A stretch of DNA of 64,000 bases, taken from the NCBI RefSeq assembly GCF_017347085.1, contig NZ_JADPSA010000016.1:1-64000 (forward strand). The letters run 5' to 3'. A program made the position numbers and the translations under genes. This DNA comes from Nesterenkonia sp. E16_10 (GTDB lineage Bacteria; Actinomycetota; Actinomycetes; Actinomycetales; Micrococcaceae). Below, piece after piece: positions 1-64,000 of the stretch (within the stretch, counting starts at the first letter, position 1; every line of letters starts with the position of its first letter). The notes under the pieces were generated by a model. That model had not been told where the DNA came from. It was given only the letters and a program-made list of their open reading frames with translations, and did no database searches.

Positions 1-1
1 C

Positions 2-829
2 ATCGCCATCGGCGCCCTGTCGGTGACCGTGTGGGCCCACCACATGTATGTCACCGGTGCGGTGCTGCTGCCGTTCTTCGCGCTGATGACCATGTTGATC
101 GCGGTGCCCACCGGGGTGAAGTTCTTCAACTGGATCGGCACGCTCTGGCGAGGGTCGCTGACCTTCGAGGCCCCGATGCTCTGGAGCCTGGGCTTTTTGG
201 TGACCTTCCTCTTCGGCGGGCTCACCGGTGTGATCCTCGCGGCGCCCCCGTTGAATTTCCACGTCTCCGACACCTACTTCGTGGTGGCGCACTTCCACTA
301 CGTGGTCTTCGGCACCGTGGTCTTCGCGATGTTCGCCGGGTTCTACTTCTGGTGGCCCAAGTGGACGGGCAGGATGCTCAATGAGCGTCTGGGCAAGATC
401 AACTTCTGGATGCTCTTCGTGGGCTTCCACGGCACGTTCATGATCCAGCACTGGCTGGGCGTGATGGGCATGCCGCGTCGTTATGCGGATTACATGGTCG
501 AAGACGGGTTCACCACGATGAACCAGTTCTCCACGGTGTTCTCCATGCTGCTGGGTGCTTCGCTGATCCCGTTCTTCTGGAATGTCTGGATCACCTCGCG
601 CAAGGGCAAGAAGGTGCTGGTGGATGATCCGTGGGGCTTCGGCGGATCGCTGGAGTGGGCGACCTCCTGCCCACCGCCGCGGCATAACTTCTACTCGCTG
701 CCGCGGATCCGTTCCGAGCGTCCTGCGCTGGATATGCACCATCCCGAGCTCGCGGACCGGCATACCCTGCAGACCCCTGCGGGGAAGATCTTCGGCCCGG
801 CGGATCAGCGGGACAAGGAAGGCGTCTGA
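2..829 (+). CDS. ctaD: Cytochrome c oxidase subunit I, C-terminal part (5' truncated by window)
   Basis: This is the catalytic subunit of the aa3-type terminal oxidase in the cytoplasmic membrane, which reduces O2 to water and pumps protons. The reading frame is open from base 2, so the true start lies outside the window. Visible diagnostic residues are the WAHHMY segment near the beginning (two adjacent CuB histidines) and the [15 protein letters not shown] segment, whose HFH pair supplies the heme a3 and heme a ligands. At least five hydrophobic helices follow, then a short hydrophilic tail. The other oxidase genes are not seen here. No clear terminator follows; the next gene starts 144 bases downstream. 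Confidence 0.95.
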
Positions 830-973
830 CTCAGAGGTGATCCTGTCCCCGCAGGACGCCGTCGTGGCGTGAATCTGCGCGAAGCGTGACCATCTTTCTT
901 TCGCTTCGGCGGCGGTGCTGGGTGCATCGCTGGCATCATGGGGCAGAGTTGCCGCAGAGGAGGAAGGACAGCC

Positions 974-1891
974 ATGTCACTGCTGGTCATGGGATCGGTG
1001 AACCGGGACATCACCGCGCAGCTTCCCGAGTTCCCGCAGCCCGGGGAGACGCTGCTGGCCACCGGCTCGGAGACCGCCACCGGCGGCAAGAGCGCGAACC
1101 AGGCCGTGGCCGCAGCGCTGGTCGGCGCCCAGTCGCACCTGATCGCGCGCTGCGGGTCCGACGCCGCCGGCGCCGAGGCGGTGCGCTCGCTGCGCGAGGC
1201 CGGAGTGCACGTCGACGCCGTCACGCCGGGCCGCGCTGCGCAGGGGATGGCGTTCATCACCGTGCGCAGCGACGGGGAGAACACCATCGTGGTGGTCCCC
1301 GGGGCCAATGCGGAGCTGCGGGCGCAGGACTGCCCGCAGGAGCTGCTGGCCGGGGCCGGCTGGATCCTGCTCAGCCTGGAGGTCCCGCTGGACACCGTCC
1401 TGGAGACCGCGGCGAAAGCCCGCGCAGCGCGGGTCAAGGTCGCGCTGAACGCTTCGCCGCTTCCCGAGCGCACGTTGGATCTGCGCGATGTGGACCTGGT
1501 GATCGTCAACGAGGGTGAGGCCGCCGCGCTGCTGGAGCGCGCCGGCGCGGCGGAGCCGGGTTCTCAACCTGAGGACCTTGCCGCGGCGTTGGGCATCGAA
1601 ACACTGATCGTCACCCGCGGGGCGGCCGGTGCGAGCATCCACGCTTCCGGCCACGCCACGGTGTATGTGCCCAGCGTGGAGGTGCAGGCCGTCGACACCA
1701 GCGGCGCGGGGGACGCCTTCGCCGGGGCTCTGCTCGGGCGGATCACCTGCGGGGACAACCTGGAGACGGCAGCAGCCATCGCCGCCCGGTTCGCCGCCTC
1801 GGCGACCACCCGCGTGGGCGCCCAGGCCTCCTACCCGCGGGACTTCCAGGTCGAGGAACCGCCGGTCTTCAGCGTCGCGAGAGATTCGTGA
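974..1891 (+). CDS. rbsK: Ribokinase, PfkB family sugar kinase
   Basis: The 305-residue protein would phosphorylate ribose to ribose-5-phosphate in the cytoplasm. The N-terminal GSVNRD segment and GGKSANQA (usually GGKGANQA in ribokinases) form the sugar site, and DTSGAGDAF near residue 240 is the PfkB signature 2 with the anion hole and catalytic Asp. The ATG at 974 is chosen because AGAGGAGGAAGG lies just upstream; an in-frame ATG at 938 has no such site. No ribose transporter or rbsD is nearby, so it seems to stand alone. The Gly-to-Ser change in the GGK motif leaves some doubt about the exact sugar. Its 3' end overlaps the opposing gene by 23 bases. Confidence 0.88.
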   Translation: MSLLVMGSVNRDITAQLPEFPQPGETLLATGSETATGGKSANQAVAAALVGAQSHLIARCGSDAAGAEAVRSLREAGVHVDAVTPGRAAQGMAFITVRSDGENTIVVVPGANAELRAQDCPQELLAGAGWILLSLEVPLDTVLETAAKARAARVKVALNASPLPERTLDLRDVDLVIVNEGEAAALLERAGAAEPGSQPEDLAAALGIETLIVTRGAAGASIHASGHATVYVPSVEVQAVDTSGAGDAFAGALLGRITCGDNLETAAAIAARFAASATTRVGAQASYPRDFQVEEPPVFSVARDS

Positions 1892-3524
1892 CCGCAGGTC
1901 CTTCCAGCAGCTCCCCGTCGGCGGCGAAGCGCGAGCCGTGCAGCGGGCAGTCCCAGGACAGGGCCGCGTCGTTCCACTTCAGCACCCCACCCAGGTGGGG
2001 GCAGACGGCGGAGACCTTGCAGGTCTGACCATTCACCGTGGAGACCCCGACCGGTGTCCCGTGATCGCGGCCCACCTGGCCCTCGCCCTCGGCGGGGACG
2101 TCCTCGGGCAGGGCATGCAGCTCGGCGCCGACCCAGCCGGCGACCAGTGTTCCGCCGACCTCGAGGTTGTCCTTGATCCCGGTGAACACATCGGAGGGTG
2201 TCACGGCACGTGCGCTCAGCGTCTCGGCCCATTCCATATGCCCGCCGAGGATCTGCGCGGAGATGGCCAGGGCGGCGGCCACCGCGTTGGACATGCCCCA
2301 CTTGTTGTACCCGGTGGCCAGGTAGATCTTGCCGCCGCCGCGGGGCAGGGTGCCGAAGAACGGGACGTACTGCGCGGTGCGGTAGTCCTGGGCGGACCAG
2401 ACGTGGGTGCGCTGGGCGCCGGGGAAGTGTTCCTGCGCCCAGGCCTCGAGGTCATCCACGGCGGCGCGCTCCGAGGGGGATCGGCCGACGACGTGGTCGT
2501 TGCCGCCGATCAGCAGCAGCTCCTCGCCGTGGACCGGGACGGTGCGCAGCGTCCGGCCGGGGGTGTCCGCGCTGAGATACATGCCCTTCGGGATGCTGAC
2601 CGGAGCCCCGGGCACCCGGTAGGTCATCGCGTAGGAGCGGTTGGGTTTGAGCTTGGCGAAGTAGCCGCCGCGATCGAGCACCGGGACCCCGGTGGCGAGC
2701 ATCAGCCGTCCCGCGGTCACCGGTCCCTGTGATGTCTCGATGGTCAGCGGCGCCTCATCCACCGCCGGGTCCAGCGGGGAGCCCTCGGTGTCGTCCTCGG
2801 CAGAGGCTCGCGGAGTTCCCGAATGGGATCCCGCGGCGGCAGCTGCGCCCGCCGAGTCACCGTCAGGCCCGTGCGAGGTCGCCCCGGTCACCCGCACGCC
2901 ATCGATGAGTTCCCCGCCGCGTTCGCGCAGCTCGGCGGCCAGAGCGGCCAGCACCTCCATCGGGTGGAACTGGGTCTGCTTCTCCAGGGCCACGGCCCCG
3001 CTGACCTCGAACGGCAGATCGGTCTGATCGGTCCAGGTCACCGGCAGCCCAGCCGCTTGGCAGGCGGCGAACTCCTGGTTCACGGCGGAGAGGCCGGATT
3101 CGGTGGTGGCATAGGTGTAGGCCGTGCGCTGCTGAAACGGCACCCCGTGTTCCTGCATGTAGCGCACCAACCAGGAGACGCCCTCATGGTTGCCGTCCAC
3201 ATAGGCCTGCAGCACCTCATCCGAGTGGTGCTTGCGGATGCTGGAAAGGGTGGTGCCCTGCAGCAGCGAGAGCTTCGCGGTGGTGTTGCCGGTGGCGACC
3301 ACGCCGACCGCCCTGGCCTCGAGCACCGCGACCTTGTGCCCGGCCCGGGCCAGGAGCACCGCCGTGGTCAACCCGGTCAGCCCGGCTCCGGCGACGACGG
3401 TGTCATAGTGCGCACCCTCGGTGAACGAGTCGGTCGGGATGGACTCGGGGGAGTAGCTGTCCAGCCAGACCGAGCGGTGCGTGTTTGAGGGCTCATGGGC
3501 GGTGTGCGGGGTCTGCGAGTTCAC
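1869..3524 (-). CDS. FAD-dependent oxidoreductase fused to a C-terminal Rieske [2Fe-2S] domain
   Basis: About 551 residues. The N-terminal DAO-type FAD domain has the dinucleotide fold GAGLTGLTTAVLLARAG followed by a Glu (VLEA). The last ~90 residues are a Rieske domain with CPHLGG and CPLHG, the two Cys-His ligand pairs. The combination is a known actinobacterial fusion annotated only as a FAD/Rieske oxidoreductase; its substrate is not known. I place the start at the GTG at 3524, because GAGGAAGG sits six bases upstream; an ATG at 3575 would add 17 residues without a comparable site. A Ser/Gly/Ala/Glu-rich linker lies around residues 220-260. The gene stands alone, convergent with ribokinase. 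Confidence 0.85.
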   Translation of the reverse strand: MNSQTPHTAHEPSNTHRSVWLDSYSPESIPTDSFTEGAHYDTVVAGAGLTGLTTAVLLARAGHKVAVLEARAVGVVATGNTTAKLSLLQGTTLSSIRKHHSDEVLQAYVDGNHEGVSWLVRYMQEHGVPFQQRTAYTYATTESGLSAVNQEFAACQAAGLPVTWTDQTDLPFEVSGAVALEKQTQFHPMEVLAALAAELRERGGELIDGVRVTGATSHGPDGDSAGAAAAAGSHSGTPRASAEDDTEGSPLDPAVDEAPLTIETSQGPVTAGRLMLATGVPVLDRGGYFAKLKPNRSYAMTYRVPGAPVSIPKGMYLSADTPGRTLRTVPVHGEELLLIGGNDHVVGRSPSERAAVDDLEAWAQEHFPGAQRTHVWSAQDYRTAQYVPFFGTLPRGGGKIYLATGYNKWGMSNAVAAALAISAQILGGHMEWAETLSARAVTPSDVFTGIKDNLEVGGTLVAGWVGAELHALPEDVPAEGEGQVGRDHGTPVGVSTVNGQTCKVSAVCPHLGGVLKWNDAALSWDCPLHGSRFAADGELLEGPAVTNLSRR

Positions 3525-3682
3525 AGGTGGTCCTTCCTCAGGGGATGCCGGTGGCCGGGAGCTGACATCTGGCAATGCTCCTCATCCTGGTGGCTGGACC
3601 TGGGAGTATCCAGGATCGCCGCCCGCGCCGCAGCAGTTGGAGGCTGCCCGGATCAGCCCAGACCAGCCCGGATCAATCCGGA

Positions 3683-5860
3683 TCAGCCGCGCATGCCCAG
3701 TGCGAAGGGCAGCACCTCGGCCGCCCCTGCGCCGCGCAGCTCTCGGGCGGCCACGGTGAGCGTCCAGCGCGAGACGACCTCGTCATCGACCAGCAGCACC
3801 GCGGCGCCGTCGATCTGTTCGGCAAGCGCCGAGGGCACCGCGAACTTCCCCAGCAGTCCGGCCAGCCGGAACGCGCTGTTGGTGTCCGGGGTGCTCGTGG
3901 GACCACCCTCGGCCCACTCCAGCGCCCCCGCGTAGGGGAGCCGCCCGACCTGGGCCAGCGCCCGGGCGGTCGAGTCCACCAGCAGCGGATGCCTCCGTGA
4001 GGGCATCGAGACGACGACGTCGGGTCGCCGCGACCAGCCCCATTCGGCCAAGACCCGGATCGCTCCGCGCACCAGCTGTTCGGAGACCTCGGCGTCGGCG
4101 CCCTGGAGCGCCTCGCGCACCGGGGTGCCCCAGCCGAGGTCGCTCAGCCGGGCGAGGGCCCGTCCGGGCTGGGCCTGCGCCTCGGCGGGCAGCTTGCCCT
4201 TGAGATCGATCCCCAGGGCGTTGAGCCCGGTGGGCCACTGCTTGCGCGGGGCGATCTCCAGACCGACCCGGTCCAGGCTGTCCTTGGCCTCGGAGAGCGC
4301 GGACTGGGAGACATCGTGCGGGAACCAGGTGTCTGCGCAGGTGTCACAGCGCCCGCAGGGCTGGGCCTCCTCGTCGTCGAGGGCATGGGCCAGGAAGACC
4401 ATCCGGCAGACCCCGGCGGGGAGCCGCTCGTAGTCGAGCATGAGCTGCTGCTCGGCCCGGCGCATCGCCAGGATGGTGTCATAGCGTTCGGCGTCGTAGG
4501 TCCAGGGGCGACCGGTGGAGAGCCAGCCGCCGGAGACCCGGCGGACGCTGCCGTCGACCTCTAAGACCTTCAGCAGTAGCTCCAGCGGGGAGCGGCGGAT
4601 CTCCACCATGGCCTCGAGCTTGGCGACCGATAGCGTGGTCTCCGGAGACAGGGCGCCGAGCACGGCGTCGGCGCGCTCCTGGGTGGGCATCGAGGCCTGG
4701 GCGAAGTACTCCCAGATCCGGATGTCCTCCTTGCCGGGCATCAGCAGCACGTCGGCGCTGTCCACGGCGCGTCCGGCACGGCCGATTTGCTGGTAATAGG
4801 AGACCGGGGAGGAGGGAGCGCCGAGGTGGACCACGAACCCGAGGTCGGGTTTGTCGAATCCCATGCCCAGCGCGCTGGTCGCGATCAGCGCCTTCACGGT
4901 GTTGTCCTTCAGCGCCTGCTCCAGCTGCTGGCGCTCATCCGGGTCGGTCTGCCCGGTGTAGGCGGCGACCTGATAGCCGTGGGCATTCAGATGCGCGGCG
5001 AGATCGGTGGCCTGGGAGATGGTCAGCGCATACACGATCCCGCTGCCGGTGAGGTCCTTCAGGTGCTGGGTCAGCCAGGCGATGCGCTGCTCGGAATCCG
5101 GCAGCGAGAGCACGCCCAGGCGCAGGGATTCCCGGCTGAGCGTGCCGCGCAGCACCATGACCTCCTTGTCTGGACCCTCAGCTGCGGAGGCTTCCCCCGC
5201 GGGGGCGAGCTGGGCGGCGATATCATCGACCACCCGCGAGTTCGCGGTGGCGGTGGTGGCCAACACCGGGACCTCGGCGGGGAGGTTACGCACGATCTCC
5301 CCGATGCGCCGGTAGTCCGGCCGGAAGTCGTGACCCCAGTCCGAGATGCAGTGCGCCTCATCGACCACGAGCATGCCCATGCGCTGCAGCAGCCCGGGGA
5401 GCACCTCGTCGCGGAAGCGCGGGTTGGCCAGGCGTTCTGGGGAGATCAGCAGCACGTCGAGCTCGTCATTGCGCAGGGATTCCATGATGGAGTCCCACTC
5501 GTGGGCGTTCGCCGAGCTGACCGCCTGGGCGCGCACCCCGGCTCGGGTGGCGGCGGCGATCTGGTCACGCATGAGAGCGATCAGCGGGGAGACGATCAGG
5601 CTGACCCCGCGTCCGCGGCTGCGCAGCAGGTGCGCGGCGAGGAAGTAGACCGCGGACTTGCCCCAGCCGGTCTTCTGCACCACCAGCACCCGACGTCGAT
5701 CCTGGACCAGCGCTGAGATCGCCTCAAACTGGCCGTCACGGAAGTCCACCTCGGCTCCGGCCAGAGCGGCCAGGCGCTCGCGGGCCTCGGTGTAGAAGGC
5801 CGGATCGCGCTCGGCGGCGGAGGAGTCAGGGCGGGCTGTGTTCGTGCTGGAGATGCTCAC
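3683..5860 (-). CDS. recQ: RecQ-family ATP-dependent DNA helicase
   Basis: A 725-residue superfamily 2 helicase that unwinds DNA 3'-5' in recombination and repair. Walker A is QKTGWGKS (residues 62-69) and the DEAH box is at 167-170, followed by the RecQ-typical CISDWGHDFRPDY. The second RecA domain contains the TGQTD and GMGFDKP regions and the QxxGRAGR motif (QQIGRAGR). A zinc-binding subdomain shows C-(x)n-CGRCDTC. The C-terminal part beyond about residue 560 is not the standard HRDC domain by eye. Start is a GTG at 5858-5860 with no clear Shine-Dalgarno; the hexamer CAGAGT six bases upstream could be a -10 element of a leaderless transcript. Confidence 0.92.
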   Translation of the reverse strand: MSISSTNTARPDSSAAERDPAFYTEARERLAALAGAEVDFRDGQFEAISALVQDRRRVLVVQKTGWGKSAVYFLAAHLLRSRGRGVSLIVSPLIALMRDQIAAATRAGVRAQAVSSANAHEWDSIMESLRNDELDVLLISPERLANPRFRDEVLPGLLQRMGMLVVDEAHCISDWGHDFRPDYRRIGEIVRNLPAEVPVLATTATANSRVVDDIAAQLAPAGEASAAEGPDKEVMVLRGTLSRESLRLGVLSLPDSEQRIAWLTQHLKDLTGSGIVYALTISQATDLAAHLNAHGYQVAAYTGQTDPDERQQLEQALKDNTVKALIATSALGMGFDKPDLGFVVHLGAPSSPVSYYQQIGRAGRAVDSADVLLMPGKEDIRIWEYFAQASMPTQERADAVLGALSPETTLSVAKLEAMVEIRRSPLELLLKVLEVDGSVRRVSGGWLSTGRPWTYDAERYDTILAMRRAEQQLMLDYERLPAGVCRMVFLAHALDDEEAQPCGRCDTCADTWFPHDVSQSALSEAKDSLDRVGLEIAPRKQWPTGLNALGIDLKGKLPAEAQAQPGRALARLSDLGWGTPVREALQGADAEVSEQLVRGAIRVLAEWGWSRRPDVVVSMPSRRHPLLVDSTARALAQVGRLPYAGALEWAEGGPTSTPDTNSAFRLAGLLGKFAVPSALAEQIDGAAVLLVDDEVVSRWTLTVAARELRGAGAAEVLPFALGMRG

Positions 5861-5954
5861 GAGACCACTCTGTCACAGGGGTGGGACACGGACGCGAGCC
5901 TCCGAGCACGTCGACTTCAGCGCCCCAGGACATGGGTCCGGGGACGCGGCGTGA

Positions 5955-6311
5955 TCAGCTCGGCGCGTCCTCCGCGCGCAGCGCGCGGGTGATCTCGACC
6001 CACCGTCGCAGGAACGCCGGCTCGTCGAAGCGCCGTCGTCGGATCCAGGAGGTGACCTCGTCATTGGACTTGCTCGCATTGCAGGACGCGCAGGCCGGCA
6101 CGACGTTCTCGAGCGTGTAGCGACCGCCCCGTGAGATGGGGGAGACGCAGTCCTTCTGGAGCGGAGCGCCCTCGGCCCCGCAATAGGCGCAGCACGCCCA
6201 GGCCTCAAGGATGCGGAACCACTGCTCCTGGGTCAGGTCGCTGCCCGAGGCGGCGACGCGTCTGCTTCGCCGGCGCGCAGCGCGGGCGCGGCGAGTGTGA
6301 CGAACCGGCAT
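5955..6311 (-). CDS. HNH endonuclease
   Basis: A 118-residue, Arg-rich protein with a CAYC and a CASC zinc-ribbon pair flanking the HNH core, in the arrangement CxxC...(I)SRGG...LENVVPACxxCN. In the core the first position is VSPISRGG rather than the usual DHxxP, so the general-base histidine is replaced by a serine-rich segment; whether it still cuts DNA is uncertain. HNH proteins of this small type occur as stand-alone nucleases and in phage contexts. It lies 94 bases downstream of recQ on the same strand with no visible terminator between them, so co-transcription is possible. Confidence 0.8.
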   Translation of the reverse strand: MPVRHTRRARAARRRSRRVAASGSDLTQEQWFRILEAWACCAYCGAEGAPLQKDCVSPISRGGRYTLENVVPACASCNASKSNDEVTSWIRRRRFDEPAFLRRWVEITRALRAEDAPS

Positions 6312-6443
6312 GGCCTGAGATTAGCATCGCGCAGTCTCCGAAGCGGACGCGGCTGGGAGTCGACCAGCAACACCCAGCCACCGGGCAGTGCGGCCTGGTA
6401 GCGTTCCGGCTAAGCTGCCGCGCCAGGTCTACCAGGAGGCATT

Positions 6444-7970
6444 ATGCCGATCTTCGAGTACGAGACCCACCTGCCCTTCTCCCGTGAAGACGTCTTCGAC
6501 TGGTACGCCCGTCCGGGTGCGCTGGTGCGGCTGCATCCGCCCTTCGCCGGTCGGGTGATCGAGGAGCCCAGCAACGGTCTGCAGGACGGCTCGGAGTCGG
6601 TGCTCGGGATCAACATGCCCAGCCTCTTCGGCACCACGCTCGCCGGGCTGATGGACATGGCCGGCTCGGCCAGCTCGCTGCCGATGCGCGGCTACACCAA
6701 GTGGCGCTCGCGGCACACCAACTTCAAGGCCGGCCACAGCTTCTCCGATGAGATGATCTCCGGCCCCGCGAAGTCCTGGCGGCATGACCGCAGCTTCGAA
6801 GACGACGGCGCCGGCATGGTCCTGCGCGAGAAGGTCACCTACGAGCTGCCCGTGGTGGACCGGCTCCCCGCCGCGGTCCAGAAGGTGGTCGCCCGCCAGT
6901 TCGAGACCGAGCTCAACCGGATCTTCGCCTACCGCGGCCGGCAGAGCAGCGATGACCTCGCCTTCCACCAGTCCCATGGCCGTCTGGCCTCACAGCTGAA
7001 CCAAGACACGAACCACCTGCCCGAGGCCGCCCCGATCAAGGTCGTGGCCGTGAGCGGCGCCTCCGGGCTGATCGGACGTCAGGTCTGCGCGCTGCTCGGC
7101 GGCGCCGGCATCGAGGTCCGCCGGATGGTCCGCGGCAGCGGAAGCTCCTCAAGCAGCAGCGCCGGGGAGATCGCCTGGGATCCCGAGGCCGGCACCCTGG
7201 ACCCCGAGTCGCTGCGTGACGTGGACGCCGTGATCCACCTCGCCGGGCACCCGCTGGCCGCCCGCTTCACCGAGGAGCACAAGAAGAAGGTTCTGGACTC
7301 CCGCGTGGAGGGCACCTCGCTGATCGCCACCACGCTCGCGCATCTCGAGGAAGCTGACCAGCGTGGCCGGGTGCTGATCAGCAGCTCCGCCATCGGCTAC
7401 TACGGTGCGACCCCGGAGGACCGGTCCCTGCGCAGCGCCATCCTCACCGAGGACTCACCGGCCGGCACGGACTACCTCGCCGAGGTCTGCAAGAAGTGGG
7501 AAGAGAGCACCGCACCGGCCAAGAAGGCCGGCGTCCGGGTTGGCATCGTCCGCACCGGGATCGTGCAGACTCCCGCCGGCGGCGCCCTGTCCCAGCTGCT
7601 CCCGCTCTACACCGTGGGTGCCGGCGGGCCGCTGGGAGACAAGGAATGGCAGAGCTGGATCAGCATCGATGACATCGCCTCGCTTTTCGTGCACCTGGCG
7701 CTGAACCCACACGCCGAAGGCCCGGTCAACGGCGTGGGCCCGGAGCCGGTCACCGCCAAGCAGTACTCCAAGACGCTGGCCGCGGTCATGCGTCGCCCCT
7801 CGGCGATCCCGGTGCCGGCCTTCGGCCCGAAGCTGGTCCTCGGTGAGCAGGGCGCCAAGGAGATCGTCGGCGCGGATCAGCAGGTGACCTCGGTGAAGGC
7901 CCAGGCCCTGGGCTACGCGTTCCGGCACCACACATTGCAGGAAGCCCTCGAACACGTCCTGGGCAGCTGA
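6444..7970 (+). CDS. TIGR01777 family NAD(P)-binding epimerase with N-terminal SRPBCC domain
   Basis: The 508-residue protein has two parts. Residues 1-150 resemble an SRPBCC ligand-binding domain (YETHLPFSREDVFDWYARPGAL), and from residue 200 there is an extended short-chain dehydrogenase fold with GASGLIG at 205-211. The YYG motif, PxGG loop and C-terminal DUF1731-like segment are those of the YfcH/TIGR01777 family, whose substrate is not established. The SRPBCC fusion is common in actinobacteria. Start is supported by CAGGAGG seven bases upstream. It is followed after 14 bases by a mycoredoxin gene, so the two are probably one operon. A Ser-rich turn (SSSSSS) lies near residue 240. Confidence 0.88.
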   Translation: MPIFEYETHLPFSREDVFDWYARPGALVRLHPPFAGRVIEEPSNGLQDGSESVLGINMPSLFGTTLAGLMDMAGSASSLPMRGYTKWRSRHTNFKAGHSFSDEMISGPAKSWRHDRSFEDDGAGMVLREKVTYELPVVDRLPAAVQKVVARQFETELNRIFAYRGRQSSDDLAFHQSHGRLASQLNQDTNHLPEAAPIKVVAVSGASGLIGRQVCALLGGAGIEVRRMVRGSGSSSSSSAGEIAWDPEAGTLDPESLRDVDAVIHLAGHPLAARFTEEHKKKVLDSRVEGTSLIATTLAHLEEADQRGRVLISSSAIGYYGATPEDRSLRSAILTEDSPAGTDYLAEVCKKWEESTAPAKKAGVRVGIVRTGIVQTPAGGALSQLLPLYTVGAGGPLGDKEWQSWISIDDIASLFVHLALNPHAEGPVNGVGPEPVTAKQYSKTLAAVMRRPSAIPVPAFGPKLVLGEQGAKEIVGADQQVTSVKAQALGYAFRHHTLQEALEHVLGS

Positions 7971-7984
7971 AGGAGATCGAACCG

Positions 7985-8239
7985 ATGGCAGCAGAGACCA
8001 AGATCCGGATGTTCGGCGCGCAGTGGTGCGGGGACTGCCGGCGGACCAAGGCCCAGCTCGACGCGCTGGAGCTGGACTACGACTACATCGACCTGGAGCA
8101 GGACGTGGCCGCCGCAAAGGTGGCCGAGGAGATCTCGGGGCGCAGACGGATCCCGGTGGTCGTCTACCCCGACGGCTCACACCAGGTGGAACCCTCCAAC
8201 GCGGACGTCGAGGCCAAGCTGCGGGAGCTGGAGCTCTAG
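7985..8239 (+). CDS. Mycoredoxin / glutaredoxin-like protein
   Basis: An 84-residue thioredoxin-fold protein that would reduce mixed disulfides, in actinobacteria typically with mycothiol. The active site is WCGDC (Cys15 and Cys18), and RRIPVVVYPDG supplies the cis-Pro loop. Length and the Asp in CGDC fit the mycoredoxin group better than thioredoxins. AAGGAG lies nine bases upstream of the ATG. It is probably translated from the same message as the TIGR01777 gene. The stop codon shares two bases with the stop of the opposing TspO gene. Confidence 0.88.
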   Translation: MAAETKIRMFGAQWCGDCRRTKAQLDALELDYDYIDLEQDVAAAKVAEEISGRRRIPVVVYPDGSHQVEPSNADVEAKLRELEL

Positions 8240-8781
8240 TTCATCAGGGCGATGTAGAAGTTCAGCGTGGAGGCATACAGCGTCCAGGCGAGGTACGGCA
8301 GCAGCAGGTAGGCCCCGATCCGGGAGATCGGCCAGAACCGCCAGATGGTCAGCGCGATCGCGACCATCAGCACCACGATGAGCACCATCGCCGCCCAGAG
8401 CGCCGCAGTGCCGAAGATCGGGTAGCCGCCAAAGAACAGCGGGGACCAGATGCTGTTGAGCACCAGCTGTCCCACGAAGAGCGCCAGGGCCGGGGTGGCG
8501 TTGACGCTGTGCCGGCGTCGCCAGACCAACCAGGCGCCGACGCCCATCAGCAGATACAGCACGGTCCAGACCGGGCCGAATACCGCATCCGGCGGAGTCC
8601 AGGCGGCCTTGTCCGCCTCGGCGTACCAGCCGTCGGTCTGATCCGAGGTGAGTAGGCTGCCCAGGAATCCCACGGCCTGCGGGATCCCGACGAAGAGGAT
8701 CAGCACGATCAGCTGCTTCACCGTGGAATCCGGGGAGCCATGTGGTTCGAGCCAAGTTTCGGTGCGTGCCTGAGGTGTCAT
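8236..8781 (-). CDS. tspO: TspO/MBR family membrane protein
   Basis: A 181-residue protein with five predicted membrane helices, the translocator-protein family that binds tetrapyrroles and other hydrophobic ligands. The family signature is seen in WTPPDAVFGPVWTVLYLLMG around residues 60-80, with Trp-rich helices after it (VGQLVLNSIWSPLFFGG). The start at 8781 is chosen for GGGAAGGA eight bases upstream; longer in-frame readings run into the divergent gene. It is convergent with the mycoredoxin gene and divergent from the TIGR03085 gene, so it is a single-gene unit. Confidence 0.9.
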   Translation of the reverse strand: MTPQARTETWLEPHGSPDSTVKQLIVLILFVGIPQAVGFLGSLLTSDQTDGWYAEADKAAWTPPDAVFGPVWTVLYLLMGVGAWLVWRRRHSVNATPALALFVGQLVLNSIWSPLFFGGYPIFGTAALWAAMVLIVVLMVAIALTIWRFWPISRIGAYLLLPYLAWTLYASTLNFYIALMN

Positions 8782-8820
8782 GTCATGGTCCTTCCCGTAC
8801 CCAATTGATGCACCCGACCA

Positions 8821-8826
8821 TACACT
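8821..8826 (+). promoter_or_regulatory. Candidate -10 hexamer of a leaderless gene
   Basis: TACACT ends seven bases before the ATG of the TIGR03085 gene, and no Shine-Dalgarno sequence is present. This places the expected transcription start at the start codon. No good -35 hexamer is seen at the standard distance. Confidence 0.5.
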
Positions 8827-8833
8827 TGGGCCT

Positions 8834-9436
8834 ATGACCTCCACAGCTTCCGAGCAACGCCGAGCCCTGGCCACTGCCCTGCGCAGTGTCTCCGCAGATG
8901 CCCCCACGCTGTGTGAAGGATGGGCGGCAGAAGATCTTGCGCTGCACATCGTGATCCGGGATTCCCGCCCGGACCTGATGATCGGTCCGAGCCTCCCTGT
9001 GGTCGGAGACCGGGCGAGCAAGGCCCTGCAGAATCTGCGCAGCACCGGGTACGAGTCGTTGGTGGAGCGGGCACAGGCCGGGCCGCCGTCGTACTTCCCG
9101 CAGAACTTCCCGCCGCTGAATGACCTGATGAACACCGCGGAGTTCTACATCCACACCGAAGACGTGCTGCGCGCGCAGCCGGACTTCGACCCGAAGCATC
9201 CGCGCAGCATCTCCGAGAAGCTGCGCCGGCGACTGTGGAAGCAGGGGTCGATGATGTTCCCCATGGCCGCCCGCTCCGCGAAGCAGCGCATCACCTTCGT
9301 CAGCCCCGGCTACGGCTCGACGACGGCTGGCCCGGCCTCTGCCCCGAAGCGCACAATCACCGGGGCACCCGAGGAGCTGCTGCTCTGGGCCTTCGGCCGT
9401 AAGGAGAAGGCCCAGGTCAGCATCGACGAAGCCTGA
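8834..9436 (+). CDS. TIGR03085 family protein (DinB/maleylpyruvate-isomerase-like fold)
   Basis: A 200-residue protein of the actinobacterial TIGR03085 family, related to the mycothiol-dependent maleylpyruvate isomerase N-terminal (DinB-like) helical bundle. The N-terminal part reads ASEQRRALATAL...APTLCEGWAAEDLALHI, where TLC-GW--DLA-H is the family hallmark with a putative metal-ligand histidine. The later HTEDVLRAQP segment supplies another candidate ligand. The function is not known. The message appears leaderless, starting at the ATG at 8834. A perfect 12-bp hairpin follows the stop. Confidence 0.82.
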   Translation: MTSTASEQRRALATALRSVSADAPTLCEGWAAEDLALHIVIRDSRPDLMIGPSLPVVGDRASKALQNLRSTGYESLVERAQAGPPSYFPQNFPPLNDLMNTAEFYIHTEDVLRAQPDFDPKHPRSISEKLRRRLWKQGSMMFPMAARSAKQRITFVSPGYGSTTAGPASAPKRTITGAPEELLLWAFGRKEKAQVSIDEA

Positions 9437-9465
9437 CCCTCAGGCACGCACCGGTGACTACACAG

Positions 9466-9501
9466 TCGTGCCCCGAACGGAGGATTCCATTCGGGGCACG
9501 A
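9466..9501. terminator. Bidirectional terminator hairpin
   Basis: TCGTGCCCCGAA pairs perfectly with TTCGGGGCACGA across a 12-base loop. It sits between two convergent genes whose stops are at 9436 and 9505, so it can serve both. There is no long T run, as is usual in this group. Confidence 0.8.
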
Positions 9502-9504
9502 TCG

Positions 9505-9693
9505 TCAGTGGTTCTCCGCTGGCGTGTGAGGAGAGGATCGTCTGCGCGTCACCACTCCTGAGGTGACGCCGAGCGCGACCATTGCGGTTGTCACGACCAG
9601 GAGGGTTCCCTCGCCCTGCGTCAGGCGGACGACCACAGCCCACGTGACAGCGCTCCAGACGAGGAGCAGTGCCACTTTCTCTCGGGACTTCAT
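9505..9693 (-). CDS. Small two-helix membrane protein, unknown function
   Basis: A 62-residue hypothetical protein starting at the ATG at 9693, preceded by GGAAGGGAG. After MKSREK it has one hydrophobic helix (VALLLVWSAVTWAVVVRL), a short charged loop (TQGEG), a second helix (LLVVTTAMVALGVTSGVV) and a basic tail (TRRRS), consistent with two membrane passes. I do not recognise a family. It ends next to a strong hairpin and is followed upstream on the other side by the aldehyde dehydrogenase gene, which reads in the same direction. Confidence 0.6.
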   Translation of the reverse strand: MKSREKVALLLVWSAVTWAVVVRLTQGEGTLLVVTTAMVALGVTSGVVTRRRSSPHTPAENH

Positions 9694-9730
9694 AGCGCTC
9701 CCTTCCGGCCTCCGGCAGATCATGCGCAGT

Positions 9731-11215
9731 CTAGAACGGGTAGGGAGCGATCTCCGAGCGCACGGTCAGCCACTGGGTCTCGGTGAAGGACTCGATGTTC
9801 GCGCTCGCCCCGCCGACCCGGGAGCCGGTGCCGGAATCGCCGACCCCGCCGAAGGGGGCATTCGCCTCATCGCCCACGGTCTGTTCGTTGATGTGGACCT
9901 TGCCGGAGTCGACCTGGTCGGCGATCTTCATCGCCAGACCCACATCACCCAGCACACCGACCGAGAGTCCGTAGTCGCTGCCGTTGATGATCTCCACGGC
10001 CTCTTCGATGGTGGAGAAGGAGATCACCGGGGCCACCGGGCCGAAGATCTCCTCGGCCCAGGCCGGGTTGTCGATGCTGATCCCGGAGATCACGGTGGGG
10101 GAGTAGAACAGGTCGGTGAACTCGCCGCCGGCCTCCACCGTGCCACCCTGCGCGGCGGAGTCTTGGACGATCGAGTGGATCCGGTCGCGCTGCTTGGCAT
10201 CGATAATCGGGCCGATCGCGATGCCCTCCTCGGCGGGGTTGCCCACGGGAAGGTGCTTCGCCTTCTGGCTCAGCTTCGCGATGTACTCCTCCTTCAGCGA
10301 CTCGTGCACCAGGTGGCGCCCGGTGGTCATGCAGACCTGACCTTGGTGCAGGAAGGAGCCGAAGGCCCCGGCCGAGGCGGCCTTGTCCAGGTCCGCGCCG
10401 GGCAGGATGACCAGGGCGTTGTTGCCGCCAAGCTCCAGGTGCGCGCGCTTGAGCAGCCTGCCGGCGGTCTCACCGACCAGGCGTCCGGCCGCGGTGGAAC
10501 CGGTGAAGGAGATGATGCGCACCTCAGGGGCCTCGGTGAGTGCCTTGCCCACGTCTCCGCCACCGGGCAGCAGGTGCAGCACGCCGGCGGGGAGGCCGGC
10601 CTCTTCGAAGATCCGGGTGATGGCCACACCGCCGGAGACTGTGGTGCGCGGATCCGGCTTCAACAGCACCGCGTTGCCCAGCGCCAGCGCTGGGGCCACG
10701 GACCTGATGGAGAGGATCAGCGGGAAGTTGAACGGAGAGATCACCGAGACGACGCCGGCCGGGCGGCGCCGCGCGAAGGACCAGCGCGGCTGCTCGGTGG
10801 CCAGCACCTCACCGGAGGGCGCCGAGGGCAGCGCGGCCGCCTCGAAGCACTCGGCCGCTGCGACGTGAGTCTCCAGGGCTGCCTTGGTCGGGACGCCGCC
10901 GGTCTCCCGCACAATCCAGGTCTCGATCTCCTTGGCGTGTTCCTCGAAGAGGATTCCGGCGCGGCGCAGCACTGCGGCACGCTCGGAGTGCTTCATCGCG
11001 GCCCACTGCTTCTGCGCAGCGGCAGCGGCGGTGGCGGAATGCTCGACGTCGGCCACGGAGGCGCCGCCGGCAGTGCCGAGGCTCTCGCCGGTGGCGGGCT
11101 CGGTGATCGGGATCAGCTCACCGCCGCCGGTCTGCCATTCGCCGGTGAAGATCTTGCTGTCCCAGCGGGAGTCGTCGAGGAGGGTGGTGGTGTCAAGGGT
11201 GGAGATGGTGGACAT
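9731..11215 (-). CDS. Aldehyde dehydrogenase, benzaldehyde/vanillin dehydrogenase-like
   Basis: A 494-residue NAD(P)-dependent aldehyde dehydrogenase. The general base Glu261 lies in LELGGNN and the nucleophile Cys295 in GQVCMTTGR, 34 residues apart as in the family. NAD-site landmarks are SPFNFPL, KPDPRTTVSGG and SFTGSTAAG. The C-terminus ends in a YPF-type tail as in aromatic aldehyde dehydrogenases (XylC/vanillin type), which is why I suggest an aromatic substrate. A second member of the same subfamily is encoded at 22343-23839. A 15-bp palindrome lies about 60 bases upstream and could be the operator. It is a single-gene unit. Confidence 0.88.
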   Translation of the reverse strand: MSTISTLDTTTLLDDSRWDSKIFTGEWQTGGGELIPITEPATGESLGTAGGASVADVEHSATAAAAAQKQWAAMKHSERAAVLRRAGILFEEHAKEIETWIVRETGGVPTKAALETHVAAAECFEAAALPSAPSGEVLATEQPRWSFARRRPAGVVSVISPFNFPLILSIRSVAPALALGNAVLLKPDPRTTVSGGVAITRIFEEAGLPAGVLHLLPGGGDVGKALTEAPEVRIISFTGSTAAGRLVGETAGRLLKRAHLELGGNNALVILPGADLDKAASAGAFGSFLHQGQVCMTTGRHLVHESLKEEYIAKLSQKAKHLPVGNPAEEGIAIGPIIDAKQRDRIHSIVQDSAAQGGTVEAGGEFTDLFYSPTVISGISIDNPAWAEEIFGPVAPVISFSTIEEAVEIINGSDYGLSVGVLGDVGLAMKIADQVDSGKVHINEQTVGDEANAPFGGVGDSGTGSRVGGASANIESFTETQWLTVRSEIAPYPF

Positions 11216-11273
11216 GGGTGTGACCTCTCAGGAGGGTGAAGGCTGCACGGCGCAATTGCCTATCTCCATAGTG

Positions 11274-11288
11274 ATCTGTGACACAGAT
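11274..11288. promoter_or_regulatory. 15-bp palindrome upstream of the aldehyde dehydrogenase gene
   Basis: ATCTGTG-A-CACAGAT is a perfect inverted repeat located 59 bases before the start codon at 11215. Size and symmetry fit the operator of a dimeric GntR- or Crp-like regulator. No matching regulator gene adjoins it. Confidence 0.4.
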
Positions 11289-11352
11289 TTACTCAAGTGT
11301 CGTGGCCGAATATGTCGATGCGTATGTGGCTCGAGGTCTTCACTCTCCAAGT

Positions 11353-11393
11353 GCGGAGCTGGGTGAGCCCGAAGCGGACTCACCCAGCTCCGC
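11353..11393 (-). terminator. Terminator of the coiled-coil membrane protein gene
   Basis: GCGGAGCTGGGTGAG pairs perfectly with CTCACCCAGCTCCGC over 15 bp with an 11-base loop. It lies directly downstream of the minus-strand stop at 11405. Confidence 0.75.
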
Positions 11394-11404
11394 GAAAGAG
11401 ATGG

Positions 11405-12091
11405 CTACTGCGCGACCCACTCGCCGCAGTCGCTGGTCTCAAAGGCGACGTCAGTCTCCGCGATGGTGACGAACCCTTGTCCCTCAGGAATGCCGTTGGT
11501 GATGATGTCGTCGAACTCACCGCTGAGTCCCGAGAGCCGGGCCCAATAGCAGAACCCCGAGGTGTCCTCGGTGCGGTAGGTGCCAGGCTGGATCTCCTCG
11601 CCGATGAGGAAGGTTCCAGAGCCTGGGATGGAGCCTGAATCCGAGACTGACGTCTCTTCCTGGTCAGCTTCCTCTGTCTGGGCCTCTTCCTCGGCCTGGG
11701 ATGCCAGCTCTTCTTCGCGGGCGTCCAAGGTCTCTTCGCGATCGTCGAGCTCCGATGCCCGGGTCTCGAGCAGTTCTTCGTCCTCGGCAATGGCCTCACG
11801 GCGCTCCTCGAGATCCGCCGGTTCGACTTCTACCTCCACCTCGACCTCCTCCGTGATCGTCTCCGTCTCGGTCTCGGTGACGACCTCCGGTTCTTCCTCT
11901 CCACCGCTGCCGATTCCAACCCCAGCGAGCAGCGCGACGACGATCCCAGCGATCCACGGCCAGCGCCGCCGCTTCTTGGCTGGTGCCTCCCCGCCAGCCG
12001 CGGCGGGCGGGTAAGGCTGATACTGATCGTTGGAATACTGCGTATTCGGGTACTGGTCGGTGGGGTGCTGATCCTGGTGCGAGTGATTCAT
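11405..12091 (-). CDS. Membrane-anchored acidic coiled-coil protein, unknown function
   Basis: 228 residues. The first ~55 are polar and Gln/Tyr/Asn/Pro-rich (repeated QYxxxQY spacing), then a basic KKRRRWPW segment leads into one membrane helix. This is followed by a Glu-rich coiled coil of about 90 residues (TETETITEEVEVEVEVEPADLEE...), a Ser/Asp linker and a ~60-residue C-terminal domain reading GTFLIGEEIQPGTYRTE...GFCYWARL. That last segment resembles small extracellular domains in actinobacterial secreted proteins. Topology suggests the C-terminal domain is outside the cell. Start is the ATG at 12091 with AAAGGGA upstream. It has its own terminator. Confidence 0.72.
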   Translation of the reverse strand: MNHSHQDQHPTDQYPNTQYSNDQYQPYPPAAAGGEAPAKKRRRWPWIAGIVVALLAGVGIGSGGEEEPEVVTETETETITEEVEVEVEVEPADLEERREAIAEDEELLETRASELDDREETLDAREEELASQAEEEAQTEEADQEETSVSDSGSIPGSGTFLIGEEIQPGTYRTEDTSGFCYWARLSGLSGEFDDIITNGIPEGQGFVTIAETDVAFETSDCGEWVAQ

Positions 12092-12223
12092 GGTGTCCCT
12101 TTCCCTCGGGCGATCCACTGGAGATCCAGTGGGCTGACGCAGAGAACAAAGCGTGTTCTGCGGCAGTGAAGATCACCCTAGATGTGACCACGGACATGAA
12201 TCTCGGGTCACCAAGAACACCAT

Positions 12224-13285
12224 CTACCCCAGCTCGTCCTCCGAATACCGCCGCTGAGACTCACGCTGGCCATGGGTGATGCGGCGGATGTCCATGCTGG
12301 AGTCGAAGGTGGAGCCTACGGCTCCGGCCACGACCCCCATCGCCGCACTGAGCCAGGCGATGTCCAGGTAGTTGAAGAAGCTGATCTCGCTGCCGATGAG
12401 GTCCGCCAAGAAGTCAGGGTCTATGACCACGAGCGCGCCGATGAGAATGGTCACCACCAAGGCCACGTAGAGCATCGACACCGCGATCAGCAGAGTCAGC
12501 ACGGTGGACCCGTTGGAGAGCCAGACGACCCGTGCCAGATCCTGGTTCGTGGGTTTGTCCCAGAGCCGGTTGGTGAAGATCAGCCAGACCACCATGCTCA
12601 GGATCACCGCGACCCCGATGGAGAGCAGGCGCGCCGTGCTCAGGGCATCCGCCATCTCCCAGATCGAGTAGTAGAAGATGCCGAAGGCGCCCACCGCGGC
12701 TGCGCCGGCGAGAGCACCGGAGAGCTTCGGCGCGGTCCGGAAGGGGTCGTTGGCGACGGTCATGCCGACGAGCGTGCGCACTTCGCCGGTGCCAGGGTGG
12801 GCGAACAGGCGGTGCCGTCCGCTGGGCTCGACCGGCTGCCAACGGGTCCATCGCTATCGGTACTCCTTCTGCAGCGGCCCGTGGGAATCCGGCAGCAGCC
12901 GCAGCAGGCAGTCCATGAAGATCTCACGGATCCGCCGCTTGGTCGAGAGCACTCCCAGCGTCGGGTAGGAGATGACCGCGGTCCGGCTCTTGGCGAGGAT
13001 CTCCGCCACCAGAGGTCGTCCTTCGATGTGTCGCGGGACCTCGGTGAGCATCAGCACGGCATCGGCATCGAGGTGCTCTTCGTCGAGCTGTCTCAGAGCC
13101 TCGATGTCGAGGCTCCCTGCTGGGGTGATGCGCAGACTTCGGATCTCGATCTCCACCGTGACCTCGTCGATGAAGACCTCGCGTGCCTCGGCCGCGAACG
13201 ATTCCTCGATCTTCTTGATTCGGCGGGCGGCCACGCCGGGATCCGCGAGCAGCATCACTCGGATGGGGGTGTCGGAGGATGACAT
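12224..13285 (-). pseudogene. Conserved actinobacterial membrane protein split by an in-frame TAG
   Basis: Two open segments lie in one frame, separated by a single TAG at 12854-12856. The first (12857-13285) encodes a 143-residue Rossmann-like domain (SSDTPIRVMLLADPGVAARR..., ending LQKEYR). The second runs straight on after the TAG as RWTRWQPVEPSGRHRLFAHP, then RTLVGMTVANDPFRTAPKLSGAL and about four membrane helices. From memory, homologues are single ~350-residue proteins with this exact domain order, so the TAG interrupts one gene. There is an in-frame GTG at 12781, but it would drop conserved sequence. Either a real nonsense mutation, two separate polypeptides, or a sequence error. Function unknown. 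Confidence 0.7.
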
Positions 13286-13461
13286 GTGTGGTGCTCCTTC
13301 TCTATCCCCGTGCGGACCCAGGCCCGTATCGAGCAGGCATCCATGGGAGGCGTCAATCCGAGGGTAACGCTCGCGATGCCCCAGCAGAATGTCGTTGTCC
13401 TCAACGCTGGTCTGTGATGGACTCGAAGAAGACAGTTCCGACCACCAGAATGGAGGCTGAC

Positions 13462-14484
13462 ATGACCCGGATCGTCGTGCTGGCCACCGGGGGAACCATC
13501 TCTTCCCGTCCGAGCTCCGAGGGCGGCTCCCGCGCCAAGGACAGCGCCGCCGACCTGATCAGAGGTCTGGAGCTCCACGGACTCGACGACTTTGGTGTCG
13601 ATGCCGACGGAGCCGGCGTCTCGTTGGAGTCCGAGGACATCGCCGTGCAGAATTCCTTCAACTTCAGCTTCGCCGACCTCTCTCGGATCGCCCATGCGGT
13701 GGCGCGGATCCTGCGCCGGGCGGACGTCGACGGCGTCGTCGTCACTCATGGCACCGACACCATGGAGGAAACCCTCGCCCTGCTTGGGTTCACCCACGAT
13801 GATCCTCGGCCGGTGGTGTTCACCGGAGCCCAGCGCAGCCCCGACCAATTCGACAGTGACGGTCCCCGCAATCTGCATGATGCCATCCGCACCGCTGCCT
13901 CCCCGGCGTCAAGAGGTCAAGGCGTGCTGCTGGTCTTCGGCGGCGAGATCCACAGTGCACTTGGACTGCGCAAGAATCACACACTGGCCCCTCAGCCCTT
14001 CGTCCATCGCAGCGCCGGTTCCCTGGGCGTCGTCCTCGGCTCGGGACCGCGCTACTTCGCCCAGGCGCTGACACCCGACCCGCTGCCGCTGCCGAATGAA
14101 TCCTTCGACACGCAACGGGTGGACCTGGTCCTGGGTTACCCGGGAGCCGACGCCGCGTTGATGCACGCGGCCCTGGAGGCAGGTGCCACCGGTGTGATCG
14201 TGCTCGGTGCAGGCGCCGGCAACCCCGGCGTCCAGCTCACCGACGCCATCGCGCAGGCCACCGCTCAGGGAGTCCTGGTCGGACTGGGGACCCGCACCGG
14301 GACCGGACCGGTCGCGGTGATCTATGGCGGCGGGGGAGCGGTGGACGCCGTCGCCGCCGGAGCGGTCCCGCTCTCCGACCTGCCCGCCACCCAGGCCCGG
14401 ATCCTGATGGCGCTGCTGCTGAGCACACATGCACCCAGCCTGGCGAAGGAGAAGCTCCAGGCGCGGCTGGGCGACCACAACTAG
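13462..14484 (+). CDS. ansA: L-asparaginase (asparagine amidohydrolase)
   Basis: The 340-residue enzyme hydrolyses asparagine to aspartate and ammonia. Both catalytic signatures are present: ATGGTISS with nucleophile Thr12, and [13 protein letters not shown] with the Thr98-Asp99 pair that acts with it. There is no signal peptide, so it should be cytosolic. The ATG at 13462 is preceded by TGGAGG; an in-frame ATG further upstream lacks a site and would overlap the upstream divergent region. The CE4 deacetylase gene follows after 44 bases in the same direction and may share its message. Confidence 0.92.
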
Positions 14485-14528
14485 AACTTCACAGAGGTAC
14501 TGCACGACACAGGAAAGAGGGACAGATC

Positions 14529-15419
14529 ATGGCCAAAGAGATCTACGTAGCACTGGGCATCGACGTCGACGCGGTGGGCGGCTGGCTCGGCTCCTACGGC
14601 GGCGAGGACTCCCCGGGCGACATCTCCCGCGGCATGTTCGCCGGTGAGGTCGGAGTTCCACGACTGAACAAGCTGCTGGCGAAATACGACCTCCCCTCCA
14701 CCTGGTTCTGGCCCGGGCACTCCATCGAGACCTTCCCCGAGCAGTTCGACCAGGTGGTGGCTGCCGGCCACGAGATCGGGGTCCACGGCTACAGCCACGA
14801 GAACCCGCTCGCGATGACCCGGGAGCAGGAGACCGAGATCCTGACCTATTGCATCGACCTGATCGAGAAGCGCGCCGGCCGCCGTCCCACCGGCTACGTC
14901 GCTCCGTGGTGGGAGTTCTCTACGGTCACCAACGAGCTGCTGCTCGAGCAGGGCATCAAGTATGACCACTCGCTGATGCACCGGGACTTCGAGCCCTACT
15001 ACGTGCGGGTCGGGGACAAATGGGAGCAGTCGAAGATCGATTATGACCAGCCTGCCAGCTCCTGGATGAAGCCGCTGATCCGCGGCGAGGAGACCGACCT
15101 GGTCGAGATCCCGGCGTCCTGGTACCTCGATGACCTGCCGCCGATGATGTTCATCAAGTCCAGCCCCAACAGCCACGGCTTCGTGAACCCTCGCCAGCTC
15201 GAAGAGATCTGGCGCGACCAGTTCGACTGGGTCTACCGCGAGAACGACTACGCGGTGTTCACCATCACCATCCACCCCGACGTCTCCGGACGCCCCCAGG
15301 TGCTGTTGATGCTGGAGCGGCTGATCGAACACATCAACTCCCATGAGGGCGTGAAGTGGGCGCAGTTCAACGACATCGCCGATGACTTCCTGCGCAGGTC
15401 ACCGCGCACCACCGACTGA
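14529..15419 (+). CDS. Polysaccharide deacetylase family protein (CE4, PgdA/PuuE-like)
   Basis: A 296-residue NodB-fold metal-dependent amide hydrolase with no signal peptide. GIDVDA near residue 10 supplies the metal-binding Asp, and [12 protein letters not shown] near residue 85 supplies the HxxxH pair. [12 protein letters not shown] is the motif 3 region. The sequence resembles the intracellular HpPgdA/PuuE group, whose members act on small N-acyl compounds or allantoin-like amides, more than secreted chitin or peptidoglycan deacetylases. GGAAAGAGGG lies upstream of the ATG. Position right behind an asparaginase suggests a shared role in amide-nitrogen use, which is an inference. Confidence 0.82.
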
Positions 15420-15472
15420 CATACTTGCCCTGAGACTGCCCGCCGGCAAGCCGCCCGCCACAAGGAGACACC

Positions 15473-16531
15473 GTGTCCAAGAATGAGAACAACGCACACC
15501 GGCTCGATGTCCCGCTGGATGGTGTCCGCGGGCCCAAGGGCGCGAAGAAGACCCCGTTCGACGGCGACCCCCGTGCGCTCTGGCGGGTGAACCAGTACCC
15601 GTCCCCGTTCACGCTCGCAGACGTTCCGACCCGCGAGAAGATCGGGTTCAAGGGCAAGAAGGACGACGGCGAGGACGCGCTCGTCGAACGCTCGGCGATG
15701 CTCGCGGATCTGCAGGAGCTCATGTGGGCCCATGTGGTCGCCGCCTCCGAGACGGATCAGTGGGAGGTGGCCAAGGCCATCGCCGGACGGGTTCCGCGCC
15801 GGACCCCGCAGGAGAAGGCCCGCCGCGAGGAGCTGTTCTCACCTGAGGTGGAGACCGCGTTGAACAACCTGGACCGGGGTCCGAGGGTTCTCTTGGTGCT
15901 GCAGGGCATGGATGCCTCCGGCAAGGGCGGGGTGGTCAAGCAGGTGGTCAGCTCCATGGACCCGATGGGCATCGAGGTGGCCGGATTCGGCAAACCCACC
16001 CCGGCGGAGCAGCGCGAGCACTACCTGGAGCGGGTCATCCGGCGCCTGCCGCGGCCCGGGCACGTGGGCGTCTTCGACCGCTCCCACTACGAGGACGTGC
16101 TGGTGCCCAGCATCACCGGCAGCGAGAGCCCGGAGGAGATCGAGCGTCGCATCGAGGCGCTGATCCTCTTCGAACGCGAGCTGGTCCGGCTGGGCTTCGT
16201 CATCATCAAGGTCAAGCTGCTGATCTCCCAGGAGGAGCAGCTGGACCGGCTGGTCTCGCGGCTGGATCGCAAGGAGAAGCACTGGAAGTACGACCCCTCC
16301 GACGCCGACGCGCGGGCCGAGTTCGACACCTACCAGGAGCTCTACTCGCGGGTCATGGAAGCCACCGACGCCGACCACGCCCCCTGGCATGCGATCGGCG
16401 CAGACCGTAAGTGGTACTCCCGGCTCGCGGTCCAGGAGCTGCTCATCGCGGCGTTCTTCGATCTGAAGCTGCGCTGGCCCGCGGCGGACTACGACGTGGA
16501 GGCCGAGCGGGAGCGGCTGCTGAAGTCCTGA
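15473..16531 (+). CDS. ppk2: Polyphosphate kinase 2 family protein
   Basis: 352 residues, starting at the GTG at 15473 with AAGGAGA upstream. The P-loop GMDASGKGG begins at residue 145, and the lid/Walker B region DRSHYEDVLVP follows, both diagnostic of PPK2. These enzymes transfer phosphate between polyphosphate and nucleoside mono- or diphosphates in the cytoplasm. The protein carries about 70 more N-terminal residues than typical class I PPK2s; this extension is basic and proline-rich (VRGPKGAKKTPFDGDP). It could be co-transcribed with the CE4 gene, which ends 53 bases earlier. Confidence 0.88.
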   Translation: MSKNENNAHRLDVPLDGVRGPKGAKKTPFDGDPRALWRVNQYPSPFTLADVPTREKIGFKGKKDDGEDALVERSAMLADLQELMWAHVVAASETDQWEVAKAIAGRVPRRTPQEKARREELFSPEVETALNNLDRGPRVLLVLQGMDASGKGGVVKQVVSSMDPMGIEVAGFGKPTPAEQREHYLERVIRRLPRPGHVGVFDRSHYEDVLVPSITGSESPEEIERRIEALILFERELVRLGFVIIKVKLLISQEEQLDRLVSRLDRKEKHWKYDPSDADARAEFDTYQELYSRVMEATDADHAPWHAIGADRKWYSRLAVQELLIAAFFDLKLRWPAADYDVEAERERLLKS

Positions 16532-16553
16532 GACTCCGCTGACCGGGTGGCGC

Positions 16554-17083
16554 CTAGGGGAGGGGCCGCCCGGCGTCCGGGTTCGGGTGGTGGGCCTCGA
16601 GCGGGTACTCCCATTTGGGGCTTCGCCTGTCGAGGCGCGTGGGCAACAACATCAGGATCAGGGCGGCGAGGGGGCCGATCACAGGGACAAGGGCCACGAA
16701 GTACAAAGGCACAGGGAATCCGGCATCGTGCAGCCTGCGCCAGCTCAGGGCGAGCATCGGGAGAAACGTGACTAGGCTCCAGACGAGGGTCGCCAGCGAG
16801 CTGGCCAGGACCAGTCCCTCGACGTTCCCGGTGCCCTGAGTCAGGTCGAAGTATCCAAGAGCAGGGCCACATGGGCGCAGGTAGGGAGCGAGATCAGCCC
16901 ACCCACGACGGTCACGAGGAGCCGAACCCACCAGTATTGGCTGCGCAAGGCGTAACCCTTGAAGTGCGCATACCTCCCGAAGAAGCGCCCAACGGCTTGG
17001 CCCAGCGTGGCACCGTAGAGCGGCTCATTCAACGGGGGGACCGAGGTGGTGCTCTGTGATGGATCGGTACTGCAACTGCTCAC
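16554..17083 (-). pseudogene. DUF805 membrane protein gene broken by a frameshift
   Basis: The N-terminal half (frame read from a GTG at 17083) gives GATLGQAVGRFFGRYAHFKG and the YWWVRLL helix typical of DUF805, then runs out of frame and stops at 16841. The C-terminal half continues in another frame through TLVWSLVTFLPMLALSWRRL, HDAGF and a final helix to the stop at 16554. The two halves together make one ordinary DUF805 protein. Both frames are open between 16841 and 16931, so the shift lies there. No slippery heptamer is evident, so I call it a pseudogene or sequence error rather than programmed frameshifting. Function of DUF805 is unknown. Confidence 0.72.
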
Positions 17084-17250
17084 GATTGACTCACTCCATA
17101 CGGATGCGTGTGCCTAGTCAGCTTTCAGGACTCACTGACGTTTGCAGGCCTGCTACGCGGCCGGCAGGACCAGACCGGTTCCACGCGCGAGCACCGCAAT
17201 GGTCTTGGATGGGCGGTAGGCCGTCTCCCAAGGACAATCCAAGTCACGTG

Positions 17251-18303
17251 TCAGTTAGCCACCATGCGAACTATGTCTTCGAGCTGAGCGGTGAGTTGCT
17301 CCCACGGCTGCCCCAGGTCCAGTGTGCGAGCGCCGATCCGGCTTCCCTGGACCACAACATCTAGGTCAGGCTGTCGAGGTGCTTCGGTGCGTGCGTACAG
17401 CAGTAGGCCACTGACTGAGCCGTCGCGGTCCACATCGGCATTCTTCACGTACGTCACTAGTTGGTACAGATTGGCTGAGTGCACGGTCGCTTTGCCCCAC
17501 CTGCCGGTCTGCATTGACTTGCTGTAGTACTTCGCGTCGATGATGAGTGTGTGTCCTCCCCGCAGAAGAGTGACGTCGGTGCGCATCGCAGGGAGCTGAG
17601 CGGCTCCTAGGGCGCTCGCGTAGTCGTAGTCCCAGGCAATGGTGGACGCGTTCGGTGAAAGGTCTGGGTAGTGGACCTTGAAGTACTCAAGCAAGAACCG
17701 CTCGAACAAACTACTCATCACTTCATCCGAGACCCACGAGGTGAGCTTGCTGGTTCCAGCATCTTGTGTCGGTAGAAGCCCTCGGACGACCAGTTCGCAA
17801 ACGCCGAGGAGCATTCGGTACGGCGCGTTGGCGCGATGGTAGGTGAGGGCGTCCCAGCGGATCGATGTCGGTGCAACCAAAGTCACTGCATCCAGATAAG
17901 GCAATAGTCGGCGCAGGGCGTCCTTTCGAGCGCTGTAGACATCGCCGTGGCGGATCAGGAGCACTATGACCGACTTCAGCGCTTGGTTATGCGGCGTGTC
18001 GGGGTCGTACTCGTCGAACTCACACACGAGCTTTCCTCGGAGCGTCGAGCGGGTGGCGACGGTCCGAGTGATGTCGATGCGGCTTCGAACGGTGGCGAGC
18101 TCCTCCCTGTGAAGAAGGTAGTCGCGGTGGAGACCGCGTTTGACCTGGGTGCCGACACCACGAATCAGCATCTCTGCGAACAAATCGTGGAGGTGTTCGA
18201 AAGACTCGGTCGCTACGCGATCGTTGCCTACGTTGCGGAGCCCCCGAAAAGCGTAGGCCATCATCACATAGACATTTCGTATCGCAATGGTCCGGGCCGT
18301 CAT
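17251..18303 (-). CDS. mcrC: McrC, nuclease subunit of the type IV McrBC restriction system
   Basis: 350 residues. The N-terminal part (TIAIRNVYVMMAYAFRGL) matches the McrC family and pairs it with McrB. The PD-(D/E)xK nuclease site is visible as MRTDVTLL followed by LIIDAKYY, with Asp256 and Lys258 of the DxK element, then a QLVTYV helix. McrC cuts DNA when bound to the McrB ring. The ATG at 18303 overlaps the mcrB stop as ATGA, a coupled start. Codon use is less GC-rich than in the flanks, which fits acquired defence DNA. It has no adjacent methyltransferase, as expected for type IV. Confidence 0.9.
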   Translation of the reverse strand: MTARTIAIRNVYVMMAYAFRGLRNVGNDRVATESFEHLHDLFAEMLIRGVGTQVKRGLHRDYLLHREELATVRSRIDITRTVATRSTLRGKLVCEFDEYDPDTPHNQALKSVIVLLIRHGDVYSARKDALRRLLPYLDAVTLVAPTSIRWDALTYHRANAPYRMLLGVCELVVRGLLPTQDAGTSKLTSWVSDEVMSSLFERFLLEYFKVHYPDLSPNASTIAWDYDYASALGAAQLPAMRTDVTLLRGGHTLIIDAKYYSKSMQTGRWGKATVHSANLYQLVTYVKNADVDRDGSVSGLLLYARTEAPRQPDLDVVVQGSRIGARTLDLGQPWEQLTAQLEDIVRMVAN

Positions 18304-20543
18304 GCAACAGCCGCCCGGAGTCTGGCCGACCACTCCTCGGACTTGGCTGGTTCATCAAACCAATACTCATGGATCAGAGGTATGAGCTCATCGTCGACGA
18401 CAGACAGCAGCGACGCCTCGTTGGCATCACCGTTCGAAGGCCGAGCCAGGAAACTGTGTCCGATGGCGAAACCTTGGCCTAGCGCTGGGTCGTCGGCAAT
18501 GGCCTGATTCAGGCTCGTGACAACCTTGACGAGATCATCGAGAGTCGGGTTGTCCGCCTCCTGAAGCCAGCGGATGAATCCGGCTGATTCGAACCCTGGA
18601 GTCATCTCGAAGAAACCGAAGCGACGGCGCAGGGCGTAGTCGAGTACGGCAAGACCACGGTCCGCAGTGTTCATCATGCCAATAATGTGGACGTTGGGTG
18701 GAACGGAGAATGTTTCGTTCTTGTACAGGAGGCGCAACTCTTGTCCGCGTTTGTCGGCTTCGATCAGCATGAGCAGCTCACCGAAGATCTTCGAGATGTT
18801 GCCACGGTTGATTTCGTCAATGATGAAGAAGTAAGGACGGTCGCTGTCGTCGGCTCTGGCTTCGTCGCAGAACCGGTAGAACGGACCTTCCGAGAGGGTG
18901 AAGCCACCGGTCTCGGTGGGTCGGTACCCCATCATGAAGTCCTCATACGAGTAGCTCTGATGGAATTGGACAGTCTGCACTCTGCTCGGGTCCTTCGCGC
19001 CCATCATGGAGTACGCCAGGCGCTTCGCGGCGAAGGTCTTTCCTACACCGGGCGGGCCGGCCAGGATCACATTCTTCTTCCGGGTGAGCAGCGATGCCAG
19101 TCGGTCGTAGCGCTCTTCCGAAAGGTATACCTCACTGAGGAATGCCTCCTTGCCGTAGGAGCTAGGACGTTCTGGAGTAACTGGTAGTCCTGGTTCTGCT
19201 TCGTCAGTAACGAGCGCCTCGAGCTTCTCAACATAGTCGTGGTAAGTCGTGATGTCGGTAAGCGTCTTGGTGGCGGCATCCCCGGGGTGCTCCCACGACC
19301 CCACATGGGTCCATCTAACCGACCGGACGTGATGGTACGTGGCGCGGTCCGGCTCGAACCTGGCGTCCGAGGTGACCTCGCCACGACCAACAATTTCCCG
19401 TCGTCCACGCTTGGCGTAGACGATGTCGCCTACCGAGATCTCATTCTGAAACTGCCATGCTGCCAGGACGTCGTTCCTGAGCGATACGCCGGTCCCCTCA
19501 ACGTCAAGTGCCCGACGTATGGCATCGCGGCTAGAGTAGGTAGCGAGGTCGTCAAGATCGTCCCAGCCGATCGCCATGATGTCCTTAGACGCGAACTCGT
19601 CCCACTTCAATGCCTGAGGCCCAGGAGAATAGAGCCAGTAGTGGCGTGGGCGTGGCTCGACCAAGTCTGCGCTCTGAGAGACCGGAGTGGCGGATTGGTC
19701 GAGAGATCCGTCCCAGAGCTCTGCCACCCCTGGCGTCCAGAACTGGAAGGGTCCCTCAACCTCGCGAGCGATCACAGCGCGGATCGACAGAAGGTCATGA
19801 TCGATTGCAGCAGCGGTGTTGCCCGTCGTCCCGCCAATCTTGCTGGCTAGACGATCGCGGATTTTTGCTTTCATCGGTTTCGAAGTGATTGGTTCGAAGG
19901 TGTCTGGCCGGGCGAAATACTCCAGCATGTGGCGGAAGTCGGATCGATCGCTTCCAGAGTTGAGCATGACTCGCTGCAACTCCCAGGGATCTGTCCGGGC
20001 TGCCTCACGCTCGTCGTCCGACAGGTCATTCCAGTGGCGCACGAAAGTTGATGCCCAGATAAGGTGCCGCCACAGCGCCCCGTTGTACCAGGAGCCGGGT
20101 TCGAAACCTGCAGTCCCCGCAGGTCGAGACAACCAGGTCGACATTGGCTCCGGGATCGTGGTGGGGGAGTCAAGCTGTGATAGGACCCGCTCGACATGTG
20201 TTCGGCGGGTTTCAGGGCGGGCGGAACGCAGCGGATGTTCCCGGAGAAAGACGAGTTCGGCAGCGAGCAGGACGACTTCCCGGGCCGCGCCCTCGAGTTG
20301 TTGATCGAGCTTCTGCCACTGGCCTTGGTCCGTCCCGATGATGGGGTTGTCTCCGATTCTGGATCGAAGGTCCTCGGCCGACTCGGCGGTCCAGATCGTT
20401 GCCGACGTGTCGATCACGGATTTACCGTCTCCGAGCATGTGAGCGATGATCTCGCCTGCCTCATTGGCGATCGCCATGTCAGGAGCTGGTCGCGACGCTT
20501 CGAGTTCAGCGTCCGCATAGGTGTTTAGGGCGTCGTTGATCAT
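18300..20543 (-). CDS. mcrB: McrB, AAA+ GTPase subunit of the type IV McrBC restriction system
   Basis: 747 residues. Residues 1-290 are an N-terminal region I cannot assign. About residues 300-420 (HYWLYSPGPQALKWDEF...DIVYAKRGRREIVGRGEV) read as a PUA/EVE-like module, the type of domain that recognises modified bases. The AAA+ domain has GPPGVGKT at 496-503, Walker B FFIIDEINRGN and the McrB signature MNTADRG at 624-630. McrB forms a GTP-driven ring that recognises modified DNA and activates McrC. There is no clear Shine-Dalgarno; CAGAAT six bases before the ATG could be a -10 of a leaderless message. The sensor domain suggests the target is modified cytosine, but the exact base is not predictable. 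Confidence 0.9.
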   Translation of the reverse strand: MINDALNTYADAELEASRPAPDMAIANEAGEIIAHMLGDGKSVIDTSATIWTAESAEDLRSRIGDNPIIGTDQGQWQKLDQQLEGAAREVVLLAAELVFLREHPLRSARPETRRTHVERVLSQLDSPTTIPEPMSTWLSRPAGTAGFEPGSWYNGALWRHLIWASTFVRHWNDLSDDEREAARTDPWELQRVMLNSGSDRSDFRHMLEYFARPDTFEPITSKPMKAKIRDRLASKIGGTTGNTAAAIDHDLLSIRAVIAREVEGPFQFWTPGVAELWDGSLDQSATPVSQSADLVEPRPRHYWLYSPGPQALKWDEFASKDIMAIGWDDLDDLATYSSRDAIRRALDVEGTGVSLRNDVLAAWQFQNEISVGDIVYAKRGRREIVGRGEVTSDARFEPDRATYHHVRSVRWTHVGSWEHPGDAATKTLTDITTYHDYVEKLEALVTDEAEPGLPVTPERPSSYGKEAFLSEVYLSEERYDRLASLLTRKKNVILAGPPGVGKTFAAKRLAYSMMGAKDPSRVQTVQFHQSYSYEDFMMGYRPTETGGFTLSEGPFYRFCDEARADDSDRPYFFIIDEINRGNISKIFGELLMLIEADKRGQELRLLYKNETFSVPPNVHIIGMMNTADRGLAVLDYALRRRFGFFEMTPGFESAGFIRWLQEADNPTLDDLVKVVTSLNQAIADDPALGQGFAIGHSFLARPSNGDANEASLLSVVDDELIPLIHEYWFDEPAKSEEWSARLRAAVA

Positions 20544-20856
20544 GTCTTAATTCTGCCCTTATTCTGCCCGTGCAGTCCACGCTTCTCTCTGCAGAAATTA
20601 CTTCAGGTCATGGGGTCAGCGAGTTTTCGATTCCAACTTGTCTTAGCGCGATGGAAAATGAGGCTGGGAATCGTTCTCTCATTCTTGGGTGAGCCGACCA
20701 CTTTGGAGGTCCCGCAGGGTCCGGACATGGTCGTGCTGGACGCTGGACGCTGGACGCTGGACGCTGGGACACTCGAGAACCTGGTGCCAGGTAAGCGGTC
20801 GCGGGATGATGTGGACACCGAAGACGCCGAGGCTAAAATCACTGGACGAACTCTGA
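20544..20856. other. Gene-free stretch between mcrB and the hsdR remnant
   Basis: No open frame here has coding character. It holds the mcrB promoter region near 20550, a heptanucleotide tandem repeat at 20736-20763 and, beyond it, sequence with stops in the frame of the downstream hsdR stub. It is best read as decayed sequence of a former restriction locus. Confidence 0.55.
20736..20763. repeat. Heptanucleotide tandem repeat, CTGGACG x 4
   Basis: Four perfect head-to-tail copies of CTGGACG, followed by a fifth degraded copy (CTGGGAC). The unit length is not a multiple of three and no gene covers it. It may vary in copy number by slippage. Confidence 0.85.
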
Positions 20857-21165
20857 ACCACCGGGGCGCGCTGCCTGGTCGCGGAGAAAGCGGCCGAGGA
20901 GGTCCCCCGACAGGAGCAGGGCGAGGCGGCGTTGACCGAGCTGTTCGAGGCCTCCAGGTTATAGGGTATGCCCATCAGCGCGGTCAAAGTGGTGGCTGAC
21001 ATCGACGATGTGGTGCGCGGTGTCCGGCTTACCGGGTGGCAAAAGACGAAGTCTGGGGATCGGCAGGTCCTCAAGGAAATGTGCAAGGCCCATTGCGTCA
21101 AACACAAGAACGGCGGCAAAGGCATCTTTACCCAAGCCCACGGCTACATCCGCGAGGAGTACTGA
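20857..21165 (+). pseudogene. hsdR: C-terminal remnant of type I restriction subunit HsdR
   Basis: In one frame the sequence reads ARCLVAEKAAEEVPRQEQ...LTELFEASRL, a TAG at 20962-20964, then AVKVVADIDDVVRGVRLTGW, ending GYIREEY. The pattern LxELFE...VVxDIDxIVxxVRxxGWQ...REV...AYxYIRxYY is the extreme C-terminus of type I restriction R subunits. The helicase and nuclease parts are absent, there is an internal stop, and an in-frame TGA stands at 20854. It is therefore a decayed stub. It adjoins the McrBC genes, marking the area as a restriction island with turnover. Confidence 0.7.
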
Positions 21166-21255
21166 TGTCGGACCGTCCCATAGAATAAGTGGATTCTGGT
21201 GAGAGTATTTAAAAGAGCTTTAAAATGACAAAATAGCTACAAGTATAGTATTTAG

Positions 21256-21273
21256 CGACGATCTTTCTCGTCG
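21256..21273. promoter_or_regulatory. Inverted repeat upstream of the lysR gene
   Basis: CGACGA and TCGTCG flank a six-base spacer, 28 bases before the TTG start of the LysR gene. The surrounding 100 bases are AT-rich and probably hold its promoter. It could be an autoregulatory site or a short hairpin in the leader. Confidence 0.35.
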
Positions 21274-21300
21274 TGGCACTAACCGCGAAGAGGTGTTGGC

Positions 21301-22173
21301 TTGGATCTGAACCTGATTCGAGTATTTGTAGCCGTCCACGAAGAGGGCTCAGTGACTGCCGCCGCAGAGCGTCTTCACTTATCCCAGCCGACTGTTACCC
21401 AGGCGTTGAATCGCTTGCGTCGAGAGACCGGTGAAGAGCTTTTTATTCGTGTCGGTCGTGGTATCGAGCCCACTCGCTCTGCGACTGAGCTCTATGCAAA
21501 GGTCGGCCACATTCCGGGCGCCGTGGACGCTGCGGTGCGTGCTGTATCGCACTTCGACCCAGCAACTACGGTAGAGACCTTCAGAATGGCATTGACGGAT
21601 CTTGGCCAAACGATATTCCTGCCTACGCTGGTCCCTGCTCTCACTCGGGAAGCCCCACACGCGACCCTCGAGGTCTTGAACCTAGACGTCGATAGCGCTT
21701 CCGAAGACTTAGCTGCCGGGCGAATTGATCTGGCCGTTGCTTCGACGGTCCTGCCGGGCAAGCTCCGCAGCTCGGTCGTCCGCCCTGACCTGTATTGCTG
21801 TGTTGCAAGAAAGGGTCGGTTCGGGAGCGGGAGTCCTACCTTCGAACAGCTGTCGCAATTACCAAGAGTGGTTGCCCGCAACACTTTGGGGCACACGCTC
21901 GTGGAATCGCTGTTGCCAGAACCGGTGGAGGGATCGGTGTATCTGCCCGCCTTCTCGGCGATTCCAGCGATCGTCAGTGCATCCGACCTCATAGCCTTCG
22001 TGCCACACGCAATTATTGGCGCGTGGAGCTCTCTCTGGGACATAGAAACGTGGCCATTGCCGCAAGGCACATTTACCGCACTGATTCGAGCGCATACGGC
22101 TTCCCATCCAACCTCCGCAGCCAATGCTTGGTTCACGCAGTGGGCCACCACCAGGATGCAAAGAACTGCCTGA
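21301..22173 (+). CDS. LysR-type transcriptional regulator of the catabolic block
   Basis: 290 residues with the classic N-terminal winged helix-turn-helix (LNLIRVFVAVHEEGSVTAAAERLHLSQPTVTQAL, given here in two parts: LNLIRVFVAVHEEGSVTAAA and ERLHLSQPTVTQAL) and a C-terminal effector domain. The start is a TTG, supported by AGAGGTG upstream and by the family's usual beginning (MDLNLIR). It is transcribed in the same direction as the aldehyde dehydrogenase gene 169 bases downstream. A perfect inverted repeat lies between them at the position expected for LysR activation. The likely inducer is the substrate or an intermediate of the pathway; this is inference. Confidence 0.9.
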   Translation: MDLNLIRVFVAVHEEGSVTAAAERLHLSQPTVTQALNRLRRETGEELFIRVGRGIEPTRSATELYAKVGHIPGAVDAAVRAVSHFDPATTVETFRMALTDLGQTIFLPTLVPALTREAPHATLEVLNLDVDSASEDLAAGRIDLAVASTVLPGKLRSSVVRPDLYCCVARKGRFGSGSPTFEQLSQLPRVVARNTLGHTLVESLLPEPVEGSVYLPAFSAIPAIVSASDLIAFVPHAIIGAWSSLWDIETWPLPQGTFTALIRAHTASHPTSAANAWFTQWATTRMQRTA

Positions 22174-22211
22174 ACGACACGGAAAGCACAGGAAGCTCCA
22201 GGTCGACTCCA

Positions 22212-22232
22212 CCTATAGTCCTCGTCTATAGG
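22212..22232. promoter_or_regulatory. Candidate LysR operator
   Basis: CCTATAG-N7-CTATAGG is a perfect inverted repeat and contains a T-N11-A core (22216/22228). Its centre is about 64 bases before the transcription start predicted from the promoter at 22251-22279, which is the normal LysR recognition position. Confidence 0.55.
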
Positions 22233-22250
22233 TAAATCGCTAATCATTTA

Positions 22251-22279
22251 TTGGTTTTGTGTGATCTGCGTCGCATACG
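22251..22279 (+). promoter_or_regulatory. Candidate weak promoter of the catabolic operon
   Basis: TTGGTT and CATACG are separated by exactly 17 bases. Both hexamers are poor matches to consensus, as expected for a promoter needing an activator. The predicted start is near 22286, about 57 bases before the aldehyde dehydrogenase ATG. Confidence 0.4.
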
Positions 22280-22342
22280 GTGGTGATGCACCCAGCATAG
22301 GCAGCGTCTTGAGGGACGCAGCGACATACCAGGAGTCACAGC

Positions 22343-23839
22343 ATGAGCTCGAATATCGCCATCCGCGATGCCACCACTGCGGTCGTTGAAGGACTCAAAG
22401 CCGGTTGTTTCATCGGGGGAGAGTGGAGGGACGGTGCCTCCGAACGTGCCATCAGTATCACTGTTGCAGTAGATGGTAGTGAGCTTCGAAGTTTCCCAGG
22501 AGCATCCACCGGTGACGTGGATGAAGCTTATGAAGCCGCAGCCCTCGCGCAACGGGAGTGGGCCAGTGTTCCCCCCGGTGAGCGGGCCATGGTCGTTGCA
22601 CGGGCCGCCGAGATCTTGGAACGTAGACGGTCCGAAATTACTAGCTTGCTCAGGATCGAGGCGGGCTCTTCGGCGCTCAAGGCGAACATTGAAGTGAGCT
22701 CCGCAATTGGCATCACACGAGAAGCGGCGACTTTCCCCAACCGTTCCCACGGAACTATTCAGCCTTCGGCTTTTCCTGGCAAAGAGAATCGCGTGTACCG
22801 CGAGCCGCGAGGCGTTATCGGTGTGATTTCTCCTTGGAACTTTCCCCTGCATCTGTCTATCCGCTCAGTTTCACCTGCTCTGGCACTCGGAAACGCTGTG
22901 GTGCTGAAGCCGGCCTCGGATACGACGGTATCGGGAGGTCTCATCGTTGCTGAGATCTTCGAGGAAGCCGGTCTCCCGGCAGGATTGCTGTCGGTCGTAG
23001 CCGGCGCTGGTTCTGAGATAGGAGACAGGATTGTGCAGCATCCTGTGCCGTCCATGATCTCCTTCACCGGTTCCACGCCTGTGGGTCAGCGGGTAGGTGC
23101 GCTGGCCGCCCAGGGCTACATGAAGCACGTGGCATTAGAGCTCGGGGGTAACGCGCCACTAGTCGTGTTGGACGACGCGGACCTTGACGGCGCCGTCAAT
23201 GGTGCGTTGATGGCTAAGTTCCTTCATCAAGGTCAAATCTGTATGGCGGCAAACCGAGTCATTGTAGATGCGAAGGTGTACGACGAGTTCGTTGAAAAGT
23301 TTGCGGCGCGGGTTAGTGAGCTAGTGGTGGGCGACACAACAGATGAATCAGTTCTCCTTGGCCCCATTATCAACGATGCACAGACCTCATCGGTTGTTCA
23401 GCTCATAGATTCGGCGCGGAGACAAGGCGCTCGGGAAGTCTATGGGGGCCACGTGGATGGTCGAACGGTCGGCCCTCACGTATTTGCAGACGTGACAGAG
23501 GATATGCAAATTGCCGTCGAAGAGATCTTTGGCCCGGTGATTGGAATTATTAAGGCAGAAAACGAAGATTCGGCCCTGAAGATGGCAAACAATACCGAGT
23601 TCGGACTTTCCTCAGCAGTGTTCACACGCGATATCGAACGAGGCGTGAGGTTCGCTCGAAGTGTCAAAGCTGGAATGACTCACGTCAATGATTCGACAGT
23701 CAACGACGAGCCGAACATCATGTTCGGCGGCGAAAAAAATTCAGGAATAGGACGCTTCAATGGCGATCAGGCGATTGATGATTTTACGACCCTGCATTGG
23801 ATCGGCGTCCGCTCCGCAATGGGTCCAGTGCCCTTTTAG
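22343..23839 (+). CDS. Aldehyde dehydrogenase, benzaldehyde-dehydrogenase-like (island copy)
   Basis: 498 residues; oxidises an aldehyde to the acid with NAD(P)+. Catalytic Glu266 is in LELGG and nucleophile Cys300 in GQICMAAN, 34 residues apart. NAD-site motifs SPWNFPL, KPASDTTVSGG and SFTGSTPVGQ are present, and the protein ends in a PVPF tail like the aromatic (XylC/vanillin) subfamily and like the core copy at 9731-11215. AGGAG lies upstream of the ATG. The next gene encodes benzoylformate decarboxylase, whose product aldehyde would be the natural substrate, so benzaldehyde to benzoate is the proposed step. Lower GC than the core copy suggests separate acquisition. Confidence 0.88.
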   Translation: MSSNIAIRDATTAVVEGLKAGCFIGGEWRDGASERAISITVAVDGSELRSFPGASTGDVDEAYEAAALAQREWASVPPGERAMVVARAAEILERRRSEITSLLRIEAGSSALKANIEVSSAIGITREAATFPNRSHGTIQPSAFPGKENRVYREPRGVIGVISPWNFPLHLSIRSVSPALALGNAVVLKPASDTTVSGGLIVAEIFEEAGLPAGLLSVVAGAGSEIGDRIVQHPVPSMISFTGSTPVGQRVGALAAQGYMKHVALELGGNAPLVVLDDADLDGAVNGALMAKFLHQGQICMAANRVIVDAKVYDEFVEKFAARVSELVVGDTTDESVLLGPIINDAQTSSVVQLIDSARRQGAREVYGGHVDGRTVGPHVFADVTEDMQIAVEEIFGPVIGIIKAENEDSALKMANNTEFGLSSAVFTRDIERGVRFARSVKAGMTHVNDSTVNDEPNIMFGGEKNSGIGRFNGDQAIDDFTTLHWIGVRSAMGPVPF

Positions 23840-23951
23840 CGGACCGCGGCCGCCGTTGGTGATCTCACAGCGCGCCGCCCGTGGCTAATTCAGTCTTGGG
23901 CATCGAAAGACTGGTCCAGTTGTGCGACAAGATAGGGCGTGTAAATAGTAT

Positions 23952-25550
23952 ATGAGCGAAAAAACTGTCCTCGAGTCAAGTCTGAATGTGCTTGAATCTC
24001 ACGGAATTACCACCATATTTGGCAATCCAGGATCGAATGAAATACCATTTCTAGCAGGGCTAAGTAGCAAATTTAATTTCGTTCTAGGTTTGCACGAACA
24101 AGTAGTCGTGGGGCTAGCCGAGGGGTACGCACGTGCGACCGGTAAGCCTGCCCTCGTTAACCTGCACGCTGCCTCTGGGTCCGGTAATGCGATGGGGGCT
24201 TTGACCAACGCTAAATATGGACACACGCCAATGGTTATTTTGGCAGGTCAGCAGGTTCGTCGCACCGTGGGTCAGGAGTCGATGCTCGCCAATGTGGATG
24301 CTTCGATTCTGCCTGCCCCGCTCGTTAAATATTCCCACGAGCCACTGTCTGCCGCAGACGTTCCTCGCGCCATATCCCAGGCCGTACTAGAGACTTCGAC
24401 CCAACCCTGTGGCCCCGTTTACCTATCGGTTCCGCTTGATGACTGGGCAGAGCCTGCGCTTGAGGACGATGCACTTTTGACTGCCAGGAGGGTAACAACC
24501 GGCCAAGCGCTGAGCGAACAACAGCTTGAGGGCCTGGTATCGGTCCTAGATGCTGCGGAGAGTCCTGCGTTGGTCGTTGGGCCCCAGTTAGACGCGGCCT
24601 CAGTGAACGACGTGCGCGTCCATCACGCCGCAATGGAGCTAGCTGAGAAGCTAGATGCTTCTGTATACGTCGCCCCGTCACCTTCTCGAGGACCGTTTCC
24701 AACGACACACCCGAACTTCAAGGGAGTGATCGTTCCCGGTATCGAGTCAGTACGGGACAGCCTAGCGGGGCACGATGTCGTCCTAGTGCTGGGGGCGGCC
24801 ATGTTCAGATACCACCGATGGGAGCCAAGTAACTATCTCGAGTCCGGGACGCAGATGCTTCACGTCACGCAAGACGCACGAGAAGCCACACGGGCCTCGT
24901 TCGGTAGCTCGGTGGTCACGGATGTGGCTTGGGCGACCAAGTCGTTGGCTTCGAAAGTCACAGATCGAGGTGCTCGTCGGGGTGATCGGGGCTCACGGCA
25001 GTTACCCGCGGCAAGAACTTCTCCTGAAGGAATGACCGGCACCGAGATACTTGAGGTACTCAACGCTCATGTGAATGAATCCGTGTGCTATGTCAACGAG
25101 ACCACGACTCTGGATCTGGAGTACCTCGAACGGATAGCGATCGAACGCCCGGGGATGTATCACTTTCCGGCTTCGGGAGGGCTCGGTTTCGGGCTTCCCG
25201 TGGCGGTGGGGATGGCTCTCGGCGACCCCTCAAGGACGATCATTGCCACAGTCGGCGATGGCTCCTTCAACTACGGAGTCACTGCGCTCTATACGGCAGC
25301 GAAACATCAGACTCGAACAATCTTTGTGGTCGTCAACAATTCTGGGTATGGCGCACTCGCTGGTTTCGCTGAGCGGATGGGCTCACCTGACGTGCCCGGA
25401 TTGCATCTCGACGGGATCGATTTCGTGTCTATTGCTGAGGGCTATGGAGTTCCGGGCAAGCGGGTCTCCACCCGCGAGCAGTTTGAGGCCGCGTACTTGG
25501 AGGCTCTGCGCTCTTCTGGCCCGCTACTTCTCGACGTACAAGTCGTCTAG
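23952..25550 (+). CDS. mdlC: Benzoylformate decarboxylase-like ThDP-dependent enzyme
   Basis: 532 residues; decarboxylates an aromatic 2-keto acid to the aldehyde. Compared from memory with Pseudomonas putida benzoylformate decarboxylase, all four active-site residues are kept: Ser28 in GNPGSNE, Glu49 in LHEQ, His72 in NLHAASG and His288 in FRYHRWEP (Ser26, Glu47, His70, His281 there). The ThDP motif is GDGSFNYG to VVVNN. KYSHEP, GPVYLSVP and PGIESV also align. It sits between the aldehyde dehydrogenase and the TRAP genes. The first 200 bases are very AT-rich for this genome (26 G+C of 60 from 24001). A different 2-keto acid substrate cannot be excluded. Confidence 0.88.
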   Translation: MSEKTVLESSLNVLESHGITTIFGNPGSNEIPFLAGLSSKFNFVLGLHEQVVVGLAEGYARATGKPALVNLHAASGSGNAMGALTNAKYGHTPMVILAGQQVRRTVGQESMLANVDASILPAPLVKYSHEPLSAADVPRAISQAVLETSTQPCGPVYLSVPLDDWAEPALEDDALLTARRVTTGQALSEQQLEGLVSVLDAAESPALVVGPQLDAASVNDVRVHHAAMELAEKLDASVYVAPSPSRGPFPTTHPNFKGVIVPGIESVRDSLAGHDVVLVLGAAMFRYHRWEPSNYLESGTQMLHVTQDAREATRASFGSSVVTDVAWATKSLASKVTDRGARRGDRGSRQLPAARTSPEGMTGTEILEVLNAHVNESVCYVNETTTLDLEYLERIAIERPGMYHFPASGGLGFGLPVAVGMALGDPSRTIIATVGDGSFNYGVTALYTAAKHQTRTIFVVVNNSGYGALAGFAERMGSPDVPGLHLDGIDFVSIAEGYGVPGKRVSTREQFEAAYLEALRSSGPLLLDVQVV

Positions 25551-25630
25551 AAGCGTCGCAGTCCCGGGTTGCCCGCCGTTGCTGCCCTCCACAATCATCT
25601 CAAAGTTAGATTACGCATCTTAGGAGAATC

Positions 25631-26749
25631 ATGTCGTTAAAAAACATTAAGAGTGCCCCTAGGGCCCGTGGGGCTCAGGTTGCCGCCGGAGCAGCGGTTC
25701 TAGCTTTGGGGCTCACCGCCTGCGGTGGGGCCAACAGCGGCGACGAGAGTGCAGTGGAATTGAACGTGGCTTCATGGGCTACTCCCGATAGCGTCTCGGA
25801 GAGGATGGCGGAATGGTGGTACGACGAGATCGAACAGCGTAGTGATGGCCAGATCACGTTCAATATCGCCGCAGCCGACTCACTCTGCAGCGCATCTGAA
25901 ATCCCGGAGTGTGTTCGCGACGGACGCGCAGACGTTGGCCAGACCATCACGGATTACTCGTCTCAGCTCTTCCCTCAGGCGACCATATCGAGTATTCCGT
26001 TCCTCAATCCCAACAGTGAGGCTGTCACGTTGGCGGTTTATGAATTGAGCACTGAGCATGACGGAGCAGCGCAACTGTGGGAGGAGAACGATTTGCATCC
26101 AATTGCTCATGTGCCTCCCGGCCGGATGCTCCTAGGAGGTCAGGACGACCTGTCCTCTATTGATGAACTCGAAGGCCTGCGACTGCGAATGTCGGGCCAG
26201 TATGCCCAGCAGGCAGTAGACGCAGCAGGCGCAAACTCAGTGACGCTAACAGCGCCGGAAACCTATGAGGGCCTGGAGCGAGGAGTGGCCGACGCTGCCG
26301 GCTTTCCCTTGGACGGCACCGTTGCCTATCAGTTGAAAGACATTCTTCCGGAATGGACGGACCCAGGCATTGGAACGTACACCACGATCGGGATGTGGAT
26401 GAATGCCGGCGTCTACAGCGATCTCTCAGAGGAACACCGTGCAGTGGTCGACGAAGTCACAGAGGAATACAACGGAGAGCATGCTCAGCGCATCTACGAC
26501 GAGGTCACCCTCGAGCAGTGTGACGAACTCCTGGAGACTATCGGCGATTTGAAGCAGTGGGACGAAGCCGATACCCAGCGCTGGAACGACGAACTGGGCG
26601 ACACCCTGGAACGACAGTGGGTTGAAGACGCGGAGAGCAATGGTCTCGAAGACGCCGAGGGATACCTCACCACCTACAAGGAGAAGCTTGCCTCCTACGA
26701 GGGTGAGGTTCGTGAAGACCCGACGGTGGTCTGCGCCGAACGCAGCTAA
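25631..26749 (+). CDS. dctP: TRAP transporter substrate-binding lipoprotein (DctP family)
   Basis: 372 residues. A lipoprotein signal ends in the lipobox LTAC, so mature Cys is near residue 32, anchoring it outside the membrane. The mature part has the DctP fold: VASWATPDSVSERMAEWWYDEIEQRSDGQ at the start (a standard family opening), and an arginine in the LRLRMSG segment that normally binds the ligand carboxylate. TAGGAG precedes the ATG. It is the first of three TRAP genes and should capture an organic acid for the permeases DctQ and DctM. The ligand is inferred to be an aromatic 2-hydroxy or 2-keto acid from the neighbouring enzymes. Confidence 0.88.
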   Translation: MSLKNIKSAPRARGAQVAAGAAVLALGLTACGGANSGDESAVELNVASWATPDSVSERMAEWWYDEIEQRSDGQITFNIAAADSLCSASEIPECVRDGRADVGQTITDYSSQLFPQATISSIPFLNPNSEAVTLAVYELSTEHDGAAQLWEENDLHPIAHVPPGRMLLGGQDDLSSIDELEGLRLRMSGQYAQQAVDAAGANSVTLTAPETYEGLERGVADAAGFPLDGTVAYQLKDILPEWTDPGIGTYTTIGMWMNAGVYSDLSEEHRAVVDEVTEEYNGEHAQRIYDEVTLEQCDELLETIGDLKQWDEADTQRWNDELGDTLERQWVEDAESNGLEDAEGYLTTYKEKLASYEGEVREDPTVVCAERS

Positions 26750-26826
26750 CCTAACCGGTCCCTCAACTTCGAGTCGGTGGTGGGCGCCGTGTAGGGCGCC
26801 CACCACCGAAGAACCTAGGACATGCC

Positions 26827-27453
26827 ATGTCTTTGAACCAACCTAGCAAGTTATCCAGTCTTCTTCGTCGAGGCACCTTGAGACTGTCGGCGCCCCTCGG
26901 GATACTCGCATCGACGGCGACTGTCGCGATCATGGTGGCGGTGACCGTCGATGTTCTCGCTAGGAATGCGTTGGGCAGCTCTGTCCCAGGCTTATTGGAG
27001 ATGAGCGAGAGTGCCCTCGTCGCCACCGTCTTCTTGGGTCTTGCCTATACCGGCACTACCAATTCACACGTTTCCGTGGACCTATTAACTGAAAAGCTCC
27101 CCCGTCGTATGGCTCGGAAGATCGCGGGAGTTGTCTGGTTGCTGGGATCCCTCATGGTCACATGGTTCATCTACGCAAGCTTCGAACGAGCAATGGAGAG
27201 TACAGCGTCAGGCGAGATTACCGTTGGCCTGATGGACTGGCCCCTCTGGCCCGCGCGGTGGCTCATCGTTATTGGCTACGTTGCTTTTCTGCTGGTAGCA
27301 CTGGTCAACACGTACTTGTCTTTCCGTAACGAACTGCTGCTGGGCGAAGAAAATGACTCAAATCATCTATCTATAGACGAAGAGAATAGTACTGAAGAGA
27401 ATGCAGAAAATGTTTCTAAAGATCGTCCTAGCCAAGGGGAGGTAAAAGCATGA
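26827..27453 (+). CDS. dctQ: TRAP transporter small permease (DctQ family)
   Basis: 208 residues with four predicted membrane helices: around residues 20-45, 58-78 (ESALVATVFLGLAYTG), 92-115 (GVVWLLGSLMVTWFIYASF) and 138-160. The sequence LLEMSESALVATVFLGLAYT with the NSHVSVDLL loop is typical of DctQ. The C-terminal ~40 residues are acidic and Ser/Asn/Glu-rich and probably cytoplasmic. It overlaps the dctM start by four bases (ATGA), so translation is coupled. It is the small partner of the large permease. Confidence 0.87.
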   Translation: MSLNQPSKLSSLLRRGTLRLSAPLGILASTATVAIMVAVTVDVLARNALGSSVPGLLEMSESALVATVFLGLAYTGTTNSHVSVDLLTEKLPRRMARKIAGVVWLLGSLMVTWFIYASFERAMESTASGEITVGLMDWPLWPARWLIVIGYVAFLLVALVNTYLSFRNELLLGEENDSNHLSIDEENSTEENAENVSKDRPSQGEVKA

Positions 27454-28808
27454 GTGTCAGCTTGGTAGTACTCCTCGTTATTGCTATCTTAGTTGGATTG
27501 CTTTTAACTCGCATGCCAGTGTGGATTGCACTGGCGATCTCAGGCAGCGTTGGCCTCCTGGTCCTTCGGGACACGACGTTTGTAACGCGAACTCTGGCTT
27601 CGACGTCCTTCGAGCAGACTTCGACCTTTAGTCTGACCATTATTCCCATGTTCATTCTGCTCGGGATCTTTGCCGTCAGAGCTAGAATCGCGGAACAGGT
27701 TTTCACGGTGGCGCGGCGTGCGATCCGGAAACTGCCTGGAGGGTTGGGGATCGCGACGGTGGCGGCCTGCGCGGGCTTCGCCGCCGTCTCAGGGTCCAGC
27801 ATCGGTACTGCCGCCACGATGTCGAAACTGTCGATTGGAGAAATGCGCAAGGCCGGATACCCGGTGAGCCTCGCCGGCGCTCTGGTCGCTGTGGCCGGAA
27901 CATTGGGGGCAATGATTCCTCCAAGCCTCTTCCTGGTGCTCTATGCGATTCTCACCGGCGAGTCGATTGGCAGAATGTTGGCTGCAGGCATAGTTCCCGG
28001 TGTCCTCTCGGCCCTTTCGTACGCGATGTACATCCTGATCAAAACTAGGAAAATGACGCTGGTAACAGCAGATAGTGCTTCGAGTGATCTAAGTGGTCGT
28101 TTGAACTCCGAAATTAGCGAGTCCAGGAGTCGACAGAAGAGCAGTTCGCTTCCGTGGCGGGGCGTGTTTCGACTAGCGATCATTTTCGCGATCATTATGG
28201 GTGGTATATATTCAGGAATTTTCACCGCAACGGAATCAGCCGCCATCGGGGCAACCTTTGCACTGTTTATGGTTGTGCTCGAATACCGGCGGGATGGGCT
28301 TCGAGAGATCGGGGCTCAGCTCGGAGAGGCTCTGAAGGAGACCGCAAAGACTACGAGTATGGTGTTCGCCATCATCGTCGGTTCGGGAATCCTCTCACTG
28401 TTCTTCGTGGTGGCTCGAGTGCCACAGTCAGTGGCTAACTCACTCACGTCGCTGGAACTCCCTGATTGGTTGATCTTGGCGCTCTTGCTCGCACTACTGA
28501 TTCCACTGGGTATGGCCTTGGAGTCGATCTCGATCTTGGTCATCACGGTTCCGCTGATCTATCCCGTAGCCACAGAGATGGGCTTCGATGGAATCTGGCT
28601 AGGAATTCTCATAGTCAAATTGATTGAAATTGGGATGGTCACACCGCCCGTAGGGATCAACTGTTTTGTCGTCGCAGGCGCTGCGAAAATAAGAACATCT
28701 GATGTTTTTAGGGGAGTTTGGCCGTTCGTTGTACTAGAGATCTTAATGATCGTGTTCTTCTTCGCATTTCCTGATGTCGTACTTTGGCTGCCATCACTTG
28801 TGGACTAA
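27450..28808 (+). CDS. dctM: TRAP transporter large permease (DctM family)
   Basis: 452 residues with about twelve hydrophobic helices. The ion-coupled carrier of the TRAP system is recognisable from RMPVWIALAISGSVGLL, GGLGIATVAACAGFAAVSGSS, AGTLGAMIPPSLFLVLY and VTPPVGINCFVVAGAAK, all core DctM motifs. A hydrophilic loop of about 35 residues near residues 200-240 is longer than usual. Together with DctPQ it forms a sodium- or proton-driven importer. The DUF3237 gene starts 137 bases downstream on the same strand. Confidence 0.9.
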   Translation: MSVSLVVLLVIAILVGLLLTRMPVWIALAISGSVGLLVLRDTTFVTRTLASTSFEQTSTFSLTIIPMFILLGIFAVRARIAEQVFTVARRAIRKLPGGLGIATVAACAGFAAVSGSSIGTAATMSKLSIGEMRKAGYPVSLAGALVAVAGTLGAMIPPSLFLVLYAILTGESIGRMLAAGIVPGVLSALSYAMYILIKTRKMTLVTADSASSDLSGRLNSEISESRSRQKSSSLPWRGVFRLAIIFAIIMGGIYSGIFTATESAAIGATFALFMVVLEYRRDGLREIGAQLGEALKETAKTTSMVFAIIVGSGILSLFFVVARVPQSVANSLTSLELPDWLILALLLALLIPLGMALESISILVITVPLIYPVATEMGFDGIWLGILIVKLIEIGMVTPPVGINCFVVAGAAKIRTSDVFRGVWPFVVLEILMIVFFFAFPDVVLWLPSLVD

Positions 28809-28945
28809 TTGCAGTGCGACTGCTGAGGCGTCGAGTCGCGTGGCAGCTTCGCCCGTCACCACTGAGAACAAGTTCTTCTAGAGTGGAACACCAGCAGGAA
28901 AAATGTCGTTCCTTACGGGTTAGCAATCGAAAGAGATTATCCGCA

Positions 28946-29419
28946 ATGTCAGAGAATGTCCCGACCGTGCCGGAATTAGAGTTCCTCTGCCGGTTCGAAA
29001 TCCTTGTAGGCCAGCCTATCGAAGTCGGAACTACCCATGCCGGCGGGCGACGAGTGATCCCAATTCTTGGGGGTAAGGCAACCGGCCCAAAGCTTAGTGG
29101 GAGTATTCTCCCGGGCGGAGCAGACTTCCAACTTCTTCGCTCTGAAACGGTCACCGACCTCGATGCTCGGTACGTGATCGAGGCTGACAATGGGGAACGA
29201 ATTTATGTCACGAACCAGGCACTCCGAAGCGGTTCGGCGGATGACATATCCTCCTTGGTCAGAGGAGAGCACGTTCCGGCAGAACGCATCTATTTTCGCT
29301 GTTCGCCACGCTTCGAGGTTGCGGGGCGGGAGCTGGCATGGCTTGAGTCCACAGTGGTGGTCGGTTCAGGCGCCAGGAACCCTGGCGCGGTCGTTATAGA
29401 TCTCTGGGCGCTCCGCTAA
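28946..29419 (+). CDS. DUF3237 family protein
   Basis: 157 residues, cytosolic, matching the DUF3237 family: PELEFLCRFEILVG, then GGRRVIPILGG, GSILPGGADFQLLR, LDARYVIEADNGERIYVTNQ, and a late YFRCSPRFEV. The family forms small beta-barrel proteins without an agreed reaction, and members occur in aromatic and terpenoid catabolic clusters. The ATG at 28946 is chosen because conservation begins there; the ribosome site (AAAGAGA) is weak. Location between the TRAP permease and the PanE-like gene suggests a pathway role, such as handling an intermediate or ester/lactone form, which is speculative. Confidence 0.78.
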   Translation: MSENVPTVPELEFLCRFEILVGQPIEVGTTHAGGRRVIPILGGKATGPKLSGSILPGGADFQLLRSETVTDLDARYVIEADNGERIYVTNQALRSGSADDISSLVRGEHVPAERIYFRCSPRFEVAGRELAWLESTVVVGSGARNPGAVVIDLWALR

Positions 29420-29569
29420 CAGTTGGAAGAGGGGCCTCTCTGGCGGCCTACTCAACATGGCCTGCGGATTGTAATTGATTATCTATTTCCCGAGATGATG
29501 AATTTATCAGGTATTCGGGTGTTACACGTGTCGTCTATGGCCGCTCTACACTCATCTGGAGGAACTTCA

Positions 29570-30478
29570 GTGCGAATCGCGATTGTCGGCGCAGGCGCCA
29601 TGGGTCAGTTATTTGGTGCCAAACTTACGGCGTGTGACAACGACGTAGTCCTCATCGACACCTCGGAACCTACGATTAGCGCATTGAACCAGAGTGGAGT
29701 AACAGTACAGACTCCAGTCTCTTGCATTCAGACGTCAGTGGATGCTGCGCTGGCCATGGACGTGAAAGAGCCGGTCGAGTTGCTCATGATTTTCACCAAG
29801 GGGTGTCACACCAGGGCGGCCGTCTCTTCAGTACGTCACCTGATTCGCGACTACACAATTGGGTTAACCCTGCAAAACGGCTTGGGTAACGAGGAAGCCC
29901 TCTTGAAGCTCCTGGGCCCCGGGCGCACTCTGGTCGGTGTGACGGACTTTCCCGCGAACAGACTGGGGGAGACCCTGATCGGTTCTGCAGACGGCCACGT
30001 AACCCTCGGAGACACGTTGCCGGGCCAAGGCATCTCGCCAGCCGCCGAGACGGTGGCGACAGCGCTAAGTGACGCCGGATTGAATGCAAGCGCCCATATA
30101 GAGGTCCGCGTGCCAATCTGGGAGAAATTGATTTTCAACGCGGTCGCGAACACCATTGGTGGCGCAACCGGACTTACGGTCGGCGCTACAGGCACACGGG
30201 AACCCTCGCGGCGGCTGGTGGACTCCGTGTTCGAAGAGGCTGTCTCGGTGGCACGCGCTAGTGGCATAGCCGTCAACAGCGACAAGGTTTGGTCCTCCCT
30301 TGAGAGGGCTTTTGTCCGGCACGCTGCGCATAAGACCTCAATGACGACGGATGTCGAGGAAGGTCGTCGAACTGAGGTCGACACGATTGGTGGTGCAATT
30401 GTAGCCGCGGGTCACCAGATCGGGTTGGCTACTCCGGTTCTGTCGGCCCTCTGCGACGTTGTCAGGTCACGGACTTAG
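29570..30478 (+). CDS. Ketopantoate reductase (PanE/ApbA) family 2-hydroxy-acid dehydrogenase
   Basis: 302 residues, starting at the GTG at 29570 with GGAGGA upstream. The N-terminal Rossmann motif is IAIVGAGAMGQLFGAKL (GxGxxG), and the C-terminal helical domain has WEKLIFNAVANTIGGATG with the catalytic Lys and Asn of the family. Ketopantoate reductases act in pantothenate synthesis, but some paralogues are D-mandelate or other D-2-hydroxy-acid dehydrogenases (for example the Enterococcus enzyme). Its place at the end of a benzoylformate decarboxylase operon, with no pantothenate genes near, favours interconversion of a mandelate-type hydroxy acid and its keto acid. A hairpin follows. Confidence 0.8.
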   Translation: MRIAIVGAGAMGQLFGAKLTACDNDVVLIDTSEPTISALNQSGVTVQTPVSCIQTSVDAALAMDVKEPVELLMIFTKGCHTRAAVSSVRHLIRDYTIGLTLQNGLGNEEALLKLLGPGRTLVGVTDFPANRLGETLIGSADGHVTLGDTLPGQGISPAAETVATALSDAGLNASAHIEVRVPIWEKLIFNAVANTIGGATGLTVGATGTREPSRRLVDSVFEEAVSVARASGIAVNSDKVWSSLERAFVRHAAHKTSMTTDVEEGRRTEVDTIGGAIVAAGHQIGLATPVLSALCDVVRSRT

Positions 30479-30491
30479 AGGCAAAGTCGAG

Positions 30492-30514
30492 CGACATCCA
30501 AGGCATGGGTGTCG
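30492..30514 (+). terminator. Candidate terminator of the catabolic operon
   Basis: CGACATCC and GGGTGTCG pair over eight positions (one G-T) with a seven-base loop, 14 bases after the stop of the PanE-like gene. There is no T run. Confidence 0.45.
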
Positions 30515-30605
30515 ATGGGGAAGCGTCCTAGAAAGCAGTGCGTTCATCTGTGCCGGTAGTACATGATTGGAAGCGGAGCTGTGACACTCAATTTCGGAAA
30601 TGAGA

Positions 30606-30635
30606 AGGGGCGAGGAACCGAAGTTCCCCGCCCCT
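30606..30635 (-). terminator. Terminator of the PPOX gene
   Basis: AGGGGCGAGGAAC and GTTCCCCGCCCCT form a 13-bp stem with one mismatch and a CGAA loop. It is downstream of the minus-strand stop at 30654. Confidence 0.75.
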
Positions 30636-30653
30636 ATTCAAAATCTGAGCCGC

Positions 30654-31130
30654 TTACAGCTCCACGCGCCCCTGGTCGCCCATGTTCGGGGTCTCCGAGG
30701 AGAGCGAAGCCTTCGCCATCTTGACCAGTGCCGCAGCCTTGCCCGGGCCCTCCCAGTACTGGGCGGTCTCCGGGGTCACCTCAATGAGCACCGCGTTGGG
30801 ATCCTCAGGGCCGCCCTCGAAGTAGGCCTTCGGGCCCAGGTCCCACAGCTCCTTCTTGCGCTCGAGATCATCGATGACCTGGGCGCTACCGGCGATGGAG
30901 ACCCAGGTGTGTGAATCCACGAAGCCCAGGTTGACCTCGCCCTCACCGATGATGTCCTCGACCTTGTCCGAGTTCAGTGGGGTGAAGAACCAGAACTTGT
31001 GCTGGTCGTCGATCTCGGTGACGCCCATCGGACGGGAGACGATCCGGTGGTTCTGATCCACGGTGGTGAACATGCAGGTGCCGATGCTGTTCAGCTTCTT
31101 GACGAGCTCGTTGGCAGTCATATCAGTCAT
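30654..31130 (-). CDS. Pyridoxamine 5'-phosphate oxidase-related protein (general stress protein 26-like)
   Basis: A 158-residue FMN-binding split-barrel protein. It reads NSIGTCMFTTVDQNHRIVSR PMG at the start, then FWFFTPLNSDKVEDI, VNLGFVDSHTWVSIAGSAQV and a C-terminal AQYWEGPGKA segment, which is the arrangement of the Gsp26-like PPOX group. Such proteins bind flavins and are often stress-induced; an enzymatic role is not set. CAGGAG lies six bases upstream of the ATG at 31130. It is a single-gene unit with a strong terminator and marks the return to high-GC core DNA right of the catabolic block. Confidence 0.85.
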   Translation of the reverse strand: MTDMTANELVKKLNSIGTCMFTTVDQNHRIVSRPMGVTEIDDQHKFWFFTPLNSDKVEDIIGEGEVNLGFVDSHTWVSIAGSAQVIDDLERKKELWDLGPKAYFEGGPEDPNAVLIEVTPETAQYWEGPGKAAALVKMAKASLSSETPNMGDQGRVEL

Positions 31131-31218
31131 ATCGTTCTCCTGTGTTGGGTATGTGCGTCTTCATTCGCAGTCTACGGATCAGAGGTTTTGAGTACAGCGC
31201 GTACGCGCTGAGCAAAGT

Positions 31219-33681
31219 TCAGGGCCCGCTGTTCGTCCGAACGCCCCTCCATGTGGGGTGGCGCAGCCGGTTGTCCCTGGTCACCCCAGAGTGGCGCACC
31301 TCGGCAGTGACCTTGGGTGTCACCCACGTGGCGTCTGAGGAATCCTCGGCGGGTACGTCATCCACCGGGGCGGTCTTGCGGACCAGCTTCTCCAGCTGGG
31401 CGCGGAGATCAGTCAGTTCCACGTCGCTGAAGCCGGTGCCGACCCGCCCGGCGTAGCGGAGCTCGCCGTCGTCGTCGGTCATGCCCAGCAATAGCGAGCC
31501 GAAGGTCTTGGCGCGCGCACCCTTGCCTTGGCGCCAGCCGATGATCACGACGTCGGCGTGGCTCTCGTGCTTGAGCTTCACCCAGTCCTCGGAGCGTCGC
31601 CCCGCGCGGTAGGGACTGTCGGCGCGCTTGGCCACGAGTCCTTCAATCTTGAGCTCCAGGCTGACATCCATGGCCTCGTCCAGGGAATCACCCAGGTCGC
31701 CTGGGACCTGCACGTACTTGCCGCTCTCGGCGAGCTCCTCCAAGATCTCCCGGCGGCGTACATAGGGCTCACCGGTGAGGTCGCCATGCTCGGCGGTGTG
31801 CAGTACGTCGAAGAGCATCAGGTGCACCGGGATCTTCTTCGCGGTCTGCTCGATCTCCTTCGCCTTGGTCAGCTTGCCCCGGCGCTGCAGTAGACCGAAG
31901 TCTGGGCGACTGCTCGAGTTCAGAGCGACGATCTCACCGTCGACCACGGTGCCTGCCGGGACGAGGTCCGCGATCTCGGCCAGTTCGGGGAAGACCTGGG
32001 TGAAGTCCTTGCCGTTGCGGCTTCGGATCTCCACCCGGCCATCGGCGTGGACCGCGGCGATGGCGCGGTAGCCGTCCCACTTGCCCTCCAGCACCCAGCC
32101 CTTGCCGCGGATGTCGGTGGGCTTGCCGGGGGAGGCGAGCATGGGGGAGGGCAGCGGGTCCGGAAACTCGGCGTCCTCGTCGGACTTGCCGCGCTTGCCA
32201 GGCCGCTTCGTGGACTTCTCCGGTGAAGACGAGGTACCTGAGGACTCCCCAGCCTTCGGCTGGTCCTTGGTCAACCTGATCAGCCAGTTCTTGCCCGCCT
32301 CATCGGTCTGCACCAGCGCGTAACGGCGCGGAACCCCACCCAGGCCTCCCTCGGGCTGACCGTGCAGGACGAAGACCACCTTGCCGGAACCCTCGGCCTG
32401 CTCCCACTTCTCGATCTCCACGGTGCCGGTGTCCCAGATGGTCACCTCACCGCCGCCGTATTCGTTCTTCGGGATGGTGCCCTCGAACTCGGCGTATTCG
32501 ATCGGGTGGTCCTCGGTCATCACTGCCAGCCGCTGCTGGCCGACATCCAACGGAGGCCCCTTGGGCACCGCCCAGGAGACCAGCACCCCGTCGCGCTCCA
32601 GCCGGGTGTCATAGTGCAGCGCGGTGGCGTGGTGCTCCTGGACCACGAAGATCGGATCCTCGGTCCGGGACGCAGGTGAGTCGGAGGGGACCGGCTCGGG
32701 GGTCTTCGCGGCATCGCGCATCGACCGGTAGGTCGACAGTGCATCCTGCGTCTCCGGCAGGGCGTCCGCGGCGTCGTCGTCGGGCGTGAAGTCAGCCAAC
32801 GGGTCCGTGCCCGAGGCGATCCGGCCCATGACCTGGTGCATTTCCAGCTGGGCGAGGTCCGGATCCTCAAGCTCCTCCCAGGTCCGCGGGGCGGCAACAT
32901 ACGGTCCGTCGGAGGATCCGGGGCGGCCGCGCAGTGAGTAGGGGGCGATGGTGGTCTTATTGCGGTTGTTCTGCGACCAGTCGATGAGCACCTTGCCCTG
33001 GCGCAGCGACTTCTTCATGTCGCTGACCACCGCATCCGGGTGATCGGTCTCCAGGGCCTTGGCCAGCTCATGGGCCACCTGGGAGACCTGCTCCGAGGTG
33101 TAGCTGCCGTTGAGCGCGGCGTAGAGGTGGATGCCCTTGGACCCGGAGGTGACCGGGACCGAGGGCAGGTTCATCTCATCGAGGATCTCGCGGCACCAGC
33201 GGGCCACCTGCGCGCAGTCGGCCAGCTCCGCGCTGGGCCCGGGATCCAGGTCCAGCACGAGCCGGTCTGGGTTCTGCGGCTGACCTTCGCGGTTGAAGCG
33301 CCACTGCGGGACGTGGATCTCCAGTGCGCCGACCTGTCCGAACCAGGCCAGCACGGCGGGTTCGTTGGCGAGCGGGTAGATGTTGCTGTGATCCGAATGC
33401 TCCAGCTCCTGGCGCGGGACCCACTTCGGGGCGGAGTCTTCGAGGTTCTTGCGGAAGAACGGCTCAGGGGGCTTGTCTTCCGAGCCGACGCCATCGGGCC
33501 AACGCTTACGGGTGGCGGGCCGGTTCTTGGTGTGCGGGAGCATCGCGTCTGCGACGGTCTGGAAGTAGTGGACGACCTCACCCTTGGTGGTGCCTGAGGC
33601 GGGGAAGAGGACCTTGTCCAGATTGGAGAGCCGGAGCTTATGACCGCCGACGGTGACGGTCTGCTGCCGGTTGCTTGCCAT
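31219..33681 (-). CDS. ligD: Multifunctional ATP-dependent DNA ligase D (NHEJ)
   Basis: 820 residues in the order polymerase, phosphoesterase, ligase. The polymerase (about 1-300) has LVLDLDPG with the metal-binding Asp pair and SGSKGIHLY. The 3'-phosphoesterase (about 340-490) has EHHATALHYDTRLE with its catalytic His residues and EGTIPKNEYGGG. The ligase (about 520-820) has EGKWDGYRA with the adenylated Lys534, then EIRSRNGKDFT and LVAKRADSPYR. It seals double-strand breaks together with Ku, which is encoded 22 kb away at 55323-56195. A Lys/Ser/Pro-rich linker near residue 490 joins the phosphoesterase and ligase parts. Confidence 0.95.
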   Translation of the reverse strand: MASNRQQTVTVGGHKLRLSNLDKVLFPASGTTKGEVVHYFQTVADAMLPHTKNRPATRKRWPDGVGSEDKPPEPFFRKNLEDSAPKWVPRQELEHSDHSNIYPLANEPAVLAWFGQVGALEIHVPQWRFNREGQPQNPDRLVLDLDPGPSAELADCAQVARWCREILDEMNLPSVPVTSGSKGIHLYAALNGSYTSEQVSQVAHELAKALETDHPDAVVSDMKKSLRQGKVLIDWSQNNRNKTTIAPYSLRGRPGSSDGPYVAAPRTWEELEDPDLAQLEMHQVMGRIASGTDPLADFTPDDDAADALPETQDALSTYRSMRDAAKTPEPVPSDSPASRTEDPIFVVQEHHATALHYDTRLERDGVLVSWAVPKGPPLDVGQQRLAVMTEDHPIEYAEFEGTIPKNEYGGGEVTIWDTGTVEIEKWEQAEGSGKVVFVLHGQPEGGLGGVPRRYALVQTDEAGKNWLIRLTKDQPKAGESSGTSSSPEKSTKRPGKRGKSDEDAEFPDPLPSPMLASPGKPTDIRGKGWVLEGKWDGYRAIAAVHADGRVEIRSRNGKDFTQVFPELAEIADLVPAGTVVDGEIVALNSSSRPDFGLLQRRGKLTKAKEIEQTAKKIPVHLMLFDVLHTAEHGDLTGEPYVRRREILEELAESGKYVQVPGDLGDSLDEAMDVSLELKIEGLVAKRADSPYRAGRRSEDWVKLKHESHADVVIIGWRQGKGARAKTFGSLLLGMTDDDGELRYAGRVGTGFSDVELTDLRAQLEKLVRKTAPVDDVPAEDSSDATWVTPKVTAEVRHSGVTRDNRLRHPTWRGVRTNSGP

Positions 33682-33755
33682 GGGTCAACCCTGCTGGGGG
33701 AGGCTGGGCGTTGGCTGGATGTTAGGTGGGCCTCGGAGGGCACCAGACACGCCGA

Positions 33756-33786
33756 TGGCGGGCGTCCCACGAGGGGACGCCCGCCA
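33756..33786. terminator. Terminator hairpin upstream of ligD
   Basis: TGGCGGGCGTCCC and GGGACGCCCGCCA form a perfect 13-bp stem with an ACGAG loop. It lies downstream of the minus-strand AhpD-like gene and before the ligD start, insulating the two. Confidence 0.8.
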
Positions 33787-33860
33787 CCAGTCAGCCACGG
33801 TCGCCGCGTCAGACCGACGGAAAGCCTCGGTGGCCCGAAGCCGCCGCCCCGGCAGTCCGG

Positions 33861-34403
33861 TTACAGCGAGGGCGCAGCCGGGACGTCCAGCTCGGTCTTC
33901 ACCATGTGGTTGAAGTAGTTGGTGTAGAGGTTCAGCGCCACATGGCTGGTGAGCTCGGTGAGCTCCTGGGTGCTCCAGCCGGCGTCGAGCGCGGCCTGCC
34001 AGGTGGCGTCCTGGACGTTGCCCTTCTCCGCGGCCGCCTCGCGGGCCACCTGCAGCAGGGCATGCAGCTTGGGGTCGAAGTCCACGTCACCGCGGCGGAT
34101 GGCCACGGTCTGCTCCTCGCTGAGGCCGGCACCCTTGGCGCCCTGGGTGTGCGCGGACTGGCAGTACGTGCATTCGTTCACGTTCCCGACGGCCAGCGCG
34201 ATCGCTTCGCGGGTCGGAGCGTCGAAGGTGCCGTAGTCCTCGATGACCTGCTGGATCGCCACGTAGGTCTGCAGGACCACCGGGGAGGAGGCCATCGCGC
34301 CGTGGATGTTCAGGACCTTGCCGAACTTCTGCTCCAGGTCCTTCAGCTCGGGCGTCACGCTCTCCGGCGCGGATTCCACGGTTTCATTGGTGACTCGTGA
34401 CAT
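33861..34403 (-). CDS. Carboxymuconolactone decarboxylase / AhpD-like protein
   Basis: 180 residues of the AhpD-like fold. The redox motif is NVNECTYCQSAHTQGAK, with the CxxC and the following His that relay electrons or protons in peroxidase members. IALAVGN and an LLQVAREAA helix complete the CMD domain. It probably acts as an alkylhydroperoxidase or thiol-dependent antioxidant; the family name carboxymuconolactone decarboxylase does not imply that reaction here. AAAGGC precedes the ATG at 34403. It reads in the same direction as the Crp gene upstream but a hairpin separates them. Confidence 0.85.
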   Translation of the reverse strand: MSRVTNETVESAPESVTPELKDLEQKFGKVLNIHGAMASSPVVLQTYVAIQQVIEDYGTFDAPTREAIALAVGNVNECTYCQSAHTQGAKGAGLSEEQTVAIRRGDVDFDPKLHALLQVAREAAAEKGNVQDATWQAALDAGWSTQELTELTSHVALNLYTNYFNHMVKTELDVPAAPSL

Positions 34404-34429
34404 GGTGATGCCTTTCTCTCATACGGGTA

Positions 34430-34457
34430 CCGCCGCCCGGACAAAGATGGGCGGCGG
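34430..34457 (-). terminator. Terminator of the Crp/Fnr gene
   Basis: CCGCCGCCC and GGGCGGCGG form a perfect 9-bp stem with a 10-base loop directly after the minus-strand stop at 34464. Confidence 0.65.
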
Positions 34458-34463
34458 AAGCTT

Positions 34464-35276
34464 CTAGGCGGTCATGCGGGCGGCGGTCCGCAGACCCTGC
34501 GCATCCTTCACGGTGATCCGGCCGCGGGCCTGCCGGATGTATCCCTGCGTGGCGAACTCGGAGAGCACCTTGCTGGTCCCCTCACGGGTAGCTCCGAGCA
34601 GACCGGCGAGCTGTTCGTGGGTGATCCGGATGGTGCCGCTGTGTCCCAGCCGGGAGCTCAGCGCGGTGGTGGGCGCCGTGCGGGCGAGGGTGAGCAGCGT
34701 CTTGGCGGTGCGGGCCGCCAGCGGGCGCAGCGCCAGGTCCGTCAGCCGTTCCTCCAGGCGCGCCACCTGATCACCGAGCAGCTTCGCGATCCGCAGCGCG
34801 ATGCGCGGATCCGCCACCAGGTGCCGCTCCACGTCCTCGGCCGTGAGCTGGCAGATGACCGACTCCTCGATGGCCTCGGCATAGTTCTCATACATCCGCT
34901 GACCTACCAGCAGCATCTCCCCGAAGACCGCGCCGGGTTCCAGGATCGCCAGGGTGAGGGTCTTCCCGTCCTCGGCCACCCGGAAGACCCGGACCCGGCC
35001 TGACTTCAGCACGAACAGCGCGCTGACCGGCTCGGACTGGGAGAACACCAGCTCCCCGGCGCTGAATCGGCGCTCCGGGAGCATCTGGTCCAGGGCCGTC
35101 ATCTCGGCAGGACTCAGGTCTGCGAAGAGGTCCACCTCATTGAGGCAGGTGAAGTCATCGGTGGCGAAGCTCAAGGGCTCTCTCTCCCGTCTCTGTGGCG
35201 ACCATGGCTGATCACCGCAGGTTGAAGCATGGGTCAGGTGATGCACGCATGCGTTGGGTGTCTCCATCATGGACAT
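34464..35276 (-). CDS. Crp/Fnr family transcriptional regulator with Cys/His-rich N-terminus
   Basis: 270 residues. A cyclic-nucleotide-binding-like beta-barrel occupies about residues 45-165 (LFADLSPAEMTALDQMLPER...GAVFGEMLLVG), and a winged HTH lies at 190-260 (ITHEQLAGLLGATREGTSKV). Before the barrel there is an unusual stretch with Cys10, His12, His13, His16 and Cys20, and Cys44 at the barrel edge, which might bind a metal or Fe-S cluster. Start is ambiguous among ATGs at 35276, 35270 and 35267; AAGGGAG fits the first, AGGAG the second. It is transcribed away from no neighbour in particular; the YnjBCD-like operon ends 124 bases upstream on the same strand. The regulon is unknown. Confidence 0.83.
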   Translation of the reverse strand: MSMMETPNACVHHLTHASTCGDQPWSPQRREREPLSFATDDFTCLNEVDLFADLSPAEMTALDQMLPERRFSAGELVFSQSEPVSALFVLKSGRVRVFRVAEDGKTLTLAILEPGAVFGEMLLVGQRMYENYAEAIEESVICQLTAEDVERHLVADPRIALRIAKLLGDQVARLEERLTDLALRPLAARTAKTLLTLARTAPTTALSSRLGHSGTIRITHEQLAGLLGATREGTSKVLSEFATQGYIRQARGRITVKDAQGLRTAARMTA

Positions 35277-35399
35277 CTCCTGCTCCCTTCTCCAACTGTG
35301 ACAGCGCCCCGTGGTGAACGCACTGACCACGGTAGGAGTGCCAGGCCAGCCAGGTCTGCAACCCAGCACACAGTTCGGAGGGCCCGGGCTCCTCGAGCG

Positions 35400-36452
35400 C
35401 TACAGGGGCACCACCCAGCCGACGACGCCGCCCAGTGCCACTCCGGCAGCATCTCCGGGGCGCAGCGCGGGGGTCCCGGTGACCTCGATCGCCACGGTGA
35501 CCGGTGCTTCACCGGGGCCCGGCTCCAGCTCGACCCGGACCAGGCTGTGCGCCCCGGAGGGCCGGACCTGGGTGACGGTGCCGCGGGCACCGGGGCGAGC
35601 GTCGTCGTCGGTCGTGAGCTGGAGCGACTCCTGCCGCGGCATCAGCAGCCCCGGACCTTCCGGGGTGTCCTGCGGGACCGGGATCCGGCCCAGGGGTGAG
35701 TGGTGCGCCCCGGCGCGGACCACCCCCGGGACCTCGTTGAGTCCGCCGAGGATCCGGTTCACCGCCGGCGAGGCCGGCTGGTGGTGGATCCGGGCCACCG
35801 GGGCGTGCTGCAGGATCCGCCCGTGGTCCAGGACCGCGATGGTGTCCGCCAGGATGGCGGCCTCCCGCCGGTCATGGGTGACCAACACGATGGTGGGGCG
35901 CAGCTGGTCCCGGATAGAGTCGATGAGGTCATACATGTCCTCGCGCAGCCGCAGATCCAGCGAGCTGAAGGGTTCATCCAGCAGCAGGATCCGGGGCTGC
36001 CGGGCCAGGGCGCGGGCCAGGGCGACCCGCTGCTCCTGCCCGCCGGAGAGCTCCCCGGGCATCCGCCGGGCATACTCGCCCAGCTGCACCAGCTCCAGGT
36101 ACTCCCGGGCCTGACGCCGTGCCTCGGCCTTGGTGCGCCCCGCCATCCGGGCGGCGAAGGCCACGTTGTCCACCACGCTCAGATGCGGGAACAGCAGCGG
36201 GCGTTGGAACATCAGCCCGGACTCGCGGTGCTCGGCGTCGAGGGCCGTGACGTCCTCACCGTCGATCAGCACCGCGCCCGCGGAGGGGTCCAGCAGACCG
36301 GCCGCGATGCGCAGCAGTGTGGACTTCCCGCTTCCGGAGGCGCCCAGCAGGGCGACACAGCTGCTCTCCGGCACGGTCAGCGTGATGTCATCAAGCACCT
36401 GCTCGGTGCCGAAGCGGTGGGAGATGGACTCGAAGCTCAGGCTCGAACTCAT
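35400..36452 (-). CDS. ABC transporter ATP-binding protein (YnjD-like)
   Basis: 350 residues; ATPase of an importer. Walker A GASGSGKST is near residue 40, the signature LSGGQEQRVALARAL near 140, Walker B ILLLDEPFSSLD and the H-loop LVTHD follow. The last ~110 residues form a TOBE-like regulatory part (QVRPSGAHSLVRVELEPG). It ends a four-gene operon in which each start overlaps the previous stop by four bases. Because the binding protein resembles YnjB, this is the YnjD position; the substrate of that system is not firmly known. Confidence 0.88.
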   Translation of the reverse strand: MSSSLSFESISHRFGTEQVLDDITLTVPESSCVALLGASGSGKSTLLRIAAGLLDPSAGAVLIDGEDVTALDAEHRESGLMFQRPLLFPHLSVVDNVAFAARMAGRTKAEARRQAREYLELVQLGEYARRMPGELSGGQEQRVALARALARQPRILLLDEPFSSLDLRLREDMYDLIDSIRDQLRPTIVLVTHDRREAAILADTIAVLDHGRILQHAPVARIHHQPASPAVNRILGGLNEVPGVVRAGAHHSPLGRIPVPQDTPEGPGLLMPRQESLQLTTDDDARPGARGTVTQVRPSGAHSLVRVELEPGPGEAPVTVAIEVTGTPALRPGDAAGVALGGVVGWVVPL

Positions 36453-37291
36453 TGCGGGCTCCTTCCACGCTGGCCCCAGCGGGCCAAGAGGATCAGCAGG
36501 ATCACGGGCGGGGCGATCATCGCCAGGGAGAGTGCGGCGGTGAGCTGCTCGCCCCCGGTGGTCGAGGCGGCCGAGCCCAGCAGCATCGGCAGCGTGCGCA
36601 GCTGGCCACCACCGATGAGCACCGTGGTGATGTAGTCGCTCCAGCCCACCAGGAAGGCGAGGAACCCGGCGCGGGCGATCGCCGGCGCCAGCAGCGCCAT
36701 CCGCACGCTGAGCAGCACCCGGGTGGGGGAGGCGCCCAGGGTGCGGGCCACCTCCTCGAAGCGCCAGTCATAGGAGGCCAGCGCGACGTGGAACATATAG
36801 GCGGTATACGGCAGCGCGGTGACCGTGAGCACGATCAGCACCGCGGCGAAGGTGGGCACTCGGGCGGAGAGCAGCAGCACGTTCGCGCCCATGACCAGGG
36901 CGAAGGGCGGGATCGCCAGCGGGGCCAACAGGATGAATCCCAGGATTCGTGCCTGGGTGCGCGGAAGCTGGCGCAGCCCGAAGGCGGCCAGGGCTCCCAG
37001 CACGGTGCCGGTGACCGCCACGCCCAGGCCCAGGGCCGCCGAGCGCAGTCCCGCCTGCAGGACCTCGGGAGACACCAGGGTGGTCAGTGCCTGGGACGAC
37101 CATGCCTCCGGCAGCACCGCCGGGGCCCGCCATTCTCCGGCCACGGACCACAGCGCCACCGGGACCAGCGGCAGCAGGACCCAGATCAGCAGCGCCGTCC
37201 CCAGGACCACGGGGAGGACCCGCCGCAGGGATAGCGCGGCACGTGGTCGCCGGGAACCCATGCGGGCGGGCCCACTGGCGAGCGCGCTCAT
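36449..37291 (-). CDS. ABC transporter permease (YnjC-like, second)
   Basis: 280 residues with about six membrane helices and the EAA-type loop RFEEVARTLGASPTRVLLSVRMAL that contacts the ATPase. It overlaps the upstream permease by four bases (37288-37291) and the ATPase gene by four bases (36449-36452). E. coli YnjC is one double-length permease, whereas here two separate permeases are present, together equal in size to it. The N-terminal basic stretch MGSRRPRAALSLRR precedes the first helix. Confidence 0.86.
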   Translation of the reverse strand: MSALASGPARMGSRRPRAALSLRRVLPVVLGTALLIWVLLPLVPVALWSVAGEWRAPAVLPEAWSSQALTTLVSPEVLQAGLRSAALGLGVAVTGTVLGALAAFGLRQLPRTQARILGFILLAPLAIPPFALVMGANVLLLSARVPTFAAVLIVLTVTALPYTAYMFHVALASYDWRFEEVARTLGASPTRVLLSVRMALLAPAIARAGFLAFLVGWSDYITTVLIGGGQLRTLPMLLGSAASTTGGEQLTAALSLAMIAPPVILLILLARWGQRGRSPQ

Positions 37292-38184
37292 GACCCGGCT
37301 CCTGATCGGCGGCTCGAGGGAAGCTGGGAGTGTTGTTGCGAGCGGCGTGGCGAGCGCCGTCGCGAGCCGCGGGCGAGCAGGGCCAGACCGAGCACTCCCA
37401 ACCCGATCACGGCGACGGCGATCCCCACCGAGGTCAGAGCGGTGGCCATCGCCTCGGGTCGGGCGGCCAGATCCACCGAGCCGAAGAGCCGCACGGCGCG
37501 CACCGAGAGCGGCTCCGGGGCCACCGGGCCCAGCAGCCAGGGCGCCTCATAGGAGCCGAAGGTGTAGACGAACACGACCAGCCCGGCCACGCCCAGCGGC
37601 AGCCGGGCCAGCGGGAGGATCACATGGAGGATCCGCTGCCGGGCCGAGGCGCCCAGGGTCGCGGCGGTCTCGCTCAGCGCCGCCGCCGAGCGGGAGATCC
37701 CGCCGAGCACCACCAGGGCGACGAACGCGGATTCCTTCCACGCGAACTCGAGGATCGCCGCGGTCCACCAGTCGGTGCCCACCAGCTGCGGGAACCCCTC
37801 GGGCATGCCGAGCAGCCGGGCCAGGAACCCGGCATCGGTGAGCAGCAGCCCGATGGCGCCGGAGGCCACCAGGTGCGGGATCGGGATGGTGGCCGCGCTC
37901 AGCGCCGCAATCAGCCGACCTCCGCGGCCCGCGGTGAGCGCATAGGCGGCGATCAGAAACCCGACCACGACGGCGAGCAGGGTGGACGTCGTCGCGATGT
38001 AGAGGGAGACGCCTGCCGATTCGACCAGAGCCCCGCCGTCGGTCCAGGCCGCGGTGCTGAACTCCGGTTCCCCGAAGAGCGGCAGGAGCCCCAGGCTCTG
38101 CAGCAGCGCGGTCAGCAGGGCGGCGCCGAGCACCAGTACCACCAGCAGCACCGCCGGTGCCGCGAGCAGCGCGGCCCGGCTCAA
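37288..38184 (-). CDS. ABC transporter permease (YnjC-like, first)
   Basis: 298 residues, about six membrane helices, with the cytoplasmic loop LSETAATLGASARQRILHVILPLAR that couples to the ATPase. The first helix (LLAAPAVLLVVLVLGAALLTAL) is long and uninterrupted by charges. The C-terminus is an Arg/Ser-rich tail (GSRRRSPRRSQQHSQLPSSRR), unusual for permeases and of unknown use. It overlaps both neighbours by four bases, so the whole transporter is translated as a coupled unit. Confidence 0.86.
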   Translation of the reverse strand: MSRAALLAAPAVLLVVLVLGAALLTALLQSLGLLPLFGEPEFSTAAWTDGGALVESAGVSLYIATTSTLLAVVVGFLIAAYALTAGRGGRLIAALSAATIPIPHLVASGAIGLLLTDAGFLARLLGMPEGFPQLVGTDWWTAAILEFAWKESAFVALVVLGGISRSAAALSETAATLGASARQRILHVILPLARLPLGVAGLVVFVYTFGSYEAPWLLGPVAPEPLSVRAVRLFGSVDLAARPEAMATALTSVGIAVAVIGLGVLGLALLARGSRRRSPRRSQQHSQLPSSRRSGAGS

Positions 38185-39434
38185 CGCCGTGCCACGGATT
38201 CTCGCCAGGCCTCATCCAGGGCGGGGACCCAGTCGAAGTCCAGCTCCGGATGCGCGTTGCCGGAGAGCTCCGCATAGTCCGGCACCACCGGGGAGCTCGG
38301 AAGCTCCTCGAAACGGTTGCGGTCCTCGGAGTCCAGCCGCTCGGCGTCGAGCACCGTGAACTGGCCCCAGACCTCCGGGTCCGCCTTGATCGCCTGCTGG
38401 TCCGGAGACATGGCAAGGTTCGCCACCGCTATGGCACCGGCGGCGTCCTGGGCGTTGGCCGGGATCGCCAGGAAGCTGGCGTTGCCCACGGTGCCCTCCT
38501 CTATTGGCATGATCCGGGTGGAGTCCGGCAGCGCGCCGGAGTCCACGAGTTCGGTCAGCCGTGCCGGGCCGTAGGTCATGCCGATGTCCACCTGGCCGTC
38601 GTTGAACAGCTGGTTCAGCGCCTGCTCGTCCCGCGGGTAGGTGGCACCTTCGCGCCAGAGCGAGGGGGCGAGGGCCTCCAAGGTCTGGATCGCGGCTGGG
38701 GAGTACTCCTGGAAGTTCTCCTCGCTGAACTCCAGCGGTATCTCCTCGGCGCCGCCGGCCTGGGAGATCATCACCTCGCGCAGGAAGACGCTTCCGGTGA
38801 AGTCCGGGGGACCGGGGTAGCTGAACCGGCCGGGGTTCGCCTCGGCCCAGTCGAGCAGCTCCGGCAGCGAGGACGGCGGCTCGGCCAAGGTCTCCGAGTT
38901 GTAGAAGTAGCTGAACTGGGCCTTGTGCCAGGGCGCCTCACAGCCGTCCACCGGGGTGCCGAAGTCGTCGGTCAATAGCGGATCTTGCGGGTCGGTGAAC
39001 TCCATGTTGGGCAGCATCTCGGTCCAGCCGCAGCGCCACGCCTCGGCCTGGCGCCCGGTGCTGAAGGTGGGCCCGTTGACCCAGACCAGATCCACCGAGC
39101 CGTCCTCCCGCCCGGCCTGCTGCTCATTGAGCACCCGGTTCAGCGCGTCGGCGGTGTCGGTCACCGGCACCCGGCGCAGCGTGACGCCCAGTTCCGCCGC
39201 CGCCGGTGCCAGCTCATCATCCACATAGGCGTTGCCCTGCTCGTCCCCGCCGTACATCCACAGGTCCACGGTCTGACCCTCTGCGGCGTGCAGCACGGCG
39301 TCGAAGTCGGCGAACTCTGCGGTCTCGATGGCGGCGCCGCTGGCGCAGGCCGAGAGCAGCATCGCACCGGCCGCCACCGAGGCGAGCGTCACCCGGCGCG
39401 TCCGCCGACGGATCAGTGGTCTGTGACGGGTCAT
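38181..39434 (-). CDS. ABC transporter substrate-binding lipoprotein (YnjB-like)
   Basis: 417 residues with a twin-arginine-rich basic N-terminus (RRRTRR), hydrophobic stretch and lipobox LSAC, so a membrane-anchored extracellular binding protein. VDLWMYGGDEQGNAYVDDEL, DLVWVNGPTF, DDFGTPVDGCEAPWHKAQF and NPGRFSYPGPPDFTGS match the E. coli YnjB pattern as I recall it. YnjBCD is related to thiamine and iron importers, but its ligand is unproven. AGAAGGA lies upstream of the ATG. It opens a four-gene operon and is divergent from the VTT-domain gene 44 bases away, so the two promoters share a very short region. Confidence 0.85.
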   Translation of the reverse strand: MTRHRPLIRRRTRRVTLASVAAGAMLLSACASGAAIETAEFADFDAVLHAAEGQTVDLWMYGGDEQGNAYVDDELAPAAAELGVTLRRVPVTDTADALNRVLNEQQAGREDGSVDLVWVNGPTFSTGRQAEAWRCGWTEMLPNMEFTDPQDPLLTDDFGTPVDGCEAPWHKAQFSYFYNSETLAEPPSSLPELLDWAEANPGRFSYPGPPDFTGSVFLREVMISQAGGAEEIPLEFSEENFQEYSPAAIQTLEALAPSLWREGATYPRDEQALNQLFNDGQVDIGMTYGPARLTELVDSGALPDSTRIMPIEEGTVGNASFLAIPANAQDAAGAIAVANLAMSPDQQAIKADPEVWGQFTVLDAERLDSEDRNRFEELPSSPVVPDYAELSGNAHPELDFDWVPALDEAWRESVARR

Positions 39435-39466
39435 CGGTTCCTTCTGAGGTGTGGTCGGCGTTCACG

Positions 39467-39472
39467 TAGGGT
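39467..39472 (+). promoter_or_regulatory. Candidate -10 hexamer of a leaderless gene
   Basis: TAGGGT ends six bases before the GTG at 39479, with no Shine-Dalgarno. The transcript would begin at or next to the start codon. Confidence 0.45.
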
Positions 39473-39478
39473 CATGGG

Positions 39479-40261
39479 GTGAACGAGATCGAGCCTGAGA
39501 GCCAGCGCGTGCCGGCCGCGCGCGGCCAGGCCCCTGGTGCTGGTGGCGCGTCGACGGCGGGTAGCGAGGCTCCGGCTCCAGATGGCACGCACCCGGCTGC
39601 TGCGGGTGGCACGCACCGCAGGGCCGTGGCCAAGGCGGTGGCTCTGGGGATCGCGCTGATCCTGTTCACCGTTGCCGCGCTGGTGCTGCCGATCCCGGGC
39701 GTGGATCAGATGCGCAGCACCGTGGCGGAGGCCGGCTGGTGGGGGCCCCTCGGGTTCGGAGTGGCCTACGCCGCGCTGACCCTGGCCCCGGTGCCAAAGA
39801 ACGTGCTCTCCATCGCCGCCGGGGTGCTCTTCGGATTCGGGCCCGGTCTGCTGATCGTCTACACCGCCGCCATGGCTGGCGCCGCCGGTGCCTTCTGGCT
39901 CGGACGCGCCCTGGGCCGGGAGGCTGTGGAACGCTTCACCGGCACCCGGGTGGCGAAGGTCGAAGACCTCCTGCTGCGCCACGGCTTCCTCGCCGTGGTC
40001 GGGGTGCGGCTGGTGCCCGTGCTGCCGTTCACCGCGATCAACTACTCGGCCGGACTGACGAGTCTGGGCTGGTGGCCCTATGTCCTGGGCACGCTGATCG
40101 GCATCATTCCTGGCACCGCGAGCTACCTGGCACTGGGCGCCTTCGGATTCCAGCCGGGTCTGCAGGCCGAGCTGGCCTTCGCGGTGCTGGTCCTGCTGAC
40201 CCTGGCCGCGACCGCCTACCTGATCCGCGCTCGCAGACGGCGAGGCGACGTAGATGTTTGA
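39479..40261 (+). CDS. VTT-domain membrane protein (TVP38/TMEM64, DedA-like)
   Basis: 260 residues. About 55 disordered Pro/Ala/Gly-rich residues precede the first helix, then come about five helices. The VTT core is seen as GFGVAYAALTLAPVPKNVLSIAAGVLFGFGPGLLIVY, FWLGRALGREAVERF and the re-entrant segment RLVPVLPFTAINYSAGLT (listed as family landmarks). This superfamily includes lipid scramblases and transporters of the inner membrane. It overlaps the next gene, a CDP-alcohol phosphatidyltransferase, by eight bases, so the two are made together and both probably concern phospholipid handling. Confidence 0.85.
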   Translation: MNEIEPESQRVPAARGQAPGAGGASTAGSEAPAPDGTHPAAAGGTHRRAVAKAVALGIALILFTVAALVLPIPGVDQMRSTVAEAGWWGPLGFGVAYAALTLAPVPKNVLSIAAGVLFGFGPGLLIVYTAAMAGAAGAFWLGRALGREAVERFTGTRVAKVEDLLLRHGFLAVVGVRLVPVLPFTAINYSAGLTSLGWWPYVLGTLIGIIPGTASYLALGAFGFQPGLQAELAFAVLVLLTLAATAYLIRARRRRGDVDV

Positions 40262-40937
40262 CGCCCGGCTGCGCACCACACTGGCCCCCGCACTGGACAG
40301 GGCGGCGGGATGGCTGGATGTGCCCTGGGTGACGCCGAACCGGCTCACCGGGCTGAACCTGATCGCGGGTCTGGCCAGCGCGGTGTTGGCCGCGACCCAA
40401 CTGTGGATTCCGGCGCTGCTCATGTGGCTGCTCTGCCGCGTGGCCGACGGCCTGGACGGGCCGCTGGCGCGCCGTCGTCGTGCCCAGGGGTCTTCGCAGG
40501 GGTCCGCGCAGGGTTCAGCCTCGGGCGCACCGGGATCGCCGCCGGGCTCATCGCAGAGCCCCGGCCAGGGCGGGTTCTTCGACATCTGCGCGGACTTCAT
40601 CGTCTATGGCGCGACCGTGATCGGCGTGGCGATCGGCGCCACCGCAGCCTTCGACGCCCCCTGGCTGCCGTTTCTGCTGGTGCTCTTCGCCTACTACATC
40701 AACGGCGGCGCGTTCCTGGCGTTCTCCTCGATCGCTGAGAAGGAGGGCAAGACGCTCGACGACGGGCGCTCGCTCTCCTTCCTCGGCGGGCTCGCCGAGG
40801 GCGGGGAGACGGTCCTGGTGCACAGCCTGTGGCTGATCTTCCCGGCCGCCGCGGTGTACATCGCAAGCGTCTGGGCGGTGCTGGTGTGCCTGAGCGCGGC
40901 CCAGCGCATCCTGGCCGGCTTTCACGCGCTGCGCTGA
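40254..40937 (+). CDS. CDP-alcohol phosphatidyltransferase with an expanded signature motif
   Basis: 227 residues; transfers a phosphatidyl group from a CDP-lipid to an alcohol in the membrane. The signature normally reads DxxDGxxAR-x8-GxxxDxxxD. Here D65-xx-D68-G69-xx-A72-R73 is followed by 32 residues instead of 8 before G106-xxx-D110-xxx-D114. The insert is Ser/Gly/Gln/Pro-rich (QGSSQGSAQGSASGAPGSPP) and at DNA level starts with three imperfect 12-bp tandem units. All catalytic Asp residues are kept, so activity is possible. The start overlaps the VTT gene. The 3' end overlaps the opposing oxidoreductase by 16 bases. Confidence 0.85.
   Translation: MFDARLRTTLAPALDRAAGWLDVPWVTPNRLTGLNLIAGLASAVLAATQLWIPALLMWLLCRVADGLDGPLARRRRAQGSSQGSAQGSASGAPGSPPGSSQSPGQGGFFDICADFIVYGATVIGVAIGATAAFDAPWLPFLLVLFAYYINGGAFLAFSSIAEKEGKTLDDGRSLSFLGGLAEGGETVLVHSLWLIFPAAAVYIASVWAVLVCLSAAQRILAGFHALR
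40485..40520. repeat. 12-bp imperfect tandem repeat inside the phosphatidyltransferase gene
   Basis: Three units, CAGGGGTCTTCG, CAGGGGTCCGCG and CAGGGTTCAGCC, encode QGSS, QGSA, QGSA. In-frame expansion of this unit is the likely origin of the insert in the enzyme's signature motif. Confidence 0.7.
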
Positions 40938-42403
40938 GCCCGGTCACCCGGGGCTCGGTCCTGGGTTCGGGTCTGCTCACCTCTGGTGTCCCGGTAGCGG
41001 GCGACGGCGGCCAGCCCCCGGGTGAGCGTCTTGACCACGGGGGAGCCCAGCGCCTGCCGAGCATGGACGACGGCGGCGTTCCACAGCGCATCGTTATAGG
41101 TCGGGTAGGCGTGGGTGACACCGGCCAGCTGCCGGGTGGTCATCTTCTGTGCGACGGCGAGCGAGAGCTCGCCCAGCGATTCCCCCGCCCGCGGGCCCAC
41201 GATCGTGCCGCCCAGGATGCGTCCCCGGCGGTCGATCACCAGCCGGACGAAGCCTTCGCGGGATTCCTCGGTCACGGCGCGGTCGGTGTCTTCCAGGGAG
41301 ACCGTGGAGGTGGTCATCCCGGGGCCGGTGGCCTCGGTGAGCCCCACGGTGGCCACCTCCGGGGAGGTGTAGGTGATCCGCGGGACGGTCTGGCTGATGC
41401 TGCGGCGCAGACCCAGCACGGCATTGGACGCGGCAGTGCTGGCGTGGACCCCGGCGAGGTGGGTGAACTTCGGGTGCGTGGTGACATCCCCGGCGGCCCA
41501 GACCGAGCGGTTGGAGGTGCGCATCGAATCGTCCACCAGCACCTGGCCGCGCTCGTCAAGGTCCACCCCGAGGTGCTCCAGGCCCAGGGAGGCAGAGCGC
41601 GGGGTCCGGCCGGTGGCGACCAGGATGACCTCTGCCTCGAGCTCGCGTCCGGCGCTGGTAATGATCAGGGAGCCGGCTGGGTTCTGGTCTGCTGAACCCT
41701 GGCGGTCTGGACTCTGCCGGATGAGGCTTGCCTCGTCGTCGTCGATGACCTGCACCCCGTCACGCTCCAGGCTGGCCTGCACCAGGGCGGCGGCGTCGCG
41801 GTCTCCCTTGGGCAGCAGCCCGGAGCGCGCCAGGATCGTCACCTGGGAACCGAGTCGGGCGAAGGCCTGACCCAGCTCGCAGGCGATGGGACCGCCGCCG
41901 AGCACCACCAGACGGGCAGGCAGCGAGGTCAGCTCCCAGACGGTGTCGGAGGTGACGGTCTGGGCGTCATCCAGGCCCGGGATCGAGGGCACGGCAGGCG
42001 CGCTGCCGGTGGCGATGAGCGCCCTGCGGAACCGCACCGGGCGCCCGTCGATCTCCGCTTCACCTGGGCCGGTGAACCGGGCATGACCGTGCAGCACGCT
42101 CACTCCGGCGCGCTCCAGGGCCTCCGGGGAGTCCTCGGGTTCGATCGTGGCGATGGCGTCGCGGATTCTCTGACGCACCTGCCCGAAGTCCGGTTCCGAG
42201 TCGCCCGTCTCCCGTGCCTGGGCGGCACGTGCCGCGGCGGAGAGGATCGTCTTGGAGGGCACGCAACCGGTCCAGAGGCAGTCGCCGCCGGTCCGGTGGG
42301 CTTCGACGAGCACGGTCCGGGCACCCAGCTGCGCGGCGGTCTTGGATCCCACGATCCCGGCAGTGCCGCCGCCGATGACCAGCAGGTCGATCGGGTGATC
42401 CAT
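40922..42403 (-). CDS. FAD-dependent pyridine nucleotide-disulfide oxidoreductase (Lpd/MerA-like)
   Basis: 493 residues. N-terminal FAD motif LLVIGGGTAGIVGSKTAAQLG is followed by the redox pair GGDCLWTGCVPSK (CxxxxC). The central NAD(P) motif is VVLGGGPIACELGQAFARLG, and AAGDVT closes the FAD site. The C-terminal partner motif is HAYPTYND, with Asp where lipoamide dehydrogenase has Glu. These features fit the mercuric-reductase/dihydrolipoamide-dehydrogenase-like group; there is no HMA domain and no mer genes nearby, so mercury is unlikely. The ATG at 42403 has AAAGGA seven bases upstream; the longer in-frame reading into the opposing gene is spurious. Confidence 0.86.
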   Translation of the reverse strand: MDHPIDLLVIGGGTAGIVGSKTAAQLGARTVLVEAHRTGGDCLWTGCVPSKTILSAAARAAQARETGDSEPDFGQVRQRIRDAIATIEPEDSPEALERAGVSVLHGHARFTGPGEAEIDGRPVRFRRALIATGSAPAVPSIPGLDDAQTVTSDTVWELTSLPARLVVLGGGPIACELGQAFARLGSQVTILARSGLLPKGDRDAAALVQASLERDGVQVIDDDEASLIRQSPDRQGSADQNPAGSLIITSAGRELEAEVILVATGRTPRSASLGLEHLGVDLDERGQVLVDDSMRTSNRSVWAAGDVTTHPKFTHLAGVHASTAASNAVLGLRRSISQTVPRITYTSPEVATVGLTEATGPGMTTSTVSLEDTDRAVTEESREGFVRLVIDRRGRILGGTIVGPRAGESLGELSLAVAQKMTTRQLAGVTHAYPTYNDALWNAAVVHARQALGSPVVKTLTRGLAAVARYRDTRGEQTRTQDRAPGDRAQRSA

Positions 42404-42574
42404 AAACGGTTCCTTTGCGCAGGTCAGGTGGGAATGGGGCAAGCTTAGGGGCGCCGATCTGAGCGGTCTGTAAACCAGGACACGTTCCTGTGCGACCGGA
42501 ATGAGTACAGTCGGAGGAGCAGCCGAGACGCGGCTCAGATCAACAGTGTCATCGTACGGGGAAGGATCAGCGCC

Positions 42575-43237
42575 ATCGAGAAGTACAGCGCCTTCGCGCC
42601 GCTCTATGACCTGCTTTCCGCGGAGTACCCCGTCTACGGGGCGGGCCGGGCGCGGTTGATCGAGCTGCTGGAGCTGACCGCGGGGGAGCAGGTGCTGGAT
42701 CTCGGATGTGGCACCGGGATGAACTTCCCCCTGCTGCAGGACCAGGTAGGTCCTGGCGGGAGGATCGTCGGGATCGACCGCAGCGCCGACATGCTCGCCC
42801 AGGCCCGGAAGAAGGCCACACGCCAGGGCTGGGACAACGTGATCCTGATCCAGGCCGACGCCACCACTCTGGATCCCGCGAAGATCTCCACCCAGATCAC
42901 GCGCGCCGGGGGAGAGGCGCTCTCCGAGGCGGCGCTGACGACCTACGCGCTCTCCCTGATGCAGCCCTGGCAGGCCGCCTGGGCGCACATGCGCAAGCTC
43001 ACCGTGGAGCAGGCCCGGCTGGGCGTGCTCGACATGCAGCGGCCCACCGGACCAAGCTCGGTGCTGACACCCCTGGCGAGGGTCGCCTGTTGGATGGGCG
43101 GCGCCGACATCGACGCCCATCCGTGGACTGCGCTGGAACGCGACTGCACCGACGTCCGTGCCACCTCGGTGCGCGGCGGACACCTGCAGGTGCGTGTCGG
43201 GGCGAAGACGTCCGACGCCATGGGGTCTCCACGCTGA
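42575..43237 (+). CDS. SAM-dependent class I methyltransferase, apparent ATC start
   Basis: About 220 residues. Motif I is LDLGCGTGMNF and the following acidic loop is IVGIDRSADMLAQA; YSAFAPLYDLLSAEYPVY before it is a family-typical N-terminus. This conserved beginning lies upstream of the first in-frame ATG/GTG/TTG (TTG at 42656, inside the domain). The frame instead has an ATC at 42575, eight bases after GGGGAAGGA, exactly where an ATG would be expected. Initiation at AUC, or an ATG-to-ATC mutation or read error, would explain this. The substrate is unknown. A flavin reductase-like gene follows after 34 bases. Confidence 0.75.
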   Translation: MEKYSAFAPLYDLLSAEYPVYGAGRARLIELLELTAGEQVLDLGCGTGMNFPLLQDQVGPGGRIVGIDRSADMLAQARKKATRQGWDNVILIQADATTLDPAKISTQITRAGGEALSEAALTTYALSLMQPWQAAWAHMRKLTVEQARLGVLDMQRPTGPSSVLTPLARVACWMGGADIDAHPWTALERDCTDVRATSVRGGHLQVRVGAKTSDAMGSPR

Positions 43238-43271
43238 GTCCCAGCTCACCGAGGAACCAGGAGTCGCCACC

Positions 43272-44009
43272 ATGACCGAGCATCGAGAGACATCAGAGGC
43301 TGATCAAGGGTTCGCAGGGCTGAGGGCGGTGTTCTTCAACTGCACGCTCAAACGCAGCCCCGAGCTGAGCCACACCTCCGGGCTGGTGGAGCTCAGCGCC
43401 GGACTGATGCGCGAACAGGGCGTGGAAGTGGAGGTCATCCGCTCCATCGACCATCCGATCGCCACCGGGGTGTACCCGGACATGACCGAGCATGGATGGG
43501 AGCAGGACGCCTGGCCGGAGCTGTTCGAACTGGTGAAGGCGGCTGACATTCTCGTCATCGCCGGACCGATCTGGCTCGGGGACAACAGCTCGGTCACCAA
43601 ACAGGTGATCGAACGTCTCTACGCCATGTCCGGGATGACCAACGACGCCGGCCAGTACATCTACTACGGCAAGGTCGGCGGCGCACTGGTCACCGGCAAC
43701 GAGGACGGGGTCAAGCACTGCGCCATGAACATCCTCTACAGCCTCCAGCACATCGGTGTGACGATCCCTCCAGCCGCTGATGCGGGATGGATCGGCCCGA
43801 TCGGCCCGGGTCCGAGCTACTTGGACCCCGGCTCCGGAGGCCCGGAGAGCGACTTCACCAACCGCAACACCACGTTCATGGCATGGAACCTGATGCATAT
43901 GGCCAAGCTGCTCCATCAGGCGGGTGGGATCCCGGCCTGGGGCAACGTCCCGGAACAGTGGGACTCGGGGCAGGACCTCGGGCTCTGGCCCAACCCCGAG
44001 TACCGATGA
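43272..44009 (+). CDS. Flavodoxin-fold NADPH-dependent FMN reductase family protein
   Basis: 245 residues. AVFFNCTLKRSPELSHTSGL is the phosphate-binding loop of the NAD(P)H:FMN reductase/flavodoxin-like fold, VIAGPIWLGDNSS the second flavin contact, and YYGKVGGALVTGNEDG the third. It probably reduces FMN or a quinone-like acceptor with NAD(P)H; the exact acceptor is unknown. The ATG at 43272 has AGGAG nine bases upstream, and the region before it belongs to the methyltransferase frame. It may share a message with that gene. A very strong hairpin follows the stop. Confidence 0.85.
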   Translation: MTEHRETSEADQGFAGLRAVFFNCTLKRSPELSHTSGLVELSAGLMREQGVEVEVIRSIDHPIATGVYPDMTEHGWEQDAWPELFELVKAADILVIAGPIWLGDNSSVTKQVIERLYAMSGMTNDAGQYIYYGKVGGALVTGNEDGVKHCAMNILYSLQHIGVTIPPAADAGWIGPIGPGPSYLDPGSGGPESDFTNRNTTFMAWNLMHMAKLLHQAGGIPAWGNVPEQWDSGQDLGLWPNPEYR

Positions 44010-44049
44010 GGTGGCGCGAAACGAGTTCGTGCCACCTGATCTGAGGAGA

Positions 44050-44100
44050 GTGGCAGCCAGGCTCGCTCGGGGTGTGATGCCGAGCGAGCCTGGCTGCTAC
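44050..44100. terminator. Long bidirectional terminator hairpin
   Basis: GCAGCCAGGCTCGCTCGG (44053-44070) pairs perfectly with 44080-44097 over 18 bp; the stem extends three more positions with one G-T. The loop is nine bases. It lies between convergent genes and its right arm includes the stop codon of the membrane protein gene. Confidence 0.85.
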
Positions 44101-44558
44101 CTGCTTCGGTTCAGTGCCGCGACGCCTGCCACGCCGAGGATGAGGCCGTAGATGAGGTGACCCATCAGGCTCCACAGCGCTGGTGCATCGAGGGTGAAGA
44201 CCGGCATCCCCATCAGCAGCGGCATGATGAGCAGCGGGCCCAGGACCCACCAGAGGGCGCCGTAGAGCAGGCCCACGATCGCTCCGCGACCGTAGCTCGA
44301 GAGCGTGTGGCCGAGAAGCACCGTCAGGCCGAGTCCGATGAGGACCGAGATGACGAGATGTACGCCGAAGCCGACACCAGCCGAGGTGCTTCCGACCAGG
44401 GAAGCGATCATCGGCAACATGTCCATCATGGCCATGAGGGCCCCGAAGGCGAGCCCGCCTGCCAGGCCGCCTACGATCCCGGCAGAGACCTGATGTCCGA
44501 TCGAACGGGTGTTTCTTGCGGTGTGTGGTGTTCCGTGTGCTGCAGTGGGGGCAGACAT
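44097..44558 (-). CDS. Four-helix glycine-rich membrane protein, unknown function
   Basis: 153 residues. After about 22 polar residues there are four hydrophobic helices at about 24-55 (SAGIVGGLAGGLAFGALMAM), 65-87 (VHLVISVLIGLGLTVLLG), 92-120 and 128-150. Helix one has a GxxxGG pattern that favours tight packing. AAGGGA precedes the ATG at 44558. I do not recognise a named family. It ends in the shared hairpin. Confidence 0.75.
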   Translation of the reverse strand: MSAPTAAHGTPHTARNTRSIGHQVSAGIVGGLAGGLAFGALMAMMDMLPMIASLVGSTSAGVGFGVHLVISVLIGLGLTVLLGHTLSSYGRGAIVGLLYGALWWVLGPLLIMPLLMGMPVFTLDAPALWSLMGHLIYGLILGVAGVAALNRSR

Positions 44559-44691
44559 CGGATCGTCCCTTCTTGAGGTGAGAACCTACGACCTCAATCT
44601 AGAACGGGTTGCCGGACCGATTCTGTGATCCAGGACACACTTGTCAGACGTCTTGACGGCACCTGACGTTCGGCGTTTCCAGCTGGGTGTT

Positions 44692-45390
44692 CTATGCCCG
44701 GCGGGTGATCGCCAGTTCGATCTCATCAGCGCGGACCGTGCGGTCCACTGAGGAGTCCTCGGAGGCTTCCTCGGCCCATCCGGTCAGCAGGGTGCAGTAC
44801 CGGTCATAGACCTCGGGGACCCAGACGTCAGTGGTGGCATCCGGCCAGGCGTCGCGGGCGAGGTTCGCGGCAATGTCGCGATCCAGGCTGAGCAGCTTCG
44901 GCTGCGCTGCCGCGCCCTGGGCGAAGTAGAGGAACTTCGTGGAGAACGCCGGCCCGAACCACGGAATCCGGCCAGCGCCGTCCTCGGTGGTCAGGATGCT
45001 GAAGGCATCCTTGGCGAACTCTTCGCTGCGGGCTGCGTTCCATGCCGAGACGAGCAGCTCGGAGGCCTCCTCGCGGTGGGAGGCGAAGTTGTCCAGCCGG
45101 TGGTGCAGACGCGGGACCTTGGGTCCGAGCCCCCAGGACAGCGAGTAGTAGAAGAGCTGGAAGGCGTTCTCGGGGGTGCGCTCGCGGTCACCGATCTCGA
45201 ACACGTCGCGGCGAGTCAGCGACACCTTGTCCAGGCTGCGGAGCATCCCGGTCAGCTCGGGGAGTCCGCGCTTGGAGAGTTCGGCGCGCCAGCGGGCGGC
45301 GTCGACAGCGACACCGTCCTTCATCACCGCGTTGGAGCCGGGGAGTGCGTGCAGGATGTCCTGGGGCAGTCGTGCGTCTTCGTTGATCAT
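44692..45390 (-). CDS. OGG-fold (8-oxoguanine glycosylase-like) protein
   Basis: 232 residues. LFYYSLSWGLGPKVPRLHHRL, IPWFGPAFSTKFLYFAQG and LLSLDRDIAANLARD match the family annotated as 8-oxoguanine DNA glycosylase OGG-fold protein. The helix-hairpin-helix glycosylase core is suggested by the IPWFGPAF segment and the conserved LD, where OGG enzymes carry the catalytic Asp. A classical OGG Lys-Asp pair cannot be confirmed by eye. Such proteins occur alone and in defence contexts; function unknown. A 14-bp palindrome stands 17 bases upstream of the ATG. Confidence 0.72.
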   Translation of the reverse strand: MINEDARLPQDILHALPGSNAVMKDGVAVDAARWRAELSKRGLPELTGMLRSLDKVSLTRRDVFEIGDRERTPENAFQLFYYSLSWGLGPKVPRLHHRLDNFASHREEASELLVSAWNAARSEEFAKDAFSILTTEDGAGRIPWFGPAFSTKFLYFAQGAAAQPKLLSLDRDIAANLARDAWPDATTDVWVPEVYDRYCTLLTGWAEEASEDSSVDRTVRADEIELAITRRA

Positions 45391-45407
45391 GTTCCAACCC
45401 TAATGGG

Positions 45408-45421
45408 CGCAGCCGGCTGCG
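45408..45421. promoter_or_regulatory. 14-bp perfect palindrome upstream of the OGG-fold gene
   Basis: CGCAGCCGGCTGCG is self-complementary and lies 17 bases before the start at 45390. It could be an operator or a short hairpin in the leader; GC-rich palindromes also arise by chance here. Confidence 0.3.
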
Positions 45422-45516
45422 GCCCCCACCTCTCGGCGCAAGCATCCGCAACGGGGGTGGAAGTGGCGAAGATCGCAGGGGGCACCGGGGAGCCACTCAG
45501 CGGCGCTGCTGGTCGA

Positions 45517-46290
45517 TCATGCCGCCGCGACCCGCGAGTGCCGGGTGCTCGAACGCCCCTGACGCAGGACCAGGACCAGGCCGATGATCGCGACGACCAC
45601 CACCGCGTACTGGAACAGCGCGAGTGCGGCGAAGCCCGTGGCCTCACCGGTCGAGGCTCCACCGACGAAGGTGGAGAAGTCCCAGAAGGCGTGCACCAAC
45701 ATGCAGATCACCAGGGTTCCGGTGACTCGGCGCACCACGTAGAGCGCGCTGCCGATCACGAAGGCAAAGACGATCTGCTCCAGGGTGGCGGCCGCTGACT
45801 GCCCGAAGAACACGTTGAGCGCGTGCAGCAGGGCGAACAGCAAGGAGCTGAAGAACCAGACGCCGACTTCACCGAAGGATCCGCGCAGCGCCACCACGCT
45901 CACCCCGCGCAGCGTCAGCTCTTCGCCGAAGCCCACCAATAAGGTGCCCAGCGCGAGCGTGAGCACCAGCTGGGCCTCGATCCCCTCGAAGCCGTGGCCG
46001 AGAAGATTTCCCGCGGCCGTCAGCACGAGGAAGATCGGCAGCAGCAGCAACCATCGGGGACCCGCGGGGGTGTCGCGGAGAGCAGGCCCCCACCATCCCA
46101 ACCAGTAGGTCACCGCGGCGGTGAACAGCGAGGCCAACGCGACCGGCAGAACTATGCCTTGCATCGCATTGGCCGCGGTTGATCCGACCGTCTCATAATC
46201 GGTTCCCGTGAAGAACCACGTCAGACCCATGATCGCGGCGTAGCCCGCGACGACGGCGACCGCGATCCACGCTCTTGGTTGAACCCGCAT
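45517..46290 (-). CDS. CPBP family intramembrane metalloprotease
   Basis: 257 residues with about eight membrane helices. The active-site motifs of the CAAX-protease/bacteriocin-processing (CPBP, ABI) family are present: EELTLRG (EExxxR), FALLHALN (FxxxH) and HAFWDFS (HxxxD/N-type third motif). It likely cleaves a membrane substrate; targets are unknown. The start at the ATG at 46290 matches AGGGGGC upstream and the first helix (AWIAVAVVAGYAAIMGLTWF). An in-frame ATG 57 codons earlier would overlap the divergent gene's promoter and is less likely. Confidence 0.85.
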   Translation of the reverse strand: MRVQPRAWIAVAVVAGYAAIMGLTWFFTGTDYETVGSTAANAMQGIVLPVALASLFTAAVTYWLGWWGPALRDTPAGPRWLLLLPIFLVLTAAGNLLGHGFEGIEAQLVLTLALGTLLVGFGEELTLRGVSVVALRGSFGEVGVWFFSSLLFALLHALNVFFGQSAAATLEQIVFAFVIGSALYVVRRVTGTLVICMLVHAFWDFSTFVGGASTGEATGFAALALFQYAVVVVAIIGLVLVLRQGRSSTRHSRVAAA

Positions 46291-46442
46291 GACTGCCCCC
46301 TGAAACTGAACCCAGAAGCGCTGCACCTGAGCACGAGGGTCCCACCAGCTCCGGAGGCTGTCCATCTCTGATGGACCACATCTTTTCGGAAGGCTCTCCG
46401 CCTGCCGTTCCCACTCAGAGTGGGGTTTGACACACTGAGGAG

Positions 46443-46760
46443 ATGAAACGCTTTCTTGCCCCATTGACGCCCGATCTGGCCCGGGCCGCCCGCGCGCTCA
46501 CGCAGGTCTCGGTCGAGGAGATCAGTGAGGCCGCTGCGCTGGATCCCACGCGGGTTCGCGGTTTTGAACACCGAGGATCTGGACTGGACCAGGACTCCAG
46601 GAGGAAGCTGCGGTCTGCGCTGGAAGAGTTCGGCGCCGTCTTCTTCGATGAAGACGATCAGGGCGGGTACGGCGTCCGGCGCAAGTACAACGCGGCCAAG
46701 ACCCGGCAGCTGGATCGATGGGAGGGCGAGGGCGGACCTGCTTATGAGGACGACATCTGA
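46443..46760 (+). CDS. Small helix-turn-helix-like protein, unknown function
   Basis: 105 residues, very charged. Residues 5-60 (LTPDLARAARALTQVSVEEI followed by SEAAALDPTRVRGFE) look like an XRE-type helix-turn-helix, with the C-terminal tail rich in Asp, Arg and Tyr. GAGGAG directly precedes the ATG with very short spacing. It is divergent from the CPBP protease gene and might regulate it, but this is only positional. The match to XRE is weak. Confidence 0.6.
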   Translation: MKRFLAPLTPDLARAARALTQVSVEEISEAAALDPTRVRGFEHRGSGLDQDSRRKLRSALEEFGAVFFDEDDQGGYGVRRKYNAAKTRQLDRWEGEGGPAYEDDI

Positions 46761-46774
46761 GCAGCGACCGGTGA

Positions 46775-46795
46775 TGGGGCTGCTGCCTAGCCCCA
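46775..46795. terminator. Short hairpin between convergent genes
   Basis: TGGGGCT and AGCCCCA pair over seven positions with a seven-base loop, between the stops at 46760 and 46868. It has no T run, so it is a modest terminator candidate. Confidence 0.45.
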
Positions 46796-46867
46796 GAAGC
46801 TTCCCGCAGGAGGTGAATCGCCTCAGGGCCGACTCTATGCAGAGTGGCCAAATGGCTGACCCCTCGC

Positions 46868-48268
46868 TCAGCGCCGTCGGGCCAGGAAGATCAAGGCTGC
46901 TGGAATCGTAAGACAGACGTAGAGGAAAGCGCTGAGACCCAGAGCAGAGTCGATACCAGACCCCAGGTCGTCATTTTGGGCGGTGCTGAATTCCAGGGCA
47001 AGCACACCGAGAATGGCGATGCCCATCCCCGCACCGAGGGCGAAGGCGCTCTCCTGAATCGCGCCGGCATCTGCCGTACGCGTCGGGGGAGCGGAGCCCA
47101 TCAGCGCGTTCGAAGCGATGGCCATCACTGTGCCGGCACCCAGTCCTAGGAGCATCAGCCCACCAGCGTGGGCGGCCTGCGGCACGGAGAACAGCAGCAG
47201 GGATCCGGCGGAGGTGAAGATGAACCCTGCGGCCAGGAGATTTGGCTCGGAGATCCATCGCTTCAACCCGGGACTCAGCACGCCACCCAGGACGCTTGCC
47301 GCGGCCAGAGGCAGCAGCACCAGGCCAGCTTCGACGGCGGAGCGACCCTCCACGAGCTGCAGCTGCTGGGTGAGCAGGTAGAGGGTGCCGTTGAACACTC
47401 CAGCGGTGGCCGCGATGCTCAGCGCCGAGACCGCGAGCACCGGCTTCTGGAACAGCCTGACATCCAGGTACGGACGGCGCAGTCGAGCTTGCCGCAGAGA
47501 GAACACCGTCAGGGCCACAGCGCCGCCGCACAGCAGTGCCGGTGCGATCAGCGCGGAGTCTTCCCGCGGCATCGACTTCAGCGCCAGGATCAAGGCCGCG
47601 ATCCCGATCGTGGAGGACGCGATGCTGAATGGGTCCAGGCCAGGGGGTTCAGAGTTCCTGGATGTGGGAAGCACCATGACCGCCGCGATCAGGCACAGAC
47701 CCAGCGCCGGTGCGTTGACCCAGAAGATCCACGCCCACGGCAGATGCTCCACCAGGACGCCGCCCAGCAGTGGTCCGAGACCGACCCCGGCACTGAAGCT
47801 GGAGACCCAGAGGCCATAGGCGAAGGCGCGAGACCTCTCGGTGGGGAATGACGCGCGAATGATCGCCACCGTCGCCGCGATCAGCAGCGCGGATCCGATC
47901 CCCTGACCGATCCGTCCGATGATCAGCGCTGTCGGATCCAACGCGATCCCGGCGAGCAGGGCGCCGGCGATGGCGACGGTCAGCCCTGCCAGGTAGGCGA
48001 GTTTGCGTCCGTAGCGGTCAGCGAAGACCGCGCTTGGGATGATGGCGATTCCCGTGGTGAGAGCGTAGGCATCGGCGGTCCACAACACCTGTACTGGGCT
48101 CAGTGAGAGTTGTTCGGTGAGTTCAGGCAGGGCCACGGCGACCTTGGTCATATCCGTTCCGCCGAGGAGCAGTACCACCGTGAATACCGACAGGATGCCC
48201 GTCAGGCGGGCCAGTGAGATCGGCGGGTCGTGCGGACGTGAGATGGCGGTGGTTGTGGCATGCGGCAT
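46868..48268 (-). CDS. MFS drug exporter, DHA2 (14-helix) family
   Basis: 466 residues with about fourteen helices. The motif A region FADRYGRKLAYLAGL follows helix 2, GRIGQGIGSALL is motif B-like, and GLGPLLGGVLVEHLPWAWIFWVN is the motif C signature of antiporters (all seen in sequence). It probably exports a toxic small molecule with proton exchange. The divergent LysR gene begins 72 bases away across a palindrome and is the obvious regulator. The start has no strong ribosome site. It converges with the small HTH-like gene. Confidence 0.88.
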   Translation of the reverse strand: MPHATTTAISRPHDPPISLARLTGILSVFTVVLLLGGTDMTKVAVALPELTEQLSLSPVQVLWTADAYALTTGIAIIPSAVFADRYGRKLAYLAGLTVAIAGALLAGIALDPTALIIGRIGQGIGSALLIAATVAIIRASFPTERSRAFAYGLWVSSFSAGVGLGPLLGGVLVEHLPWAWIFWVNAPALGLCLIAAVMVLPTSRNSEPPGLDPFSIASSTIGIAALILALKSMPREDSALIAPALLCGGAVALTVFSLRQARLRRPYLDVRLFQKPVLAVSALSIAATAGVFNGTLYLLTQQLQLVEGRSAVEAGLVLLPLAAASVLGGVLSPGLKRWISEPNLLAAGFIFTSAGSLLLFSVPQAAHAGGLMLLGLGAGTVMAIASNALMGSAPPTRTADAGAIQESAFALGAGMGIAILGVLALEFSTAQNDDLGSGIDSALGLSAFLYVCLTIPAALIFLARRR

Positions 48269-48326
48269 TGGCCCAGTTCATCGAACGCCCAAGCCTGCGT
48301 CCAGGTTCACAGAGTCCACATGATCG

Positions 48327-48341
48327 TGCACTATAAGTGCA
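48327..48341. promoter_or_regulatory. LysR-type operator between the MFS and lysR genes
   Basis: TGCACT-ATA-AGTGCA is a perfect palindrome in the 72-base gap of the divergent pair, and its last base is the A of the lysR ATG. A TATAAG hexamer lies inside it. This fits autorepression together with control of the exporter. Confidence 0.55.
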
Positions 48342-49246
48342 TGATCGATTCACGCCTGCAGCTCTTGGTCGCCGTCAGCGAATATGGGACGGTGACCGCA
48401 GCAGCTGAAGTGCTCTTCCGGAGTCCCTCCGGGGTCTCGCGGCAGATCAAGCAGCTCGAGGCGGAGATCGACCTGGACCTCCTCGAGCACGAGGGGCGGC
48501 GGGTGAAACTGACCCCGGCAGGCCAGCGACTGGTCGAACACACTCGGGCTTTGAATGCCCAGTGGGAGTCAGCACTCAGCGACACCGCGTCGGCCGCCAC
48601 CGAGCTCTGCGGCCCGGTGTCCATCGGCGGTTTCGCCACCATCCTGACCTCGGTGGTGACGCCTGCCGTGGTGCGGCTCCGTGAGGACCACCAGATGCTC
48701 CGGCCCATGGCCAAGGAGATCTACTCGCAGGAGATCACCCGAGCCCTCGAGACTGGGGCGATCGATGTGGGACTCTTCGTGGCTGATGAATCGACGAGCC
48801 GGCTTCCCTCCTACCTTGAGGTCGCCGAGTTCATGGACGATCCCATCGACCTCTTGGTGCACCAGTCCCATGCCTTCGCCGCGCGGGACGAGGTGCGTCT
48901 GGAAGAGGCGCGCCAGGAGGAGTGGGTCACCGGCCTCCCGCACCAGGACTCGTATAAGGAGCTCTACGCGGCGACCCGTTCAGCCGGGTATGCGCCGCGG
49001 TCCAGTCATTACGCGCAGGACCTCACCGCGACGGCCGCGCTCGTGGCCGCAGGGCTGGGGATCTCAGCGGTGCCCAGGATCGCGCAAGAGATCTCGCATC
49101 CGCAGGTCCGGCGCGTTCCCCTTGCCGGCGAGCACCGTCCACACCGGCGCATCATGCTCACGTTCCGGGGCGGCTCGCGCGGCAATCCGCGGATCCGCGC
49201 CGTGATCGACGCCCTGGAACGGGCTCGCCCGAACGAGCTGCGCTGA
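48341..49246 (+). CDS. LysR-type regulator, divergent to the MFS exporter
   Basis: 301 residues. The winged HTH (RLQLLVAVSEYGTVTAAAEV, LFRSPSGVSRQIKQLE) is at the N-terminus and the periplasmic-binding-like effector domain follows (GPVSIGGFATILTSVV...IDVGLFV). Start is the ATG at 48341; an in-frame ATG at 48320 would add seven residues and lies in a direct repeat (CATGATCG at 48319 and 48340). Divergent placement with a palindrome in between suggests it controls the MFS gene in response to the exported compound. Confidence 0.86.
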   Translation: MIDSRLQLLVAVSEYGTVTAAAEVLFRSPSGVSRQIKQLEAEIDLDLLEHEGRRVKLTPAGQRLVEHTRALNAQWESALSDTASAATELCGPVSIGGFATILTSVVTPAVVRLREDHQMLRPMAKEIYSQEITRALETGAIDVGLFVADESTSRLPSYLEVAEFMDDPIDLLVHQSHAFAARDEVRLEEARQEEWVTGLPHQDSYKELYAATRSAGYAPRSSHYAQDLTATAALVAAGLGISAVPRIAQEISHPQVRRVPLAGEHRPHRRIMLTFRGGSRGNPRIRAVIDALERARPNELR

Positions 49247-49317
49247 AGGGATGAAGCGCTCGCCGGAGAGCAGCAATATGCTGGAGGAGTCCGGAGCGCG
49301 CGTTGATCAGGAGTCTT

Positions 49318-50196
49318 GTGGAGCAATCCTTGCAGCACCTCGAGACCGCGGTCACCCGTCTGGCCGCAGATCAGCCCTTCGCGCTCTCCTGGGAGATCCG
49401 CCCGATCGGCACCGGTGAGGCGATCGGCCAAGACGCCACCCGCGCCGTCGCCTCCTTCAGCACCCGCAAGGTCAGCGTGCTCCTGGCCTGCCTGGCATTG
49501 GTCGAGACGGGCGAGCTCAGCCTCCAGGACCGCTCGGTGATCACCGAGCACATGAAGGACGGCGTCCAAGCCGGGATCATGCGGAACCTCTCCGCCGGGA
49601 TCTCACTGAGCCTGCGCGACTCCCTGCTGCAGATGATGAGCACCTCGGACAACATCTGCACCCAGCTGGTCTTCGCCGCCATCGGCTCGGTCCGCCCGGA
49701 CCCGTTGCAATGGGTCAACGACTACTGCGCCTGGATGGGCCTGCACGCCACCCTGCACCGCGAGATCTTCCCCCGCACCGGCGACCTCACCTGGAGCCAT
49801 TCCCTGGAGACCCTCACCACGACGACGGCGCGGGATCAGTCCCGCCTGTTGGAGAGCTTGGGCCGCGGTTGCGTGGATGACACCGCCGCCGCCCAGCTGA
49901 TGGTCTCTCGCGAGCTGTGTGAGTTTGCGCGGGACGCGATGCTTGGACTCTTCACGCCCGCGCTGGGTGTGGCCTGCACCGAAATCCGATTCGCGGAGAA
50001 GAACGGACGCGGGCTGCGCAGCCTCTCCCAGGTGGGGCTGGCGCTCACCGACACCGGAGCTCCGCTGGCTGCGGTTGCGGCCTACGCCGAGAACATTCCC
50101 ACGCAGCTGCCCTCGGGGCTCCCCGGCCGGGTGGCGGTCTTCGACCTGTTCGCCGAGCTCGGACTTGCCGTGCAGGAGTGGGCTCATGGTCGCTGA
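49318..50196 (+). CDS. Serine hydrolase, class A beta-lactamase-like
   Basis: 292 residues without a signal peptide, so probably cytosolic. The SxxK motif is STRK (Ser48, Lys51) after ASF, and SDN is Ser110-Asp111-Asn112. The third KTG-type motif is only approximate (EKNGRG). The fold resembles class A beta-lactamases and related serine hydrolases of unknown substrate, which lack secretion and are not resistance enzymes. The start is the GTG at 49318 with AGGAG at 49309; the TTG at 49303 is an alternative. The last 11 bases overlap the next gene, a degenerate paralogue. Confidence 0.82.
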   Translation: MEQSLQHLETAVTRLAADQPFALSWEIRPIGTGEAIGQDATRAVASFSTRKVSVLLACLALVETGELSLQDRSVITEHMKDGVQAGIMRNLSAGISLSLRDSLLQMMSTSDNICTQLVFAAIGSVRPDPLQWVNDYCAWMGLHATLHREIFPRTGDLTWSHSLETLTTTTARDQSRLLESLGRGCVDDTAAAQLMVSRELCEFARDAMLGLFTPALGVACTEIRFAEKNGRGLRSLSQVGLALTDTGAPLAAVAAYAENIPTQLPSGLPGRVAVFDLFAELGLAVQEWAHGR

Positions 50197-51064
50197 GGTG
50201 GAAATGTTGACTCTGGAGGAATGCGCGGCGGCGTATCCGCAGCTGCGGTTCGCGGTCGGCTCCGCCCGATTTCCCGGGCTGGTTGCCGAAGCCCAGGCGG
50301 ACGAGCCGCAGGACCTCGCAGGCATCGGAAAACTGCTGTTCGGGCTGACCCTGGCCCACCTCGATGAGCGGGATGAGGGGTTCCTGGCTCGTCCGCTCAG
50401 CGTCACCGCGGGGCACCGCGCCGCGGCTCAGACCGGTACGCTGCGGCTGATGTCCGGGGAGCTGCGGCTCAGTGCGGAGGACGCGGTGAGCCTGGTCTTC
50501 TCCACAGGTGACGGCGCCTGCGTGCTCGCACTGCTGGATTTCGCGGCCGCAGAAGGAGTCGACCTGCTCTCCGAGGCCGCACGTCTCACGACCTCGCTCC
50601 GGCTCGACGCGGTACAGCTGTCCGGGCTCGAATCCGACGAGTCCTGGGGCGAAGGGCTGCTGGGGTCCGCCACCACCGCCTCAACGTGTCAGCTGCTGCG
50701 CTCCCTCGGAACCCCCGACGACCCAGAGGGCGATCCAGCGGTGGTTGCGGGAGTCTCCTCCGGGACTCGGCGCCGGATCCACGGCTGGATGGGCAAGGTC
50801 TTCGAACCCGCCGGTCTCGCCTCGGCCCTGCCCGGGTATGGACCCCGCCGAGTCCCGCATCAGACCCTCTCCGGCATCGAGCTCACCACGGCCGGCGCGC
50901 AGCGCGGATACAGTTCCGTGCTCTCCCTGCCCAATCAGACGGGGGAGTGGGTCCATGTGGCTGCCCACCTGCCGCCGTCGTCGGCTGGCGCTCACTCTCC
51001 ACGGGATGTCTCAGCCGTGCTGGGCACTTTGGGCCTGGCGGCGTACGACTCCTCAGGCCGTTGA
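50186..51064 (+). CDS. Catalytically degenerate paralogue of the serine hydrolase
   Basis: 292 residues, same length as its upstream neighbour. Where that protein has STRK and SDN, this one has GIGK (residues 46-49) and GDG (108-110), with the same 59-residue distance between Lys and the second motif. The aligned segments LFGLTLAHLDER and LRLSAEDAVSLVFSTGDG keep the fold pattern. It therefore looks like a pseudoenzyme. The ATG at 50186 has AGGAG seven bases upstream and overlaps the upstream stop by 11 bases, so both are co-translated and may form a complex. Function unknown. Confidence 0.72.
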   Translation: MVAEVEMLTLEECAAAYPQLRFAVGSARFPGLVAEAQADEPQDLAGIGKLLFGLTLAHLDERDEGFLARPLSVTAGHRAAAQTGTLRLMSGELRLSAEDAVSLVFSTGDGACVLALLDFAAAEGVDLLSEAARLTTSLRLDAVQLSGLESDESWGEGLLGSATTASTCQLLRSLGTPDDPEGDPAVVAGVSSGTRRRIHGWMGKVFEPAGLASALPGYGPRRVPHQTLSGIELTTAGAQRGYSSVLSLPNQTGEWVHVAAHLPPSSAGAHSPRDVSAVLGTLGLAAYDSSGR

Positions 51065-51207
51065 CTAGAGCTTTTGTGGAGCCTGGAACATCCGGCACCA
51101 AGGCAGCGCGGAGGAAACGATCATGGAATCACCAGGCGCCACCCATAGGTTCGAGTCAGGTGCCAAATTCTTTCGGGTACTGACAATGATTCGATGTGAG
51201 GAGTCAC

Positions 51208-51435
51208 ATGCTGGCCACACTGCATAATCTCGGTTTTCGTTCAGAGTACGCCTACAATGCCGCGTTGGCCTCTGTAGCGCTGTCTTTCGGAAGCTGGACC
51301 GCGTCCCGCTTCAAGAAGGATGATTCCAAGCCGCAGGCCGACCGCTGGGGCATCTTCGTGGGCCACTGGGCCCCCACCTTCTTCGGTCTGGGCCTGGCGC
51401 TCTCGCAGTACGAGAACAAGGGCAAGAAGCGCTGA
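51208..51435 (+). CDS. Small hypothetical membrane-associated protein
   Basis: 75 residues. Two weakly hydrophobic segments, residues 12-30 (EYAYNAALASVALSFGSWTA) and 45-62 (GIFVGHWAPTFFGLGLALSQ), surround a basic loop (SRFKKDDSKPQADR), and the tail is KGKKR. Sequence GHWAPTFFGLG occurs in small conserved actinobacterial proteins of unknown function. GAGGAG precedes the ATG at 51208. It is followed by a 150-base intergenic region. Confidence 0.7.
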   Translation: MLATLHNLGFRSEYAYNAALASVALSFGSWTASRFKKDDSKPQADRWGIFVGHWAPTFFGLGLALSQYENKGKKR

Positions 51436-51564
51436 TCTCAGAACTTCTCAAAAGGGGCGTCACCGATCATCGGCGGCACCCCGCTGTGCGTGGATGAGCT
51501 TTGACTCCTCATCGAGGGGTGGTGGCTCGGCGATTGCCTCACGGATCTACGTACTTTCTTGGTC

Positions 51565-51593
51565 TTTACGTAATCACGTGATTGAACTAGCGT
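51565..51593 (+). promoter_or_regulatory. Promoter of the arsR-M23 operon with internal operator
   Basis: TTTACG and TAGCGT are 17 bases apart, and TAGCGT ends six bases before the ATG at 51600, predicting a leaderless message. The 12-bp palindrome AATCACGTGATT (51572-51583) fills the spacer, an ideal position for a repressor. Confidence 0.6.
51572..51583. promoter_or_regulatory. Operator palindrome, likely for the ArsR-type regulator
   Basis: AATCACGTGATT is a perfect 12-bp palindrome between the -35 and -10 elements of the downstream regulator gene, consistent with autorepression. Confidence 0.55.
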
Positions 51594-51599
51594 GTGGTC

Positions 51600-52115
51600 A
51601 TGGATGATGATCACTCCTTCCGAGACCTGGCTGAGCGCCTCGCGGCGGTCGAGGAGCGGCTTGCCGCCCTCGAGTCACCTCCGGCGGCAACGTCGGCCGC
51701 GGACCAGGACGAGGTCTTCTGGGCGCTGGACGGCCTCAAGCAGCGCACGACGGATGCGGCCGGCGCCGTGCTGATGACCGGCGCGGTCACCGTGCCGAAG
51801 GGGCATCACGCTCAGTGGCAGATGCAGGGCTCGGTGCAGGAGATGTTTGCCACCGACTTTGCCTCGCGGGCAGAGCGGCTCTCAGCAGTGGCGCACCCGG
51901 TTCGGCTGCAGCTGATGCAGCGGCTGCTCACGGACGCTTCCACCGTCGAGGAGATCCGTGAAGCCGGAGAGTTCGGCACCAGCGGGCAGGTCTACCACCA
52001 CCTGCGCCAGCTGGTCGCCGCGGGGTGGGTCACAGCGCTGGGTTCAGGGCGCTACGAGGTGCCACCGGCAAGAATCGTGCCGTTGCTGGTCACCCTGTTG
52101 GGGGTGGATCGCTGA
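51600..52115 (+). CDS. ArsR-family winged-helix transcriptional regulator
   Basis: 171 residues. The N-terminal ~40 residues form a heptad-like helix (FRDLAERLAAVEERLAALE), probably for oligomerisation. The winged helix lies at about 95-165: AERLSAVAHPVRLQLMQRLL, then FGTSGQVYHHLRQLVAAGWV. There is no CxC or obvious metal site as in arsenic or zinc sensors, so the signal is unknown. Its stop overlaps the start of the M23 peptidase gene (TGATG), so it is translationally coupled to its presumed target. The message appears leaderless, with an operator in the promoter spacer. Confidence 0.84.
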   Translation: MDDDHSFRDLAERLAAVEERLAALESPPAATSAADQDEVFWALDGLKQRTTDAAGAVLMTGAVTVPKGHHAQWQMQGSVQEMFATDFASRAERLSAVAHPVRLQLMQRLLTDASTVEEIREAGEFGTSGQVYHHLRQLVAAGWVTALGSGRYEVPPARIVPLLVTLLGVDR

Positions 52116-52984
52116 TGCGGCGGATCATCTCGCGCCTGAAGCCGCTCTGGCTGGTTTTGGTCTTCTTCGGCGCGACGCTAGGTGTCCTCTCACTCTTCGG
52201 CGCCGTGCCGGGCTTCGTCGAAGCACTACCGTCTCTGGTGGTGATTGCGATGATCGCCCTGGGCGTGGTGCTCTCGGCCGTCCACCCGAAGGCGTCGGAG
52301 CATGAACCCCATATGATGGCCGCGCCGGTCCGAGGCCGTTGGGCCGCCCTGAACACGCCAGGTCAGCAGCTTCCGAGCCATGGTTCCAGGTTTCTCGGGC
52401 AGTACGCCGCGATCGATATCCTGCAGCCCACCACCGCCGAGACCCCGCCCAAGGTCCAGAAGGGCTGGCGGAACTCACCTCCGCAGAAGTATCCGTGCTT
52501 CGGGGCACCGGTGTATGCGATGGCCGACGGCGTCGTCACCGGTGCGTGGTCTGGAGCGCGAGATCACCGGGCTCGGAACACCTGGCAGGGCCTGATCTAC
52601 ATGATGACCCTCGAGGGCATGATCCGTTCGGTCGCCGGTCGGGGTGCGATCTTGGGCAACCATGTGATCGTTGCGCACGACGACGGGACTGCGGCCGTCT
52701 ATGCCCACTTGCGGATGCGGAGTCTGCGCGTGGAGATCGGGCAGCGGGTGAGTGCGGGGGAGCAGCTCGGCGAGGTCGGCAACACCGGAAACTCCTCGGA
52801 GCCGCATCTCCACGTGCACCTGATGGACCGCGCCAACCCCTACGCGGCGGCCGGTCTGAAGATGGCCTGGGAAGACATCGATCGTCCCGGGGAGATCGAA
52901 CCGTCCTTGAAGGAGATCGCGAGGGGGCCTGCGCCGAACGCGGTCCGGTCCATGCCGCGCAACGGAGAGATCTTTGAGGTGTGA
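52115..52984 (+). CDS. M23 family metallopeptidase, membrane-anchored
   Basis: 289 residues. Two N-terminal helices (LWLVLVFFGATLGVLSLFGAV and LPSLVVIAMIALGVVLSAV) anchor it, with the peptidase domain from about residue 95. Zn ligands appear as LPSHGSRFLGQYAAID (His and Asp) and the HLHVHL (HxH) motif near residue 232; GNHVIVAHDDG and VGNTGNSSEPHLH are family-typical. Such enzymes cut peptidoglycan cross-bridges or act as amidase activators. It is coupled to the ArsR-type gene, so its expression is probably switched by an unknown signal. The IR at 53013-53065 follows. Confidence 0.85.
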   Translation: MRRIISRLKPLWLVLVFFGATLGVLSLFGAVPGFVEALPSLVVIAMIALGVVLSAVHPKASEHEPHMMAAPVRGRWAALNTPGQQLPSHGSRFLGQYAAIDILQPTTAETPPKVQKGWRNSPPQKYPCFGAPVYAMADGVVTGAWSGARDHRARNTWQGLIYMMTLEGMIRSVAGRGAILGNHVIVAHDDGTAAVYAHLRMRSLRVEIGQRVSAGEQLGEVGNTGNSSEPHLHVHLMDRANPYAAAGLKMAWEDIDRPGEIEPSLKEIARGPAPNAVRSMPRNGEIFEV

Positions 52985-53012
52985 CGCCTGAGACAGGGGC
53001 GGTTCGCCGGGT

Positions 53013-53065
53013 GGCATCCACCTCTGCGAGTCACCGTGGAGTTATGAGTCGCAGAGGTAGATGCC
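53013..53065. repeat. Long imperfect palindrome downstream of the M23 gene
   Basis: GGCATCCACCTCTGCGA (53013-53029) pairs with TCGCAGAGGTAGATGCC (53049-53065) with one mismatch and a 19-base loop. It can be a terminator for the M23 gene, but the large loop and the conserved-looking CCTCTGCGA block suggest a dispersed REP-like element. Confidence 0.5.
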
Positions 53066-53116
53066 GCTCCTTGGCCGCTGGGGGAAGTTTTCGGTCAGCG
53101 GAGACGGGGGTCGTCC

Positions 53117-54064
53117 CTAGACGAGGGAGTCTGCGATGCCCTGGAATTCGTCCTCGCCGATGACGACGTCGTCCTCCGGACGTTCTGGCTCCGCGACCTC
53201 GTTCCAGTCGCTAAAGGTCACCACCGTCTCCTCGCCCGCTGATTCTGAGCGAATCTCCATCAGGAGTGGCTCCTGCTCATCCGCCAGCACGATGAACTCG
53301 ACCGTGGCCCCATCGTTCTCACTGGAATACACCCACACATCCTCACCTTCGTGAGTATCTGTTGCGGCGTCGGCCTCCCACGCGGAGAGATCCTCCACGC
53401 CAGCCGAGGTAAGGATGCTGCTTCGGAGATTCTCGATGAACAGAGCCGGGGTTTCCAACTGGTTCGCGAGGCTCGTCATGTCCACCCATTCACCTTCCGG
53501 TTCGAGCGCTTCTCGAAAATCTTCCGGAGTGACTCCCTGGATGTCGACCTGATTGGCTGCGTATTCTTCGATCACGGAATCTACCGATTGGACTGCCTGG
53601 TCGCTGAAGATCCGGTAGTCGCCCATGGTCTCGTTGAGCGTGTAGGTGTAACCATCGCCCGCCATGTCACCGGAGAGTACAAGCCGGACGATCTCTGTTT
53701 CGACATTGATGTTCTCGTCGACGTGTTCAGCAGCGTCGCCCAAGGGGTTGATGGGAATGACTGCGTTGATGGTGACGGAGTCCTGATCGAGGGAGGACTG
53801 CCAGATCGCGTCTTCTGCTTCGCCGATCTCTGGGGCATCGGGAACCTCCTCCTCGGTGGGCTCATCAGCGGGTTCTGTATCGGTGCCCGCTTCCTCGTCG
53901 GTGTCCGCCTCGACCTGATCGGCATCGGCTGCCTCGGCAGGTGCAGCTTCGTCGCCGCCGCAGGCCGTGAGGGCCAGCATTGCTGCCCCCAACAAGCCGG
54001 TGGTCTTGAACATCGATTCTTTGAGGGAAATCTTCTCAGGTGCCGTTGCCACGACTTTCTCCAT
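53117..54064 (-). CDS. Secreted lipoprotein, unknown function
   Basis: 315 residues. A signal sequence ends in LTAC, so it should be lipid-anchored at the outer membrane face. It is followed by a ~45-residue very acidic linker (Asp/Glu/Ala/Pro/Thr) and a ~230-residue domain (DSVTINAVIPIN...YTYTLNETMGDYRIF...EETVVTFSDWNEV) resembling the LppX/LprG-like or copper/lipid-carrier-type beta-cup domains in outline only. I do not assign a family. The start at 54064 has no strong ribosome site; an in-frame ATG at 54013 is possible but leaves a shorter n-region. It is divergent from the PadR gene. Confidence 0.72.
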   Translation of the reverse strand: MEKVVATAPEKISLKESMFKTTGLLGAAMLALTACGGDEAAPAEAADADQVEADTDEEAGTDTEPADEPTEEEVPDAPEIGEAEDAIWQSSLDQDSVTINAVIPINPLGDAAEHVDENINVETEIVRLVLSGDMAGDGYTYTLNETMGDYRIFSDQAVQSVDSVIEEYAANQVDIQGVTPEDFREALEPEGEWVDMTSLANQLETPALFIENLRSSILTSAGVEDLSAWEADAATDTHEGEDVWVYSSENDGATVEFIVLADEQEPLLMEIRSESAGEETVVTFSDWNEVAEPERPEDDVVIGEDEFQGIADSLV

Positions 54065-54441
54065 CCTGTTTTCGTTCCCACCGTGGGTGGTCGCGGTCTA
54101 TTCCTCGGCGATCGCCTCAGACACAACATGCATGCTGGCCAACCGGTTCAAACTCTCCGGCGATGAACAATGACCTTAGAGGCCAGAACGTAATTGGAGT
54201 CTACATAGAACATAGAAAAGTGTGTTATCGCCGGGTCCTCCTGGCTGGGTGTGGCGCAGAAGAGGACGAACGTTGCGAGGTTCTGTCTGGTCCATCGGTT
54301 CCGAGAATCTGTCTTCTTGACCCCGGGAATCACCCGTCAGTGATTCCTGGTCCCGGAGTTCCCAACCGTTGTCCGCACCGCTACTCGGTGTTACTTTATG
54401 CTGGTAGTCAATAACACTGGGTAGTGAGAAGGGGGGGAGTC
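54065..54441. other. Gene-free 377-base divergent region
   Basis: No credible coding frame is seen. It holds the promoters for the lipoprotein (minus) and the PadR operon (plus), AT-rich stretches near 54180-54225 and 54395-54420, and a hairpin at 54326-54347 (GGAATCA-N8-TGATTCC). As neither neighbour ends here, that hairpin is unexplained and could belong to a small RNA or leader. Confidence 0.5.
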
Positions 54442-54771
54442 GTGGGCAAGCAGGCGACAGAGATGCTCAAAGGGACTCTCGAGGGCATCGTCCTCGCGCT
54501 CTTGGCCGATCGCTCGGCGTACGGCTACGAGATCACCGGCTGGCTGCGCGAGCAGGGTTTCACCGACATCGCCGAGGGCACCGTGTACGCGCTGCTGGTC
54601 CGGATCGAACAACGCCGACTGGTGGACGTGGAGAAGGTTCCCTCCGCCAAAGGTCCGCCGCGCAAGGTCTACTCCATCAACGCCGAAGGCCGGGAATACC
54701 TCGATGAGTTCTGGAGGACCTGGAGCTTCCTCGCAGAACGCCTAGACCAGCTCCGCAAAGGAGAGAAGTAG
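54442..54771 (+). CDS. PadR-family transcriptional regulator
   Basis: 109 residues, starting at the GTG at 54442 with AGAAGGGGGGGAG upstream. The winged helix reads MLKGTLEGIVLALLADRSAYGYEI, TEGTVYALLVRIEQR (seen as AEGTVYALLVRIEQ) and KGPPRKVYSINAEG, with the PadR core YGYE and KVY. The C-terminal helix is short, so it is a PadR-s1 type. It precedes a DUF1048 gene by two bases, a common actinobacterial and Firmicute pair. The signal is unknown. Confidence 0.88.
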   Translation: MGKQATEMLKGTLEGIVLALLADRSAYGYEITGWLREQGFTDIAEGTVYALLVRIEQRRLVDVEKVPSAKGPPRKVYSINAEGREYLDEFWRTWSFLAERLDQLRKGEK

Positions 54772-54773
54772 CC

Positions 54774-55175
54774 ATGGCACCACGTTGGATTGAGAAGGTC
54801 ACCGGATCGCTGGAGGGCAAGAAGCGCTACCGGCAGTACAAGGCCCGCCGCGATGAGCTCCCGGGTAGCTACCGCACTGGCATCGAAGCAGTCGAGCGCT
54901 ATCTGATGTACGCCGGGGCGATCACCACGGGCGAAGTCCTGGTCCAGATGTTGGAGGACCTCGTGGACCTCTTCGAGCAGAGCGCCGCTGACGGCACGCC
55001 GCTCAACGCCGTGGTGGGGCAGGATCCGGTGGAGTTCGCCGAGACCTTCCTCGCGAACTACTCGGATGGTCGGTGGGTCAACAAGGAACGGGCACGCCTG
55101 GTGGCCGCCATCGAGACCGCCGAGACCGAACCCGCAGCAGAAGCACCGCAGGAAGGCCGAGCGAACAAATCCTGA
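54774..55175 (+). CDS. DUF1048 family protein
   Basis: 133 residues. WIEKVTGSLEGKKRYRQYKARRDELPGSYRTGIEAVERYL, MYAGAITTG and the NYSDGRWVNKERARL segment match the helical DUF1048 family, which is normally encoded next to PadR regulators. Function is unknown; it may modulate PadR or act in membrane stress. The last 25 residues are Ala/Glu-rich and unstructured. It begins two bases after the padR stop, so the two are co-translated. Ku begins 147 bases downstream on the same strand. Confidence 0.86.
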   Translation: MAPRWIEKVTGSLEGKKRYRQYKARRDELPGSYRTGIEAVERYLMYAGAITTGEVLVQMLEDLVDLFEQSAADGTPLNAVVGQDPVEFAETFLANYSDGRWVNKERARLVAAIETAETEPAAEAPQEGRANKS

Positions 55176-55322
55176 GCACCCAGACAGCCGGAGCGCCGCG
55201 TCTCCGCGCCGAGCCCGCGTCGTCGTCGTCGGCCGTGGTGTCTGTTGCCCGGGCTGTCCTGGCCCCTGCGGTTGTGGTGTCATAGGCGCACAAGATGTAA
55301 CGACTCAACCAAGGAGTGACCC

Positions 55323-56195
55323 ATGCGGGCGATCTGGTCTGGCGACGTGTCCTTCGGCCTGGTGACGGTCCCGATCAAGCTGTATTCGGCCACCCGCAGT
55401 CATGATCTGTCTCTGCATCAGGTCCACGACGACGACGGCGGCCGGATCCGCTATGAGCGCCACTGCGAGGTCTGCGGCGAGAAGGTCGATTACAAGGACA
55501 TCGACAAGGCCTATGACTCCGGGGAGTCCACGGTGATCCTGACCAAGGATGAGCTCGGGGAGCTGCCCGCGGACGACTCCAAGGAGATCGCGGTGGAGCA
55601 GTTCGTGCCCGAAGACCAGATCGACTCCATGGAGCTGGACAAGTCCTACTACCTGGAGCCCTCGGGGAAGTCCGCGAAGGCCTATGTGCTGCTGCGCCGG
55701 ACCCTGGAGGAGTCCTCCCGGGTGGCGATCGTGACGTTCACGCTGCGCTCAAAGACCCGCCTCGGGGTGCTGCGCGTGCGCGGGGATGTGATCGTGCTGC
55801 AGGGGCTGCGATGGGCCGATGAGCTGCGGGACCCGGAGTTCGACGTCCCCAAGTCGCGGCTGACCAAGAAGGAACAGGAGATGGCCAGCTCGCTGGTGGA
55901 CTCCTACGCGGAAGACTTCGACCCGGAGCGGTTCAAGGATGAGTACCAGGACCAGCTGCACACCCTGGTGGAGGAGAAGCTCGCCCACGGTGAGGACATC
56001 GACACCGAGGCGACCTTCGGCGAGGTCGAAGACGATGAGGAGGGCGACGGCAACGTCATCGACCTCATGGAGGCGCTGAAGCAGTCCGTGGACTCCCGGC
56101 GGAAGAGCTCAGGCAAGGGGTCCGGGGAGTCCGGCGGCACGAAGGCGAAGGGCGCCAAGAGCTCGGGGTCCAGCTCCAAGAAGAAGGCCAGCTGA
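55323..56195 (+). CDS. ku: Ku protein, bacterial NHEJ end-binding factor
   Basis: 290 residues. The Ku core is recognisable by AIWSGDVSFGLVTVPIKLYSAT, VHDDDGGRIRYERHCEVCGE, YYLEPSGKSAKAYVLLRRTL and TKKEQEMASSLVDSY (family landmarks in order). It forms a homodimeric ring on DNA ends and recruits LigD (31219-33681, minus strand). The last 30 residues are Lys/Ser/Gly-rich and basic, which in bacterial Ku aids DNA binding and threading. AAGGAG lies upstream of the ATG. Ku and ligD are separated by about 22 kb instead of being adjacent. Confidence 0.95.
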   Translation: MRAIWSGDVSFGLVTVPIKLYSATRSHDLSLHQVHDDDGGRIRYERHCEVCGEKVDYKDIDKAYDSGESTVILTKDELGELPADDSKEIAVEQFVPEDQIDSMELDKSYYLEPSGKSAKAYVLLRRTLEESSRVAIVTFTLRSKTRLGVLRVRGDVIVLQGLRWADELRDPEFDVPKSRLTKKEQEMASSLVDSYAEDFDPERFKDEYQDQLHTLVEEKLAHGEDIDTEATFGEVEDDEEGDGNVIDLMEALKQSVDSRRKSSGKGSGESGGTKAKGAKSSGSSSKKKAS

Positions 56196-56210
56196 GACGC
56201 AGGAGGAGGG

Positions 56211-57143
56211 TCAGCGCACCGGACGCGACGGTGGCTGCTTCGTCGTGAAGGTGATCGTGATCCAGCTGTGCGGATCGTCGCCGTCCAACCGTGTCCGGGT
56301 CTCGTCGCGCACTCGGTCCCAGTCCTCCAAGGACCGAAGCCCCTGATCTTCTGGAACATAGAACACCACGTCGATGGTGCGCGCTCGGCCCTGCTGGGAG
56401 GCATAGACCCGGTAGTCGAAGAATCCTTCAGCCTCGGCGATGTCCTGGGCCGCTGCCTCGGCGCGTCCCTTGAGCTCAGGTGGGGTGACCAGCGAGATCT
56501 CCGCCACGGCCTTGCGCAAGGTGGAGAAGGGCACGGGCAGCAGGATCAAGGCGACCAGCGCCAACACCGCCGGGTCTACATAAGGCATGGCCCACTCCGC
56601 CGCCGTGCCGTCGATGAGCATCCCGATCAGGAACGCGGCCAGCAGGGCGCCGGTCACTCCGCCGGCCATGATCCAGCCCTTGACGTCCATCGCGACCAGA
56701 GCGGAATCGATCTTCTTATTGGCGCGGTGTTCGATCAGTGCGATGACGAAGCACAGCACCGCCACGACGGCGGCGTAGAGCACCGCCGGACCGAATTCGA
56801 CGTCGCGGCCGCCCGATGTCAGCGCCGCGATGGCCTGGAACAACGCGTACGCGGCCACCGACATCATCAGCAGCGCATTCACCGCCAGGAGCATGGGCTC
56901 GAAATGCCAGAACCCCATGGTGAACCGATCCTGGGTTCGCCGGGAGAGCGCGTTGGATGCGGACTTCGCAATCAGGCCTGCCAGGGTGATGGACACCACG
57001 GACATCACGGCGTCGACCAGCGAGAAGACGCCGTCGAAGAGGATCGCGAAGGATCCCGACACGAGACCGAACCCGATTCCGAGGGTCGCGACGATCAGGA
57101 TTCCGATGAGGGAGACCTTCAGAGTCTGCTGTTCCGTGCGCAT
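56211..57143 (-). CDS. Cation diffusion facilitator family transporter
   Basis: 310 residues. Six membrane helices, with the CDF metal-site helix SGSFAILFDGVFSLVDAVMSVV (Asp residues) and a second in HRANKKIDSALVAMDVKGW (His/Asp). A cytoplasmic ferredoxin-like domain covers about residues 210-300 (AEISLVTPPELKGRAEAAAQ ...). It exports a divalent cation such as Zn or Fe/Co against protons. The start at the ATG at 57143 is chosen from the family N-terminus; no strong ribosome site is visible. It is convergent with ku and divergent from the aminopeptidase gene. Confidence 0.85.
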   Translation of the reverse strand: MRTEQQTLKVSLIGILIVATLGIGFGLVSGSFAILFDGVFSLVDAVMSVVSITLAGLIAKSASNALSRRTQDRFTMGFWHFEPMLLAVNALLMMSVAAYALFQAIAALTSGGRDVEFGPAVLYAAVVAVLCFVIALIEHRANKKIDSALVAMDVKGWIMAGGVTGALLAAFLIGMLIDGTAAEWAMPYVDPAVLALVALILLPVPFSTLRKAVAEISLVTPPELKGRAEAAAQDIAEAEGFFDYRVYASQQGRARTIDVVFYVPEDQGLRSLEDWDRVRDETRTRLDGDDPHSWITITFTTKQPPSRPVR

Positions 57144-57286
57144 GGAGAGTGTGGACCTTTCGGGGGCGGGACGGTCGCGAGGTGCACCGCCACTATATTG
57201 CGGCAACCGGCCGGGCAGCGCTCCGTCCTCGGAGGAAGCTTGCGCTGGGATTCGCAGGTGACGCAGGTGCGGATCAGCCCCCTCGC

Positions 57287-57292
57287 TAGGCT
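57287..57292 (+). promoter_or_regulatory. Candidate -10 hexamer of a leaderless gene
   Basis: TAGGCT ends six bases before the ATG at 57299, with no Shine-Dalgarno upstream. The message is probably leaderless. Confidence 0.5.
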
Positions 57293-57298
57293 GGCCGG

Positions 57299-58279
57299 AT
57301 GTACACCCCGCAAGCGCCTGATGAGACCGGCCTGCTGACCATGAGCGATGGTCAGCGCGTCTATTGGGAGGAGTCCGGCTCTCGGGCCGGAATTCCGCTG
57401 CTGTACCTGCATGGCGGACCTGGCGCGGGCTTAGGGGGTCGTGGCTATGCGACCAAAGCGGACCCCGGCCGATTCCGGGTCATCGGTCTCGATCAGCGAG
57501 GCTGCGGCCGGTCAGCGCCGCTGGCGAGCGATCCGGAGCATGACTGGGAGGCCAACACCACCTCCAGGCTGATCGCCGACCTCGAGGAGCTGCGCGAACA
57601 TCTCGGCGTGCAGAGCTGGGTGCTCAATGGCGTGTCCTGGGGGTCCACGCTCGCCATCGCCTACGCCCAGGCTCATCCGGCGCGGGTGCGCGGGGTCGTC
57701 GCGATGGCGGTGACCACGACCTCCCGTTGGGAGGTCGAGTGGATCACCGAGACCGTCGGGGCGCTGTACCCGGAGGAGTGGGAGCTCTTCGTCCAGCACG
57801 CCGAGCGGGCCGGGCTGGGATATCGACGCGGGCAAGGACGCCTGGTGGAGGCGTATCGGGACCTCATGCGGCACCCCGACCAGGCAGTGCGCGACGCCGC
57901 CTCGCTAGCGTGGGCGCGATGGGAAGACGCTCATATCGCCATCGGCGCCGGCGGGTTCCAACGTGACCCACGGTGGGAGGATCCAGAGTTCCGGAACAAC
58001 TTCGTCGCCCTGGCCACCCACTACTGGGCCAACGACGGATTCTGCGATCCACCGCTGCTGGACCGCAAGGATCGGCTCGACGGAATCCCGGCGGTCCTGA
58101 TCCACGGACGACTCGATGTCAGCGGACCGCTGCGCACGGCCTGGGAGCTGCATCGTCGGTGGCCCGGCAGTGCTCTGGTCATTGAGGAGCGTGAGGGTCA
58201 TGGAGGCGGGGCGATGGTGGATGCCTGGCGACGGGCCAATGATGAGCTGGCCTCGCGCCTGGTCTTCGACCCGCAGTGA
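57299..58279 (+). CDS. pip: Prolyl aminopeptidase (proline iminopeptidase), alpha/beta hydrolase
   Basis: 326 residues, cytosolic. The oxyanion HGGPGAG, nucleophile elbow GVSWGST (Ser), the Asp region HGRLDVSGP and the catalytic His in EGHGG are those of the prolyl iminopeptidase family, which removes N-terminal proline from short peptides. DQRGCGRSAP and WRRAN at the end also fit. A related alpha/beta hydrolase of other specificity is possible. It follows the leaderless -10 at 57287 and converges with the epoxide hydrolase gene, with 76 bases between the stops. Confidence 0.85.
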   Translation: MYTPQAPDETGLLTMSDGQRVYWEESGSRAGIPLLYLHGGPGAGLGGRGYATKADPGRFRVIGLDQRGCGRSAPLASDPEHDWEANTTSRLIADLEELREHLGVQSWVLNGVSWGSTLAIAYAQAHPARVRGVVAMAVTTTSRWEVEWITETVGALYPEEWELFVQHAERAGLGYRRGQGRLVEAYRDLMRHPDQAVRDAASLAWARWEDAHIAIGAGGFQRDPRWEDPEFRNNFVALATHYWANDGFCDPPLLDRKDRLDGIPAVLIHGRLDVSGPLRTAWELHRRWPGSALVIEEREGHGGGAMVDAWRRANDELASRLVFDPQ

Positions 58280-58355
58280 CCTGAGTGGCCAGGGTTCCTC
58301 GTCGAGCTCTGGTGATGGGTTGGTGCTCGGCGGGATGCTTGGCGTGGTGCGTGGA

Positions 58356-59519
58356 CTACTGCCAGGGACGGAAGAACTCCCGAATGCCCCGAAGCAGCAG
58401 CTCAGGTTCCTCCAGCGCCGCGAAATGACCCCCGCTCCCGGGGTGCTCGGTCCAGCGCACGATGCTGTTGGCCTGCTCGGCGAATGAGCGGATGCCGATG
58501 TCGTGGGCGAACTGGATCGCCGCGGTGGGCACCCCCGAGCTCTCCGGGATCACATCCCAGGGCTGATCCTGGGCGTAGCCGACGTAGGCGGCGGATCCGG
58601 CGCTCGCGGTGAACCAGTAGAGCGAGGCGTTGGCGAAGATGAAGTCCTCGCCGAGCAGCTCGTCTGCGGGGGTCTCGGCTGGGTGGCTCCAGGCCTGCAG
58701 CTTGTCGAGGATCCAGGCGAACTGGGCGATCGGACTGTCAGCGACCATCGCTCCCAGCAGCCCTGGACGGGTGGATTGCAGCGCGATGTAGCCGAACTCG
58801 GTCTGCATGAAGTCACCGATCCGTCGCATCCTGTCCTGCTCCACCGCAGACATCGCCGCCAGCGTCTGGTCATCGACCTCGGGTTGGAAGGCGCCGAGCG
58901 CGCCGTTGACGTGCACGCCGATCACTCGGCTCGGCACCACGCGCCCGATCTCCGGCGCCACTGACGCGCCGAGGTCCCCGCCCTGCACGGCGAACCGGTC
59001 ATAGCCGAGGCGGGTCATGAGCTCGGTGAACGCGGTCGCGATCCGATGGGTGGACCAGCCGCCGTCGACCAGCGGGGTGGAGAATCCGAACCCTGGAAGC
59101 GACGGGATGACGAGGTCGAACGCGTCGCCGCTCTGACCACCGTGGGCAGCGGGATCGGTGAGCGGGTTGATCAGGTGCTCGAACTCCAGGAAGGATCCGG
59201 GCCAGCCGTGGAGCAGCATCAGGGGGATGCTGTCCGGCGCCTGCGACCGGATGTGCAGGAAGTGGATCGTCTGCCCGTCGATCTCGGTGCTGAACTGGGG
59301 GAGCCGATTGAGCCGATCCTGGGTGGCCGCCCAGTCGTGGTGGCGCCAGCGTTCGGCATAGTCGCGCAGGGTGGCGATCGGGACGCCGTTGCTCCAGGCG
59401 TCGTCGGGGAGCGGATGGGAGAGACGAGTATTAGCCAGGCGGGACTGCAGCTCGCTGACCTGGGCGGGATCGATGTCGATCTGGAAGGGGAGGATCGGGT
59501 GTGCGTGATGTGAGTTCAT
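58356..59519 (-). CDS. Epoxide hydrolase, alpha/beta hydrolase fold with EHN domain
   Basis: 387 residues. The N-terminal EHN region reads FQIDIDPAQVSELQSRLANT and the core has HGWPGSFLEF (oxyanion), GGDLGASVA with the nucleophilic Asp, and GSGGHFAALEEPE with the catalytic His. This order is typical of microsomal-type epoxide hydrolases, which open epoxides to diols. A distal Asp/Glu and ring-opening Tyr residues are likely but not assigned. The start at the ATG at 59519 is family-typical; a hexamer GAGACT six bases upstream could be a leaderless -10. It is divergent from the WYL regulator, with a short inverted repeat between. Confidence 0.88.
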   Translation of the reverse strand: MNSHHAHPILPFQIDIDPAQVSELQSRLANTRLSHPLPDDAWSNGVPIATLRDYAERWRHHDWAATQDRLNRLPQFSTEIDGQTIHFLHIRSQAPDSIPLMLLHGWPGSFLEFEHLINPLTDPAAHGGQSGDAFDLVIPSLPGFGFSTPLVDGGWSTHRIATAFTELMTRLGYDRFAVQGGDLGASVAPEIGRVVPSRVIGVHVNGALGAFQPEVDDQTLAAMSAVEQDRMRRIGDFMQTEFGYIALQSTRPGLLGAMVADSPIAQFAWILDKLQAWSHPAETPADELLGEDFIFANASLYWFTASAGSAAYVGYAQDQPWDVIPESSGVPTAAIQFAHDIGIRSFAEQANSIVRWTEHPGSGGHFAALEEPELLLRGIREFFRPWQ

Positions 59520-59541
59520 AGCTTCAGTCTCACCGTGATTG

Positions 59542-59558
59542 CGGCCACAATGCGGCCG
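59542..59558. promoter_or_regulatory. Inverted repeat between the epoxide hydrolase and WYL genes
   Basis: CGGCC and GGCCG flank ACAATGC in the 61-base gap between the divergent starts (59519 and 59581). It is a candidate WYL-regulator operator. Confidence 0.4.
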
Positions 59559-59580
59559 GAATCGGGGTGATACTTGGACC

Positions 59581-60537
59581 ATGTCGAGGACCACCGGGCG
59601 CACGCTGGAGCTGCTGGGTCTGCTTCAGGCGCGGTCCGCGTGGACCGGGGCCGAGCTGCGCGCCCGGTTGGAGGTCAGCGATCGCACGCTGCGCCGAGAT
59701 ATCGAGGACCTGCGCAATCTGGGCTACGGAATCGAGGCGACCCGAGGCGTCGGGGGCGGCTATCGGTTGGGAGCCGGTGCGGTGGTGCCGCCGCTGACCC
59801 TGGCGCGGGACGAGGCCGTGGCGATCGCGGTCGGGCTGCGGGCCGGCGCATCCGGAGTCATCACCGGGATCGAGGACTCCGCGGCGCGCGCGCTGGCGAA
59901 GCTCGAGCTTTCGTTGGCCCCGGTCACGCGGGATCAGATTGCTGCGGTGGAGCGGGCGATGGTTCCCCTGGTGGCGGCGCGCGGCGACGTCGACGTCGAG
60001 ACGGTGATCGCTCTGGCGCGGGCGATCGCTGACCGGCGCGAGATCCGCATCCGCTATCGGAATCACGCCGGGGAGCATTCCGAACGCACGGTGCAGCCGC
60101 ACCGGATCGTGCACACGGCGGAACGCTGGTATCTGATCGCGTGGGAACCGCAGCGCCTCGTGTGGCGGACGCTGCGAGTGGACCGGATCGAGCGCGTGCG
60201 TCGCGACGAGGAGAACTTCGAGCTGCGTCAGATCCCCGATGATCTGTTGCGGCAGGCCACGACGCGGGCGATCAGCACCGCTCCCTACCCGGTGCGCGCC
60301 CGGGTGCTGGTTCACGCGCAACCCGAGGTGGTGCGCGCGACCTTCGGCCCGACGGTGGCTGAGGTGTTCGACGCCGGGGAGGGGACGTCGGTGCTGGTCA
60401 CCGGTGCCGACCGGGCAGAGGTCATCGTGATGTATCTCGGGACCAGCGGGCTGCACTGGGAGCTGCTCGAGGGTGATGAGGTGCGTCAGGCTCTCCTCCG
60501 CCTCGCCGAGGAATTCTCGGCGGCTGCCCGGCGCTAG
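59581..60537 (+). CDS. WYL-domain transcriptional regulator (YafY-like)
   Basis: 318 residues. The N-terminal HTH (RTTGRTLELLGLLQARSAWT, VSDRTLRRDIEDLRNLGYGI) is of the HTH_11/DeoR type, the centre is the WYL domain (HRIVHTAERWYLIAWE), and the C-terminal WCX region follows (VRARVLVHAQPEVV). WYL regulators sense ligands such as nucleotides or small metabolites. GATACT six bases before the ATG suggests a leaderless message. It is divergent from the epoxide hydrolase and may control it. Its stop overlaps the Nudix gene stop. Confidence 0.88.
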   Translation: MSRTTGRTLELLGLLQARSAWTGAELRARLEVSDRTLRRDIEDLRNLGYGIEATRGVGGGYRLGAGAVVPPLTLARDEAVAIAVGLRAGASGVITGIEDSAARALAKLELSLAPVTRDQIAAVERAMVPLVAARGDVDVETVIALARAIADRREIRIRYRNHAGEHSERTVQPHRIVHTAERWYLIAWEPQRLVWRTLRVDRIERVRRDEENFELRQIPDDLLRQATTRAISTAPYPVRARVLVHAQPEVVRATFGPTVAEVFDAGEGTSVLVTGADRAEVIVMYLGTSGLHWELLEGDEVRQALLRLAEEFSAAARR

Positions 60538-61166
60538 GGCTGGATGCCGCGAGGGTGATCGGCCCAGGGTGCTCGCGGTGCGCGCAGCTCTCCGGCTCCG
60601 GTCCGCACTGCGTGCAGCGCCAAGATGCCGGTGACCGCGCTGGGGTTGCGGATCTGACCGGTGAGCACCGCCTGCACGGCGTCGGTCAGCGGGACCCACG
60701 CCTTCTCGATCTCGGCCTCCTCGCCCTCCCGTGCGTGCTGCTCATGTTCTGGGGTCTCGGTGATCCCCGAGGCGAGGTAGATCCGGATGGCTTCGTTGGA
60801 GGCGCCGGGACTGGTGTGGAAATCCGCCAGGGTGTGCCAGGTGGCGGCACTGATATCGGCTTCCTCGTGGAGCTCCCGCGCTGCGGCGTCGAGCATCGGC
60901 TCGCCCTCGGCGTCGAGCAGGCCAGCCGGGATCTCCCACATGTTCTGGCGCAGCGGGTGGCGATACTGGCGGATCAGCAGCACTCGGTCCTGCTCGTCGA
61001 TCGCGAGCACGGCCACCGCACTGAGGTGCTTGAGGAACGCGCGGGTCAGCGTCTCACCGGCATGCCCGAAGCTGAAGGTCTCTTCGACCAGGTCATAGAT
61101 CGGGGTCGACTGCAGCGACTTGGCCTCGAGGATGGGGTGCTCGGCGGGGGAGTCGTGGATCGGCAT
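60534..61166 (-). CDS. Nudix hydrolase, ADP-ribose pyrophosphatase-like
   Basis: 210 residues. The Nudix box is GLLDAEGEPML followed by DAAARELHEEADI (residues about 82-105), with the REL-x-EE core intact. The QYRHPLRQNMWEIPAGL segment before it is typical of ADP-ribose/NDP-sugar pyrophosphatases. The reaction expected is hydrolysis of ADP-ribose to AMP and ribose-5-phosphate. TAGGCT six bases before the ATG (61173-61178 on this strand) indicates a leaderless message. The gene converges with the WYL gene and their stops overlap. Confidence 0.88.
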   Translation of the reverse strand: MPIHDSPAEHPILEAKSLQSTPIYDLVEETFSFGHAGETLTRAFLKHLSAVAVLAIDEQDRVLLIRQYRHPLRQNMWEIPAGLLDAEGEPMLDAAARELHEEADISAATWHTLADFHTSPGASNEAIRIYLASGITETPEHEQHAREGEEAEIEKAWVPLTDAVQAVLTGQIRNPSAVTGILALHAVRTGAGELRAPRAPWADHPRGIQP

Positions 61167-61350
61167 GGGGCCAGCCTACGTGGGCAGGCTGGCCCACCGG
61201 CGTAGGGGCCCACCGGCCTACCGGCCGGGCCGCCGTCGTCGTTCCCTGCGTGACCTGTCCCATAGGCGCATTCACCGAGGAGTTCTAGAATGCGGAGATA
61301 CGCGCCGTGGCCTGTGCGCAGGTGGCGGCGACTCTTTCGGGAAGGACGTC

Positions 61351-63066
61351 ATGCCGACAGTCGCACGGAACATCGTTGATACCTTGCACGCCAGCGGAGT
61401 CGAGCGGATCTATGGGATCTCCGGGGATTCGCTCAACGGACTGACCGACGCGCTGCGCGCGGCGGGGACCATCGAGTGGGTGCCGACCCGGCACGAGGAG
61501 GCCGCCGCCTTCGCCGCCAGCGCCGAGTCCCAGGTCACCGGGGAGCTCGCGGTCTGCGCGGGCAGTTGCGGACCGGGCAACCTGCATCTGATCAACGGGC
61601 TCTTCGACGCTCAGCGCTCGCGGACTCCGGTGCTCGCGATCGCGGCGCACATCCCCAGTGAGGAGATCGGGTCTACCTACTTCCAGGAGACCCATCCGCA
61701 GGAGCTCTTCCGCGAGTGCAGCGTCTATGTGGAGCATGTTGCCCACGCGGACCAGATGCCGCGGCTGCTTCGTGTCGCCATGCGCGAGGCCATCGAGAAG
61801 CGAGGGGTCGCCGTGCTGGTGATCCCCGGCGATGTGGCGCTCGCCGACGTCCAGGCCGAGGCGGAGAGCATCCGGCCGATGCTCTCCCGGGTCATCCCGG
61901 CCGAGGCGGACCTCGACCGAGCGGCCGAGGCGCTGAACACCTGCGAGCGCGTGACGATCCTGGCCGGGGCCGGGACTGCCGGAGCTCACTCCGAGCTGCT
62001 CGAGATCGCTGAGCGGCTGCAGGCGCCGATCGTGCATGCGCTTCGCGGCAAGGAGCACGTGGAGTGGGACAACCCCTACGACGTCGGGATGACCGGGCTG
62101 CTTGGGTTCTCCTCCGGGTACCGGGCGATGGCCGCCTGCGAGACCCTGCTGGTGCTCGGTTCTGATCTGCCGTATCAGCAGTTCTATCCCGAGCATGCGA
62201 AGGTCGTGCAGGTCGACATCCGCGGCTCCCAGATCGGCCGACGCACCCCGGTCGATGTTGGACTGGTCGGCTCGGTGAAGGACACCGTGGAGGCGCTGCT
62301 GCCGAAGCTCGACGTGCATCAGGACTCTCGGCACCTCGATGGGGCGACGAAGCACTATGCCAAGACCCGCAAGGACCTCGACGCGCTGGCCACCCCGTCC
62401 AAGCGGACGATCCATCCGCAGTACCTGACCAAGCTGATCAACGATGCCGCCGACGACGACGCGATCTTTTTGCCCGACGTCGGCTCCCCGGTGGTCTGGG
62501 CCTGCCGGTATCTGACCATGAACGGACGACGTCGGCTGCTCGGCTCGTTCAGTCACGGGTCCATGGCGAATGCGATCTCGCAGGGGATCGGCGTGCAGAT
62601 GGCCGAGCCGGAGAAACAGGTGATCGCGCTTTCCGGTGACGGTGGGCTGGCGATGCTGATGGGGGAGCTGCTGACCATCACGCAGAACGAACTGCCGGTC
62701 AAGACCGTGGTCTACAACAACTCCTCACTGAACTTCGTCGAGGTGGAGATGAAGGCCGCCGGCATCGTCAATTTCGGCACCGAGCTGAAGAACCCCAACT
62801 TCGCGAAGGTGGCCGAGGCGATGGACATCAAGGGGATCCGAGTCGAGAAGTCCGAGGATCTTCCTGCGGCCGTGGAGGAGTTCCTCGCGCACGACGGCCC
62901 TGCGCTGCTCGATGTCGTCACCGAGCGTCAGGAACTCTCGATGCCGCCGAGCGTGACCGCTGAGCAGGCGAAAGGCTTCACGCTCTACGCGGTGCGTACG
63001 GTGCTCAGTGGCCGCGGCGATGAGCTCGTCGACCTCGCGAAGACGAACTTCCGCCAACTGTTCTGA
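61351..63066 (+). CDS. poxB: Pyruvate dehydrogenase (quinone) / ThDP-dependent PoxB-like enzyme
   Basis: 571 residues; converts pyruvate to acetate, CO2 and reduced quinone at the membrane, with ThDP and FAD. RIYGISGDSLNGLTDALR and the active-site Glu region (PTRHEEAAAFAASAE) open the enzyme, the FAD domain lies in the middle (LVLGSDLPYQQFYP), and GDGGLAMLMGELLT to VVYNNSS is the ThDP signature. The final SxxGRGDELVDLAKTNFRQL helix matches the PoxB membrane-binding end. GGGAAGGA lies upstream of the ATG at 61351. A perfect 16-bp terminator follows. A related acetolactate synthase is less likely because of the C-terminus. Confidence 0.9.
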   Translation: MPTVARNIVDTLHASGVERIYGISGDSLNGLTDALRAAGTIEWVPTRHEEAAAFAASAESQVTGELAVCAGSCGPGNLHLINGLFDAQRSRTPVLAIAAHIPSEEIGSTYFQETHPQELFRECSVYVEHVAHADQMPRLLRVAMREAIEKRGVAVLVIPGDVALADVQAEAESIRPMLSRVIPAEADLDRAAEALNTCERVTILAGAGTAGAHSELLEIAERLQAPIVHALRGKEHVEWDNPYDVGMTGLLGFSSGYRAMAACETLLVLGSDLPYQQFYPEHAKVVQVDIRGSQIGRRTPVDVGLVGSVKDTVEALLPKLDVHQDSRHLDGATKHYAKTRKDLDALATPSKRTIHPQYLTKLINDAADDDAIFLPDVGSPVVWACRYLTMNGRRRLLGSFSHGSMANAISQGIGVQMAEPEKQVIALSGDGGLAMLMGELLTITQNELPVKTVVYNNSSLNFVEVEMKAAGIVNFGTELKNPNFAKVAEAMDIKGIRVEKSEDLPAAVEEFLAHDGPALLDVVTERQELSMPPSVTAEQAKGFTLYAVRTVLSGRGDELVDLAKTNFRQLF

Positions 63067-63080
63067 TTCTTCGCTCGTCC

Positions 63081-63120
63081 ACAGAACCGCCCCGGCCCTG
63101 TTGCGCCGGGGCGGTTCTGT
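63081..63120 (+). terminator. Terminator of poxB
   Basis: ACAGAACCGCCCCGGC and GCCGGGGCGGTTCTGT form a perfect 16-bp stem with an eight-base loop 14 bases after the poxB stop. Confidence 0.9.
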
Positions 63121-63166
63121 CTAGTGTGTGCTTCAGCAGCACTGACGCAATGGACGGGACAGGTTC

Positions 63167-63859
63167 ATGAACACTTCAGCGGGTCGGCTTGGTGTGGTGA
63201 GTGCTGTGCTGGTTCTCGGGTGCCTCCTGAGTTCCTGCGGCGGTAACGATGCCGGACCTGAACTCGGCGGGTCCGATGTAGAGCCGAGCGCGGAGGAGAC
63301 CTCACCGGAGGATGGAGCTTCGGATCCAGAGGAGCCGGGTGATGACGCGGAAGCCACCGCGGAACCTGAGCCGTCACCGACGCCGGTCCCTGCGTCCTCG
63401 GACGGTCCCGCGCAGAACTGGCCTGAGCCTGAGATTCCGGCGGAGATCTATGAGGAGACTGAGGAGGGGGCGCTGGCGGCGCTGGAGTATTGGTTAGAAG
63501 CTAGGACATTCCTCCAACTCACCGGCGATGCTCGTCCACTACTGAGTGCATCCTCGGAAGATTGTGCCTTCTGCGCAGTTGCTGTCGAACAGTACGAATA
63601 CGTATATGGGGACGAATCCGGCTGGTACGTGTCGGATCGATCCACTGTCGAGGATGCCAAGGTCTCAGACGTTCGCGAGGGGTTCGATACGGGCGTCTTC
63701 TTTGATCTACGCGAAGCAGAATTCAGCGTGTACGACCAAGCGGGTGAGGTCCTCGGTTCGGGAGGCGGCGAAATAGTCTCGAACGTGGAAGCCCACGTTG
63801 AGTACGTCGAGAGTCAATGGATTGTCCTCGATATCTACGCTCCATCGAGTGGTGAGTAA
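63167..63859 (+). CDS. DUF6318 family lipoprotein
   Basis: 230 residues. A lipoprotein signal ends in LSSC, followed by a long acidic Pro/Ser/Glu linker, then the domain AQNWPEPEIPAEIYEETEEG...ALEYWLEART with ...SEDCAFCAVAVEQ (paired Cys in CAFC). This is the DUF6318 pattern found in actinobacteria. Function unknown; probably surface-exposed. The first half is high-GC while from about 63480 onward base use is markedly more AT-rich, suggesting a recombined 3' part. The next gene follows after six bases and is co-directional. Confidence 0.8.
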   Translation: MNTSAGRLGVVSAVLVLGCLLSSCGGNDAGPELGGSDVEPSAEETSPEDGASDPEEPGDDAEATAEPEPSPTPVPASSDGPAQNWPEPEIPAEIYEETEEGALAALEYWLEARTFLQLTGDARPLLSASSEDCAFCAVAVEQYEYVYGDESGWYVSDRSTVEDAKVSDVREGFDTGVFFDLREAEFSVYDQAGEVLGSGGGEIVSNVEAHVEYVESQWIVLDIYAPSSGE

Positions 63860-63865
63860 GAGGCC

Positions 63866-64000
63866 ATGTGGCGTCTGATTGGGTTCGTCTCGATCGGGGT
63901 GTTGGTGGCTTTGCTGTTGGGCACGGTGTTGCCCCCTGCCGCTTATGCGTCACGGGATGAGGATCGCGCAGAGGTGGATGTGGGTGCGGGTTTCAGCGAT
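63866..64000 (+). CDS. Secreted protein, N-terminal part (truncated by window end)
   Basis: 45 residues visible. RLIGFVSIGVLVALLLGTVL is a signal-peptide hydrophobic core, and PPAAYA-S is a likely signal peptidase I site. The mature start is acidic (RDEDRAEVDV). The rest lies outside the window. It directly follows the DUF6318 gene, so the two are probably one transcription unit. AAGAGG lies close upstream of the ATG. Confidence 0.65.
   Translation, partial: MWRLIGFVSIGVLVALLLGTVLPPAAYASRDEDRAEVDVGAGFSD

Follow-up and report, generated by a model that had tools for sequence, protein, structure and literature searches.

A low-GC gene block in Nesterenkonia sp. E16_10 with a predicted TRAP-fed route for mandelate-related aromatic acids

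Eight genes that recall the mandelate pathway lie on one strand within the 64,000-nucleotide stretch of DNA analysed here (the window). The locus raises the question of whether these genes are an acquired unit and which aromatic acid they serve. The original prediction was of a low-GC island with a possibly complete mandelate-type route. All eight genes that it listed are present in the order it gave, on the + strand with short gaps: LysR, aldehyde dehydrogenase, benzoylformate decarboxylase (BFD), DctP, DctQ, DctM, DUF3237 and a PanE-family gene (21301-30478; Table 1). The intergenic gaps are, in order, 169, 112, 80, 77, -4, 137 and 150 bp, computed after two starts (DUF3237 and PanE) were corrected from alignments.

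Table 1. Coordinates of features in the window and the basis of each assignment
Feature	Coordinates	Strand	Basis
Variable segment between conserved flanks	17047-30592	.	Other DNA in its place in same-genus relatives
McrBC-type restriction cargo, outside the pathway	17215-20656	-	89% DNA match in genome G022, same flanks, without catabolic genes
McrC	17251-18333	-	PF10117 McrBC, 119 bits
McrB	18300-20543	-	NCBIfam McrB model, 268 bits, under its 637-bit cut-off
Catabolic insert	20657-30592 (approximate)	+	Difference between G020-type and G022 comparisons; GC 56%
LysR-type regulator	21301-22173	+	Pfam HTH_1 and LysR_substrate
Aryl-aldehyde dehydrogenase	22343-23839	+	Closest solved chains act on aryl aldehydes
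BFD-type ThDP enzyme	23952-25550	+	NF005485, 604 bits, cut-off 493
DctP, TRAP solute-binding lipoprotein	25631-26749	+	Pfam DctP; NF037995 over cut-off; LTAC lipobox, residues 28-31
DctQ, TRAP small permease	26827-27453	+	PF04290, 79 bits
DctM, TRAP large permease	27450-28808	+	TIGR00786, 301 bits, cut-off 268
DUF3237 protein	28946-29419	+	PF11578, 139 bits; start approximately 28946 from alignments
PanE/ketopantoate-reductase-family oxidoreductase	29570-30478	+	TIGR00745, 212 bits, cut-off 141; GTG start

Boundaries and origin of the insert

The G+C content of 21301-30478 is 56.4%, versus 67.5% for 1-16931 and 67.0% for 31219-64000. The eight block genes have a GC3 of 0.58-0.66, and for 17 measured flanking genes it is 0.77-0.92. 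Codon-use similarity to the flanks is 0.26-0.38 for the block genes versus 0.54-0.79 for the flank genes, with 16 of the same 17 flanking genes serving as the reference. In both respects the block is atypical. The low G+C content holds, but the predicted extent does not, as the low-GC stretch is longer, starts at approximately 17047 and includes the McrBC genes.

In the comparison with genome G020, DNA homology stops at 17046 and restarts at 30593. Flank homology restarts at 30603-30605 in loci L134, L137 and L138. Because genome G022 carries the McrBC piece without the catabolic genes, McrBC is a separate cargo, the low-GC stretch as a single unit is ruled out, and the insert narrows to the approximate interval in Table 1. 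A fragment at 20857-21165 was considered as a type I restriction remnant and dropped; neither of its pieces matches Pfam at E 0.01. At lower coordinates, 14529-15419 belongs to the polysaccharide deacetylase family and 15473-16531 to the PPK2 family.

No BFD match at E 1e-80 is present in any of 29 same-genus genomes, for each of which the best first-look candidates were scored. Integrases and transposases are absent from the 11 scanned proteins of 17251-31130, and the 64-kb window contains no tRNA. An unusual composition combined with absence from close relatives is characteristic of a genomic island, and on this sequence evidence the block is horizontally acquired DNA. The insert sits in a defence-gene hotspot, where it would be an example of a catabolic operon carried within a defence island.

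Enzymes, importer and related loci

The BFD is 46% identical to that of Pseudomonas putida. The four active-site residues noted in the original prediction are S28, E49, H72 and H288, which correspond to P. putida S26, E47, H70 and H281. P. putida E28 is also kept, as are L110, T377, F397, A460, L461 and F464, which we take to form the ring pocket. Across the 31 positions compared, 20 are identical and 11 differ, including L109M, T380D, C398P, R462A and W463G. In the BFD tree, built without L001-L014 and without L015 and L016 (taken as duplicates), the enzyme belongs to an actinobacterial group of 49 rows with a support of 100, on a long stem and separate from those of Pseudomonas and Rhodococcus. 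Within this group, at least 7 of 33 named members have an aldehyde dehydrogenase neighbour and at least 3 of 33 have a PanE neighbour. Since most of these named members have neither, the group may have other substrates. The solved chain closest to the aldehyde dehydrogenase is 3r64 (benzaldehyde dehydrogenase, 598 bits), followed by 9jw2 and 9jvs (4-hydroxybenzaldehyde dehydrogenase, 590 and 584 bits). The assignment of a putative arylglyoxylate-type decarboxylase adjoining an aryl-aldehyde dehydrogenase is supported.

The PanE-family protein has ApbA and ApbA_C domains. Its K186, N190, N194 and E269 do not vary across all 13 BFD-linked homologues in the alignment (L105 not included), and their catalytic roles are presumably those of the Lys, Asn and Glu of the PanE family. 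Its matches include 3wfi, 3wfj and 5x20 (97-99 bits), which we take to be Enterococcus D-mandelate dehydrogenase. The protein here belongs to the fold family of the Enterococcus enzyme and likely catalyses the same reaction. It differs from that enzyme in its catabolic gene context and in residue 80, which is His in the BFD-linked PanEs and Gln in 8wl3, 3wfi and 2ew2, so that D-mandelate dehydrogenase specificity is not simply transferable to them. Of the 80 named loci, which are the best-scoring of 430 relatives, at least 14 have PanE within 10 kb of BFD, a lower bound because several loci end at contig edges. None of 18 control stretches does, although this control set is small and drawn largely from a single genus. 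It recurs near BFD in two phyla; in Pseudomonas, 9 of 16 loci have PanE near BFD and 7 of 16 have no PanE match. D-mandelate dehydrogenases of the PanE/ketopantoate-reductase family have been published (PMC4230899). With this precedent and the linkage to BFD, the predicted role of PanE in hydroxy-acid oxidation is likely, and the protein is a probable aryl-glycolate (2-hydroxyacid) dehydrogenase.

The predicted acid importer is also supported, as all three TRAP subunits are present and Arg186 of DctP, which all 9 aligned homologues share, is by alignment the predicted carboxylate-binding residue. DctP matches 4mnc and 4mni, presumably a Polaromonas TRAP solute-binding protein solved with benzoylformate, at E 2.3e-6 and 30 bits, and 21 of 54 matching sequences score higher. 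An arginine of this kind makes DctP proteins selective for carboxylates (PMC4646407). In a phylum-wide DctP search, in which the best first-look candidates per genome were scored, the sole match is that of the window (1 of 396).

The same gene order is found in one other Micrococcaceae genome (L017), with LysR reversed and DUF3237 absent. Its proteins are 53-76% identical to those of the block, and its LysR, 55% identical, adjoins the same genes. Leucobacter (L063) and Microbacterium (L055) have rearranged sets, and in L055 a DUF3237 homologue of 40% identity adjoins BFD. The pairing of TRAP and BFD thus extends to genome G030, Leucobacter and Microbacterium. Vreelandella has it in another form, in a locus with genes for TRAP, BFD, FMN_dh, MR/MLE and aldehyde dehydrogenase, where FMN_dh directly follows BFD (L113). 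The gene-context table covers loci other than L021-L033. The original prediction knew of no described locus that pairs this set with a TRAP importer. Literature searches found no paper on BFD/TRAP pairing, but the pairing is not unique to the window.

Substrate and fate of the carboxylate

In the proposed route, LysR would control the acquired cassette and the lipoprotein-anchored TRAP transporter would import an aromatic acid of the 2-hydroxy or 2-keto type. The PanE-family enzyme would convert a D-2-hydroxy acid to an aryl-glyoxylate with NAD(P)+, in a putative direction and stereochemistry. BFD would convert the aryl-glyoxylate to an aryl aldehyde, and the aldehyde dehydrogenase would convert this to an aryl carboxylate. 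If the carboxylate is 4-hydroxybenzoate, it could pass through a PobA-type enzyme and protocatechuate 3,4-dioxygenase to the beta-ketoadipate route. Judged from its genes, the block very probably imports a mandelate-related aromatic acid and shortens it to an acid of the benzoate type. Because the block contains no racemase, the "possibly complete" route could hold for one stereoisomer only.

The source genome is a draft of 51 contigs and is 98.75% complete. It contains a PobA-type gene and the protocatechuate dioxygenase PcaGH, which is the only intradiol dioxygenase detected in it; no catechol 1,2-dioxygenase is detected. No benzoate dioxygenase (BenA) scores over the cut-off in this genome. 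BoxB is likewise undetected, in a search without a positive control, as 14 control genomes also give nothing over the cut-off of its model. The genome has a single Ring_hydroxyl_A protein, which is closest to glycine betaine monooxygenase but scores under the cut-off of the model for that enzyme. Searches on the fate of benzoate covered BenA, BoxB and intradiol dioxygenases. All 17 genomes tested (L055's genome not among them) have PobA-type and PF00775 matches, with an adjacent PcaGH-like pair in 16, and their presence is therefore not specific. The absence of BenA over the cut-off is common as well (12 of the 17). In G030 and Leucobacter G827, the two other genomes examined that have this TRAP and BFD set, BenA over the cut-off is absent too.

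Mandelate would finish at benzoate, and with BenA and BoxB undetected and the PobA-type and PcaGH genes present, a 4-hydroxylated substrate fits better. On these search results, benzoate was rejected as the preferred end product. The decarboxylase, aryl-aldehyde dehydrogenase, importer and PanE of the predicted mandelate-type route are supported, but mandelate itself as the substrate is not. Since 4-hydroxybenzoate is usable here, we infer that the natural substrate is probably 4-hydroxylated, most likely 4-hydroxymandelate or 4-hydroxybenzoylformate. The BFD of P. fluorescens Pf-5 is reported to act on benzoylformate and 4-hydroxybenzoylformate (PMC7760541), and that of R. jostii is reported to act on 4-hydroxybenzoylformate (PMC9811514).

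The best explanation of the locus as a whole, and a fairly likely one, is an acquired, LysR-controlled and TRAP-fed cassette that runs from PanE through BFD to the aldehyde dehydrogenase on a 4-hydroxylated substrate. It is rather unlikely that the block assimilates benzoylformate in a bzf-like manner, with TRAP taking up the keto acid directly and PanE otherwise used, for example to reduce excess keto acid or ketopantoate. Pseudomonas sp. LLC-1, which carries bzfRABCD, grows on benzoylformate and did not use (R,S)-mandelates (PMC7760541), and the Pseudomonas loci without a PanE match agree with this; against it are the recurrence of PanE near BFD in two phyla and the FMN_dh directly after BFD in Vreelandella. 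We are more doubtful of a plain mandelate or benzoylformate route to benzoate, with the benzoate then excreted, handed on to other cells or consumed by a benzoate pathway that escaped the searches. The top solved match of the aldehyde dehydrogenase and the family name and catalytic residues of the BFD point in this direction, but the failure to detect BenA over the cut-off or BoxB, PcaGH as the sole intradiol dioxygenase detected and the assignment of the Ring_hydroxyl_A protein do not. Another 2-keto acid decarboxylation pathway, in which the BFD group has come to act on some other substrate, non-aryl or otherwise, is improbable. It would fit the long stem, the changes T380D, R462A and W463G and the varied neighbours of BFD in Brevibacterium and Arthrobacter loci, but the catalytic and ring-pocket residues are kept and an aryl-aldehyde dehydrogenase adjoins the gene.

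As a tentative extension of the TRAP-fed cassette reading, His80 PanEs might be widespread catabolic D-aryl-glycolate dehydrogenases that open the benzoylformate route in Pseudomonas and actinobacteria. The TRAP-fed cassette might then be a self-contained form that spreads horizontally, serves hydroxylated mandelates and was put together independently of the TRAP-FMN_dh set in Vreelandella. If true, this would add another type of enzyme at the entry to mandelate-type catabolism, explain the "panE" gene in many BFD clusters and provide a compact gene set for hydroxymandelate uptake and use.

Comparison with known systems

Relative to the published bzf cluster, the cassette is a variant in which TRAP replaces MFS. 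It contains the LysR, BFD and aryl-aldehyde dehydrogenase of that cluster and has neither its benzoate-type MFS transporter nor its OprD porin, which a Gram-positive bacterium would not be expected to carry. The bzfRABCD genes of Pseudomonas sp. LLC-1, found also in P. fluorescens Pf-5 and P. aeruginosa, likewise combine LysR, BFD, an acid transporter and an aryl-aldehyde dehydrogenase (PMC7760541). The five named bzf genes include MFS and OprD where the block has DctPQM, and do not include the PanE and DUF3237 present here.

The mdl pathway of Pseudomonas putida shares the decarboxylase and benzaldehyde dehydrogenase steps. It also has a racemase and an (S)-mandelate dehydrogenase of the FMN type, whereas neither a mandelate racemase nor an FMN mandelate dehydrogenase is among the eight genes of the block. 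In the 4-hydroxybenzoylformate decarboxylase/vdh pathway of R. jostii RHA1, an actinobacterial BFD produces aldehydes from hydroxylated substrates for a neighbouring aldehyde dehydrogenase, and the available text mentions no TRAP importer (PMC9811514). The BFDs of Rhodococcus loci in the tree, whose rows do not include the RHA1 enzyme, form another group than the BFD here. TarPQM and FcbT1-T3 are also TRAP systems for aromatic acids, but their substrates are lignin-derived aromatics and 4-chlorobenzoate and their partner enzymes are different (PMC5812351, PMC4996985). The chemistry of the block is already known; its importer and first enzyme are the unusual combination.

Composition and edges of the catabolic block

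The catabolic block described in the original prediction is confirmed. Its eight genes, among them an aldehyde dehydrogenase (ALDH) and a benzoylformate-decarboxylase-type (BFD) enzyme, all lie on one strand (table) of C16, one of 51 contigs in a 3.30 Mb draft genome that is 98.75% complete. The G+C content of the block is 56.4%, as predicted lower than in both flanks (67.5% and 67.0%). Codon use also differs. Across 17 flanking genes GC3 is 0.77–0.92, compared with 0.58–0.66 in the eight block genes. Similarity to the codon use of the flanks is 0.26–0.38 in the block versus 0.54–0.79 in the flanking genes, 16 of which are included in the reference. The McrBC restriction genes are intermediate (GC3 0.69–0.71, codon similarity 0.41); a Pfam McrBC domain is found in McrC.

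At E 1e-80, BFD has no match in any of 29 same-genus genomes, among the matches listed. In the same-genus genome G020, DNA homology to the window ends at 17046 and returns at 30593. In G022, McrBC is present between the same flanks with 89% DNA identity, and none of the eight catabolic genes is matched in that stretch. From these two comparisons, the predicted island stands with refined edges, as a catabolic insert adjoining a separate McrBC cargo. Searches for an integrase, a transposase or a tRNA at the site were negative. The fragment between McrB and LysR, which has no Pfam match, may resemble the terminal part of a type I restriction subunit.

Features of the window and of compared loci
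Feature	Location	Strand	Basis or remark
Block: LysR, ALDH, BFD-type decarboxylase, DctP, DctQ, DctM, DUF3237, PanE-family enzyme	21301-30478	+	sequence and family models
DUF3237 start	~28946	+	alignments
PanE start	29570	+	alignments and upstream GGAGGA
Catabolic insert	~20657-30592		G020 and G022 comparisons
McrBC stretch	17215-20656		separate cargo
Coding-like fragment	20857-21165		interrupted by a stop
GCTGGAC 7-base tandem repeat	20735-20767		perfect, 4.7 copies; ~80 bases inside the insert edge
Hotspot	17047-30592		also in L133-L138, L143
Second ALDH	9731-11215		91–96% in same-genus L133 and L135
Vreelandella glaciei cluster	L113:5892-16818
Vreelandella nanhaiensis cluster	L085:6220-14536
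Leucobacter FAD-linked oxidase	L063:6779-8365		near BFD/TRAP/PanE block
Relative of second ALDH	L139:6-2013		genome G933
G1098 set	L141:1475-13384		one contig
PobA-type gene	G000:C11:22870-24120; L119:13853-15133		one open frame

The insertion site is a defence hotspot that in the window genome has also received a catabolic operon. The same pair of flanks encloses a type IIG restriction enzyme and a PDC-M09B protein in G011, and a Schlafen-type helicase in G020 and G021. The same helicase (G016) or BREX-type BrxC and PglX (G018) lie by the right-hand flank in two further genomes, where the left flank is outside the fetched stretch or not found. The hotspot adjoins PNPOx-like/LigD genes, and its cargo varies across the genus (BREX-type, type IIG, Schlafen-type helicase, McrBC).

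Gene order and BFD phylogeny in other genomes

The gene order recurs in L017, from the same-family genome G030, where LysR, ALDH, BFD, DctP, DctQ, DctM and PanE are kept at 53–76% identity, with LysR inverted and DUF3237 not matched. An ISL3-family transposase adjoins this set. Elsewhere the sets are rearranged, as in Leucobacter sp. 7(1) (LysR, BFD, DctPQM, ALDH, PanE) and Microbacterium sp. G2-8 (DUF3237, BFD, and DctMQP on the opposite strand sense). Arthrobacter mangrovi and Sinomonas have ALDH, BFD and PanE without TRAP genes. The Leucobacter FAD-linked oxidase is a possible second hydroxyacid dehydrogenase.

Across the same family, at least 11 of 395 genomes have a DctP match at E 1e-70; among the matches listed, only the window genome, G030 and G933 reach 59% identity or more. 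On the short G933 contig, where BFD was not found, a 75% relative of the second ALDH adjoins PanE near opposed DctMQP. The G1098 contig has PanE, DctMQP, LysR, MFS, a lactate/malate-type dehydrogenase and an IS110-type transposase, with BFD not matched, and possibly represents a related pathway.

A quick BFD tree (99 rows, 88 different) places the window sequence among 49 actinobacterial rows that group together with strong support and exclude the rows from Pseudomonas and Rhodococcus. The four rows linked to TRAP genes are not monophyletic. Within the group, at least 7 of 33 named loci have ALDH, at least 3 PanE and at least 2 DctM; since most lack the other genes, any claim for the whole group is weakened.

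Substrate of the cassette

The decarboxylase shares 46% identity over 514 positions with Pseudomonas putida BFD. The predicted active-site residues (S26, E47, H70, H281) are all kept, as are E28, L110, T377, F397, A460, L461 and F464; 11 of 31 compared positions are changed, including L109, T380, C398, R462 and W463. For the ALDH, matches to solved structures reach 598 bits for a benzaldehyde dehydrogenase and 578–590 bits for 4-hydroxybenzaldehyde dehydrogenases. DctP carries a lipobox, and its Arg 186 is conserved in all 9 homologues aligned; such an invariant arginine fits carboxylate ligands (PMC4646407).

The PanE-family enzyme scores 118 bits with 8wl3, 99 with 3wfi (Enterococcus D-mandelate dehydrogenase) and 52 with 1ks9 (E. 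coli ketopantoate reductase). An Enterococcus D-mandelate dehydrogenase is placed in the ketopantoate reductase family in PMC4230899. All 13 aligned BFD-linked PanEs keep the catalytic Lys, Asn and Glu and have His at position 80, where 8wl3, 3wfi and 2ew2 have Gln. PanE occurs in at least 14 of 80 named BFD loci (the best 80 of 430 relatives), including at least 9 of 16 from Pseudomonas, and in none of 18 control stretches. This contrast is suggestive; the controls total 0.27 Mb versus 1.57 Mb for the loci, so at equal density about two PanEs would be expected in them. The case rests more on repeated adjacency than on the control contrast.

The fate of the product acid bears on the ring. The window genome has two PF00775 matches, the adjacent PcaG and PcaH. 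Its BenA match is only 60 bits (cut-off 781), and its sole Ring_hydroxyl_A protein most resembles glycine betaine monooxygenase, under that model's cut-off. BoxB is unmatched in 6 of 6 genomes, with a cut-off also passed by none of 14 control genomes and hence no positive control. A PobA-type gene near pcaGH passes the NF006091 cut-off of 351 with 455 bits but not the stricter TIGR02360 one, which is missed in 13 of the 17 genomes. Its family model matches in two pieces, suggesting an inserted stretch of ~30 residues. Because BenA is not over cut-off, BoxB is unmatched, and PobA-type and PcaGH genes are present, benzoate would be a dead end as far as tested and 4-hydroxybenzoate would be used. 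BenA is likewise not over cut-off in Leucobacter G827 (two PF00775 matches only, adjacent) and G030 (four). This argument should not be overweighted, since all 17 genomes have PobA-type and PF00775 matches and 12 lack BenA over cut-off, two of them with broken BenA-like pieces (G828 and G838).

Decarboxylation of 4-hydroxybenzoylformate is reported for the BFDs of P. fluorescens Pf-5 (PMC7760541) and R. jostii RHA1 (PMC9811514), and 4-hydroxyphenylglyoxylate is also given as a BFD substrate (PMC11288888). As to type, the predicted mandelate-type route is correct, but its ring is probably mistaken: the cassette more likely serves 4-hydroxymandelate/4-hydroxybenzoylformate than mandelate.

Relation to known clusters

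TRAP pairing, for which the original prediction knew of no described locus, also occurs elsewhere. In Vreelandella glaciei, a divergent LysR lies opposite DctQ, DctM, DctP, BFD, FMN_dh, MR/MLE and ALDH, and an opposed BenE transporter comes next. The set resembles a mandelate cluster supplied by a TRAP importer; since the FMN_dh and MR/MLE genes score under all NCBIfam cut-offs listed, their roles in mandelate use are inferred. The Vreelandella nanhaiensis locus has BFD, ALDH and a DctP among PcaDC-like (384 bits, cut-off 390) and PcaH-like genes, which ties BFD to protocatechuate breakdown. No description of a BFD-TRAP locus was found in the largely open-access literature searched. 4mnc/4mni are structures of a TRAP binding protein with benzoylformate.

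Among described clusters, bzfRABCD of Pseudomonas sp. LLC-1 (LysR, BFD, MFS, ALDH, OprD) comes closest; LLC-1 is reported not to have used mandelates (PMC7760541). The core of LysR, BFD, acid transporter and ALDH is known from bzf; the variant here has a TRAP importer instead of MFS and OprD, together with PanE and DUF3237.
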